Below, piece by piece: positions 1 to 44,549 of a stretch of DNA of 44,549 bases (position 1 is its first letter; each line of letters opens with the position of its first letter). The position numbers and the translations under genes are program-made. Origin of the DNA: a virus; the IMG/VR virus record IMGVR_UViG_3300027974_000055, positions 1-44,549 of that record; one strand, 5' to 3'. The notes beneath the pieces were generated by a model. The model did not search any database. It was not told the origin of the DNA and worked only from the letters and a program-made list of their open reading frames with translations.

Positions 1-39
1 TCTGATGAAAAAGATACAACCCCACGGTAGTTAGGCAAG

Positions 40-124
40 ACTATATTTGTTTAATTATTTCCCGTCGTATAGAAGACTGGGCTCGAGGTACAGGATGACC
101 GCCTCTGTAATGCCCTAATATAGT
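40..124. ncRNA. candidate structured RNA (nested stems)
   Basis: Bases 40-46 pair perfectly with 118-124 (7 bp). Inside them 79-82 pairs with 112-115 (GGGC/GCCC), and inside those 85-88 pairs with 102-105 (GAGG/CCTC). The element is more GC-rich than its surroundings. No known RNA family was recognised, strand and function are unknown, and short stems like these can arise by chance. Confidence 0.2.
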
Positions 125-156
125 ATCGGACTAAGCAACTCGCATAATGTCTTTCG

Positions 157-176
157 TTCTCCCGGCAACGGGAGAA
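157..176. other. hairpin with GNRA-type loop
   Basis: This is a perfect 8-bp stem, 157-164 with 169-176, around a GCAA loop at 165-168 when read on the plus strand. No T tract follows on either strand, so it does not look like a simple intrinsic terminator. It could be an mRNA 3'-end stabiliser or part of the structured region to its left. Confidence 0.35.
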
Positions 177-220
177 GTACGTCCACACAATCTGCATAAT
201 ATTAAAAAGCTTCGCTGAAG

Positions 221-270
221 AAAAATGTTTTAAGACGTGAGTCTTAAAACAGAGTGAGCTTGCTCACTCT
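221..270 (-). terminator. tandem intrinsic terminators after the gp26/gp51 unit
   Basis: Two perfect hairpins follow the leftward stop codon at 277-279. The first has a 9-bp stem (251-259 with 262-270) and, on the minus strand, is followed by GTTTT. The second has a 10-bp stem (227-236 with 241-250) with a TCAC loop on the minus strand and is followed by ATTTTT. The order stem then T run fits rho-independent termination of leftward transcription. The two stems abut directly, so they may act as a backup pair. Confidence 0.6.
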
Positions 271-276
271 CAAATA

Positions 277-510
277 TTAAATTAATGGCATACCAGTTTT
301 ATTAGTTGTTTCAATATTGTCTTTGATAATCTTATACATTATCTTTCTATCTTCATAACTATAAAGGTATAGTAGGTCATTGGCTGTGACTCCTCCTCTC
401 ATATACCATGCTATTTTATATAAATCTTCTTTGAACTCTAAAGCTTCAAGATCTAATTTATTAATATATTGTTCAATATCAGAGTTTGAGGCGTAAAGGA
501 GTCTTAGCCG
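277..510 (-). CDS. 51: gp51-like baseplate protein part, reached by -1 frameshift from gp26
   Basis: On the minus strand the frame -1 to gp26 stays open for 77 codons, from the CGG at 510-508 to a TAA at 279-277. It reads as a plausible small protein with a motif AWYMRGGVTANDLL followed by a YSYEDRK segment and the ending KTGMPLI. I recall this pattern from small proteins placed after gp26 in marine T4-like phages, sometimes named gp51, a baseplate hub assembly factor in T4. The frame has no ATG, GTG or TTG between the upstream in-frame TAA and the conserved part. The first ATG lies inside the conserved motif. Independent translation is therefore hard to explain, while a -1 slip at 510-516 would fuse it to gp26 as a product of about 348 residues. 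The gp51 name is tentative. The coding nature of the frame is better supported. Confidence 0.6.
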   Translation of the reverse strand, partial: RLRLLYASNSDIEQYINKLDLEALEFKEDLYKIAWYMRGGVTANDLLYLYSYEDRKIMYKIIKDNIETTNKTGMPLI

Positions 511-1322
511 AAAAAACTTGATTGATCCAAACTCAGTTGGATTTTATTGTCAGCACCACATTCATCGCATACTACTGGTGTTTCTGGAATTTCCCATAGG
601 TTTTTATTTTCTTCTATTTTCTTTTTGATAGTGCCAAACACGGTCTTTTCAACATTCTTCAACCATTCTTCAATGTATTGTTTTTCTGTGACCACTATGT
701 CGTCTACTATGACATTTTCCACAGCCATTAAAAATAATTCTATTTGAAGTTCACTGAGTCTTATGTAAATTTCATTAATTTTAGCTTTTTTATCTTCCTC
801 ACTTAGATCTGTTGTTTGATTTAAAGTTTTTTGAAGTTTAAAATTTTCCATGCTAAAATAACTCATTTCACTGTATTTTAATGGACGAATAATAATTTCT
901 AAATTATCTTGGATGGTGATTTTATTACTGAATTTTAAATTGCTAAAATAATCAATAATTGAGTTTAATGGTATGTCGTAATCATTTTCAGTGCCGCATT
1001 TATTGCAAGTTTTAGTCACTGTCACATTATTTCCAAATGTGGCAATCTTAATTCCAGCCAGTATAGTATCAATATCGATGACTGGGATGTTTTTAGCATC
1101 TTTAATATAAGGACAACAGCTTTCTATAATTCTAATTGTGGACTCACCGTTAAACAATGCGTCTGGAGTTTTGACTAGTATTTCGTCAATGCCTGTCATG
1201 GCCAATATGGGGAAGTGTGTATGATCTCCCACCAGGGCTCCAGGTTCATAGTAAACTCCTTTACTGGGCAAGCTAATATAAATTTTAGGTTGTCTAAAGA
1301 ATTTTTGTAGGGGATTGTTCAT
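504..1322 (-). CDS. 26: T4 gp26-like baseplate hub protein
   Basis: This 272-residue protein matches what I know of the T4 gp26-type baseplate family in marine T4-like phages. These have an N-terminal LPSKGVYY segment (residues 18-25), a LAMTGIDEILVKTPDALFNG-type stretch (residues 40-59) and a central IDIDTILAGIKIATFG-type region (residues 82-97). Two CxxC pairs (C106/C109 and C252/C255) look like a four-cysteine zinc site and are extra to the short T4 protein (about 208 residues). T4 gp26 takes part in baseplate hub assembly in the cytoplasm of the infected cell. The gene runs leftward, divergent from the rest of the window. Its start at 1322 sits 18 bases after the start site predicted from a perfect TATAAATA late promoter. 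The stop at 504-506 is preceded by a frameshift heptamer leading into a gp51-like frame. Confidence 0.75.
   Translation of the reverse strand: MNNPLQKFFRQPKIYISLPSKGVYYEPGALVGDHTHFPILAMTGIDEILVKTPDALFNGESTIRIIESCCPYIKDAKNIPVIDIDTILAGIKIATFGNNVTVTKTCNKCGTENDYDIPLNSIIDYFSNLKFSNKITIQDNLEIIIRPLKYSEMSYFSMENFKLQKTLNQTTDLSEEDKKAKINEIYIRLSELQIELFLMAVENVIVDDIVVTEKQYIEEWLKNVEKTVFGTIKKKIEENKNLWEIPETPVVCDECGADNKIQLSLDQSSFFG
510..516 (-). promoter_or_regulatory. -1 ribosomal frameshift slippery heptamer
   Basis: In the gp26 frame the codons run AGT TTT TTC GGC TAA, giving T_TTT_TTC, an X_XXY_YYZ heptamer of the kind used for programmed -1 frameshifting. It lies one codon before the gp26 stop. After slipping, the ribosome would read TTT TTT CGG and continue for 77 codons. 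No strong stem immediately downstream was obvious by eye, so any stimulatory structure remains to be found. Confidence 0.55.
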
Positions 1323-1345
1323 AGTGTATTTCCAATTATTATGCG

Positions 1346-1353
1346 TATTTATA
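1346..1353 (-). promoter_or_regulatory. T4-type late promoter for gp26
   Basis: The minus strand reads TATAAATA, the exact T4 late -10 consensus recognised by the phage gp55 sigma-like factor. With the usual five-base gap, transcription would start near 1340. That gives an 18-base leader before the gp26 ATG at 1322. Confidence 0.65.
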
Positions 1354-1398
1354 CTAGCATAAAATGGGGTGGATTAAAAATTTACCATAATTTGGTAA

Positions 1399-1405
1399 CT
1401 AAATA
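1399..1405 (+). promoter_or_regulatory. late-promoter-like motif CTAAATA
   Basis: CTAAATA is one base off the ATAAATA core and lies exactly five bases before the ATG at 1411. In T4 the transcript starts after a five-base gap, so the mRNA would begin at the start codon. No Shine-Dalgarno sequence is present upstream. The same geometry recurs at 8346 and 13846. Confidence 0.4.
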
Positions 1406-1410
1406 AACTT

Positions 1411-2400
1411 ATGAAAGTCATAGAAATTATCAGCGAAATGCCAACTTTTAGTCAAAAAAATCCAGTGATCACTGGAAACATGAGCATTGAGCAAAAGATT
1501 TTTGGTAAAATTCCAGGCGGATCAATCTTATTAAGGTTTTTTCAATTTATTGGTGTTGTTTATTTTGTTACTGATTTTGTCAAACAAAAAGAAAAGCTCA
1601 ATAATGATTTTAATCAATTTAAAAAAGCCAATGGAGCTGTGCCTAAAACTAATCAATTCAGTGGCAGTACATCAATTCAAGATGCACAAACTCAATATTA
1701 TGACCAAATGGAACAACTTGTGGGCAAAGTTGCAGCATCAATTGTACTGGCATGGTCTAGAGGCGGGTTTCAAAAAATACTTGGTGGTATACAAATTTTA
1801 CTTAGATTTATCCCAGTTGTTGGGTGGATACCATCAGTTATTGTGGGCATACTTAAATATGTTCTTACCTTATCTCCAGCACTGACATTAATTTGGTTTG
1901 AAAAAAGCAACGATTTTTTAACACAGTTTATTAAAAAAATATTGTACAGTATAATTGGATGGCCAGTAACTGAAGGCTGGAATTCAATTATATCCATTGG
2001 TGCTAGTGTGTTAAAAGCTGCTGGCGTTGAAAAAATAATGGGCAAACCAGTGGATAAACTTGAAAATGATCTAACAATTCCCACTGATCCTGAAGGTCTT
2101 CACGGAATTCTTCACGGTGTTAGTACTGGTCTTGGCGGTTCCAATAATAAAGGACCTAGAATAGGCGACATTGTTGCCACTGACAAAGATGGGTTTTTAA
2201 CATTAGAACCTCAATTTTATTATGTACCTCAAGTTAAAAATGACATAGCATTGTCAATCAAAGATGGAAAGGGCAATCCATTAGATAAAATCCCTAAAAG
2301 ACCTAATGCCATATATCCTCAATGGTTGCCTAATCAAGAGACGTTTACTTTGCCTAATGGGTTTGTGGATCAATGGGAAAAATTTAAAGGTAAAAAATAA
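1411..2400 (+). CDS. membrane-associated phage protein of unknown function
   Basis: I do not recognise this 329-residue protein. It has strongly hydrophobic stretches at about residues 38-55, 125-164 and 170-201, rich in glycine, aromatic and branched residues, and would be expected to insert into or lie on a membrane. The N-terminus (MKVIEIISEMP) is amphipathic. The C-terminal third is soluble-looking, ending in a Pro/Trp-containing segment. It is the first gene of the rightward unit, and its TAA shares a base with the ATG of the tape-measure-like gene (TAATG), so the two are probably co-translated. A role in the tail or in DNA passage through the membrane, or as a late membrane protein, is possible. 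None of these is shown by the sequence. Confidence 0.6.
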   Translation: MKVIEIISEMPTFSQKNPVITGNMSIEQKIFGKIPGGSILLRFFQFIGVVYFVTDFVKQKEKLNNDFNQFKKANGAVPKTNQFSGSTSIQDAQTQYYDQMEQLVGKVAASIVLAWSRGGFQKILGGIQILLRFIPVVGWIPSVIVGILKYVLTLSPALTLIWFEKSNDFLTQFIKKILYSIIGWPVTEGWNSIISIGASVLKAAGVEKIMGKPVDKLENDLTIPTDPEGLHGILHGVSTGLGGSNNKGPRIGDIVATDKDGFLTLEPQFYYVPQVKNDIALSIKDGKGNPLDKIPKRPNAIYPQWLPNQETFTLPNGFVDQWEKFKGKK

Positions 2401-5400
2401 TGGCTGATCCTTCAGGAACCCCTATTACTTTATCAGATGAAAGTGTAGAAAAACTGGCAAAAGCCATGAAAGGCAGTGGTGGCGGTGGTCGTGGTGGCGG
2501 AGGTGATACCAAATCGTCTAATGAAGCACTGGGTTCTTTTACAAGTGCTTTAAAGAGCATGGATGGCCCAACAAAGGGCGCTTCTTCAGCATTTTTAAAA
2601 GTTGCTGAAGATATTAATGCTGGGTTACCAGCATGGCAAAATCTTAGTAAAACTGGTATAAGTTTTGGCAACAGTATTGTAGACATGCAGACCGCCGCAA
2701 AAGGTGCAAGACTAGGTCTGAATGAATTTAATGATATTCTTGATCAAAACAAGGCTAGTCTATCAGGATTTGGTGGCAGCCTTGACAAGGGTGCTAAGGA
2801 ATTTGCTGCTGCCAGTAAAAAAATGTTTGATGAGAGCACCACGGCAACTGATAGTCTACGTAATTTAGGGTATACCAATAAGGATCTAAATGAATTACTA
2901 GCAATGCAGATGGGTTCTATTGGTGCCAGTATGGCATCGGGTAAAGAAAGAGACGAGTTAGCCATCAAAGCCACAACTGACATGGCCAGAGAAATGGATC
3001 TCATGGCCAAACTAACTGGCAAGAGTCGTGAAGAGCAGATGGATGCTCAAAAGAAATTGGCAGCTGATCAGGCTTATCAAGCTAAGTTGCGTTTAGCAAC
3101 TCAAAACATGAGTGATAAGGAAGCTGCTGAGTATAAATTGAAGATGGATCAGCAGTATGCTGCTGCCAATGCTCGAGGTCAAGGTCAGTTATTTAAAGAG
3201 ACTTTTTTATATGGTACTGCGGTAACTAAAGAAGCAATAGGACAAGTAGTTGCTGGTGGTAAGTCTGCCATAGCCACATCTGAACAGGCCAAATTGGCAG
3301 CCGATGGAAATTTTGAGGACGCTAAGAAAAAATCCAAAGAGTCTCAGGTAGAAGCGGACAAATTAAGAAATAACGCTGCTCAAAATCAAATGATAGTGCA
3401 ATCTGGATTAACCGAGATTGGCGGCTCGTTTTCAAAATTTGCCGCTGCCAATCAAACTCACGCAGAGGGCGTTGAAAAAACTCGAAAGGAGATGGAGCAA
3501 AAATTAGGTAGAAAAGTAGATACTGACGAGGCTGCGGAAGAGTATGAGAAGACAGTTGCAGCACAGCAAAACGCCACTGATGAATCAACCAAAGCAACTG
3601 TAAATTTTAATCAAAGAATGAAGGATGTTGAATCAGCAGTAATGAGTGGACTTGTTCAGCCTCTGAATAAAGAGTTAAGTCCTTCATTAAAAAGATTGAA
3701 TGAAGATGTTCTTGGTGCAAGCGGGGTATTTAAAACGTTTACCAAGAAGGGGGAAGAAGCCACCAAATCAGGTATGCAAAAGGCCAAGACTGGCGAAGGT
3801 ACTCCTACCGCTGCAGAAATGGTAGGATTTATAACTGGGAAAGCAGCTGGAGCGGTAAACTCATTTGTTGCTCCAAAGCCTGGAACTAGAGATGGCGGTA
3901 CATTGGAAAAAACTGGTAGCCCAATAGAACCTATGGATGCACTAGTTAAAATTCACAAAGATGAAACTGTGTTGGATCCTGACTCCACTAAGAAATTAGC
4001 CAAACAATTATCTGATAGTTCCAAAGCAAAATTTGATATCAAAGGCATGACTGGCGAACTTGGTGCTGCTAGTGGTGCTGGTACTGTTAAGATGCCTGGT
4101 ATTGACATCAATAAAATACTCACAGATATTAAGACCACAGTCAGTAAGGTAGAAGTATCTAACTGGCCAAAAGAACTTACAGAATTAAAAAAACTTACAG
4201 CAGTACAAACACAACCTGCACCTGCTGCCAAAGCAGCTGAACCTAAAAAAGAAGAACCTAAAAAAGAAGAACCTAAAAAAGAAGAACCTAAAAAAGAACA
4301 GCCTAAAATAGAGCCTAAAAAAGTAGAGTCTAAAAAAGCTGATGATGATGAGGCAGCAATAGCCCGTGAAGATCTTGCCTCATTGGAAGCAGCAAGAGCT
4401 AAAAATCAAAAAGAATCTAAAGTAGAGCCAACCTCTCCCAACAGTTCTCAGTCTTATTCTTTTAATGGAAAGGAAGTTAGCAAGGAAGACTTTGACAAGA
4501 AAATGGCAGCTAATCCACAGTTAGCCAAACTGATGGAGATGACCCAAGCTAATCTAGCCAAAGCCAAAGGTGGCGAAGGTGGTGCGGGCAGAGCTGGTGG
4601 CGGCGATCGAATGACAGAAGCAGAAGCCGCAATGGAACGTATGAAAGCTTTTCAAGCACAAATTAGTAAAGATTTAGAAGAGGGAGCAGCAAAGGAGTTA
4701 GATACTAAAAAGTCTATTTTAGAAACTACACAAAAAAATCTTGATGAAGAATGGAATTTTAAGAAAAAGGCTGCTGACGATTTAACCAGTGATCAAAAAT
4801 CAATGCTTAAAGAAATGTCAGGATTGACATTAGAAGAAGCCAATGCACGATTAACGGCTAATAAAGATAAAAATCGTGCAGCTATGGAGGAGATAGCTGA
4901 TGTTAACGCTAGAACAGATGCTATAAAATATCAAGCTCTTACTGCTAATCGTGCCTTGACAGAAAAGGAACAAGCAGAAATTGAGGCTATTGAAAAACCT
5001 CTTAAAGAAAAACAAGAACGTGAACGTGAAGCAAATGCAAAAAGTAATGACGAATATAAAGCATTACAAGTACTAGTTGCAGAAAAATCAAAAGACATTT
5101 CTAAAGACATGAAGGATGCCTTGCCAGTTCAAAGTATGCAAGATCTAACAAAAAAATCAGAAGACCTAGCAAAACGCCGAGAAGGCATTGAGGATAGACT
5201 GGCAGCTAACCAAGCTAGAGTAGCTGCATTACGAGAAATAGCTGGTGAAAGAGATTTAACAAATGAAGAACAACGTCAATTAAAAACATTTCAGAATGGT
5301 GTAATAAGAGCTGAAAATAATCTTAAACGTAATTTAGAAGAGCAAGCCAAACTAGATGAGGCCTTAGGTAAAGTTAAAAAAGAATCAAATGAAAATGAGC

Positions 5401-6614
5401 TTAAGAGCGCCGAGCAGCAAGCACGGGATAAAATGGAGTTGGACGCCATTAATAATGATGAGGAACTTGAAGCAGCACAAGCGGATGTTGCCGCACAGGC
5501 TAAATTCAGTTACGTTGACAAAGATAAAATTGGTGAGGATATTGACAGTGTAGTACCAAGTAAATCAGAGGCTGATCTTGCAGCAGAAAAGGCAGCTCGA
5601 GACAAAATGGAGTTGGACGCCATTAATAATGAGGAGGAACTTGAAGCAGCACAAATTGATACAGCAGCACAGGCTAAATTCACTCATGTTGACAAAGATA
5701 AAATTGGTGAGGATATTGACAGTGTAGTACCAAGTAAGGGTGCCACTGATGCAGAAATGAAAGCCGCCGAAGCACAGGATAACATAGACAAGGCCATAGA
5801 AAGACAAAAAGAAGCACAACAAAAATTAAATGATTTGTTAATGGGGGCCAGTGAAGAAGACATAGGCGAACAGTATGAATATTATGCTCGGCAATTAGAT
5901 GAGGCCAATCAGAATTTGGCAGAAGTAGTTGATGAGTCAATGGGAGATTTGGCTCGTGGAATAAAAAATTCAGGTGATGATTTTGCTGATAGTACAGAAG
6001 ATGTCATGGATGATATAAAAAGTCTCATACCTGGCCCTACTGATGAGGAAATGCAAGCCATTGCTGACCAAGATGCACAAAATAAAGAACTAGAGAATCA
6101 ACAAGCAGAACAAGCAAATCTAGACAAAATAAATGAGGCCAATGGCGGGGACATTTTGGCCAATATGGACACTGGACCCAAGTACAGTGAACAAGCTGCT
6201 GCTGAACCTGCTGATACATTGGACAGATCTAAAATATCATTTGGCAGTGTGACTAAAATTGGACCAAATGGCATGCCAATTTTAGCTCCGCCTAAAAAAG
6301 ATGAGAAAGCTTTACCTAAAGTAGAAAATCCAGATGATGCTAGAGAAAATGCCAAATTTAACAGACAAGCTGAAGAGTCTAAAAAAGCAGCAGAAGCTAA
6401 AACAAAAGCAGAAGCAGATAAAAAAGACAAATCAGGTGAGAAGAGCGAAACAAAAAGCCTAGACGACGTGGTAAAAACCTTAGAAAAATTAAATACTGCT
6501 ATGGAAAAACTAATTGCAGTAAATAATTCAAATGGTTCATTGCTGAGAGATCAAATTAAAGCTACTAAGGGAGTTGCATCGGCAGCTAGCGGAAACGTAA
6601 TAGGAGCACATTGA
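2400..6614 (+). CDS. large coiled-coil virion protein, tape-measure-like
   Basis: This 1404-residue protein is dominated by Ala/Glu/Lys/Gln-rich helical and coiled-coil sequence, with a Gly-rich linker near residues 25-36. The region of residues 110-240 has the character of tail tape-measure proteins (GFGGSLDKGAKEFAAA, then a MAREMDLMAKLTGKS-type helix). A segment near residue 518 (VKIHKDETVLDP) resembles loops often seen in the C-terminal half of phage tape measures. A low-complexity PKKEE repeat follows at about residues 613-645. A 58-residue segment is duplicated in tandem around residues 1010-1125. A tape measure sets tail length and is ejected with the DNA. T4 uses gp29 (590 residues) for this, so a protein of this size would imply a much longer tail or extra domains. 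It could instead be an internal head protein. It overlaps the portal gene by TGATG. Confidence 0.5.
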   Translation: MADPSGTPITLSDESVEKLAKAMKGSGGGGRGGGGDTKSSNEALGSFTSALKSMDGPTKGASSAFLKVAEDINAGLPAWQNLSKTGISFGNSIVDMQTAAKGARLGLNEFNDILDQNKASLSGFGGSLDKGAKEFAAASKKMFDESTTATDSLRNLGYTNKDLNELLAMQMGSIGASMASGKERDELAIKATTDMAREMDLMAKLTGKSREEQMDAQKKLAADQAYQAKLRLATQNMSDKEAAEYKLKMDQQYAAANARGQGQLFKETFLYGTAVTKEAIGQVVAGGKSAIATSEQAKLAADGNFEDAKKKSKESQVEADKLRNNAAQNQMIVQSGLTEIGGSFSKFAAANQTHAEGVEKTRKEMEQKLGRKVDTDEAAEEYEKTVAAQQNATDESTKATVNFNQRMKDVESAVMSGLVQPLNKELSPSLKRLNEDVLGASGVFKTFTKKGEEATKSGMQKAKTGEGTPTAAEMVGFITGKAAGAVNSFVAPKPGTRDGGTLEKTGSPIEPMDALVKIHKDETVLDPDSTKKLAKQLSDSSKAKFDIKGMTGELGAASGAGTVKMPGIDINKILTDIKTTVSKVEVSNWPKELTELKKLTAVQTQPAPAAKAAEPKKEEPKKEEPKKEEPKKEQPKIEPKKVESKKADDDEAAIAREDLASLEAARAKNQKESKVEPTSPNSSQSYSFNGKEVSKEDFDKKMAANPQLAKLMEMTQANLAKAKGGEGGAGRAGGGDRMTEAEAAMERMKAFQAQISKDLEEGAAKELDTKKSILETTQKNLDEEWNFKKKAADDLTSDQKSMLKEMSGLTLEEANARLTANKDKNRAAMEEIADVNARTDAIKYQALTANRALTEKEQAEIEAIEKPLKEKQEREREANAKSNDEYKALQVLVAEKSKDISKDMKDALPVQSMQDLTKKSEDLAKRREGIEDRLAANQARVAALREIAGERDLTNEEQRQLKTFQNGVIRAENNLKRNLEEQAKLDEALGKVKKESNENELKSAEQQARDKMELDAINNDEELEAAQADVAAQAKFSYVDKDKIGEDIDSVVPSKSEADLAAEKAARDKMELDAINNEEELEAAQIDTAAQAKFTHVDKDKIGEDIDSVVPSKGATDAEMKAAEAQDNIDKAIERQKEAQQKLNDLLMGASEEDIGEQYEYYARQLDEANQNLAEVVDESMGDLARGIKNSGDDFADSTEDVMDDIKSLIPGPTDEEMQAIADQDAQNKELENQQAEQANLDKINEANGGDILANMDTGPKYSEQAAAEPADTLDRSKISFGSVTKIGPNGMPILAPPKKDEKALPKVENPDDARENAKFNRQAEESKKAAEAKTKAEADKKDKSGEKSETKSLDDVVKTLEKLNTAMEKLIAVNNSNGSLLRDQIKATKGVASAASGNVIGAH
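4239..4335 (+). repeat. 15-bp tandem repeat encoding a Glu-Pro-Lys-Lys-Glu linker
   Basis: About four near-identical 15-base units encode Glu-Pro-Lys-Lys-Glu within the tape-measure-like protein, trailing into degenerate copies. Such charged Pro/Lys/Glu linkers are usually extended and flexible, separating the N-terminal third from the long coiled coil. The repeat is likely to vary in copy number. Confidence 0.8.
5427..5774 (+). repeat. 174-bp tandem duplication in the tape-measure-like gene
   Basis: Two direct copies start at 5427 and 5601, each 174 bases (58 codons). Long stretches are almost identical at DNA level, including the codons for KMELDAINN, AAQAKF and DKDKIGEDIDSVVPSK. The reading frame is kept. 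Near identity points to a recent duplication. Confidence 0.85.
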
Positions 6615-8347
6615 TGAGTTGGCGTAGATATTTTACCCCAGCACCCAGTACCAATAATCTTTCTGGTACTAGCAGTCCCATGGGCAACGGTAACAAAGCA
6701 GGTCCTGCTCGTAGCAATTACAGTAGCTACTTGCCAGACATTTATGTAGGCAGTCCCAATAGAATAGAACGTTACATGCAGTATGATACTATGGACATGG
6801 ATCCAGAAGTTAATGCTGCACTAGATATTCTAGCAGAATTTTGCACACAGAAAAATAAAGAAAACAACACAACCTTTCATCTCAGTTTTAAAGATAAAGC
6901 TACTAATTCAGAGATACGAGTACTAAGAGAATATGTACAACAATGGTTTAAAGTACAACAATTTGACACAAGGTTTTTTCGCATAGTTCGTAATACTTTC
7001 AAGTATGGCGATGCGTTTTTTATTAGAGATCCAGAAACACAAAAATGGTTTTATGTAGATCCTAGTAAATTAGTCAAAGTCATTGTGAATGAGAGTGAAG
7101 GCAAAAAGCCTGAGCAGTACGTAGTGCGTGACCTAGCACCTAATTTTCAAAATCTAGTAGCCACACAGATTCAAACCAGTCCTCAGCAAACTAATAATAG
7201 AGGTAGTAATTATATTGCAGGTGGTGGACTAACTAGAGGGTCAACTGGTGCGTACCCAACACAGTATGGAGATAGATTTCATATTGGTGAAAATGAAATG
7301 TCTATTGATGCTGCCCATGTGGTACATTTAAGTTTGAGTGAAGGTTTAGATAACAACTATCCATTTGGAAATAGTTTATTAGAACAAGTGTTCAAAGTAT
7401 ATAAACAAAAAGAACTATTAGAAGATGCCATCTTAATCTATCGTATACAACGTGCGCCAGAGCGTAGAATATTTTATATTGATGTGGGTAATATGCCTAG
7501 CCATATGGCCATGGCCTTTGTGGAACGTGTTAAAAATGAAATACATCAGCGTCGTATTCCCAGTCAAAGTGGCGGTGGTATGAATGTTATTGACAGTGCT
7601 TATAATCCATTAAGTATCAGTGAAGATTATTTCTTCCCACAGACTGAAGGCGGCAGAGGCAGCAAAGTTGAAACATTAGCAGGTGGTACAAACTTAGGCG
7701 AGATTGACGATCTCAAATACTTTACCAACAAGTTATTTAGAGCATTAAGAATACCATCCAGTTATTTGCCTACAGGAGCAGATGATAGTCAAGCACAGTA
7801 TAATGATGGTAGAGTGGGTACTGCTTATATTCAAGAATTACGTTTTAATAACTATTGCATACGTTTGCAGACCTTATTAACTGGTGTGTTTGATCAGGAA
7901 TTCAAACGTTATTTGCACAGTAAAGGTATCAATATTGATACTAGTTTATTTGAGATACGTTTTCAACCACCTCAGAACTTTGCTGCTTATCGACAATCTG
8001 AAGTTGATGGACAGAGAATTAACACATTTAATACCATACAGGCTATTCCTTATATCAGTAAGAGGTTTGCCTTGAAGAGATTCTTAGGACTCAGTGAAGA
8101 AGAGATGGCAGAAAACGAAAACTTATGGAAGCAGGAAAAGGGCATGAGTAACATTACTGGTACAGATGCCAGTGGTGAATTGCGCAGTGCAGGTGTCAGT
8201 GCTGCTGGCATCGACAGTGATTTGGAATTAAACAGTGATACTAGCGCCCCAGAGGATATGGCTCAAGCTGCTGGCGGTATGCCTCCAGGAGTTGACACTG
8301 GCATGGGTATGACAGCAGGTGCAGGCGGAGCACCCCCTCCAGTTTAA
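6614..8347 (+). CDS. 20: portal vertex protein gp20
   Basis: This is the T4 gp20-type portal (577 residues; T4 gp20 has 524), the dodecameric ring at one capsid vertex through which DNA is packaged and to which the tail binds. Recognisable features are YLPDIYVGSPNRIERY near the N-terminus, the DMDPEVNAALDILAEF helix, KYGDAFFIRDP, a conserved LFRALRIPSSYLP segment and QELRFNNYCIRLQ. The C-terminal 70 residues are Gly/Ala/Met/Pro-rich and likely disordered. An in-frame TTG lies one codon upstream (6611), but the ATG at 6614 is preferred. It overlaps the previous stop as TGATG and has AGGAG at 6602-6606. It begins the head module, as in T4. Confidence 0.95.
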   Translation: MSWRRYFTPAPSTNNLSGTSSPMGNGNKAGPARSNYSSYLPDIYVGSPNRIERYMQYDTMDMDPEVNAALDILAEFCTQKNKENNTTFHLSFKDKATNSEIRVLREYVQQWFKVQQFDTRFFRIVRNTFKYGDAFFIRDPETQKWFYVDPSKLVKVIVNESEGKKPEQYVVRDLAPNFQNLVATQIQTSPQQTNNRGSNYIAGGGLTRGSTGAYPTQYGDRFHIGENEMSIDAAHVVHLSLSEGLDNNYPFGNSLLEQVFKVYKQKELLEDAILIYRIQRAPERRIFYIDVGNMPSHMAMAFVERVKNEIHQRRIPSQSGGGMNVIDSAYNPLSISEDYFFPQTEGGRGSKVETLAGGTNLGEIDDLKYFTNKLFRALRIPSSYLPTGADDSQAQYNDGRVGTAYIQELRFNNYCIRLQTLLTGVFDQEFKRYLHSKGINIDTSLFEIRFQPPQNFAAYRQSEVDGQRINTFNTIQAIPYISKRFALKRFLGLSEEEMAENENLWKQEKGMSNITGTDASGELRSAGVSAAGIDSDLELNSDTSAPEDMAQAAGGMPPGVDTGMGMTAGAGGAPPPV

Positions 8348-8353
8348 TAAATA
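8346..8353 (+). promoter_or_regulatory. late promoter motif AATAAATA
   Basis: The motif overlaps the gp20 stop codon (TAATAAATA) and ends five bases before the ATG at 8359. T4 late spacing would put +1 on that ATG. No Shine-Dalgarno sequence can be seen for the downstream gene. Confidence 0.5.
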
Positions 8354-8358
8354 GATAT

Positions 8359-8601
8359 ATGATCCTAAGAGAGTTATTCTACCTCAATCCTGAAACACAA
8401 AAAGTTGGCAACGACTTTAGGTTTGATTCAGCACGAGATGTTGAAGAACTTTTACGTAGTGACACAAGAAAAACTAGACTCACTTTAAAACAGATAAATG
8501 ATTTAAGGAAAGGCTCGGAAGCGCATATTTTAGAAATGGAAGAAGAACTTACATTTGTTCAAAGTATGTATGGGGCCGAACCTGCTGCCCCAGCAGCTTA
8601 A
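8359..8601 (+). CDS. small conserved phage protein downstream of portal
   Basis: This 80-residue protein follows gp20. It contains NDFRFDSARDVEELLRSDTR and then RLTLKQINDLRK, and is followed by a Glu-rich helix and an Ala/Pro tail. I recall similar small proteins between gp20 and the core genes in marine T4-like phages, usually left as hypothetical. Position suggests a role in the prohead core, but that is inference. The start at 8359 has no ribosome-binding site and lies five bases after a late promoter motif. Confidence 0.75.
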   Translation: MILRELFYLNPETQKVGNDFRFDSARDVEELLRSDTRKTRLTLKQINDLRKGSEAHILEMEEELTFVQSMYGAEPAAPAA

Positions 8602-8627
8602 ATTATTAACTTATTAAAGGATTAGTT

Positions 8628-9230
8628 ATGGATTGGAATCTCAGTTTATATGGCATGATTGGCCAGCAGCACAGGAATTTTCTTTCTGTTTTTGAAAAAT
8701 TTTTCTCTCAAGTAAAGCCAGTAAATATTGTGGAAATTGGTACTGGTCATGGCGGCGCAGCTATGGCTCTATATAATGATGTTTTAAAAAAATTAAATTA
8801 CCAATTTAGTTATACCACTTATGATATAATTAATTTAGGACAATATCAGCAATTAAGAGACTCTGGAATTAATGTACGTTGTTGTAATTTGTTCAGTGAT
8901 GATTACGGTAGTATTAGAGCCAGTAATTACGAAGAAATTAAAAATGCTATTCAAAGTCCAGGTACTACTGTATTGATGTGTGATGGCGGTAACAAAATCA
9001 ACGAAGTCAATTTGCTAGCAGACCTGCTCAAGCCAGGCGATTTTATCATGGCACATGATTATAGTGAGAGTAAGGAGTACTTTGAAAAATACATTACTCC
9101 TAATGAATGGTTATGGTGTGAAATCACTTTTGCAGACGTAAAGGAAGCATTGGATAGAAATAAGTGTGAGCCTTATATGCAAGATGAATTCCAGTCTGTT
9201 GTTTGGATGTGCAGACGTAAGCCTCTATGA
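8628..9230 (+). CDS. class I SAM-dependent methyltransferase-like protein
   Basis: This 200-residue protein has the layout of a Rossmann-fold methyltransferase. A glycine-rich VEIGTGHGGAA motif (residues 35-45) would bind S-adenosylmethionine. A CDGGNK segment is followed by LLADLLKPGDFIMAHDY, which matches the acidic strand and post-loop region of the methyltransferase-24 and cephalosporin-hydroxylase-like group. The substrate is unknown. AAAGGA lies upstream of the ATG. The ATG of the next gene overlaps its stop by four bases (ATGA), so the two enzymes are translationally coupled and probably act together. They interrupt the portal-to-core gene order and are not part of the T4 set, so they look like inserted accessory genes, perhaps modifying sugars on the virion or host surface. 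Confidence 0.65.
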   Translation: MDWNLSLYGMIGQQHRNFLSVFEKFFSQVKPVNIVEIGTGHGGAAMALYNDVLKKLNYQFSYTTYDIINLGQYQQLRDSGINVRCCNLFSDDYGSIRASNYEEIKNAIQSPGTTVLMCDGGNKINEVNLLADLLKPGDFIMAHDYSESKEYFEKYITPNEWLWCEITFADVKEALDRNKCEPYMQDEFQSVVWMCRRKPL

Positions 9231-9814
9231 AAAGAAGTTTCGTGTTTGGCAATGGTCGAACACGACTTAACATGGGATTTGATGAAGTTAAGCCATATGG
9301 ACTAATCTACGCCTGTAATGCAGTTTACAGAGATTTTAGTCCAGATTATCTTGTGGCTGTGGACAGTAAGATGGTCAATGAAATAAATGAAAGTAAGTAT
9401 CAATTGACTAATCAAGTATGGACTAATTATATCCCTAATTACAAAAATTACGAAAAATTTAATTACTTTGAACCTAATTTAGGTTGGAGCAGTGGCCCAA
9501 CAGCATTAAATCTAGCTACTAGTCATAGACCTGATGAGGTCTATATTTTTGGTTTTGATTATGAAGGTCTCAAAGGCAAAATCAATAATGTCTATGCCAA
9601 CACAAACAATTATAAAAAGAGTTCAGACCCAGCTACCTACCATGGTAATTGGCTTAGACAAACTGAAAAAATAATAAAAGACAACAGCACAGTAAAATAT
9701 TATAGAGTCAATGTGGAGACTTTTTTTGATCCACCTTGGCGTTATGATAATTATAAACGACTATTTTTTAATGATTTTAGGGACATAATGTCCAGCTGGG
9801 AAAAAATACGTTAA
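9227..9814 (+). CDS. putative glycosyltransferase-like (DUF115/GT29-like) protein
   Basis: This 195-residue protein begins with a Rossmann-type FVFGNGRTRL loop. It continues with YACNAVYRDF, PDYLVAVDSKM, a GWSSGPTALNLA motif and VYIFGFDYEG. That order is typical of proteins annotated as DUF115 or sialyltransferase-like and found in phages and surface-glycan loci. I cannot name catalytic residues with confidence. The gene is coupled to the upstream methyltransferase by an ATGA overlap. Together they suggest a small sugar-modifying cassette inside the head operon. Alternative: a nucleotide-binding protein of unrelated function. Confidence 0.45.
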   Translation: MKRSFVFGNGRTRLNMGFDEVKPYGLIYACNAVYRDFSPDYLVAVDSKMVNEINESKYQLTNQVWTNYIPNYKNYEKFNYFEPNLGWSSGPTALNLATSHRPDEVYIFGFDYEGLKGKINNVYANTNNYKKSSDPATYHGNWLRQTEKIIKDNSTVKYYRVNVETFFDPPWRYDNYKRLFFNDFRDIMSSWEKIR

Positions 9815-9847
9815 AATCACATCATTATCAACCAATTTTTACAGTTA

Positions 9848-9857
9848 TATGTAAATA
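9848..9857 (+). promoter_or_regulatory. possible late promoter upstream of gp67
   Basis: TATGTAAATA resembles the late motif. With the T4 gap the transcript would start near 9863, giving a leader of about 28 bases that contains AGGAG (9880-9884) six bases before the ATG. The first half departs from consensus, so support is modest. Confidence 0.35.
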
Positions 9858-9890
9858 TACTTGACAGCTCATTACCTATAGGAGAACAAA

Positions 9891-10844
9891 ATGACAGATC
9901 GTTCAAAATTCGAGCAGATGCTTGAGCACCTTATCAATGACAATGAGGCCAAAGCACGAGAATTATTTCATGACATCGTAGTAGCTAAATCCCGTGAGAT
10001 TTATGAGAACCTATTAGCCGATGATTTTGAAGAAGAAGAAACAGAAGAAAGCATGGAAATGGAGCCTGAAGAAGATATGGACGTAGGCATGAGTCCAGAG
10101 GAAGCCATGGGCGGTGACGAAGCTGACGACATGTTAGGTGATGTTGAATCTGATGATGACATGGGCGGCGATGACATGGGCGACATGGGCGATGATGAGT
10201 TTGGCGGCGATGACGAAATGGGCATGGGCGGTGAAGAAGAACTAGGTGATCGTTTAGACGACCTAGAAGCAGAATTAGAGGCCCTTAAGGATGAGTTTGA
10301 AAGCCTAATGGGCGGTGAAGAAGGCGAGGAAGGCGGCGACGACATGGGCGGCGACGACTTTGGTGGTGAAGAAGAAGAGGAAGAAGGCGAAGAAGAAAGC
10401 ATGTACTTCGAGAAGCGTGATGAAGATGACGAAGACGAAGATGATGAAAAGACTGACGAAGACTTTATTCGTGAATATGTAGAAAAAGTTGGCGGTGGCA
10501 AAGACTATACTAGCTTTGGTAAAATGGGCGACGACGGTGTAAACACCAAGTCAATCGTAGCTGGTAAGAATGACATGGGCGGTACAGCTAAGAATTTAAA
10601 TCAAGGCGGTACAGAAACTCCAACATTTGCTAATCAAGGACAATTGAAAGGCACTGGAGTATTCAAAGGTGGTAAGCCACAGCTACAAGATGGCGGAAAT
10701 ATTAATGTTCCAGGTGGAAAAGCTGGTAAAACAGCATTTAAGAAGAAAGAGCCAGGACACGGGGCTGAGAAGAAGAGCACAGGTGACAATGGTGACAGAA
10801 GTGCTGACAGTCCAATCAATGGCGCTCCAGGAAGAGCAAAGTAA
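9891..10844 (+). CDS. 67: gp67-like prohead core protein, greatly extended
   Basis: The N-terminal 45 residues (MLEHLINDNEAKARELFHDI, then AKSREIYENLL) follow the pattern of T4 gp67, a small acidic prohead core protein that helps shape the head and is cut by the gp21 protease. T4 gp67 is about 80 residues; this one is 317. The extension is a very acidic Glu/Asp/Gly/Met-rich tract (about residues 45-195), partly repetitive (GGDDMG-type units). It includes one clear leucine-rich heptad helix around LDDLEAELEALKDEFESLM, and is followed by a basic, Gly/Lys-rich C-terminal third. It sits just before gp21 and gp22, as gp67/68 do in T4. A strong AGGAG precedes the ATG. The assignment rests on the N-terminus and on context. 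Confidence 0.7.
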   Translation: MTDRSKFEQMLEHLINDNEAKARELFHDIVVAKSREIYENLLADDFEEEETEESMEMEPEEDMDVGMSPEEAMGGDEADDMLGDVESDDDMGGDDMGDMGDDEFGGDDEMGMGGEEELGDRLDDLEAELEALKDEFESLMGGEEGEEGGDDMGGDDFGGEEEEEEGEEESMYFEKRDEDDEDEDDEKTDEDFIREYVEKVGGGKDYTSFGKMGDDGVNTKSIVAGKNDMGGTAKNLNQGGTETPTFANQGQLKGTGVFKGGKPQLQDGGNINVPGGKAGKTAFKKKEPGHGAEKKSTGDNGDRSADSPINGAPGRAK

Positions 10845-10852
10845 AAAGATAG

Positions 10853-11479
10853 ATGAACTACTTACGTGAAAATCTCAGTTTCGACCAAGCCCGTATGGTG
10901 GTCGAATCTGACGGCCAAGACGGCAAAAACCTTTACATGAAGGGTATCTGCATTCAAGGCGGCATCAAAAATGCCAACCAGAGAGTATATCCTGTAGATG
11001 AAATTGAAAGAGCTGTCAAAACTTTGAATGATCAAATTACAGGCGGATATAGCGTTTTGGGCGAAGTAGATCATCCAGATGACTTAAAGATCAATTTGGA
11101 CCGTGTGTCACACATGATTACTGAAATGTGGATGGACGGTCCAAATGGTTATGGAAAATTCAAGATATTGCCAACACCCATGGGCCAACTAGTGCGTACT
11201 ATGTTGGAAAGTGGAGTCAAGTTGGGAGTATCAAGCAGAGGTTCTGGCAATGTCAGCGGTGATGGAACTGGCAAAGTCAGCGATTTTGAGATTATCACAG
11301 TAGATGTGGTGGCTCAACCTAGTGCTCCTGGAGCATATCCCACACCAATTTATGAACATATCATGAACGCTAGAGGTGGCCATAATGCTTTACGCATAGC
11401 GAAAGAGGTCAAGGGTGATCCAAAAGCACAAAAATACATCAAAGAGAGCTTATTAAAAATAATAAGCAAACTCCAATAA
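10853..11479 (+). CDS. 21: prohead core protease gp21
   Basis: This 208-residue protein (T4 gp21: 212) is the serine protease that cleaves scaffold, core and capsid proteins during prohead maturation. Motifs of the family are present: NQRVYP (42-47), the catalytic-histidine segment GEVDHPDD (His74), the catalytic-serine segment GVSSRG (Ser127/128), and the following DFEIITVDVVAQPSAPGA region. It begins eight bases after the gp67-like stop and has only a weak upstream purine run, so translation may depend on coupling. The order core protein, protease, scaffold, capsid protein is that of T4. Confidence 0.93.
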   Translation: MNYLRENLSFDQARMVVESDGQDGKNLYMKGICIQGGIKNANQRVYPVDEIERAVKTLNDQITGGYSVLGEVDHPDDLKINLDRVSHMITEMWMDGPNGYGKFKILPTPMGQLVRTMLESGVKLGVSSRGSGNVSGDGTGKVSDFEIITVDVVAQPSAPGAYPTPIYEHIMNARGGHNALRIAKEVKGDPKAQKYIKESLLKIISKLQ

Positions 11480-11491
11480 AAGGAGAATCAC

Positions 11492-12589
11492 ATGTTGGAC
11501 GTATTGAAAGGCTTATTTGAAAACAATGTGGTTAGTGAGAGTGTAAGAGTACAAATTGAGGAAGCATGGGAGGCTCGCATTGCCGAGAACCGTGAACAAG
11601 TGACTCAACAACTTAGAGAAGAATTTAGTCAACGCTATGACCATGACCGTCAAGTCATGATCGAAGCAATCGATCGTATGATCGGTGATCAGTTGGCTCC
11701 TGAAATTGCTGAGTTTGCTGAAGATCGTGCCCAACTTATTGAAGCTAAGGCCAAGTATGCAGTTAAGATGAAACAAGACAGTAAAAAATTAAAAGAATTC
11801 GTTCTTAGAAGTTTAGCTGGCGAAGTCAAAGAATTGCATGAAGACCAAAAAGCTATGGCCAGTAAGTTCTTTAAATTAGAAGAATTTGTAGTAGAAGCAC
11901 TTGCTAATGAAATTGCGGAATTTTATGCAGATAAGAAAGATCTAGCAGCTACCAAGGTCAAGTTGATCAAGGAAGGTCGTGCTGCATTAGGTCAGATGAA
12001 GAAACAGTTTGTCAAACGTGCTGCTGTAATGGTTGAAGGGTTAGTTACTAATAACTTGAATAAAGAATTAGTGCAGCTAAAAGAAGACATTGAATCAGCA
12101 AGAAGGGCAGATTTTGGACGTAGAATATTTGAAGCGTTTAGTAATGAATATCAAGCTAGTTACTTGAATGAGAAATCAGAAACAAGTAAATTACTCAAAG
12201 TCGTTAATAAAAAGGACTATGAGATCGCTGAAGCACATACTGTACTATCAAAGGCTCAAAAGGTCATTGAAAGCAAACAGACAGAAATTCGTGTACTAAG
12301 AGAAAATATTCAAAGAAAGGCAATCATGAGTGAGCTATTGGCTCCATTGAACTCAGAACAAAAGGGAATTATGAGCGAGCTTTTGGAAACTGTTCAAACT
12401 CAGAGATTGAATGAAAGTTTTAACAAGTATTTGCCAACCGTTATCGACGGTGGCGGTGCTCCAAAGAAAAGACAGGCACTTGTAGAGGCAAAAGAAATTA
12501 CCGGTAACAAGTTTACCAAAGAAACAACAACAATCAGCAGCGAGCCCGATAGTAACATCGTTGATATCCGTCGCCTGGCTGGACTATAA
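11492..12589 (+). CDS. 22: prohead scaffold (core) protein gp22
   Basis: This 365-residue, highly charged, almost entirely helical protein lies between the protease and the major capsid protein, where T4 gp22 (269 residues) is found. gp22 forms the bulk of the internal scaffold around which gp23 assembles and is degraded by gp21. Several segments end in Leu/Ile-x-Glu, the usual cleavage preference of gp21. The C-terminal region (near residue 315) carries an Asp-Gly-Gly-Gly linker and ends in VDIRRLAGL. AAAGGAG precedes the ATG. Longer than the T4 protein but similar in character. Confidence 0.88.
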   Translation: MLDVLKGLFENNVVSESVRVQIEEAWEARIAENREQVTQQLREEFSQRYDHDRQVMIEAIDRMIGDQLAPEIAEFAEDRAQLIEAKAKYAVKMKQDSKKLKEFVLRSLAGEVKELHEDQKAMASKFFKLEEFVVEALANEIAEFYADKKDLAATKVKLIKEGRAALGQMKKQFVKRAAVMVEGLVTNNLNKELVQLKEDIESARRADFGRRIFEAFSNEYQASYLNEKSETSKLLKVVNKKDYEIAEAHTVLSKAQKVIESKQTEIRVLRENIQRKAIMSELLAPLNSEQKGIMSELLETVQTQRLNESFNKYLPTVIDGGGAPKKRQALVEAKEITGNKFTKETTTISSEPDSNIVDIRRLAGL

Positions 12590-12605
12590 TTAAGGAGATT
12601 ATATA

Positions 12606-13784
12606 ATGTCACAACTACTAACAAGTCGTTGGCAGGAGACCAAAGAGGCCCTACTAGAAGGTCTTCAAGGTACAAAGAAATCAGTGATGGGTGTTACTTT
12701 AGAAAATACACGTAAGTATTTGGCAGAGAGCGCAACAGCTGGTGGTACCTCTGCCGGCAACGTAGCAACTTTAAACCGCGTGATTCTTCCAGTAATCCGT
12801 CGTGTTATGCCAACCGTTATTGCTAACGAGTTACTAGGCGTACAACCAATGACTGGACCAGTTGGTCAAATCCATACTCTACGTGTTCGTTATAGCGACA
12901 GCGTTAATGCCAATGGCGACGTTGTTGGTGTAACAGCAGGTGAAGAGGCACTAAGCCCATTCAAGATTGCTGAGCAGTATTCCGGTGCTAGCACTGGTAA
13001 GGCTGCAAGTACAGCGGCTCTTGAAGGCGTAGCTGGAAAGCGTATGAGCATTCAAATCCTCAAGCAAACAGTTGAAGCTAAGACACGTAAGCTATCAGCT
13101 CGTTGGACATTTGAGGCAGCTCAAGACGCACAAGCACAGCAAGGTATTGATATCGAAGCTGAAATCATGGCAGCTCTAGCACAAGAAATTACTGCTGAGA
13201 TTGACCAAGAGATCCTAGCAAGCCTAAACAGCTTGGCAGGTACAGCAGCGTTGACATATAACCAAGCACAGGTCAGTGGTACAGCCACATTCGTTGGTGA
13301 CGAACATGCTGCTCTAGCAGTTCAAATCAATCGTGTTGCAAACATCATTGCACAGCGTACACGTCGTGGCGCTGGTAACTGGGCAGTTGTAAGTCCATTT
13401 ACACTAACAATTCTACAAAGCGCAACAACATCAGCTTTTGCACGTACCACTGAAGGTACATTCGAAGCTCCAACAAACACCAAGTTTGTTGGTACACTAA
13501 ACGGCGCAATGAAGATTTATGTTAACACATATGCTCAAGATACCGCTGATATCCTTATTGGATACAAAGGTACAAGTGAAAGTGATGCAGCAGCATTCTA
13601 TTGCCCATACATTCCATTGATGAGCAGTGGTGTTGTACTAGATCCAACAACATTCGAACCAGTCGTAAGCTTTATGACACGTTACGGATATGTTGAACTT
13701 TCCAACACAGCAAGTTCTCTTGGTAATGCAGCAGACTACCTAGGCAAAGTAGGTATTAATAGCGGTAACGTTAAGTTCAGCTAA
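12606..13784 (+). CDS. 23: major capsid protein gp23
   Basis: This 392-residue HK97-fold capsid protein of the T4 type carries hallmarks such as PVIRRVMPTVIANELLGVQP, then MTGPVGQIHTLRVRY, RRGAGNWAVVSP and the C-terminal MTRYGYVELSN. T4 gp23 is 521 residues, so this protein is compact and probably lacks the T4 surface insertion. A gp21-type site Leu-Ala-Glu occurs at residues 39-41. Cleavage there would remove a 41-residue propeptide before the Ser-Ala-Thr-Ala-Gly stretch. TAAGGAG precedes the ATG. The gene is followed directly by a strong terminator, so it ends the head operon. No gp24 vertex protein follows in this window. Confidence 0.96.
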   Translation: MSQLLTSRWQETKEALLEGLQGTKKSVMGVTLENTRKYLAESATAGGTSAGNVATLNRVILPVIRRVMPTVIANELLGVQPMTGPVGQIHTLRVRYSDSVNANGDVVGVTAGEEALSPFKIAEQYSGASTGKAASTAALEGVAGKRMSIQILKQTVEAKTRKLSARWTFEAAQDAQAQQGIDIEAEIMAALAQEITAEIDQEILASLNSLAGTAALTYNQAQVSGTATFVGDEHAALAVQINRVANIIAQRTRRGAGNWAVVSPFTLTILQSATTSAFARTTEGTFEAPTNTKFVGTLNGAMKIYVNTYAQDTADILIGYKGTSESDAAAFYCPYIPLMSSGVVLDPTTFEPVVSFMTRYGYVELSNTASSLGNAADYLGKVGINSGNVKFS

Positions 13785-13810
13785 TCTGTATTAGTCAATG
13801 AGCGACTTTT

Positions 13811-13838
13811 AAAAGGCACTATTCGTAGTGCCTTTTTT
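13811..13838 (+). terminator. rho-independent terminator after gp23
   Basis: A GGCACTA/TAGTGCC stem (13815-13821 with 13826-13832) encloses a UUCG tetraloop and is followed by six T. The A run before the stem would extend it by pairing with the T run. This is a textbook strong intrinsic terminator. Confidence 0.92.
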
Positions 13839-13845
13839 ATGACTG

Positions 13846-13853
13846 AATAAATA
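13846..13853 (+). promoter_or_regulatory. late promoter motif AATAAATA
   Basis: It lies just past the gp23 terminator and ends five bases before the ATG at 13859, so the T4 late start point would coincide with the start codon. It gives the downstream glycosyltransferase-like gene its own transcription unit. Confidence 0.5.
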
Positions 13854-13858
13854 AGTGC

Positions 13859-14539
13859 ATGATAATTGAACTACATATTTTTACTAATTCCACAGTACAT
13901 GCACCATCAACTACTCATATTGAAAATACCTATAAGTCCTTTATAGATACTTTCAAATATAAGGTAAAAACCACAGTTTGGTGTGATCGTAATCCCAATG
14001 TAGAAGCATCAGAAGAATATATTAATAATTTAAAAAAAATATTCCCCATTGTTAATCATGAAGTTGGTGGAATGAGTCATGGATATCATATGGCTGTTAA
14101 TACTAGTAATGCTGAATTTTTGTTTATGTTAGAGCATGACTGGGATTTTCTTGCTAAAAATATCAAACATACTTTGCCACAAATTGTAGATGGTATGCGT
14201 AAAGACGACATTTTACATTTAAGATTCAATAGAAAAGAAGAAGGCAATCAAGATGACATAATAGCATCTAGAGGCATGGATTTGAATGTGGTAGAAGTTA
14301 AAGGAAAAGTTTTTGATTTTTGCACAACCGATTGTGTCAGCAACAATCCTCATATTATTAATAGAAAACGCTGGCGAGATGAGGCAGCACGTCATACACA
14401 TTATGTAAGATTTAGCGGCGCTTATGGTTTGGAAGAATTTTTAACAGCCAGCCCAATTCGCGGTGCTATGTACGGCCCAATGGGTCATCCTCCCACAATA
14501 TATCATACAGACGGCAAGCATCTAACTAGACAGTATTGA
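13859..14539 (+). CDS. glycosyltransferase-like (GT-A/GT2-type) protein
   Basis: This 226-residue protein looks like a GT-A fold glycosyltransferase. The N-terminal strand IIELHIFTN is followed by VWCDRNPN, then SHGYHMAVNTSNAEFLFMLE, where the acceptor-side helix leads to an EHDWDF segment in the place of the metal-binding DxD motif. A CTTDCVSNNPHIINRKRW stretch and a PPTIYHTDGKH C-terminus follow. The donor and acceptor are unknown. The gene stands alone between the gp23 terminator and the fibre block, with no Shine-Dalgarno sequence and a late promoter at leaderless spacing. It may decorate capsid or fibre proteins or alter the host envelope. An unrelated Rossmann-like fold is possible. Confidence 0.5.
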   Translation: MIIELHIFTNSTVHAPSTTHIENTYKSFIDTFKYKVKTTVWCDRNPNVEASEEYINNLKKIFPIVNHEVGGMSHGYHMAVNTSNAEFLFMLEHDWDFLAKNIKHTLPQIVDGMRKDDILHLRFNRKEEGNQDDIIASRGMDLNVVEVKGKVFDFCTTDCVSNNPHIINRKRWRDEAARHTHYVRFSGAYGLEEFLTASPIRGAMYGPMGHPPTIYHTDGKHLTRQY

Positions 14540-14545
14540 TAAATA
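14538..14545 (+). promoter_or_regulatory. late promoter motif GATAAATA
   Basis: It overlaps the stop codon of the preceding gene (TGATAAATA). Transcription would start near 14551 and give a 60-base leader to the ATG at 14611. The leader holds a hairpin and a strong AAAGGAG. Confidence 0.55.
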
Positions 14546-14560
14546 ATTTGTCTAGATAAT

Positions 14561-14580
14561 TATGGGGTTCCCGCCCCGTA
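14561..14580 (+). promoter_or_regulatory. 5'-leader hairpin
   Basis: A 7-bp stem, 14561-14567 with 14574-14580, with one T-G wobble and four G-C pairs, encloses TTCCCG. It sits about ten bases after the predicted start point and about 30 before the ATG. No T run follows, so it is more likely an mRNA-stabilising 5' stem than a terminator. Confidence 0.45.
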
Positions 14581-14610
14581 GGCCTAGAACGCCATTAAAA
14601 GGAGAAAAAA

Positions 14611-15018
14611 ATGGGACGTCCACTAAGTAAAGATATTAACGGTGTCAAGGTAATTGGCACATTCACAGGTGATGCAGGTATTAGAGTAGCAGGCAGGTTT
14701 AACGGTATATCTAATAATGGTTATTGGATTGTTAAACAACGTGGTGCAAAAACTTATGTTGTTTCAAGAGATGGCACAACATTTCAAACTGGTGTATTAG
14801 CTGCAAGTGTGGTCAGTGATGGTGATATTTTAATCACCGGTTCTACAGATACAGCAAAAACACCTACACCAGGATACACACCCTCAGCAGGATCAATTGC
14901 CATTGCCAAATTGACCAAGAGATTGGCCACTGATTTTAGTGGGAACACATATACATGGTATCTAAGTAACTACCAAGATAGTACAGGTGATTTTATTGTA
15001 TTAACCCCAACGACCTAA
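14611..15018 (+). CDS. small virion structural protein (MGRPL type)
   Basis: This 135-residue beta-rich protein begins MGRPLSKDINGVKVIGTF and contains GYWIVKQRGAKTYVV. I recall this combination (MGRPL start plus an IVKQ-G-x-K-x-Y-x-V segment) from small structural proteins of marine T4-like phages. Its exact place in the virion is not known to me. It opens the fibre block, has its own late promoter and AAAGGAG, and is followed one base after its stop by the next start codon. Confidence 0.65.
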   Translation: MGRPLSKDINGVKVIGTFTGDAGIRVAGRFNGISNNGYWIVKQRGAKTYVVSRDGTTFQTGVLAASVVSDGDILITGSTDTAKTPTPGYTPSAGSIAIAKLTKRLATDFSGNTYTWYLSNYQDSTGDFIVLTPTT

Positions 15019-15019
15019 T

Positions 15020-16102
15020 ATGTCAAAAGTTCTAAGAATTCAAGAAGGTGGCTATAAAATCATTGCCAAAAATGGCAGTGAAATTAAACTTGACACTGGT
15101 GAAACAGGGCAGGTCACTATCATTGGAAGCTTAAATGTCACTGGCGTTGCCAACTATGTCAACGTCACTGACATGCAAGTTGAAGATAACATCATTGAAT
15201 TAAACAGAGGTGATAAGGGCACTAATGGAATTTCTAGAACTTTAAATGATGGGCAAGCTGGCATAATGATTCAAAGGGGTGTTAACCCAGACAAATATGC
15301 AGCTCAAATGTTTTTTGATGAGGAAATAAGTCATTACAATCCAGTGCTAGGTACTAGAGTTGATGGTAGTTTTGTACTAAAAAATAGTAATAATGATCTT
15401 GTTGGCTTACAAATTAATAATATAACTACTGGCAGTGCCACCAGAAATTTTAGTAGTTTAATATTTGATTTAGGTGATAGCGGGGTGTTATCAGTTAGGA
15501 TAGATCCTACAAGTAATCCCTATCAAGATAGGATAAGTGAAGGTAATGATATTCCAAACTTAGCATTTTTAACAAATTATGTTGCTGCTGAAGCAGGTAA
15601 TGCTCTTATTGAAAAAATGTATAGGTATAAAAACGTTGGCGGATCGTTTATTAAAACTAATACTGGAATACAAACTTATGATACACAGGCTTCAGATGCA
15701 AGAACTGAAGTTCAAATATCAGTTTCAGATCCGCAGTCTACATTTAAAAGAGTTAAATTTATTGTGGACAATGATGGTATATTAGTTGGTGATGTATTAT
15801 CACCAAGTACATCTAAAATTAGAATATCTGGCACAAGCATCACTACAGAAAATACTAATTCAAGATTGAGTTCGCCATTTACTATAAGCCCATCTGATGG
15901 CATAATTAATCTTGAATCAAAAATAACCATAAAAGATACTCCGCCTGAAGAATTAGATCCAATATATCTTGTAGGAAAAAGTTTGATATATACAAGAAGA
16001 GAACAGAAGACTGGTGGCACTGGCATATATTATATTAATCAAGGATCTGCAGGTGAATTGATCAGTGCTACCAAGGCCTTAGTTTACGGATTAATATTTT
16101 AA
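15020..16102 (+). CDS. virion structural / fibre-associated protein
   Basis: This 360-residue protein is beta-strand-rich. The segment SLNVTGVANYVNVTDMQVED, followed by NIIELNRGDKGTNGI and then GQAGIMIQRG, resembles a module found in T4-like structural proteins that line the tail or fibre base. The 37365-38330 protein contains a related NTESVTIDDPILTVGG version. The C-terminal part is a run of short beta segments. Its ATG follows the previous TAA after a single base, so translation is probably coupled. No enzymatic motif is visible. Confidence 0.6.
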   Translation: MSKVLRIQEGGYKIIAKNGSEIKLDTGETGQVTIIGSLNVTGVANYVNVTDMQVEDNIIELNRGDKGTNGISRTLNDGQAGIMIQRGVNPDKYAAQMFFDEEISHYNPVLGTRVDGSFVLKNSNNDLVGLQINNITTGSATRNFSSLIFDLGDSGVLSVRIDPTSNPYQDRISEGNDIPNLAFLTNYVAAEAGNALIEKMYRYKNVGGSFIKTNTGIQTYDTQASDARTEVQISVSDPQSTFKRVKFIVDNDGILVGDVLSPSTSKIRISGTSITTENTNSRLSSPFTISPSDGIINLESKITIKDTPPEELDPIYLVGKSLIYTRREQKTGGTGIYYINQGSAGELISATKALVYGLIF

Positions 16103-16111
16103 GGAATAAAA

Positions 16112-16429
16112 ATGACTTTAAGAAGTACATTACTTAGTGACTCTGCTAGTCCTATAATCCAAGTAGTAACTGGACAACAATATGCCATAACTAGCATGTT
16201 TTTTTGTAATACTACTAGCAGTGATAGTATTTTACAGGTACATCTTGTGCCTGATGGTGGCACTTTTAGAAATGATAATAAAATAATTCATAATTTATTA
16301 ATAAATCCAGGTGACACTTTTACTTTTGACACTGAAAAAATCATTTTAGATTCGGGAGATTCTGTTCAAGCTAAGGCAGACCCAGCCGGTAGTATTAGTG
16401 CTACGTTGAGTTATGTCAGGGTTGCGTAA
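16112..16429 (+). CDS. small beta-rich virion protein, paralogue of 36982-37320
   Basis: This 105-residue protein has QQYAITSMFFCNTT, LQVHLVPDGG and a KIILDSGDSVQAKADP strand near the end. The last segment matches the KLVLESGDTLRVQGSG strand of the 112-residue protein at 36982-37320, and overall architecture and length are alike. Both look like single small beta-sandwich decoration or adaptor proteins. AAGGA lies upstream, and its TAA overlaps the next ATG (TAATG). Confidence 0.6.
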   Translation: MTLRSTLLSDSASPIIQVVTGQQYAITSMFFCNTTSSDSILQVHLVPDGGTFRNDNKIIHNLLINPGDTFTFDTEKIILDSGDSVQAKADPAGSISATLSYVRVA

Positions 16430-17010
16430 TGAAATTTTTAAAAACTTATAAGATTAATAATAAAAAAGCAAAAGATCTATCTGTTACTTATAGAGTAGAT
16501 CAGCAAATTATTATGGAGTCTACAGTTAGTTTGGCATTGCCAATTGGCACAGGTGATCCTAAGGAACCACCAGGCACTGCACTAAATCAAAGACCTAATA
16601 TACCATATAATAATAGTGGATTGTTAAGATATAATACCAGTATTCGTGCCTTAGAAGTTTTACAAGAAGGCATTTGGTATGCACTAAAAACTAAAACTCC
16701 AGCAGCCATTGTACAACAAGTGTTTACTCCGCCACCTGAAACTGAGTTGATTGGTATTACCTATGTTGATGGCACAGAAGTATATTTTGGTCCCTTAATT
16801 GGTCAAAATGATCAGGAACCAGTGGGCCCTAAAAATATATTAGTCTATGTGGAAAATGTGCCGCAGATAGCGTATGCTAATTATGACACGGTTCAAAGTA
16901 CAGATTTTGTAGGGCAACCAGGCAAAGTATATCCTGCAGGATTATATTTAAGATTCAGTAGCCCACCCCCTATGGGTAAAAATGTCACAGTTTTACATGG
17001 GTTTGACTAA
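16429..17010 (+). CDS. virion structural protein of unknown role
   Basis: This 193-residue protein starts MKFLKTYKINNKKAKD and contains NNSGLLRYNTSIRALEVLQ, a phrase (S-G-x-x-R-Y-N-x-x-x-x-x-x-E) common in phage fibre and structural proteins where a short beta-hairpin domain repeats. The C-terminal half (VYVENVPQIAYANYD, then GLYLRFSSPPPMGKNVTVLHG) looks like a beta-sandwich. Its ATG overlaps the previous stop, so it is coupled to the upstream small protein. Function inferred only from style and neighbours. Confidence 0.55.
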   Translation: MKFLKTYKINNKKAKDLSVTYRVDQQIIMESTVSLALPIGTGDPKEPPGTALNQRPNIPYNNSGLLRYNTSIRALEVLQEGIWYALKTKTPAAIVQQVFTPPPETELIGITYVDGTEVYFGPLIGQNDQEPVGPKNILVYVENVPQIAYANYDTVQSTDFVGQPGKVYPAGLYLRFSSPPPMGKNVTVLHGFD

Positions 17011-17025
17011 GTTTTTTTGTCTTTT

Positions 17026-17033
17026 GATAAATA
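17026..17033 (+). promoter_or_regulatory. late promoter motif GATAAATA
   Basis: This late motif lies in the gap after the 16429-17010 gene. It predicts a start near 17039 and a leader of about 110 bases before the ATG at 17149, unusually long for this genome. Confidence 0.55.
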
Positions 17034-17148
17034 AAAATGAGCAGTCAGAATTGGTCTGATTGATCTATTATACTGTGGTAAACCAGCAAAGAACTCGTGA
17101 GAGATGTAAATTTGGTTAACCGTGAAACACGGGGTATAGGGGAGCAGT
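17034..17148 (+). promoter_or_regulatory. long structured 5' leader
   Basis: The leader between the late promoter and the fibre gene holds a TCAGA/TCTGA stem (near 17045-17060) and a CCGTG/CACGG stem with an AAA loop (17120-17132). It ends in two GGGG runs, the second forming a strong Shine-Dalgarno sequence (AGGGGAG). An eight-codon reading frame starts at 17037. I cannot say whether it is translated. The structure close to the ribosome site could tune expression. Confidence 0.35.
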
Positions 17149-18885
17149 ATGGCCGTTGGTCGTATTTCGGGACAGCTCTTAAAGGACAATTTGCTCCGTG
17201 ATGGAACAAATTTACGCTTTGAGAATGACTTAATTTATCTGCTGGTCAGCGACGCTGACGGAGACAACCATAAGGTTGGAATTAAGACTGCAAATCCAGC
17301 CTATACACTAGACGTAAATGGAACAACAAGAAGTACTAACATTTTAGGTACTACTTTTGAAGTTGGTGATATCCATATTGAAAATAATGTTATTAATAGT
17401 ACAGCAGGCGCTTTAATTTTTGAAGCCGCTACTATTAATGATGACATTAGATTTAATAACGATGTTTTAATAAATGGCAATTTACATGCCACAGGCGCTA
17501 TCACAGCAGATGGTGATTTGACATTGGGAGACGAAAATACTGACAATGTGGTATTTGGTGCTGATATTAACAGTGACATAATTCCTAATATCACAGACGA
17601 ATATGATTTAGGAACAGCTGAAAAGAGATGGCGTTCTACTTTTCAACAACAAGTATATGTTGGTGATCTTCTTCTTGAAGAATATACTATCTATAATCTA
17701 ACTGGGGATATAAGATTATCAGCAAATGGTATTGTTGAAATAGCAAGCCCGACAAAGATCACTGACACATTGCAAGTGATTGGAAATATCACGTTGGGTG
17801 ATATAGGAATACAGACATTTAATATAGATACTTTGACTGCTGAAGTAAATTTAGTTAATGATACAGCAACAATAGTAAACTTTGCAGGCGATGCTGAAAC
17901 AATCAATATTGGTAGCAGTGAAGGCACTACCAATATTAATAATAATTTGGATGTTGTTGGCGATGTGACCATTGATGGTGGTGACTTAGATGCTACCACA
18001 GAAGAATTTAATCTATTGAACACTACCGTTACAAAAACAGTAAACTTTGCAGGTGGTGCAGATACTATCAATATTGGTGCTGATACTGGTTATACAAATA
18101 TTAAGAATAATTTAGATGTCACAGGTGATGTGACCATTGATGGTGGTGACTTAGATGCTACCACAGAAGAATTTAATCTATTGAATACTGCTATTACAAA
18201 AACAGTAAATTTTGCAGGTGGTGCAGATAATATTAATATTGGTAGCAGTGAAGGCACTACCAATATTAATAATAATTTGGATGTTATTGGTGATGTGCAG
18301 ATTGATGGTGGTGACTTAACAGTTAGTACAGACGAATTTAATTTGGCCAATACCACAGCCAAAACAGTAAATTTTGCAGGCGAAGCTAATACAGTTAGTA
18401 TTGGTAGCAGTGAAGGATTTACTAATGTTAATAATAATTTAAATGTCACAGCTGATGTGTATATTGACGGCGGTGATTTAAAGGCATCAACAGAAGAATT
18501 TAATCTATTAAATGACACAACTACTAAGGTTAATTTTGCTGGCGAAGCCACAGATATTCAAATTGGTAGTGATCAAGGTGACACCAATGTTAATAACAAC
18601 TTAACAGTTGATGGTGTTACAAATGTACAAAAAGAATTAACCGTAGAAGGTGATACCACAGTTAATAGTAAATTGACTGTGGAGGGAATTGTAGACGTTA
18701 ATAACAGTCTATATGTAACAGGAAATACTGATCTAAGTGAATCATTGACAGTTCAAGGTTCAACATCAGTACAGAAAGAGTTGGTAGTTGAGGGAAATAC
18801 TCAAATGAATAGAGGTTTATCTGTAGAAGGCGAGCTTAAAGCAGGTAAACTTGTTGATACAATAATTGATTGTGGGGAGTACTAA
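17149..18885 (+). CDS. repetitive fibre-like virion protein
   Basis: This 578-residue protein starts MAVGRISGQLLKDNLLRDGT, followed by LRFENDLIYLLVSD and a VGIKTANPAYTLDVNGTTR segment, a typical N-terminal module of T4-like fibre or baseplate-periphery proteins. From residue 244 there are five 54-55-residue repeats (NFAG, then IGSSEG, NNNL, IDGGDL and EEFNLL). These are followed by about six short (roughly 12-residue) L-x-V-x-G-x-x-x-V-x units of the kind that form trimeric beta shafts. The C-terminus is DTIIDCGEY, like the IDCGSF end of the 37365-38330 protein. It probably forms part of a rod-like fibre. Confidence 0.7.
   Translation: MAVGRISGQLLKDNLLRDGTNLRFENDLIYLLVSDADGDNHKVGIKTANPAYTLDVNGTTRSTNILGTTFEVGDIHIENNVINSTAGALIFEAATINDDIRFNNDVLINGNLHATGAITADGDLTLGDENTDNVVFGADINSDIIPNITDEYDLGTAEKRWRSTFQQQVYVGDLLLEEYTIYNLTGDIRLSANGIVEIASPTKITDTLQVIGNITLGDIGIQTFNIDTLTAEVNLVNDTATIVNFAGDAETINIGSSEGTTNINNNLDVVGDVTIDGGDLDATTEEFNLLNTTVTKTVNFAGGADTINIGADTGYTNIKNNLDVTGDVTIDGGDLDATTEEFNLLNTAITKTVNFAGGADNINIGSSEGTTNINNNLDVIGDVQIDGGDLTVSTDEFNLANTTAKTVNFAGEANTVSIGSSEGFTNVNNNLNVTADVYIDGGDLKASTEEFNLLNDTTTKVNFAGEATDIQIGSDQGDTNVNNNLTVDGVTNVQKELTVEGDTTVNSKLTVEGIVDVNNSLYVTGNTDLSESLTVQGSTSVQKELVVEGNTQMNRGLSVEGELKAGKLVDTIIDCGEY
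17878..18664 (+). repeat. five tandem 162-165-bp repeats in the fibre gene
   Basis: Repeat units begin at 17878, 18043, 18208, 18370 and 18532 (codons for Asn-Phe-Ala-Gly), 54 or 55 codons apart. The first three are close to identical at DNA level over long stretches, while the last two have diverged. This is consistent with stepwise, frame-keeping duplication. Confidence 0.9.
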
Positions 18886-18909
18886 TAAGCAGTAATTTTA
18901 GCTTTTTTG

Positions 18910-18916
18910 GTAAATA
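18910..18916 (+). promoter_or_regulatory. possible late promoter for the giant gene
   Basis: GTAAATA lies 46 bases before the ATG at 18963. The predicted start near 18922 gives a 41-base leader containing AGGG. It is one base short of the ATAAATA core. Confidence 0.4.
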
Positions 18917-18962
18917 AAAAAGTTACGTGAAACTTATTCATTAAATTCAAAAGGGAAATTAG

Positions 18963-21900
18963 ATGAGCACTAATATTAGATTTAAACGCAGTGATATACC
19001 AGGAAAAGTACCATCACTAGAGGCATTAGAATTAGGTGAGTTAGCAATTAACAGTGCTGACGGTAAACTATTTACTAAACAAGAAATTAAACAACCTGCA
19101 GGGTTTTCAGCTATACAAAAGATTGTTGAAATCGGCGCAACATCAGTACCTAACGTACTTTATGTTAGTAAAAGCGGCGATGACAGCAATAGCGGTAAAA
19201 CATTGGGGGAGAGTTTTGCAAGCCTAAAAAAGGCTCTGAGTGTTGCGACACCTGGCACGACCATATTTTTAAAGAGTGGGGAGTATATTGAAGATAACCC
19301 ACTAAGAGTTCCTGCTCGTGTATCAGTTGTTGGCGACAACTTGCGTAACACCACAGTTCGTCCAAAAAACCCAACACAAGATATTTTCTGGGTTTACAAC
19401 GGTGCGTATATTTTCTGTATGAATTTCAAAGGACACATTGCTCCTTCAGCTGCGGTCTGTTTCCCACCAGACGGTAGTGCTGGTGAAATTGTAACTTCCC
19501 CTTATACTCAAGCGGTAACCAGTATCACAACAACTGGTACAGGTATGCGTGTTGACGGTGCTGTAACTACTGGCCTACGTTCAATGGTTGCTGATGCGTT
19601 TACACAGTACAACCAAGGTGGTATTGGTATTCACATGTTGAACAGAGGAAACACACAGTTAGTTTCCATCTTTACAATTTGCTGCGATATTTCATTCTTA
19701 TGTGAAAACGGTGGATTTTGCTCGATCAACCTAAGTAACAGCTCATTTGGTAACTACGGTCTAGTAAGTCGTGGTGCTAGTGAAATTTTATATCGTGGTG
19801 TTGTTAAGAAGTCAGCAGGACGTCAAATTGTATTTAAGAATTTAGCCAAGCGTCCAAACATTGGTGACGGCGTATTATTTGCCAACTATAATCAAGTTAC
19901 ATGTAATAGAGACAATGGTCTAATTGTTGATAGTTTAGCTCAAGATTTATTATACGAAGGTACTACACAAAGTACATTTGCTGGCCTACGTTATTGGGCC
20001 AAAGGCGAAATCACAATTGGTGATCAAGGTCCAGAAACAGTCGCAGCATTAGATCATGCCAAATATGTTGCTGGTTTAATTACTCGTGACGTAGCAGTTA
20101 CTAAAACATCAGGTAATACTGAAAATCAAGTAGGCAAAGTTGCTGCTGGTGCAACTGATGGCGGTTCTGTAACAGCACAAAGATTAGTACGTGACGGGTT
20201 TGCCATTGTCAGTGGAATCGTAGAGAACGGGCCATTAAGTCCAAAAACAATTATTCTTCCAGATTATGACTTGGCTGAACCAGAACTTAAACGTTTAAGA
20301 GAACAAGTATTAAGCAAAAAGCAAGAAATTCAAGATCAAACTATTGCTTTTATTAGATCAACTTATCCAACTCTTCAGTATTCTGAATCCAAGTGTTTTA
20401 GAGATGTTGGCATTATCATTGATGCTGTAATTAACGATATGATTTTTGGCGGTAATTATTTAAGTATCAAGGCTGCTAGATCATATATAAGCGCCAGTGG
20501 ATTAGTAATTCCTTCAGGTACAAAAACAGAAACAATTGAAGCTGTTAAATTTGCTCGTGATAAAGTAATTGCTTTAATAACTGAAAATACTGATGCAGTA
20601 GACAGTGTCACAGGAAATTTTGAGTTAATTACTAGCTCAATTGACGCTGGCGCAGTAACAACAGCCCCACAATATCCTGATTATCAAGATACAGATGTAA
20701 CTGTTAAGAATTTAGTTATAAACTTACAAGCTAATAAGACACTTGTTAAACAAATTGTTATTGCTAAAGTTAATGAAAATTATCCAGATTTAATTGGAAA
20801 TTATGATGAAAATATATGTAAAAGAGATGTAGGATATGTTCTTGATGCAATGTGCTTTGACTTGACCTACGGCGGTAATAGTGAAACAATAGATGCAGCT
20901 AAGAGATATTATAGCTATGCTAATGGTTCAAGACAAATTGCTAATTATGAGCGTGTTGCTACAACAGATGCATATGGTATTGCCCAGTTGTACAGTCAAC
21001 GTGTTGTAATTAATGATCCTATTGAAGGATATTCAGGTAGTCAAAATCTTAACGGTACTGCAACAACTCAAACTCAAGTTAATAACTTAGGTAATTTATT
21101 CAAGATATTCCTAAAACAGATTGATTCAGAAATCGTTGGAACTAGTGATTTTATTCAGTCAAATGGTGCTAGATCAACTGACACAGATTTAGATAATGGC
21201 TACAAACTATTACAAGCTAACAAGAACTTCTTAAAAGCTGAAGTCATTGCTTATCTAACAAGATCATATCCTGCATTTAACTATGACAGAGTAAAGTGTG
21301 CTCGTGACATTGGTTACATTGTTGATAGTGTATGTTTTGACTTAGTACACGGTGGTAATCGTCAAGCTGTTCAAGCAGGTATTTACTACTATGGATTTAA
21401 CGATGAATCCAACGTGCTAAAGACAGTAAGTCCAAGACAGATTAATCAAACAATCAATGCTTACCTCTACTTAAAAGAGCTATTAGCTGATGTTATTACT
21501 TGTACACCAAGACCAAATCCATGGCAAGGTGATGTTGAGCAGAGAACCAGTCTACCACCTGCTACAATTGCCGAGTCATATGCAATTAATAATTTAATTG
21601 ATGTGATTGTTGAAATTCTACGTGAAGGTCCTAACAACAGTGAGGATTCCATTCAAAGAACTAAACAAGCTATTGGACTAACAGCAAGTACAGATCCTAA
21701 TAAACAAAAGGCATTTGACTTGCTAGTTGCTAACAAGCAATTTATTCAAGCTGAATTACAAGCTTATATTAACATCAACTGGTATGAAATCAGTGATGGT
21801 GATAACACATTTGCTCGTGTAAGTACAGCTACTCCATTATCACTAGGAACAACAACAACTGGGTATCCAATAACAACTTATCAGCCAACTGCTGTTAAGG

Positions 21901-24900
21901 CTGTAAGAGATGCAATCCTAGCTGCTAAAGAAGATATTACAACAGAAACTATCAAGTTCATGGCTAATAACTTCTTTGATAACTTCAGCTTTAATAAGCC
22001 AAAGTGCTACAGAGACGTTGGCTTAATTTTAGATGCTATTCTAAGTGACATGATCTTTGATAGCAACTATAAGACAATTAATGCTGCTATCAGTTATTTC
22101 CGTGCTTACGCTAGTGACGTAATTGGACCACAGAAGGTTCAAACTATTGCTGCATTAGAAGCTGCTAAAGTATTAACATTAGAGCGTGTTGTTACTCCAG
22201 CAGCTAAGAAAGCAATTAGTACAAGATTTGATATTTTAATTGATATTCTTAAAGATGGCACCGTTGACAATCCTGCAGCTCCTTCATTGGAATATCCAAT
22301 TCCAAAAAGAAACAGTGATGATGATATTGACAGAGACACTGCTGTTAAAATTCTAAGAGATAATATTGCTTTTATCAAAGAAGAAGTTGTTGATTATATT
22401 GATAGTAACTTTACTGTATTGTCATATGATAGAGAAAAGTGTGCTCGTGACGTTGGTATTATTATTGAAGCATTAGGATATGACTTAATGTTTGGCAGTA
22501 ACTTCCGTAGTATCACTGCTGGTCGTAGTTACATGAGAGTCAATGCTGCTAAAGTTGCAAGTGGTCAAAAATTAGCAACTGTTGGTGGATTCAAACAACT
22601 TAAGAAACTAGTTGCTGAATTACTAAAACAAAACAGTTTAGCAGTTAACAGCACAAATAGAAATATGGATATCATCATTGACATCGTAGAAAGCGATGGA
22701 ATGAATGTGCCAAAATTCATTATTCCTTTCCCAGAAACAGGTCGTGATGTTGGCTATAAGAGAGCTAGAGATCTAGTTGAAAAGAATAGAGGATTTATTA
22801 TCAGTGAAATCTTGGCTTACATTGATCAAAATGATGTACCAGTTGGTTACGATCAAGCCAAGTGTGAACGTGATCTAAACTTAATTTTAGATGCTGTATA
22901 TTATGATACTACTTATGGTGGTACATTGGAAACTCAAACAGCAGCATTCAGCTATTTTGTTGGTGCAATTAAACAGCTAGATCCAACTGGACAAAATGAT
23001 GATGAAGTTGCTGCTACTATTGCTGCTTATACACATTTGAAATCAGTTATTTCGGATGTGGCAGTTGATACACCAGTAACTAGAACAACTGGTAATAGTA
23101 CAGTTCAGTTTAGAAGTCCAACTGGCAGTGACGGCAGTGCCGCAGCATCCAGCGATATGTCTGATTTAATCCAATTAATTCTTAGCTATATTGATAATTC
23201 TAGTGCTGATAACGGCGCACTTGATATTGAAAACTTAACATCTACTCCAGATCTAGCATGGGTTGATGCAAAATTAGTAGCTGAGTTTAAGAAATTACAA
23301 ACAGCCACAGTATCATTGAAGAAAGAAATCACTGATTACATTGATACAAACTATGTAATTTTTGGATATGACAGAGATGTATGTGCTCGTGACGTAGGTC
23401 TTGTAGTTGACGCAGTACGTTATGACATGATGTTTGATACTAACTTCAACAGTATTGTTGCAGGTCGTAGTTATTATCGTGCTCAAGCTAGTGTAGTAAC
23501 AAAAGATCAGAAAGTTGCCACAATGGCTTCATTTGAATTCTTAAAGACCAAGTTATTAGATTTAGTCAAGACCAACGAAACAGCCACAACTAGAGTAACT
23601 GCTAGTATGGATGCTATTTTAGCTATTTTAGAAAACGGCCTAACTGCTGCTCCAACAGTTAAATGGACTCCTCCAACAACTGGTACAACTGGAACAGCTG
23701 GTATTTCTACATTCTTAGCAGCAAGAGACACAATTCAAACTAGTAAAGAAACTCTTGTTAAAACAATTAATTCTTGGGTTATTCAACAGCAGGGCAGTGG
23801 CTATCCTGGTTTCACATATGGCCCTGCTCAAAGAGCTAATTGCCAAAGAGATTTAAGATTCATCATTGATGCAATTTGTTATGATTTAACATACGGCGGA
23901 ACAACTCAAGTTGATATCGCTGCTAAGGCTTATAAGAGTGGTGTTACAGGGGCTTCAGTACTAGTATCAAATGACTTGGATATTACTATTGCTGCTTATG
24001 GACAATTGGCTACAGAGTTAGATACTTTAATTGCTGATGCTACTGTTAGCGCTAGAGTAGCATTGTTGGCTAATCGTATTTCTGATATTATTGCAGGCGA
24101 TATTAATCCTGATTCAGGACCTGACGCAACAGTTCTTCCTACAACAAATTGGGTTGCTAACGCATTAGTTACATTGAATCTAAGTTTAACTAATAACAAA
24201 ACTGATCTTGGTGATGCAATAACTGATTTTGTTGACAGTCGTTATGCCTATAACAGAGCCAAATGCGCTCGTGACGTTGGTTTCTTAATTGACGCAATGT
24301 GCTATGACGTATTATATGGCGGTAACCTTGATACATTATCAGCAGCACAAAGTTATTTTGATGGTGCAATTACTCCTAAGTCAGTTATTCCTAAGCAGGT
24401 TATTCAAACTGTAGCTGCTTATGAAAGACTAAGCGAAGTACTACAAGATGTAGTTCGATTAAAAGCAGTTACTCCAAGTAGCAAGAAGTTCTTAGCTACA
24501 GAAAGAGCAACTGCTAACATGGACTTAATTAAGAGTATTTTAGATAATGGAGAAGCAGTTGCTCCAAAGCGTCCATTTGCTTTACCACTTCCAACAAGTG
24601 GTGCTGGCAATGCCAGTGTTGATGCATATCTAAATGCAAGAAACTTAATTGCAGCTAACAGAGAATTCTTAAAAGCTGAAGTTATCGCTTACATTGAAGC
24701 TAATAGTCCGCCAGTTTACAATCAGGAAACATGTAAACGTGATGTTGATTATATCCTAGATGCTGTATATTATGACATGACTTACGGTGGCAATATGGAA
24801 ACTATTGTTGCTGGACGTGCATACTATGATGGTCTTGTGTTTAGTGATGATCCAACTGGAAATAGAGATGACGAAATTGCTGCAACTATTGCTGCTTATA

Positions 24901-27900
24901 CTCGACTAAAAGCAGCCATTGTTGATGTTGCTCAAAATAATGAGGTTACAGCAACAACTGGTAATAATGTTGCTCAAGTCTTTAGTTCAGGTACTAATGC
25001 TCAAGCAGGAAGTTCAGGTGCTGCTAATGCTGCTGGTGATTTAATTGATACTATTATTACTTTTGTCAATCTTGATGATGGTGATAATGATGATACTGAA
25101 GTTCCAGCTGGAACAGCATGGGTTGATAGCGGTCTTGTAGAAATCAGTGATATTCTAGATGCTGTTAATAATGCAAATTCTTCTAATACACTTAACGGTG
25201 TAAGTTTAGGGGTTGGTATCCAAAAACAAGTTACAGATTTTATTAATGCTAATTATCCAGACTTAGTAGGCAATTACGTAGTAAATACATGCCGAAGAGA
25301 TATTGGCCTAATTATTGATGCTGTACGTTATGACTTAATGTTTGGTACAAACTTTAGAAGTACTGTAGCTGGTCGTAGTTATGCTAGAACTCAAGTTACA
25401 GAAGGTGGCTTTACAACTAATAACCAAAAAGAAGCCACACTAGCAGCAATTGATTTTACCAAAGCTAAGATTTTAGAAATCATCGCTAATAATACAGTTA
25501 AACAAAGCACAACATCAAGCAGTAAAGGTTCAAGTGCAGCTGGCACTAAAGCTAATGATCTAATTGGTGTTATTTTAACAGCACTAGGTGGAACAAATCC
25601 AACTCCAGTTGCAGCTAGCACAGATTGGGTTAATGTTCTTGACAGTGAGTTAGTAACTATCAGTGATGCTATTGAAGCTGAAAAAACTGATATTAAGACT
25701 GCTGTTACAGATTATATTGCTGCAAATTACAGTGCTCAAACACAGGTAACCGCAACCAACACAACTAATGATATAATTACTGCTAATAGACATGGTTTAG
25801 TTGAAGATCAAATTATAGTACTTAAAGGTACTACAACAGGTACAGGCCTAACTGCTGATACTGTTTATTATGTATTAGGTGGAACTTATCTTACAACTAA
25901 TGGCTTCCAAGTAAGTACTGAGAAAGGTGGTTCTGCTGTTAACTTAACAACAAACGCTAGCGTTAGTGGTCTAACAATATTTGATTATAATGTTATTTCA
26001 TGCGAACGCGACATTGGTTTAGTTGTTGACGCAGTACGTTATGATATGATGTTTGGTAGTAACTTTAGAACAATTGTTGCTGCTCGTAGCTATTATCGCG
26101 CACAGGCTGCTCTAGTAGTAGGACTACAAAAAGATGCTACAATTGGCTCATTTGAGTTACTAAGAACTACACTATTAACATACACAACAACTAGTGAAAC
26201 AGCTAGATCTCGTGTAGCTGAGTGTATGGATATTGTATTGGCAGTACTAAAAGGTGGATTAGATCAACTTCCAGAAGTTAAACTACCAAGCCCAACTGGC
26301 TATAATACAGATTATCTACCAAGTTATGGATATGCAAGAAACTTAATTGATGCTAACAGAGCGTTTATCAAAGCAGAATTGACCAAGAAAATCACTGTTG
26401 AGTCCCCATCTTTAGATTATAATAATGCAGTATGTTTACGCGACGTTGATTATATCATTGACGCACTACGTTATGATATGACTTACGGTGGCACAATGGA
26501 AACTAGTGTTGCTGCGTTAGCATATTATGCTGGTGCCGGACTTGATAACGATTCACTCCCAAGTGGACAGTTAGCAATTACCGTAACTGCTTATACATAC
26601 TTACAGTCTCTAGTAGCAAAGATTGCTAAGAATGAGGATGTAAGTAAGCTTCAAGTTAAGGTTCCACAAGTATTTGGTCCACAAGCTGGTGTAAGTGCTG
26701 CTCAAGCTAGTAGAAATCTAGCATGGACAGTTAGAGATTATATCAGTACTATTGCTGCTAATCCAAGCACTGTGTATCCAGATACAGCATGGGCAGGTAC
26801 TAACTTGTCTGATTTTGCAGAATTATTGGGCAAATATAAAACACCTAATTTAGTTGCTTCAGTAGTTGACACAGTTAGAAGACCTAAGAGTTTCCCACAG
26901 ATTGTTACAGAATATGCTATCACTAACAATGGTAACACAGTAACTGGAATTGCTGTAGGTGGCGGCGGTGTTGCTACAATTACTGTAACAAATGATCATA
27001 CATTCACTGTTGGACAAGCAATTCAATTTACAGCAGGTGCAGATGTTGGCAGCATTAAGTTTGGTACTACATATTATGTAAAAACAATCCCAACATCCAA
27101 TACTTTCACAGTAAGTGAGAGAAGTGATCGTACAACAAATGCAGAGCTAACTGCCGCAACAATCACTCCAGGAGCAGGTACATTAAGAGTTAGCTATTTT
27201 GACACAGATAAGTGTGCTCGCGACACTGCTTTATTGTTGGATGCACTACGTTTTGACATTGCTTTTGATACAAACTTTAAGACAATTATTGCTGCTCAAG
27301 CTTACAGTCGCAATGTGACAAATGCTGTGACTGGTGTTCAGAGACAAGCTACAATAGCAGCTTTCAAGCAACTAAAGGCTGAGTTAATAACACTTAATAA
27401 TAGAGCAAAATCAACAAGCAAGACTGCTATTAATACTAATGGCACTGCTGGTAGTGGTAATGGTGGTGACACAACAACTTTAGCTAGAATTAATACCTTA
27501 ATGGACTTGTTCATTACTAATGTTGGTGTTCCTTTAAGAACAGTTGCTATTACTGGCACTGGTGGCCAATTCTCTTGTGCATCAGAGGCATATGTGGAAG
27601 TAGGAGCAAAAGTTGTTATTACAGGTACATATGGTGGCGGTGGCTCCATTACTGGGTATGCTACTGGAAATACATACTACGTTATTTCTACTAGTGGCCC
27701 TACTAACTTTACATTGTCAGCTACAAAGGGCGGCAGTGCAATTACAACCACTGCTGGCACACCAACTGGATTAACATATATTTTAGTTAAAGATGTTCCA
27801 GCTAAGCCATATTCAATTCCAACTCCAACAGGTGCTAATTCTCTAAACACACCTCTAAATGCTTATGATAGAAATACATTGGCTGCTAGAACTGCTATTG

Positions 27901-30900
27901 AGAATAACCGTGAGTTTATTAAAGCAGAAGTAATTGCTTGGATTGATGAGCAAAACAGACGTGATACTAGCGGATTTACAGTGTTTGCGTACAATCGCAC
28001 TCAGTGTTTGGAAGATTTAGATAGCATCCTAGATGCCATTTACTACGATCTAACATATGGTGGTAACACTGAAACTGTTAATGCAGGCACAGCTTATTAT
28101 GAAGGTGCTGTACTTGGTGCAGATGAAGTAACAGCTACAGAAAGAGCTTACAATTACTTAGGTACAGTTTTATTTGAAGTATCCCGTAATACACCAGTTG
28201 AGTCATTCCAACTAGCAGTGCCACAAGTTCGTGGTATTGGTGCTAGCGAACAAGTTGCTGCTAAACTAGCTGGACTAACTGACATTGTTATTAATGTTGT
28301 TAAAGGCGGTGTGAAACAGCTTCCAGAGCCAATTGAGCCAGAGTTCTTAGCTGGTGATGAAACATTGGCTTATGTAAGATTAAGCTTGCAAGAACAGAAG
28401 AAGAGTTTACAGGCTCGTATTGCTGATTATCTTGACAGCTATATTTTACAATATAACACAGAAAAGTGTGCTCGCGACGTTGGCTTAATCATTGACTGTG
28501 TCATGTATGACCTAGTTCTAAACAGCAACTTCCAAACTATCACAGCAGGCAGTGTATACTTACAGAAAGCAGCTGGTGTAGTTACAAGTTACCAGTTAGG
28601 GCCACAGTTAGAAGCAATTAACTTTATTAAAGAAAAGTGCGTTGCAGTAAGTCAAACACCTCCACTAGTAACAAATCCATATATTATCAGTGAAATCGAA
28701 AATAGATTTGACATTCTATATGACATCGTTGACAAGGGTGTTGAAGTAGCCCCAGCAGTGGTAAATGTTCCACCACTAGGTGCTGCTCTCAATCCAAACA
28801 GTATCAACGCTGCTAAGAGTTTGATTGCTAACAAGGAGTTCTTGAAAGAAGAAGTTACTGCTTATATCACAGCTAACTACAAGACTTATGATCAAAGCCG
28901 TTGTGCTCGCGACGTTGGCCTAATCATTGATGCTGCATTGAATGACCTACTATTAGGTACAAACTACAACAGTATCAAAGCAGGTACAGCTTATCGCAGA
29001 GCAACCAGCAGCTTGGTAATCAGCGATCAACTAAGAGAAACATTAGGTGGTATTGATTATGCACTAAGTCGTGTGTTAGAACTAACAACTGATGCAACAG
29101 CAATCGCTAGCATTACTGATAGTTTTGAATTGATCAAGAGTATTATTGCTGAAAGCACAGTGCCAACTTTTGTTACTGCACTAGCTGGTGGCAGTGTTTA
29201 CGCACTACCAAGAGCAACTGGAAGAGATTTCCGTACTATTGGATATTTTGACGCAGTTGATTATCTCAAGAACAGCACTAACGTAACTGCTATTAAGAAT
29301 GCAGTAAGTGCATTTATTGTTGCTGAACTTGCTGGTCGTAAGAATCCAGCGTTTGATGGATTTGATTATGGTACATGGGATAGTTCAAACAATACAAATA
29401 CCACCCCAACTACTGCTGGAACTAATAGAAAGGCTTCATGTGAAAAAGACATTGGTTACATCTTAGAAGCAATGTGCTATGACTTGACCTACGGTGGCAA
29501 CATGGAAACAATGGTTGCTGGTCGTGCATACTATGCAGGTGCAGCTAACGAAAGTTTACTAATTGGCAACGAAATTAAATCCACATTAGAAGCTTACACT
29601 TTCATGGCTAGAAAGGTTCTTGATCTTCTAGTAGCTGCTAGCATCCCAGCCGACATTGCAAGAGAAGCTGAGGCATTGGTTTTAGGTGTAAGAAACTTAG
29701 TTGATGCTGCTTACAACAGTAGTCCAGTAACAACTACACCATATATTGATTGGGTAGATTCAGATTACCTAACATTAGATGGTGAGTTCCTAACAGACAA
29801 GGACACAATTATTACTGACATCGTTGATGCAGTAAGTGTTGGTGATCCAAGTTTAGTGTTTGACTCAGCCAAGTGTGCTCGCGATATTGGGTTAGTCATT
29901 GATGCAGTACGTTATGACATGTTATTTAATACTAATTTCCGTAGTGTTGTAGCTGGTCGTAGTTATACGCGTCTTGTAGCATCAGAAGTTTATGATGGTG
30001 GTGATCAAAATACTGCTGAATTAGTTGCATTAAACACATTAAAAACAAAATTATTTGATATAATTGATGTTCGTGCTGCTGGTACAATTGAAGTAGCTGC
30101 CAAAGCTAGATTAACAAGTCTAATGGATACTATTATAGATATCGTTAGCGGTGATGATCCTCCTGCGATAAGTGCATTGCCAACCCCAACAGGTGGCACA
30201 GATAATTCACACGTTGCAGCTATTGCCAATGCCAAAGCTAGAATTGTTGCTAACAGAACTTTCTTAATTAATGAAGTAATTGCTTACATTATTCAAGAGA
30301 AGACAGCTAACAGAGGCAACTTCAACACTAATGCTTACCCAGAATTTACATTTACTACTGGTGTTGGTGCAACAGACGAAACTAAGTGTAGAGAAGATTT
30401 AGGATTTATCTTAGATGCAATTGTTTATGACTTGACCTATGGCGGCAATATGGAAACATCAGTTGCTGGTCGTGCTTATTACAATGGTACAGTTCTAGAA
30501 GGTAAGAATGAAAAACTTGCTACATTAGATGCTTACAGACATTTAAGAGACGTTATCAAGCTAGTAGTTCAAAATATTGATGTAACTAGATCCAGTGGAA
30601 ATAGTACTACACAAGATAAAACTGCTCCAGCTTCTACTGAACCAGTAAGTACTAATTTTGTCGCTCCGTTAGTTACACTAGTAATGAACTACATTGACAC
30701 AGCTCCGCAAGATCCAGTTGAAATTCCAGCTGACATTAAGTGGGTCCCAAGTAAGTTATATGTGTTCAGTGATGCGCTAAATGCTGCTAAAGCAACTGTG
30801 GCTAAGACAACAACTGATTATATCAGTGCTAACTATCCAGCATTAGATTATGACGTTGCAACATGTCAAAGAGACATTGGTTTAGTCATTGACGCGGTAC

Positions 30901-33900
30901 GTTGGGACATGATGTTTAACAGTAACTTTAGAAGTAACGTTGCTGGTCGCAGCTACTTACGTAGACAAGTTACTGAAGGTGACTTTACAAGTTTAGGTCA
31001 GAAGGATGCATCAGTTGCAGGCTTTAGAATTGTTAAGATTGCACTAGAAGATATTGTCAAATCTGACGCAACAGCTCTAGCAAGAGTTGGTGCAAGTATG
31101 GACGTAGTCATTGACATCCTAGACAATGGAGCTGGTCGTGTTAGAACATTTGCTGGAAGCGGCGCATTAGCACTATCAATTCCATATGGTGGCACTGTAA
31201 ACAGTTTTGATATTGGTCGTCTAGCTGCTAGAGATCGTATTGAAGCTAACAGAGATTACATCAAAGGTCAAGTTGCTGAGTATATTGACGACGAAGGTAT
31301 TAATCCAACAGGATTTAGTTTAGCAACATGCTTACGCGATGTTGACTACTTCTTAGATGCAGTACGTTATGACTTAACATACGGTGGCAACTTAGCAACT
31401 GTAGAAGCTGGACGTGCATACTACAATGGACTAGTATTAGCTGAAGCTGATTCAACTCATATTACTAACACTATTGATACATTTAATTTTGTTGGTAGCA
31501 TTATTGAAGACATTGCTCAAAACTTAGCTGCTGGTCCTTATACAGGCGGAAGTATTCCAGCACAATCCACAACTGGACTTGCAGGTAGTGCTGCTGGTGC
31601 TGCTGCTGCTAAAGTATTGTTTGATGAGTTAGTAACATATATTAATACTAGCACAGGTGATAATGCTGCTGCAAGACTACCTAACACAAGTTGGGTTAAC
31701 AGTAACTTTGTATCATTTGCAACAACAATGGGTGATACAGTAGCAAGCTTACAGCAACAAGTAACTGATTATGTTACTGCAACATTCCCAGCATTGGATT
31801 ATAACGTAGACACATGTGCTCGCGATGTTGGTTATGTTGTTGACGCAGTACGTTATGACATGATGTTTGACAATGAGTTTAGAAGTTATGTTGCTGGTCG
31901 CAGCTACTCACGTAGTCAAGTTACAAGTGGTAACTTCACAACTAAGGAGCAAAAGGCAGCCACAATGGCAGCATTTGAATTCTTAAGAGGCAAGTTGTTA
32001 GCCATTGTAACTGGTAACAAGGAAGCTGGTCGCAGAGTAACAAGTGCAATGCGTACTCTATTAGACACATTGGAGCTAGGTGAAGTAACTAGAAATAGTT
32101 ATGACGCAGTAGTTGCTAGTGGTATTAGCCTACTTGATGCTAATAGAGATATTTTATTATCGCAGATGGGTACATATCTAGATGGTATTTCACATAGTTT
32201 CTCTGGCTATAATAAAGATACATGCTTACGCGATATTGGTTATGTATTAGATGCAATCAAGTATGACTTGACCTATGGTGGCAATATGGAAACAGTTGTT
32301 GCTGGTCGTGCATATTATGAAGGAGCTGTACTTGGTTCTTCTCCTCATACTGATCACGTTAATGCTACTAAGGCAGCATTCACTGAATTAGGCGATAAGA
32401 TTGCAGATATTTCAGACTTCCCAGCAAGTGTAGCTGATACAATTGCTGCATTGATTGCTAACGTCAACAGTTTGATTGATGATGATGCAAGTGTTACAGA
32501 AGTTTACGCAGATGCTTCATGGGCAGATGTAAATCTAAAAGAAGTAAGTGCTACATTTAGAGATCAAATTGCAGTAATTAAGACTGCTGTTACTTCATAT
32601 GTAACCACTAACTTCCCAGCATTGACATACGACGCAGTCAAGTGTGCTCGCGATGTTGGTTATGTAACTGACGCGATTAGTTGGGACATGTTGTTTGACA
32701 GCAATTTCCGTACAACAATTGCTGGACGCAGTTATGCTCGTTTAATTGCAAGTAATGGCGTGTTTGGTACTACCCAAAAATTAGCTACAACAGCAGCATT
32801 TAACTTGTTAAAGAATGAATTATTAGCCCTAACAACTAATAAGATTGCTCAAGAAAGAATTGCAGCTGGCATGAATGTTATCCTACAGATCCTAGATAAG
32901 GGTCCAGATGGTAGCATACCAGCTATTACTTGGGGTGGTACACCAGTATCAGATAATGCTGACGAAGTTAAAAAGACTTTATTAGCCAACAAGGACTTCA
33001 TTGTTGACCAAGTACTTGCTAAGATCAACACTGAGTACAATCCATTCAAAGAACAGGATGACACTGTTGGATATAATGAAGAAAAGTGTGCTCGTGATGT
33101 TGGTTACATTGTAACTGCTGTCGCATATGACATGGTAACAGGTAGTAACTATCAAAGTACTATAGCTGGATTACGCTACTTAGGTAATACGGCTGAAAAT
33201 GTATTGGATGGCAGTAAAGAGCAGCATATGACAATTCAAAGCTTGAAGTATGTCAAGCAATTGTTAGCTTCAATTGTGGCCAACAATATCGATGCTGTTG
33301 ATAGTGTTAAAGCTAGCATGGATCTAATCATTGGTATTATCAATGGTGATATTGCAGCAAGTGTTGCTATAGATGAAATGGACTTCACTCCAAGTAATGT
33401 TACAGCATATAATGCTCAAGGACAATTAACTCGTCTTGTTAGAGGTACAATCCAAAGTGACATTACAGATTGGTTCGCCAACCCAACTGGCGGATATGAC
33501 AGTAATGTGTTCTGGAATGCATTAAGTGCTCCTAAGAAAGCTTTATGTACACGCGACGTTGGTTATATTGTTGACGCAATTACATATGACTTAACATATG
33601 GTGGCAACTGGGCAACTACTATTGCTGCTCGTGCTTACTATGTAGGAAATAGTAATGAGTTAACATTAGGTGTTGTTACTGCTGAGAAAACTGCTACTCT
33701 AGCTGCTTATGAATACTTGAAAACTTTAATTCGAGATGAGGTTAGTGGAAATACTATTGAGCAAGAATTAACTAACGTTACTAACGATACAAAAGTTGGT
33801 ACATTAATTGACATTATTAAAAATGTAATTTCAAACGGATTAAGTGCTCTTCCAACAGTACAGTATCCACAATTGCTTGGTGCAGATAATGACCTAGAAA

Positions 33901-36900
33901 TTGCTAGAAATAACATAGTTAATGCTGTGTCTACAATATCTAAAAAGACCACCAAGTATATCAATGAAAGAGCTTACTTCTTATATGATGTTGTCAAGTG
34001 CGAACGCGACCTAGGATACATCTTAGACGCAGTAATTTATGACACTTTCACTGACAGTAATGCCCAAAGCGTTACAGCTGGTCTTGCTTACACAAGAGTT
34101 GATGCTCAAGGTGCAGTTGCTGCTCCGCAGAAGTTTGCAATCTTAGCTGCTCTAACTCATGCTAAGAGTGTATTAGCTAACCTAGTTAGTACTAGTAGCA
34201 CTGTTGTAAGCAGAATTAGATCTAAGCTAGGTATTATCATTGACATTATTAATGACGGTGGCAATGCTCCAACATTAAGTTTCCCGTCAACTGGTCTTAC
34301 AGGTGCAGTAACTAGTAATACATTGCAGACTAATAAAGAAACTATTAAAACTGCTATTGGAACTTACTTGTCCACTTATACAGCTAATGGATTTAGTTGG
34401 GCAACATTAGCTGGTAGACAAGCTACATGTTTACGCGATGTTGGTTATATTGTTGACGCACTAACACATGACTTAACATATGGCGGAAACAGAGCAACTG
34501 TTATTGCTGCTCGTAGTTATTTTGCAGGTACTCAAGCGCAATTGGGCAATGGTACTGGCGAGAAAGGAGCTACTTTAGCTGCTTACGCTCAACTTAAGAC
34601 TACAATTGCTAGTTATGTTACAGGACAAACTACCGCGGCTAATGCTTTAATTGATATTATTATCAATTATGTTGGTGGTGATGGAACAACTCCAGCATTA
34701 ACAACAATTATTGAGCCAACAGTAACAAGTACTAACCCAACTATTACTTCTGCTAAAGCTACATTACTTGCAGCTAAAGAAGCTAGTGTAAATAAAGTAC
34801 TTGATTATATCAATAGCAGAGAGTTTGTAAGAGGTGTTTATGACACAACTAAGTGTGCTCGTGATGTTGGTATTATTCTAGACGCAATTGAATATGACTT
34901 ATTACTTGGATCTAACTTCCAGTCAGTTAAAGCTGGTCAGGCATATTTAAGAAGTTATAGTAAGACAGTAACAGGCGAACAAAAAGCAGCTACTATTGGT
35001 GCATTGTACTTCTTGAAGAAAGCATTAACTGACTTGTCATTAACTGGGGCAACTACTGTACGTTCATTGATGGATACTATCATTGACATCATAGATCGTG
35101 GTGTAATAGCTGTTCCAGCATTAACATTTGATACAAATGGTACTGCTGCATACGATAATGCTGTTGAAACTATTGCTAATGCTAATAATACAGCTTTCAT
35201 CAAAGCAGAAGTTCGTGCTTGGATTGCAATCAATTATCCAGAATTGGATTATGACAAGATTGCATGTGAGCGTGATGTTGCATATATCCTTGAAGCATTA
35301 CGTTATGACTTGATCTATGGCGGTAACAGTCAAACTGTAGAAGCTGGTCTTGCATATTGGGAAGGCACTACATTAACATTAGGACTAGGTGAACCTGGTC
35401 AAAGTGAAGCAACTGCTACACTAGGTGCATATGCTTATCTAAGGGATATGATTAGAGCTTTAATCTTAAGTGAGACAACATTTAATGCATTTACTCCAAA
35501 ACAAATTTCTGTTACAAAAGGAACATTTGGTGGAGCAAGTAGTAGCACAGTTCAAGATGGTGTTACTGACCTAATTGATGGTATAACTAATATTATTGAT
35601 TCAGCTAATTTAGGTGCTGCTAATACAACTGCTAATAGTTTAAGAGTTTTACCAACTATCAATACTGGTGATGCTGATTATACAGCAATAGAAGCAGTTA
35701 GAGCTACTCTTGTTGCAAATAATACTACAAGTGGCAGTGTAAACAAGGCAGTCAAAGATGCATTTGATGGACAATGGTTCGTGTACAATCCAGAAAAGTG
35801 CGGACGCGATATTGGTTATATTGTTGAAGCATTGGCTTATGACATGTATTACGGTGGCAATACTCAAACTAGAGATGCTGGCATCCAGTACACATACAAA
35901 GGTGGTCTAGTCATTCCGTTTGGAACAAAAGGACCAACAATCCTAAGTATGCAGTATCTAGAAAGTATCATTGATGACATTGTTAAGAATACTACTGTTG
36001 CACCGTTAAGTGGTAACAGTCAGACTCAAGACAAGACTCATACAGCAGCTACTAACGATAATGCAACAAGAACTGCAACATTGGTTCATGGTATTGTAAC
36101 AACATTACAAAAAGGTCTTGCTGGTGCTCCTGCCCTAGTTGCCCCAAGTTTGGACAATGCTGAAGCCAAGTATGTATTGTTACGCGATTTAATTCAAGAT
36201 AATCTTGAAGCAATTCAAGCTGACACAATCACTTATGTTAATGAAGAGTATTCAGGATTTGGATACTTACAAGATACATGTAAGCGTGACATTGGCTTAA
36301 CATTGGATGCTGTGGCTTATGACTTGATCTACGGTGGAAATAGTAGAACCAAGTATGCAGCAGAGCAGTATTTCAGTGGTGGTAGATTGCAGATCCCAGC
36401 AGACAGCAAAGATGCTACTGCGGCTGGATTCAATTATCTAGACACATTGGCAAGAAAGATTGTTAAGAATGATTATGTAACTCCGTTGCAGATCTATGTA
36501 GATCAGAACACAGACAATGTGGCTGCTACAGATAGTGAAGTAACCACAGTTGGATCATTGTTCGATGCATTTACTGATATCGTTTCAAACGGTTATGTCA
36601 GTGTAGTGACACTAGATGCTACATTTAAGTCAAGTGTTGATGATAATACATATGCAACTTTCCACCAAGTTAGCCAGATTACAACAACTGGTCACACACT
36701 AGAGTGGGTAGGAACTGGTATTGACGTTGATAGTGCGTTACCATATAATGGTGGAGTACCGATTGAGGCTAATGAGATTGTTAGTGAACGCGGTGGATTC
36801 ATCAACTTCACTAGTACAGATCAGAAGGGTGACTTCAAGATTGGTCCAGAACTAACAATTAAACGTGACTCAGGTTCGATTGTTGGTAGAGCATTTAACA

Positions 36901-36950
36901 AGAGCTTGCTAGGTGTTATTACACCATACATCCTAGCATTGAATGAGTAA
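18963..36950 (+). CDS. giant 5995-residue repeat virion protein (adhesin/fibre candidate)
   Basis: This uninterrupted 17,988-base gene makes up 40 percent of the window. The start (IRFKRSDIPGKVPSLEALEL, then GELAINSADGKLF) is the classic N-terminal attachment motif of phage tail-fibre proteins. Residues 60-345 look like a right-handed beta-helix of the DUF1565/pectin-lyase type (NVLYVSKSGDDSNSGKTL and later GGIGIHMLNRGNTQLVS). Residues 478-5773 mark an array of 33 modules, each centred on Cys-x-Arg-Asp. The last 98 residues form a separate domain (ERGGFINFTSTDQKGDFKIG, ending in PYILALNE) that I recall from large structural proteins of marine T4-like phages. At over 0.6 MDa by usual residue masses it would be exceptionally large for a phage. 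Similar short arrays exist in the group. Function as a long fibre or surface coat is inferred. Confidence 0.8.
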   Translation: MSTNIRFKRSDIPGKVPSLEALELGELAINSADGKLFTKQEIKQPAGFSAIQKIVEIGATSVPNVLYVSKSGDDSNSGKTLGESFASLKKALSVATPGTTIFLKSGEYIEDNPLRVPARVSVVGDNLRNTTVRPKNPTQDIFWVYNGAYIFCMNFKGHIAPSAAVCFPPDGSAGEIVTSPYTQAVTSITTTGTGMRVDGAVTTGLRSMVADAFTQYNQGGIGIHMLNRGNTQLVSIFTICCDISFLCENGGFCSINLSNSSFGNYGLVSRGASEILYRGVVKKSAGRQIVFKNLAKRPNIGDGVLFANYNQVTCNRDNGLIVDSLAQDLLYEGTTQSTFAGLRYWAKGEITIGDQGPETVAALDHAKYVAGLITRDVAVTKTSGNTENQVGKVAAGATDGGSVTAQRLVRDGFAIVSGIVENGPLSPKTIILPDYDLAEPELKRLREQVLSKKQEIQDQTIAFIRSTYPTLQYSESKCFRDVGIIIDAVINDMIFGGNYLSIKAARSYISASGLVIPSGTKTETIEAVKFARDKVIALITENTDAVDSVTGNFELITSSIDAGAVTTAPQYPDYQDTDVTVKNLVINLQANKTLVKQIVIAKVNENYPDLIGNYDENICKRDVGYVLDAMCFDLTYGGNSETIDAAKRYYSYANGSRQIANYERVATTDAYGIAQLYSQRVVINDPIEGYSGSQNLNGTATTQTQVNNLGNLFKIFLKQIDSEIVGTSDFIQSNGARSTDTDLDNGYKLLQANKNFLKAEVIAYLTRSYPAFNYDRVKCARDIGYIVDSVCFDLVHGGNRQAVQAGIYYYGFNDESNVLKTVSPRQINQTINAYLYLKELLADVITCTPRPNPWQGDVEQRTSLPPATIAESYAINNLIDVIVEILREGPNNSEDSIQRTKQAIGLTASTDPNKQKAFDLLVANKQFIQAELQAYININWYEISDGDNTFARVSTATPLSLGTTTTGYPITTYQPTAVKAVRDAILAAKEDITTETIKFMANNFFDNFSFNKPKCYRDVGLILDAILSDMIFDSNYKTINAAISYFRAYASDVIGPQKVQTIAALEAAKVLTLERVVTPAAKKAISTRFDILIDILKDGTVDNPAAPSLEYPIPKRNSDDDIDRDTAVKILRDNIAFIKEEVVDYIDSNFTVLSYDREKCARDVGIIIEALGYDLMFGSNFRSITAGRSYMRVNAAKVASGQKLATVGGFKQLKKLVAELLKQNSLAVNSTNRNMDIIIDIVESDGMNVPKFIIPFPETGRDVGYKRARDLVEKNRGFIISEILAYIDQNDVPVGYDQAKCERDLNLILDAVYYDTTYGGTLETQTAAFSYFVGAIKQLDPTGQNDDEVAATIAAYTHLKSVISDVAVDTPVTRTTGNSTVQFRSPTGSDGSAAASSDMSDLIQLILSYIDNSSADNGALDIENLTSTPDLAWVDAKLVAEFKKLQTATVSLKKEITDYIDTNYVIFGYDRDVCARDVGLVVDAVRYDMMFDTNFNSIVAGRSYYRAQASVVTKDQKVATMASFEFLKTKLLDLVKTNETATTRVTASMDAILAILENGLTAAPTVKWTPPTTGTTGTAGISTFLAARDTIQTSKETLVKTINSWVIQQQGSGYPGFTYGPAQRANCQRDLRFIIDAICYDLTYGGTTQVDIAAKAYKSGVTGASVLVSNDLDITIAAYGQLATELDTLIADATVSARVALLANRISDIIAGDINPDSGPDATVLPTTNWVANALVTLNLSLTNNKTDLGDAITDFVDSRYAYNRAKCARDVGFLIDAMCYDVLYGGNLDTLSAAQSYFDGAITPKSVIPKQVIQTVAAYERLSEVLQDVVRLKAVTPSSKKFLATERATANMDLIKSILDNGEAVAPKRPFALPLPTSGAGNASVDAYLNARNLIAANREFLKAEVIAYIEANSPPVYNQETCKRDVDYILDAVYYDMTYGGNMETIVAGRAYYDGLVFSDDPTGNRDDEIAATIAAYTRLKAAIVDVAQNNEVTATTGNNVAQVFSSGTNAQAGSSGAANAAGDLIDTIITFVNLDDGDNDDTEVPAGTAWVDSGLVEISDILDAVNNANSSNTLNGVSLGVGIQKQVTDFINANYPDLVGNYVVNTCRRDIGLIIDAVRYDLMFGTNFRSTVAGRSYARTQVTEGGFTTNNQKEATLAAIDFTKAKILEIIANNTVKQSTTSSSKGSSAAGTKANDLIGVILTALGGTNPTPVAASTDWVNVLDSELVTISDAIEAEKTDIKTAVTDYIAANYSAQTQVTATNTTNDIITANRHGLVEDQIIVLKGTTTGTGLTADTVYYVLGGTYLTTNGFQVSTEKGGSAVNLTTNASVSGLTIFDYNVISCERDIGLVVDAVRYDMMFGSNFRTIVAARSYYRAQAALVVGLQKDATIGSFELLRTTLLTYTTTSETARSRVAECMDIVLAVLKGGLDQLPEVKLPSPTGYNTDYLPSYGYARNLIDANRAFIKAELTKKITVESPSLDYNNAVCLRDVDYIIDALRYDMTYGGTMETSVAALAYYAGAGLDNDSLPSGQLAITVTAYTYLQSLVAKIAKNEDVSKLQVKVPQVFGPQAGVSAAQASRNLAWTVRDYISTIAANPSTVYPDTAWAGTNLSDFAELLGKYKTPNLVASVVDTVRRPKSFPQIVTEYAITNNGNTVTGIAVGGGGVATITVTNDHTFTVGQAIQFTAGADVGSIKFGTTYYVKTIPTSNTFTVSERSDRTTNAELTAATITPGAGTLRVSYFDTDKCARDTALLLDALRFDIAFDTNFKTIIAAQAYSRNVTNAVTGVQRQATIAAFKQLKAELITLNNRAKSTSKTAINTNGTAGSGNGGDTTTLARINTLMDLFITNVGVPLRTVAITGTGGQFSCASEAYVEVGAKVVITGTYGGGGSITGYATGNTYYVISTSGPTNFTLSATKGGSAITTTAGTPTGLTYILVKDVPAKPYSIPTPTGANSLNTPLNAYDRNTLAARTAIENNREFIKAEVIAWIDEQNRRDTSGFTVFAYNRTQCLEDLDSILDAIYYDLTYGGNTETVNAGTAYYEGAVLGADEVTATERAYNYLGTVLFEVSRNTPVESFQLAVPQVRGIGASEQVAAKLAGLTDIVINVVKGGVKQLPEPIEPEFLAGDETLAYVRLSLQEQKKSLQARIADYLDSYILQYNTEKCARDVGLIIDCVMYDLVLNSNFQTITAGSVYLQKAAGVVTSYQLGPQLEAINFIKEKCVAVSQTPPLVTNPYIISEIENRFDILYDIVDKGVEVAPAVVNVPPLGAALNPNSINAAKSLIANKEFLKEEVTAYITANYKTYDQSRCARDVGLIIDAALNDLLLGTNYNSIKAGTAYRRATSSLVISDQLRETLGGIDYALSRVLELTTDATAIASITDSFELIKSIIAESTVPTFVTALAGGSVYALPRATGRDFRTIGYFDAVDYLKNSTNVTAIKNAVSAFIVAELAGRKNPAFDGFDYGTWDSSNNTNTTPTTAGTNRKASCEKDIGYILEAMCYDLTYGGNMETMVAGRAYYAGAANESLLIGNEIKSTLEAYTFMARKVLDLLVAASIPADIAREAEALVLGVRNLVDAAYNSSPVTTTPYIDWVDSDYLTLDGEFLTDKDTIITDIVDAVSVGDPSLVFDSAKCARDIGLVIDAVRYDMLFNTNFRSVVAGRSYTRLVASEVYDGGDQNTAELVALNTLKTKLFDIIDVRAAGTIEVAAKARLTSLMDTIIDIVSGDDPPAISALPTPTGGTDNSHVAAIANAKARIVANRTFLINEVIAYIIQEKTANRGNFNTNAYPEFTFTTGVGATDETKCREDLGFILDAIVYDLTYGGNMETSVAGRAYYNGTVLEGKNEKLATLDAYRHLRDVIKLVVQNIDVTRSSGNSTTQDKTAPASTEPVSTNFVAPLVTLVMNYIDTAPQDPVEIPADIKWVPSKLYVFSDALNAAKATVAKTTTDYISANYPALDYDVATCQRDIGLVIDAVRWDMMFNSNFRSNVAGRSYLRRQVTEGDFTSLGQKDASVAGFRIVKIALEDIVKSDATALARVGASMDVVIDILDNGAGRVRTFAGSGALALSIPYGGTVNSFDIGRLAARDRIEANRDYIKGQVAEYIDDEGINPTGFSLATCLRDVDYFLDAVRYDLTYGGNLATVEAGRAYYNGLVLAEADSTHITNTIDTFNFVGSIIEDIAQNLAAGPYTGGSIPAQSTTGLAGSAAGAAAAKVLFDELVTYINTSTGDNAAARLPNTSWVNSNFVSFATTMGDTVASLQQQVTDYVTATFPALDYNVDTCARDVGYVVDAVRYDMMFDNEFRSYVAGRSYSRSQVTSGNFTTKEQKAATMAAFEFLRGKLLAIVTGNKEAGRRVTSAMRTLLDTLELGEVTRNSYDAVVASGISLLDANRDILLSQMGTYLDGISHSFSGYNKDTCLRDIGYVLDAIKYDLTYGGNMETVVAGRAYYEGAVLGSSPHTDHVNATKAAFTELGDKIADISDFPASVADTIAALIANVNSLIDDDASVTEVYADASWADVNLKEVSATFRDQIAVIKTAVTSYVTTNFPALTYDAVKCARDVGYVTDAISWDMLFDSNFRTTIAGRSYARLIASNGVFGTTQKLATTAAFNLLKNELLALTTNKIAQERIAAGMNVILQILDKGPDGSIPAITWGGTPVSDNADEVKKTLLANKDFIVDQVLAKINTEYNPFKEQDDTVGYNEEKCARDVGYIVTAVAYDMVTGSNYQSTIAGLRYLGNTAENVLDGSKEQHMTIQSLKYVKQLLASIVANNIDAVDSVKASMDLIIGIINGDIAASVAIDEMDFTPSNVTAYNAQGQLTRLVRGTIQSDITDWFANPTGGYDSNVFWNALSAPKKALCTRDVGYIVDAITYDLTYGGNWATTIAARAYYVGNSNELTLGVVTAEKTATLAAYEYLKTLIRDEVSGNTIEQELTNVTNDTKVGTLIDIIKNVISNGLSALPTVQYPQLLGADNDLEIARNNIVNAVSTISKKTTKYINERAYFLYDVVKCERDLGYILDAVIYDTFTDSNAQSVTAGLAYTRVDAQGAVAAPQKFAILAALTHAKSVLANLVSTSSTVVSRIRSKLGIIIDIINDGGNAPTLSFPSTGLTGAVTSNTLQTNKETIKTAIGTYLSTYTANGFSWATLAGRQATCLRDVGYIVDALTHDLTYGGNRATVIAARSYFAGTQAQLGNGTGEKGATLAAYAQLKTTIASYVTGQTTAANALIDIIINYVGGDGTTPALTTIIEPTVTSTNPTITSAKATLLAAKEASVNKVLDYINSREFVRGVYDTTKCARDVGIILDAIEYDLLLGSNFQSVKAGQAYLRSYSKTVTGEQKAATIGALYFLKKALTDLSLTGATTVRSLMDTIIDIIDRGVIAVPALTFDTNGTAAYDNAVETIANANNTAFIKAEVRAWIAINYPELDYDKIACERDVAYILEALRYDLIYGGNSQTVEAGLAYWEGTTLTLGLGEPGQSEATATLGAYAYLRDMIRALILSETTFNAFTPKQISVTKGTFGGASSSTVQDGVTDLIDGITNIIDSANLGAANTTANSLRVLPTINTGDADYTAIEAVRATLVANNTTSGSVNKAVKDAFDGQWFVYNPEKCGRDIGYIVEALAYDMYYGGNTQTRDAGIQYTYKGGLVIPFGTKGPTILSMQYLESIIDDIVKNTTVAPLSGNSQTQDKTHTAATNDNATRTATLVHGIVTTLQKGLAGAPALVAPSLDNAEAKYVLLRDLIQDNLEAIQADTITYVNEEYSGFGYLQDTCKRDIGLTLDAVAYDLIYGGNSRTKYAAEQYFSGGRLQIPADSKDATAAGFNYLDTLARKIVKNDYVTPLQIYVDQNTDNVAATDSEVTTVGSLFDAFTDIVSNGYVSVVTLDATFKSSVDDNTYATFHQVSQITTTGHTLEWVGTGIDVDSALPYNGGVPIEANEIVSERGGFINFTSTDQKGDFKIGPELTIKRDSGSIVGRAFNKSLLGVITPYILALNE
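20394..36281 (+). repeat. 33-copy Cys-module array in the giant gene
   Basis: Module cysteines fall at residues 478, 619, 779, 1015, 1160, 1301, 1474, 1627, 1768, 1924, 2110, 2347, 2491, 2751, 3015, 3169, 3314, 3493, 3638, 3809, 3968, 4123, 4285, 4421, 4561, 4709, 4862, 5013, 5156, 5298, 5435, 5613 and 5773. Most spacings are 136-186 residues; four are 236-264. Each module has C-x-R-D, then a helix of the form G-x-I-I-D-A-V-x-Y-D, then either an A-type (FGSNFRS...AGRSY) or a B-type (YGGNMET...AGRAYY) continuation, a second helix ending L-K-x-x-L, a D-I-I-x-x-G linker, and an A-N-R-x-F-I-K-A-E helix. A and B types mostly alternate. Confidence 0.92.
25738..27795 (+). repeat. three related beta-domain insertions in the giant gene
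   Basis: Three extra segments of roughly 80-90 residues interrupt the module array at about 25738-25985, 26910-27200 and 27535-27795. They share a TxYYV strand, then an N-x-F-x-V/L-S strand and a T/GGSA loop (VYYVLGG with FQVSTEKGGSA; TYYVKTI with FTVSERSD; TYYVIST with FTLSATKGGSA). They look like small Ig- or fibronectin-like tail domains. They account for three of the four long intervals between module cysteines and occur nowhere else in the array. Confidence 0.7.
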
Positions 36951-36981
36951 TTTTCAAAGGTTAAAATAAGGAAATATTAAA

Positions 36982-37320
36982 ATGGCAAACGTACCTTTAA
37001 ACGCATTTAAAACTGTAACAGCAACGGTAACTACTACCCCGACCAATATCTACACAACCCCTGCGGGGGTTACAGGTATCGTGCTAGGAACACAGGTAGC
37101 TAATATTACTAGTAGTGGTTCAGCAGCAATTACAGCATGGCATGTAAGAGGAGTTGTTTCAAATGAATTAGTTAGTTCATTTGACATACCTCATAGCGAT
37201 GCCGTAAGTGTTGTAGCAGGCAAGTTGGTTCTAGAATCAGGCGATACCTTGAGAGTTCAAGGTAGCGGGAATAATTCTTTAAGAATTACATTAAGTATTC
37301 TAGAATCAGCTAACGATTAA
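36982..37320 (+). CDS. small beta-rich virion protein, paralogue of 16112-16429
   Basis: This 112-residue protein has GIVLGTQVANITSSGSAAIT, a central AWHVRGVV strand and a KLVLESGDTLRVQGSGNNSL segment that parallels the protein at 16112-16429. Such small beta-sandwich proteins often act as adaptors or caps beside fibres. It follows the giant gene after 31 bases with AAGGA before the ATG, so it may be co-transcribed. Confidence 0.6.
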   Translation: MANVPLNAFKTVTATVTTTPTNIYTTPAGVTGIVLGTQVANITSSGSAAITAWHVRGVVSNELVSSFDIPHSDAVSVVAGKLVLESGDTLRVQGSGNNSLRITLSILESAND

Positions 37321-37364
37321 TCAAGCCTAATCAATACGACGGCTTTATATAAGGAATAATAATA

Positions 37365-38330
37365 ATGGCAGCCCAAAAAAGAGTAGAATTATTTAGCGGA
37401 CGAGTTAAAAAAGTCCCAGCAAAACATGTCAATACAGTAGGTCTTGGCACAGGTGAAGAAAGGTATGATTATCTTAGACTAAGTGAAGCAGAACCTAACT
37501 TATATGTGCCTTGGCAAAGTGTCAACGAGCTCAATGTTGAAGTACAAAGAAACCCAGCAACTCAGGTTAATCTTGCTTCGGTAACTTATACAGACCAACT
37601 TGACAATGATATCACACCAACTGATTCAACATTAAGAGCTATCTTTCTTTCAGATCAAGAAGGTAACAGAAGTTGGACTGAAAAAGTTGCGTTTGATGCA
37701 GATGACAATTTGATTATTAATTCAAATTTATTTGTAAATGGCACAACCGTACAGGTTAACACTGAGTCTGTAACAATTGATGACCCAATTCTTACAGTTG
37801 GTGGTGATGAAGAGGCAACTTCTCAACTAGTAGATTATGATGCTGGTGTGGCTTTCCGTTGGTGGGATGCGGCTGCTGAAGCTGCTGAAGCTGGACAAGG
37901 CGCTAAATTAGGCTTTTTTGGATTCCAAAACGAAACACAACGTTTTGTGTTTATTCCAAGAGGTCAACAAATTGGTAAGAAATTCGTTGGTGATGTAAGT
38001 GGTACATTGGGTGCTGCATTGCAATTGCAAGATTTGATTGTTAATAGAGTATATTCCCCAGACAATGTTAATTTGCAATTGTTTGCAGGAGCCAATGGAA
38101 CAGTTCAAATTCTTTCAGCAATCACTGAAGGTACTTGGAATGCTGATGTTATTGACGTAAGTTATGGCGGCACTGGTCGTCCAGAACTAACATCTAAGGG
38201 TGTTGTTTATGGAAATGGATCAGATCCAGTAGGTGTTACCAATGCTGCTTATGCTAATGGTAGTGTTCTACAAGCTGATCTTGGAGGAAACCCTTATTTT
38301 TCTAATGTAATAGATTGCGGATCATTTTAA
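37365..38330 (+). CDS. virion structural protein with RVELFSGRVKK N-terminal module
   Basis: This 321-residue protein shares an N-terminal module with the next large fibre protein. Residues 6-16 (RVELFSGRVKK) are identical in both, followed by ERYDYLRLSEAEPNL. The centre (TVQVNTESVTIDDPILTVGG, then AFRWWDAAAEAAEA and GFFGFQNETQRFVFIPRG) is a recurrent unit of T4-like structural proteins. The tail has an ISYGGTGR-like phrase (DVSYGGTGRPELTSKGVVYG) common in phage fibre C-termini. It ends IDCGSF, like the end of the 17149-18885 protein. AAGGA lies before the ATG. A weak AAGCC/GGCTT stem precedes it (37323-37345). Confidence 0.65.
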   Translation: MAAQKRVELFSGRVKKVPAKHVNTVGLGTGEERYDYLRLSEAEPNLYVPWQSVNELNVEVQRNPATQVNLASVTYTDQLDNDITPTDSTLRAIFLSDQEGNRSWTEKVAFDADDNLIINSNLFVNGTTVQVNTESVTIDDPILTVGGDEEATSQLVDYDAGVAFRWWDAAAEAAEAGQGAKLGFFGFQNETQRFVFIPRGQQIGKKFVGDVSGTLGAALQLQDLIVNRVYSPDNVNLQLFAGANGTVQILSAITEGTWNADVIDVSYGGTGRPELTSKGVVYGNGSDPVGVTNAAYANGSVLQADLGGNPYFSNVIDCGSF

Positions 38331-38339
38331 TATAAAAAA

Positions 38340-38346
38340 GTAAATA
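38340..38346 (+). promoter_or_regulatory. late-promoter-like motif GTAAATA
   Basis: The motif lies ten bases after a stop codon and about 70 bases before a terminator hairpin. A transcript from it would start near 38352. It would either end at the terminator as a short RNA or read through into the 38474 gene, which has no other late motif. Confidence 0.35.
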
Positions 38347-38351
38347 ATCTG

Positions 38352-38437
38352 TAAAGATTTCTTTAAGAAAATATGAACCATAATAGAGGGCTGTCTATTA
38401 TTGTTAACAAAGAGGGTCTTTTCAAAGGCCCCTTTTT
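38352..38437 (+). ncRNA. candidate short RNA or attenuated leader
   Basis: The stretch is bounded by a late-promoter-like motif on the left and an intrinsic terminator on the right. It holds an 8-bp stem (38380-38387 with 38394-38401) whose GGGCTG loop could pair with the GCCC of the terminator's 3' arm. That would let two structures compete. It has no coding potential. Strictly a prediction from layout. Confidence 0.25.
38414..38437 (+). terminator. intrinsic terminator
   Basis: A 7-bp stem, 38414-38420 with 38425-38431 (one T-G wobble), encloses TTCA and is followed by C and five T. It would end transcription from the giant-gene unit. Confidence 0.7.
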
Positions 38438-38473
38438 GTATGTATCTGAAGATTAGTCATGTAGGAGTTCTGA

Positions 38474-40519
38474 ATGGGTAAGCAAGGTAGGGTGGAACTC
38501 TTTAGTGGTAGAGTTAAAAAGATCCGCCCAAACAAGGTCAGTGAAGAAAGATACGAATTTTTAAAGCTTAGTGAAGCGGAACCTGATTTAGGTATACCTT
38601 CCACAACAGACTCTGCCAATTCTAAACGATTTTTATTAACTGATAAAGACGGTACAAGGTACTGGTCTGACACATTACTAATTGATGACACTAATGGTTC
38701 TGAAAACCTCATAGCCACAACTGAAATAGAAGCACCTGTTTTTAGTACTGATGGGGTTACGATAACAGAAAACACAATTTTTACCAAAGCCTCTGGTGAT
38801 GATTTAAATTTAGCCACAAATAGCGGCGGATTAGTCAAGTTTAATAGTGCTATGGGAGTCAATGTTGGAACTCCAAGCCTTGGCAGACTGGTTAGTAGGG
38901 CTGTTAGAATGACAGACCAAAGCACAGTGACTAATGGAATAGCCCAATTGAACTATATTTTAGGTAAATTAGTCCCGCCAAATCCTCCTAGTTTTCCTAA
39001 TAATCAAACATTAGCCATACAAAGTCTTAGCACATACAGAATGTGCGATTTTATACAAACAGATAATACTTCCAGCAATAGAAATGTTGCTGGAGGCACA
39101 ACAGTTGCTCTTTTTAGAAGAGCAAATAGTTATACTACAAATTTTATAACAGGCTGCGGCCCAGGAATTGAAGGGGTTGTTACTACACATAAGAATGGTG
39201 TAGATGCAGGCAATCATACAATGACTGATACACAAGATGAAGTCACATTAATTGGCACTGATAATGGTACATATAACAATCTAGTCATAGCCAATGACAG
39301 AGATTATAGCTTAATTACCACCCCTCCAATTGCCACAACTTTTTGGCAGAGCTTTGATGCCAAGGCTGCTGGCACTGTGTCAGAAGGTTGGAATGAAGTT
39401 TATATTGATCATACAGCAGCAGGCAGTACAAACGTGGCCTATTGGTATTATGATGCCAGTACACCAGGTACTCCTAGCATAACAAATTATTCTTTTACGG
39501 CGCCAGTAAGTCCCACAGTAATTTATAGTAGTACAATACCGCATTATACTACCAGTAACACTTTTGCATTGGCCTTTGATGTTAATAATCTCAGTGGTGA
39601 TGCTTATCCTACATCAGATACATTTGTAACTGGCACAGCCGGCGGCGCTTTTAACGCACCAGTTAATGTTACATACGCTGGAGCAGGGGTAACTACGCCA
39701 TTGGCTAGAAATCTTTATGTTGGTAGTGGTTCAGTTACAGTGAATACCACGGCACAAATCAAATCTGGGTTTGGATCTAATAGTGGCACTTGTGCTATTT
39801 CAGTTAATAATTCATATAATATAGGCTCACAAACTTTTAGTCCAAATGCCATGGTATTATTTAAAACTGGCACCAGTACTAACATTGATGAAACAAGTAT
39901 CCCAGTGACCAGTGTGGGCTCAGGTAGTGGAAATGCATTAAGAATTATTAATCCAGGAAGCAGTGATAATCCTACATTACTATCAACAGCCTCTTTTAAC
40001 AGTCAAACATCTACATTAGAAACATATGATGCTGTGGTAGTAGGATCTGGAAGTCAAGGTATAATTAAACACGATCAAACTGATTACAGTACTGGGTATT
40101 TGCCAGCAGGTCCTGATCTAAGCTCAGGGCGTAGTGGTAGTCAATATTTTACTTTTAAGTTTACTCGTAGTGCAGTGTCAAAATTTGACATACAATTTAC
40201 TGGCACAATAGCTGGTATGTGGATTGCATTGCCAGGAAGTAGTATAGATGGTACAAGTACCATAAATGGTTGGGTGGATATGAGTCAAGCATATGCTGGA
40301 GCAGGTGTTCCAGGTGCTAATATTGCAGGCGGCGGCAATGGAAGTAATGGTTGTGCATTAGGAGGTGTAGTTAATTTGAACAGTTCAGGAACACAAAGAA
40401 GAACTTGTACATTTGGTACTGTAAGTAGCTCTAACACCACTAGTAAAGAAATCGTAGTACGAATTAAAGTAAGCAGTGGCCAAAGTGTTACGGCATTAAG
40501 TATGTTAGGAACACAGTAA
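38474..40519 (+). CDS. fibre-like virion protein with RVELFSGRVKK N-terminal module
   Basis: This 681-residue protein starts with the same module as the 37365-38330 protein (RVELFSGRVKK at residues 6-16, then ERYEFLKLSEAEPDL), which probably anchors both to the same virion site. The remainder is Ser/Thr/Gly/Asn-rich, beta-strand-dense sequence typical of fibre or tail-tip proteins. The last quarter is a candidate C-terminal binding domain (FKFTRSAVSKFDIQFTGTIA, then MWIALPGSSIDGT and a VVRIKVSSGQSV ending). No chaperone or cleavage motif was recognised. TAGGAG precedes the ATG. The upstream terminator separates it from the giant-gene unit. Confidence 0.65.
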   Translation: MGKQGRVELFSGRVKKIRPNKVSEERYEFLKLSEAEPDLGIPSTTDSANSKRFLLTDKDGTRYWSDTLLIDDTNGSENLIATTEIEAPVFSTDGVTITENTIFTKASGDDLNLATNSGGLVKFNSAMGVNVGTPSLGRLVSRAVRMTDQSTVTNGIAQLNYILGKLVPPNPPSFPNNQTLAIQSLSTYRMCDFIQTDNTSSNRNVAGGTTVALFRRANSYTTNFITGCGPGIEGVVTTHKNGVDAGNHTMTDTQDEVTLIGTDNGTYNNLVIANDRDYSLITTPPIATTFWQSFDAKAAGTVSEGWNEVYIDHTAAGSTNVAYWYYDASTPGTPSITNYSFTAPVSPTVIYSSTIPHYTTSNTFALAFDVNNLSGDAYPTSDTFVTGTAGGAFNAPVNVTYAGAGVTTPLARNLYVGSGSVTVNTTAQIKSGFGSNSGTCAISVNNSYNIGSQTFSPNAMVLFKTGTSTNIDETSIPVTSVGSGSGNALRIINPGSSDNPTLLSTASFNSQTSTLETYDAVVVGSGSQGIIKHDQTDYSTGYLPAGPDLSSGRSGSQYFTFKFTRSAVSKFDIQFTGTIAGMWIALPGSSIDGTSTINGWVDMSQAYAGAGVPGANIAGGGNGSNGCALGGVVNLNSSGTQRRTCTFGTVSSSNTTSKEIVVRIKVSSGQSVTALSMLGTQ

Positions 40520-40520
40520 A

Positions 40521-41630
40521 ATGGCCATATCTGATTCACAAAAAGTTGACCTACTATACAAAAGATACTTTGGTGTTGCCAAGACTGATATTGGCACTAA
40601 TAAAAGTCCCAGTAACGAATCTATAAGTAGTCCAGTTTTTGTCCGCGGCGATAGAATTTGGACACAATCATCTTTAATTCCTGCGGTTGCTGCCGAAGTT
40701 GAATTTGTTGTAAGACCATATATTGGTGCTGACAGTATAGAATGTATGCCAGATACAAGTACTAATCCTATTAATGGCATTTATCCCACTTGGTTGACTG
40801 AAGTATTAGATTGGATCCCGCCTGAATTTGGTCCTACATACTTTGTTAAAGTTTATGTGGATAATCCCAGTGCTGCAAATCCAGAATCAACTGGCACACA
40901 GATTTTTGATAGCGGTACTGGCGGCGTTGGTGAATGGAATTTTGATTATCAAGCTGGTGTTTTAAACTTTATTGGTGGCACAATACCATCAGCATTAACA
41001 TCTGGTAAATCATTATATGTAAGTGGATATAAGTATGCTGGTTTGGCAGGTTCAGGTAATATTCCTGCTGCTCGAATTGGTAATATTGAAATTAAAAATA
41101 ATACCATTAAGGCAGTAAATGAAGCTGGCGACATTATTTTACAACCAGATGGACTGGGGCATTTAAGATATCAGACTAGTACAATCAGTCAGGCAATGCC
41201 ATTTGCCTCTGATTCCATCACAATGCCTACCTTTAGTCATGGCAGTTATATGGCAAGAACTGTTACAGAAGATGATACTCCAGGTGAATTAACATTTGAT
41301 GGACTAACAGCAGGCACAACTAATCGTTTAGTATTACCTAATTTTTATGCTTATAAAGTCAGCGCAGACATTATAGCCAAAACAGCAACAGAGACCGTTA
41401 CATGGAATATAAAATTTTTAGCAAGCAGAGGATCGAACGCAAGTACTACAACTTTGGTCGGGGATACGGTTACCGAAAAGATTGCAGGTGATATTTCAGC
41501 TGCATCTTGGAGTATTTCCGCTGTTGCCGACACCGCAAATGGGTGTGTTAGGCTCTTGGTCACTGGTCAAGATTCCAAAACCATAAGATGGCTGGCAGCG
41601 ATAAATACTTTGGAACTTTATCAGACTTAA
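40521..41630 (+). CDS. fibre-like virion protein
   Basis: This 369-residue protein follows the previous stop after one base. The middle contains GEWNFDYQAGVLNFIGG, a phrase typical of T4-like phage fibre proteins, then ARIGNIEIKNNTIKAVNEAG and DIILQPDGLGHL, a short shaft-like pattern. The C-terminal 140 residues resemble a beta-sandwich (TWNIKFLASRG, AASWSISAVAD, CVRLLVTGQDSKTIRW), a plausible receptor-binding or trimerising head. Spacing suggests translational coupling with the upstream fibre gene. Confidence 0.65.
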   Translation: MAISDSQKVDLLYKRYFGVAKTDIGTNKSPSNESISSPVFVRGDRIWTQSSLIPAVAAEVEFVVRPYIGADSIECMPDTSTNPINGIYPTWLTEVLDWIPPEFGPTYFVKVYVDNPSAANPESTGTQIFDSGTGGVGEWNFDYQAGVLNFIGGTIPSALTSGKSLYVSGYKYAGLAGSGNIPAARIGNIEIKNNTIKAVNEAGDIILQPDGLGHLRYQTSTISQAMPFASDSITMPTFSHGSYMARTVTEDDTPGELTFDGLTAGTTNRLVLPNFYAYKVSADIIAKTATETVTWNIKFLASRGSNASTTTLVGDTVTEKIAGDISAASWSISAVADTANGCVRLLVTGQDSKTIRWLAAINTLELYQT

Positions 41631-41639
41631 GGACATCTA

Positions 41640-41918
41640 ATGGCGCTGCTTCTAGACATAGAAAATTCAATAGTTGGCATGGGATTCAACAATTCCTACG
41701 CCATTGTTGGATCAATTGCTGGCGACAAGCGATCAATTCAAGTTAAAATATTGTATTACCTAAGCCAAGAGGCTAGGGATAAAGGGTACCAGCCAGTAAG
41801 ATATGATGTTTATAGTATAGCTTTGGATGATTTAGACACCGACAAAACACTATTTTCTTCTATATATTGTTGGCTGAAGAATAATGTACCTATATTTTCT
41901 CAAGCCCAAGACTGTTAG
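41640..41918 (+). CDS. small protein of unknown function in the fibre block
   Basis: This 92-residue protein (MALLLDIENSIVGMGFNNSY at the start) has a mixed alpha/beta look with a central IQVKILYYLSQEARDKGYQP strand and helix and a Cys-containing C-terminus. I do not recognise it. Its position between two fibre genes suggests an adaptor, chaperone or structural role. A GGA lies close to the ATG. Confidence 0.6.
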   Translation: MALLLDIENSIVGMGFNNSYAIVGSIAGDKRSIQVKILYYLSQEARDKGYQPVRYDVYSIALDDLDTDKTLFSSIYCWLKNNVPIFSQAQDC

Positions 41919-41927
41919 AAGAAATAA

Positions 41928-44549
41928 ATGAGCGTCCTAAAACAATATAATACTAATACTCAAACGTGGGATCCCTTACTAATTGGTAAGGAGGGAGCGC
42001 AGGGTATTCAAGGTATCAGTGGCGATACGGCCATTGGTGGTTTCTATATTTTTCAACAGCCAACACCACAATTAACTTGGGAAATTGTACATAATTTAGG
42101 TACTCGATATCCTATTGTCGAAGTAATTGGCACTGATAATAAGAGCCTAACTGGTACTGCTAATTTTCCAGAAATAGAATTTGTAAGTGGCAGTACAACG
42201 GTACTAAGATTTAATACTCCTACTGCTGGTTATGCTGCATTGACCAGTGGCGGTGGTAGTCAAGGTGTACAGGGCATACAAGGTATTCAAGGCTTACAAG
42301 GCTTACAAGGTATACAAGGCGGTCAAGGTATACAGGGAAGTCAAGGCACACAGGGTATACAAGGCGTTGGTATTGTTTGGCGTGGCGATTGGAATGTTTC
42401 TACATTATACAAAATAAATGACGCTGTATATTATAATGGTAGCAGTTGGGTAGCCAAACAGCAAAATCAAAGTCAAGATCCTCCATATGACGGTAGTCCA
42501 TATTGGGACAGAATGGCCAGTCAAGGTATTCAAGGAAATTTTGGTTTTCAAGGTATTCAAGGTACTCAAGGTACATTTGGTGGACAGGGTACACAAGGTG
42601 CACAGGGTACACAAGGTACACAAGGCGCTCAAGGTCAACAAGGTATTCAAGGACTTGGCTTTATTTGGAAGGGAGTTTGGAGTAGTTTAACAGAATACGC
42701 AGTAAACGACGTTGTTTACTATAATGGCCAAGCTTGGGTTAGCGTACAGGATGTTAATCTAAACAACGAGCCTAATTATGATAGTTCTTATTGGCAGGTA
42801 ATGGCCAATCAAGGTATTCAAGGCTTACAAGGCGTACAAGGTGTCCAGGGCGTACAAGGCGTACAAGGTGTACAAGGCGTTCAAGGTGTACAGGGCGTAC
42901 AAGGCGTTCAAGGCGTTCAAGGCGTTCAAGGTGTACAGGGTGTACAAGGCGTACAGGGTGTACAAGGTGTACAGGGTGTACAAGGATTACAGGGTGTACA
43001 AGGTGTACAAGGTGTACAGGGTGTACAAGGTGTACAGGGTATTCAAGGTGTTGGATTTAGATGGGAAGGCCCTTGGGACATTAGTAGAACTTATGGTATA
43101 AATCAAGCTGTATTTTATAACGGTTCTAGCTTTGTTAGTTTGGTCGACTATAATATTGGCAATCAGCCAGATTTGCCTGAGAATATCGGAGTGTTGTGGG
43201 ATTATGTAGCACAACAAGGTATTCAAGGCTTACAGGGCGTACAGGGCGTACAAGGTGTACAGGGTGTACAAGGTGTACAAGGTGTACAAGGTGTACAAGG
43301 TGTACAAGGTGTACAAGGTGTACAAGGTGTACAAGGTGTACAGGGTGTACAAGGTGTACAAGGTGTACAAGGTGTACAAGGTGTACAAGGTCTACAAGGT
43401 CTACAAGGCGTTCAAGGCGTTCAAGGTGTGCAAGGTGTACAAGGTGTACAAGGTGTACAGGGTGTCCAAGGTGTACAAGGTGTACAGGGCGTACAAGGTG
43501 TACAAGGTGTACAGGGCGTACAAGGTGTCCAAGGTGTCCAAGGTGTACAAGGTGTACAAGGTGTACAAGGTGTACAAGGTGTTCAAGGCGTACAAGGTGT
43601 ACAAGGTGTACAAGGTGTACAAGGTATTCAAGGACTTGGATTTATTTGGCGTGGAGTTTGGAACGATTCCACAAGTTATGCCTATAATGACGTAGTATTT
43701 TATAATGGTAGTGCTTGGGTATCTCTTGATATAGATCCAGATACTGGTACTTCAATACCAAATATTGGCAACGTTCCATCTGATGCAAGTACCCATTGGC
43801 AGATGATTGTAAGCCAAGGTATTCAAGGCCTACAGGGTGTACAGGGTGTACAGGGTGTACAAGGTGTACAAGGTGTACAAGGTGTACAAGGTCTACAAGG
43901 CGTACAAGGTGTCCAAGGCGTACAAGGCTTACAGGGTGTACAGGGTGTACAAGGCGTACAAGGTGTACAAGGCGTACAAGGTGTACAAGGTGTACAAGGT
44001 GTACAAGGTGTACAGGGTGTACAAGGCGTACAAGGTGTACAAGGTGTACAAGGTGTACAAGGTGTACAAGGTGTACAAGGTGTGCAAGGTGTACAGGGCG
44101 TTCAAGGCGTTCAAGGTGTTCAGGGTATTCAAGGTGTTGGTTTTAAATGGCGTGGCATTTGGGATTCCAATATTGTTTATAACGTAAATGAATCTGTTTT
44201 TTATAATGGTAGTAGTTTTGTCAGTTTACAAGACAACGTTCTTAATCAGCAACCAGATTTGCCTGAAAACCTTGGCGTTTATTGGGATTATGTAGCACAA
44301 CAGGGTATCCAAGGCTTACAAGGATTACAAGGCGTACAGGGCTTACAAGGTGTACAGGGCGTTCAAGGTGTACAGGGATTACAAGGTGTACAAGGCGTAC
44401 AAGGTGTACAGGGCGTACAAGGCCTACAGGGTGTACAAGGTGTACAGGGTGTACAAGGTGTACAAGGCGTACAAGGCTTACAGGGTGTACAAGGTGTACA
44501 GGGTGTACAAGGTCTACAAGGTGTTCAAGGTGTACAAGGTGTACAAGGT
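41928..44549 (+). CDS. collagen-like (Gly-X-Gln)n fibre protein, 3' end beyond the window
   Basis: The frame opened by the ATG at 41928 is still open at the last base: 874 codons and no stop. After a 110-residue N-terminal region the protein alternates arms of Gly-X-Gln triplets (X mostly Val, also Ile or Leu) with five globular domains of about 50-60 residues. These start at 42366, 42654, 43050, 43635 and 44136. Each domain has W-x-G-x-W, then Y-x-x-N-x-x-V-Y/F-Y-N-G-S/Q-x-x-V-S and a final YW or LW, like small chitin-binding-type (CBM5/12-like) domains found in phage fibres. Gly every third residue suggests a collagen-type triple helix and a trimeric fibre. The absence of proline and charge from the arms is unusual. 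The start has no clear Shine-Dalgarno sequence. Confidence 0.85.
42259..44549 (+). repeat. 9-bp tandem repeats encoding Gly-Val-Gln arms
   Basis: Long runs of a 9-base unit (GGTGTACAA and close variants) fill the gaps between the five globular domains. Arms are about 42259-42365, 42523-42653, 42810-43049, 43218-43634, 43818-44135 and 44302 to the end. Because the unit has no stop in any frame, all frames look open here. The third to fifth arms are very homogeneous, so copy number is likely to be unstable and may be mis-assembled. Confidence 0.93.

Follow-up and report, generated by a model that had tools for sequence, protein, structure and literature searches.

A single gene of nearly 18 kb in a metagenomic phage contig encodes a giant protein, most of which is a series of 34 modules that we assign, with high confidence, to the phycobiliprotein and bilin-binding globin superfamily. 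The protein itself is likely to be a fibre of the virion. The explanation that we put forward, which as a whole falls slightly short of an even chance, is a fibre made of phycobiliprotein-type domains that carry bilin-type sites and would bind bilin.

The giant gene and its genomic setting

The DNA analysed here (hereinafter the window, 44,549 nucleotides) is an entire 44.5-kb IMG/VR virus record, IMGVR_UViG_3300027974_000055, and represents a fragment. The giant frame (18963-36950, plus strand; Table 1) starts with ATG and continues for 5995 codons with zero internal stops in the window sequence, in agreement with an earlier reading of this DNA made from the sequence alone (the sequence-only reading). 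The purine-rich heptamer ahead of the start codon is likely to be the ribosome-binding site of the gene. The T4 late promoter consensus TATAAATA has one match, against 5.3 expected, and it does not lie near the giant gene.

Table 1. Positions of the features discussed in the text
Feature	Positions	Strand	Basis
T4-like head genes: portal phrog_213, protease phrog_207, major head protein phrog_138	6611..13784	+	PHROG matches
Upstream virion structural protein, 578 aa, phrog_6002	17149..18885	+	PHROG match
AAAGGGA, likely ribosome-binding site	18950..18956	+	sequence; 7-13 bases ahead of the ATG of 18963-36950
Single ORF, giant tail-fibre-type protein	18963..36950	+	5995 aa; second record 99.97% identical over residues 902-5995
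N-terminal fibre domain, residues 1-302	18963..19868	+	phrog_17885 start; DUF1565 (residues 71-127)
Array of 34 phycobiliprotein-like modules, two roughly alternating types	19872..36656	+	residues 304-5898; profile and motif
Neighbouring module pair, types A and B	31614..32552	+	AlphaFold2 model, pLDDT 81
Module with PF00502 match above curated cut-off	32970..33332	+	Pfam scan; AlphaFold2 model of 32925-33419
Module with PF00502 match above curated cut-off	34764..35087	+	Pfam scan
C-terminal domain after last module	36657..36950	+	phrog_17885 end match = last 126 residues
Downstream phrog_1276 protein	36982..37320	+	PHROG match
Downstream structural protein, phrog_697	37365..38330	+	PHROG match
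Downstream phrog_8578 protein	38474..40519	+	PHROG match
Collagen-repeat tail fibre, CBM5/12 match, truncated by window end	41928..44549	+	profile matches

Both ends of the giant protein match the tail-fibre family phrog_17885: residues 1-202 align with profile positions 4-203 (E 8e-66 in a search with the first 500 residues), and the last 126 residues with positions 878-1002 (E 2e-30). DUF1565, which we take to be a beta-helix family, is found above its cut-off at residues 71-127, consistent with the beta-helix N-terminal domain suggested previously. Furthermore, most of the listed relatives in isolated cyanophages bear the annotation tail fibre or structural protein. These matches bear out the long virion fibre of the sequence-only reading; the fibre role is well supported, and from the same sequence comparisons we infer a location on the virion.

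Among the cultured phages listed, those nearest to the window by head protein are Sinorhizobium phage Phosso (71.2% identity) and Vibrio phage 2.275 (70.5%), not cyanophages. The nearest of the listed cultured phages span 65-71% identity, and the best 80 IMG/VR loci, a large share of which are short contigs, have 82-90% (gene at 12606-13784). Two genes of the head operon, in the interval between the portal and the prohead protease, encode a methyltransferase-like protein (8628-9230; RMNT_CmcI, 4.7e-6) and a protein with a weak sialyltransferase match (9227-9814; phrog_4603, 7e-4). The downstream proteins of 37365-38330 and 38474-40519 both carry RVELFSGRVKK in their N-terminal part, a stretch that may serve in attachment.

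An ordered array of 34 modules

The giant protein contains 50 cysteines, of which 34 lie within C-x-x-D...D module motifs, the first at residue 314 and the other 33 between residues 478 and 5773. The C-x-x-D signature, followed by an aspartate at +14, is present in all 34 modules, and its strict C-x-R-D form in 31, the exceptions being CLED at 3015, CEKD at 3493 and CRED at 3809. Thus, the array seen in the sequence-only reading is there, with its cysteine at an equal place in every module, but the number given, 33 Cys-x-Arg-Asp modules, has to be amended: the divergent first module had been missed, and the strict motif is not universal. The cysteine spacing of mostly 136-186 residues holds for 28 of the 32 intervals between residues 478 and 5773, the remaining four being 236, 237, 260 and 264 residues long. 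A module profile finds 34 modules along with two motif-less half-module remnants (residues 907-939 and 2224-2257), and a wider profile yields 35 matches in the giant protein, including a remnant at 898-952. In an alignment of 33 modules, five columns are invariant, namely the Cys, Asp at +3, Asp at +14, an Ala and a Tyr.

Two module types, A ('SNF') and B ('GGN'), alternate roughly along the chain: modules two places apart are on average more similar than direct neighbours, by 36 score units, a difference that none of 2000 shuffles of the order reached. An orthologue with an N-terminus nearly that of the window protein (MSTNIRFKRSDIPGKVPSLE) is encoded in a 400-kb phage contig. It also has 34 modules, counted across two consecutive pieces whose junction is spanned by a locus (L083) open in the same frame, and in 26 of 27 reciprocal best pairs the two modules have the same index. 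Comparison of the giant protein with a third relative, at 61% protein identity, gives dN 0.315 and dS 0.979 over 4450 codons (dN/dS ~0.32). Given the common module order and the excess of dS over dN, the array is old, ordered and under purifying selection, with no fresh repeat expansion.

Fold and family of the modules

So what are these modules? The helix-turn pattern noted in the sequence-only reading was a fair description, but the fold had gone unrecognised; Pfam, profile comparison with the PDB and Foldseek all point to phycobiliproteins. Two of the four single modules scanned against Pfam match PF00502 (phycobilisome protein) with E-values of 6.1e-5 and 7.3e-5 (23.5 and 23.2 bits against a cut-off of 22.2), one of the matches covering profile positions 35-152 of 155; the other two modules gave no PF00502 match. 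When the giant protein is scanned as four pieces, the family appears in one (1.9e-12, two stretches). PF00502 is above cut-off at only two places of the whole window, which weighs against the explanation that we prefer. In a set of 129 modules scanned singly (alignment A5, which holds 128 of the 130 listed references from other phage loci and one window module; alignment A4 holds 100 of 141 listed references), PF00502 is found in eight at E<=0.1, and every other family in at most one. Weak matches of the giant protein to DUF7669 (0.029) and T4_baseplate (0.063) were under the Pfam cut-offs and were set aside.

Comparison with PDB sequences is more specific with respect to the family. Phycobiliproteins account for 34 of the 38 matches of the 33-module profile at E<=1 (best E 0.0012), and the top 20 are all phycocyanins, of the alpha chain where the name tells; all six matches of the 129-module profile at E<=0.01 are phycocyanins as well. 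The 33-module profile aligns to phycocyanin Cys to Cys, Arg to Arg and Asp to Asp and continues along the helix, with a common register past the motif at Gly+5, Tyr+6, Tyr+13 and Gly+18/+19.

The predicted structures are compatible with this assignment. For the AlphaFold2 model of a single module (32925-33419, pLDDT 82), each of the best 50 Foldseek rows is a phycobiliprotein, a phycobilisome chain or smURFP, with a probability of 1.00, and the bilin domain of ApcE comes first (E 5.7e-3). Prediction of consecutive modules, a check suggested in the sequence-only reading, was run on a pair (31614-32552), the first 19 residues of which are below pLDDT 50, and likewise produced phycobiliprotein-like models: 44 of the best 50 Foldseek rows are phycobilisome or phycobiliprotein chains (best E 0.15), and six are unrelated helical proteins. 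Neither model has a Foldseek match in the PDB at E<=0.001. With VIA-align, the best 50 rows for the first module of the pair are phycobiliproteins or fluorescent proteins (Z 14.2-15.3), the alignment starting at target residue 31-35 in some rows and at 3-23 in others. A structure library of viral proteins contains the module fold in proteins of cyanophages and uncultured phages, named, for example, tail protein. Taken together, the assignment of the modules to a phycobiliprotein-type fold family is well supported.

Phages that carry the modules

A tblastn search with a module pair matched 36 phage records, all of them Synechococcus phages or cyanophages, in which the respective proteins are named short tail fiber, tail fiber, structural or hypothetical protein. 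A longer query (the first 2666 residues, including the N-terminal domain) matched 245 records, 232 of them Synechococcus, Cyanophage or Prochlorococcus, 11 'Marine', one uncultured and one Pelagibacter, the match being to the modules or to the N-terminal domain. Hand-picked isolates were also searched with the profile; these 26 records comprise 9 of the 27 with a reductase match, two chosen for a module match, 10 spread over the head-protein matches and the five nearest jumbo relatives. Modules are present in 14 of 16 cyanomyoviruses and in none of 10 other phages with a related head protein (Fisher p 1.2e-5, uncorrected for kinship), or in 12 of 14 cyanomyoviruses if S-PM2 and DSL-LC03, chosen because they matched, are left aside. 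By this profile search, P-HM2 carries modules, and P-SSM2 and P-SSP7 do not.

In IMG/VR, two pattern searches gave at least 474 and at least 552 confirmed module stretches. Searches of bacterial and archaeal genomes returned zero matches with one module profile and, with a second, only three contigs of one Rhodobacteraceae bin; these contigs of Water_Bin34 (L384, L385 and L386), perhaps of phage origin, carry C-x-R-D arrays. Even if no bilin is involved, a fold can now be named for the modules in many proteins annotated as 'tail fiber', 'structural' or 'hypothetical'.

Modules and genes for bilin synthesis

Could the bilin genes of phages serve as a marker of what the modules do? Among 33 module-bearing records (31 IMG/VR contigs, chosen mainly by size from 157 loci, and two isolates; many are fragments), a reductase gene is found in three, heme oxygenase in the same three, CpeT in one and CpeS in none, and psbA/psbD in two, both isolates, with 0 of the 31 IMG/VR contigs having either. 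In the reverse direction, 18 further contigs of at least 60 kb were taken out of 80 reductase loci, and not all of them are independent, G034 and G035, and G038 and G043, being nearly alike; modules are present in six of the seven that reach at least 130 kb and in none of the 11 of 60.6-91.1 kb. A control set of 10 contigs of at least 50 kb, out of 80 head-protein loci, has modules in seven and a reductase in none. Among the isolates, modules are found in 8 of the 10 with a reductase versus 6 of the 7 cyanophages without one. The use of bilin genes as a marker of module function is thus unsupported in the forward and reverse counts, and these counts together with the control indicate that the presence of modules goes with the lineage of the phage and not with the reductase; in the wider counts, the joint occurrence of reductase and modules shows nothing beyond shared ancestry.

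Several individual arrangements are to be mentioned. Genes for heme oxygenase and a PcyA-like bilin reductase are adjacent in three of the 33 records, all large phage contigs that lack psbA (L163, L164 and L165); in the last, which is the 400-kb contig, they are located at 339.7-340.9 kb, some 216 kb from the module array. In the isolate Sf-FP1 (L363, 6038-19754), a giant virion gene with modules follows the end of a reductase gene after 37 bases, and a CpeT-like gene is nearby. Pelagibacter phage Mosig encodes heme oxygenase and reductase, and modules are absent at E<=0.1; beside its neck genes lies a single block (L354) for ferrochelatase, endonuclease V, three 2OG-Fe(II) oxygenases, heme oxygenase and a PcyA-like protein. 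That a phage-made bilin might meet a bilin-binding globin has already been suggested as one possibility, the phage protein being unnamed in the accessible part of that article (PMC11480375), and the role of the phage bilin genes pcyA and pebS is termed a mystery in another article (PMC3037559).

What the conserved site may hold

In phycobiliproteins, the cysteine of the site forms a thioether, and the aspartate and arginine contact the ring nitrogens and a propionate. Each phage module has one conserved cysteine, in C-x-R-D at the start of a helix. Conservation was counted over 1109 distinct module matches from 157 virus loci, some of which overlap and one of which is nearly identical to the window, with the 96-98 matches gapped at a triad column excluded. 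The motif columns retain C in 942 of 1011, R in 936 of 1012 and D in 994 of 1013 ungapped matches, values that are somewhat inflated because the loci were found by part-motif patterns and a profile of the window's own modules. Asp+14 (1016/1019) and Tyr+30 (985/1019) are both more conserved than the motif cysteine and, to our knowledge, are not bilin-site residues.

Co-variation was assessed in the 990 of the 1109 matches with Asp+14 and an aromatic residue at +30, reduced to 471 representatives below 60% identity. The cysteine is present in 422 of these; the aspartate is kept in all 422 and missing in 12 of the 49 without the cysteine, and the arginine is missing in 19 of 422 versus 21 of 49 (odds ratio 16). 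Columns +6, +27, +5, -5, -1 and +26 of the same representatives also associate with the cysteine, and columns +10 and +17 do not. The link between Cys, Arg and Asp is therefore suggestive and not special to the triad, and the association of columns outside it makes our preferred explanation slightly less likely. In several modules of P-HM2, S-RIM2 and S-SSM5, the cysteine and aspartate are retained and the arginine is replaced (CVDD, CIDD, CEDD and CKTD).

The preferred explanation can be spelled out as follows. The giant gene would encode a tail fibre (or a whisker) of a T4-like, probably large-genome phage. Most of its chain is an array of 34 domains of predicted globin fold, types A and B in a set order, between ordinary fibre-family ends, and this combination of a long central array with tail-fibre-family ends suggests a long spacer that would hold the receptor-contacting parts far from the baseplate; at about 4 nm per domain, the 34 domains might extend over roughly 130-150 nm. 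Each module retains what in phycobiliproteins is the binding site of a linear tetrapyrrole, and modules would bind a bilin that is produced in the host or by enzymes of the phage. The reading frame, the array and its order, the kinship in sequence and predicted fold and the conservation of the site are shown by the data, and the place on the virion, the length, the binding of bilin and any part played by light are inferred. Judging from sequence, such binding appears to be the most likely reason for the conservation of the site, and that some members of the family bind bilin in nature could, on the same grounds, go either way, with a lower chance for the phage of the window. In phycobiliproteins, the cysteine of this motif holds the bilin, and cellular globins with CXRD bind bilins without a lyase (PMC10151467).

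A serious possibility, though one to which we give clearly less than an even chance, is that a phycobiliprotein fold was co-opted as a sturdy helical building block of a fibre that no longer binds bilin, with C-x-R-D serving in packing or forming a salt bridge where helix E begins. The higher conservation of Asp+14 and Tyr+30 compared with the cysteine, the association of columns outside the triad with the latter, the loss of the arginine in some cyanophage modules and the independence of bilin genes and modules among cyanophages are all compatible with this scenario, as is the affinity of the window head protein to those of Sinorhizobium and Vibrio phages. Conversely, a free cysteine that is kept at the frequencies given above and is accompanied by the aspartate wherever it occurs fits a ligand site better than packing, and globins of the same branch with CXRD do bind bilins (PMC10151467).

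Might the likeness to phycobiliproteins be convergent, with an unrelated helical repeat carrying C-x-R-D by chance? The low sequence identity, the modest E-values, the six unrelated helical proteins among the best 50 Foldseek rows for the pair and the fact, given in the VIA-align notes, that helical models can score high Z without kinship leave some room for this reading; nevertheless, we consider it very unlikely given that separate signals concur, that is, the PF00502 match over nearly the whole profile, the almost exclusively phycocyanin matches in PDB sequences, the best 50 rows of the single module being solely phycobiliproteins or derived proteins, and the register that extends beyond the motif to Tyr+13 and Gly+18/+19.

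Still less probable is a role of the cysteines in disulfides between modules after release or as metal ligands, both of which had been offered in the sequence-only reading. One cysteine at an equal place in each module is what suggested it, but the modules share no further Cys or His beyond it (Cys at +12 occurs in 5 of 34), the neighbouring Asp and Arg are conserved like the cysteine, and the motif matches the known bilin site of phycobiliproteins; accordingly, this role is not favoured. Finally, the chance that the giant frame is an assembly artefact fusing several genes, a concern with any frame of this size in a 44.5-kb metagenomic virus contig and one raised at the outset, is negligible: a second IMG/VR record, possibly from the same water, is 99.97% identical to the window over 17,441 gap-free bases and contains residues 902-5995 in one frame, and this record, the orthologue of identical module number and order in the 400-kb contig and the dN/dS of about 0.32 against the 61% identical relative rule the artefact out and show the frame to be authentic.

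Light and the possible significance of the fibre

An extension of the preferred explanation is a pigmented virion fibre with dozens of covalent bilins per chain, host- or phage-made, that in cyanophages could act as a photoreceptor for light-dependent adsorption. We consider this unlikely, and the control of adsorption by light through the fibre more doubtful still. Adsorption of S-PM2, which carries modules, is light-dependent, and P-SSM2 is able to adsorb in darkness. For some cyanophages, adsorption fails in the dark (PMC7238727); P-HM2 shows no dark adsorption and P-SSP7 infects in the dark (PMC7112961). P-HM2 does show weak infection in the dark, with phage transcription and partial loss of host DNA reported from a study in which inoculation was in dim light (PMC5082946). 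The pattern is consistent but thin, and P-HM2, P-SSP7 and P-SSM2, three phages of different kinds, are too few to establish a link.

In the literature searched, which covers few subscription journals, we found no report of a virion structural protein composed of phycobiliprotein-type domains. Should the preferred explanation be true, bilin-binding globins would extend from cells to virus particles. If the fibre is pigmented, it could explain the light-dependent adsorption of some cyanophages, and the phage bilin genes would gain a virion substrate. Two open questions, the purpose of phage pcyA and pebS and the reason why some cyanophages skip adsorption in the dark, become simple tests.

Comparison with known systems

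The closest likeness is to alpha-phycocyanin and allophycocyanin (PF00502), with which the modules share a predicted globin-like fold and the Cys-x-Arg-Asp motif in register; unlike phycocyanin, the phage protein is an array of 34 and has Asp+9 and Asp+14 in place of the phycocyanin residues. Light-harvesting phycobiliproteins in the strict sense are alpha/beta pairs that have N-terminal helices X and Y and build trimers and hexamers; the varied alignment starts in VIA-align and the low-confidence first residues of the pair model bear on these helices, and the alternation of two phage module types carries no information about assembly. The bilin-binding domain of ApcE (4xxi), the top Foldseek row for the single module, comes from a long multi-domain chain in which one biliprotein domain is combined with linker repeats, albeit in a cellular protein of the phycobilisome core. 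Another fold match to the single module, with a TMt of 0.75-0.76, is smURFP, a fluorescent protein engineered from allophycocyanin.

The bilin biosynthesis-associated globins (BBAGs) are phycobiliprotein paralogues linked to genes for heme oxygenase and reductase, and BBAG-1 and BBAG-3, which have CXRD, take up bilins without lyases (PMC10151467). The BBAGs, likened here by description, are cellular, unlike the phage modules, and genes for heme oxygenase and reductase occur together in 3 of the 33 module-bearing records, many of which are fragments. Among viruses, the counterparts are the giant fibres of cyanophages, which have profile matches in common with the window protein (PHROGs 4527, 5342, 701, 3442 and 17885) and have 2-12 module matches per genome in the 14 isolates, compared with 34 in the window protein.
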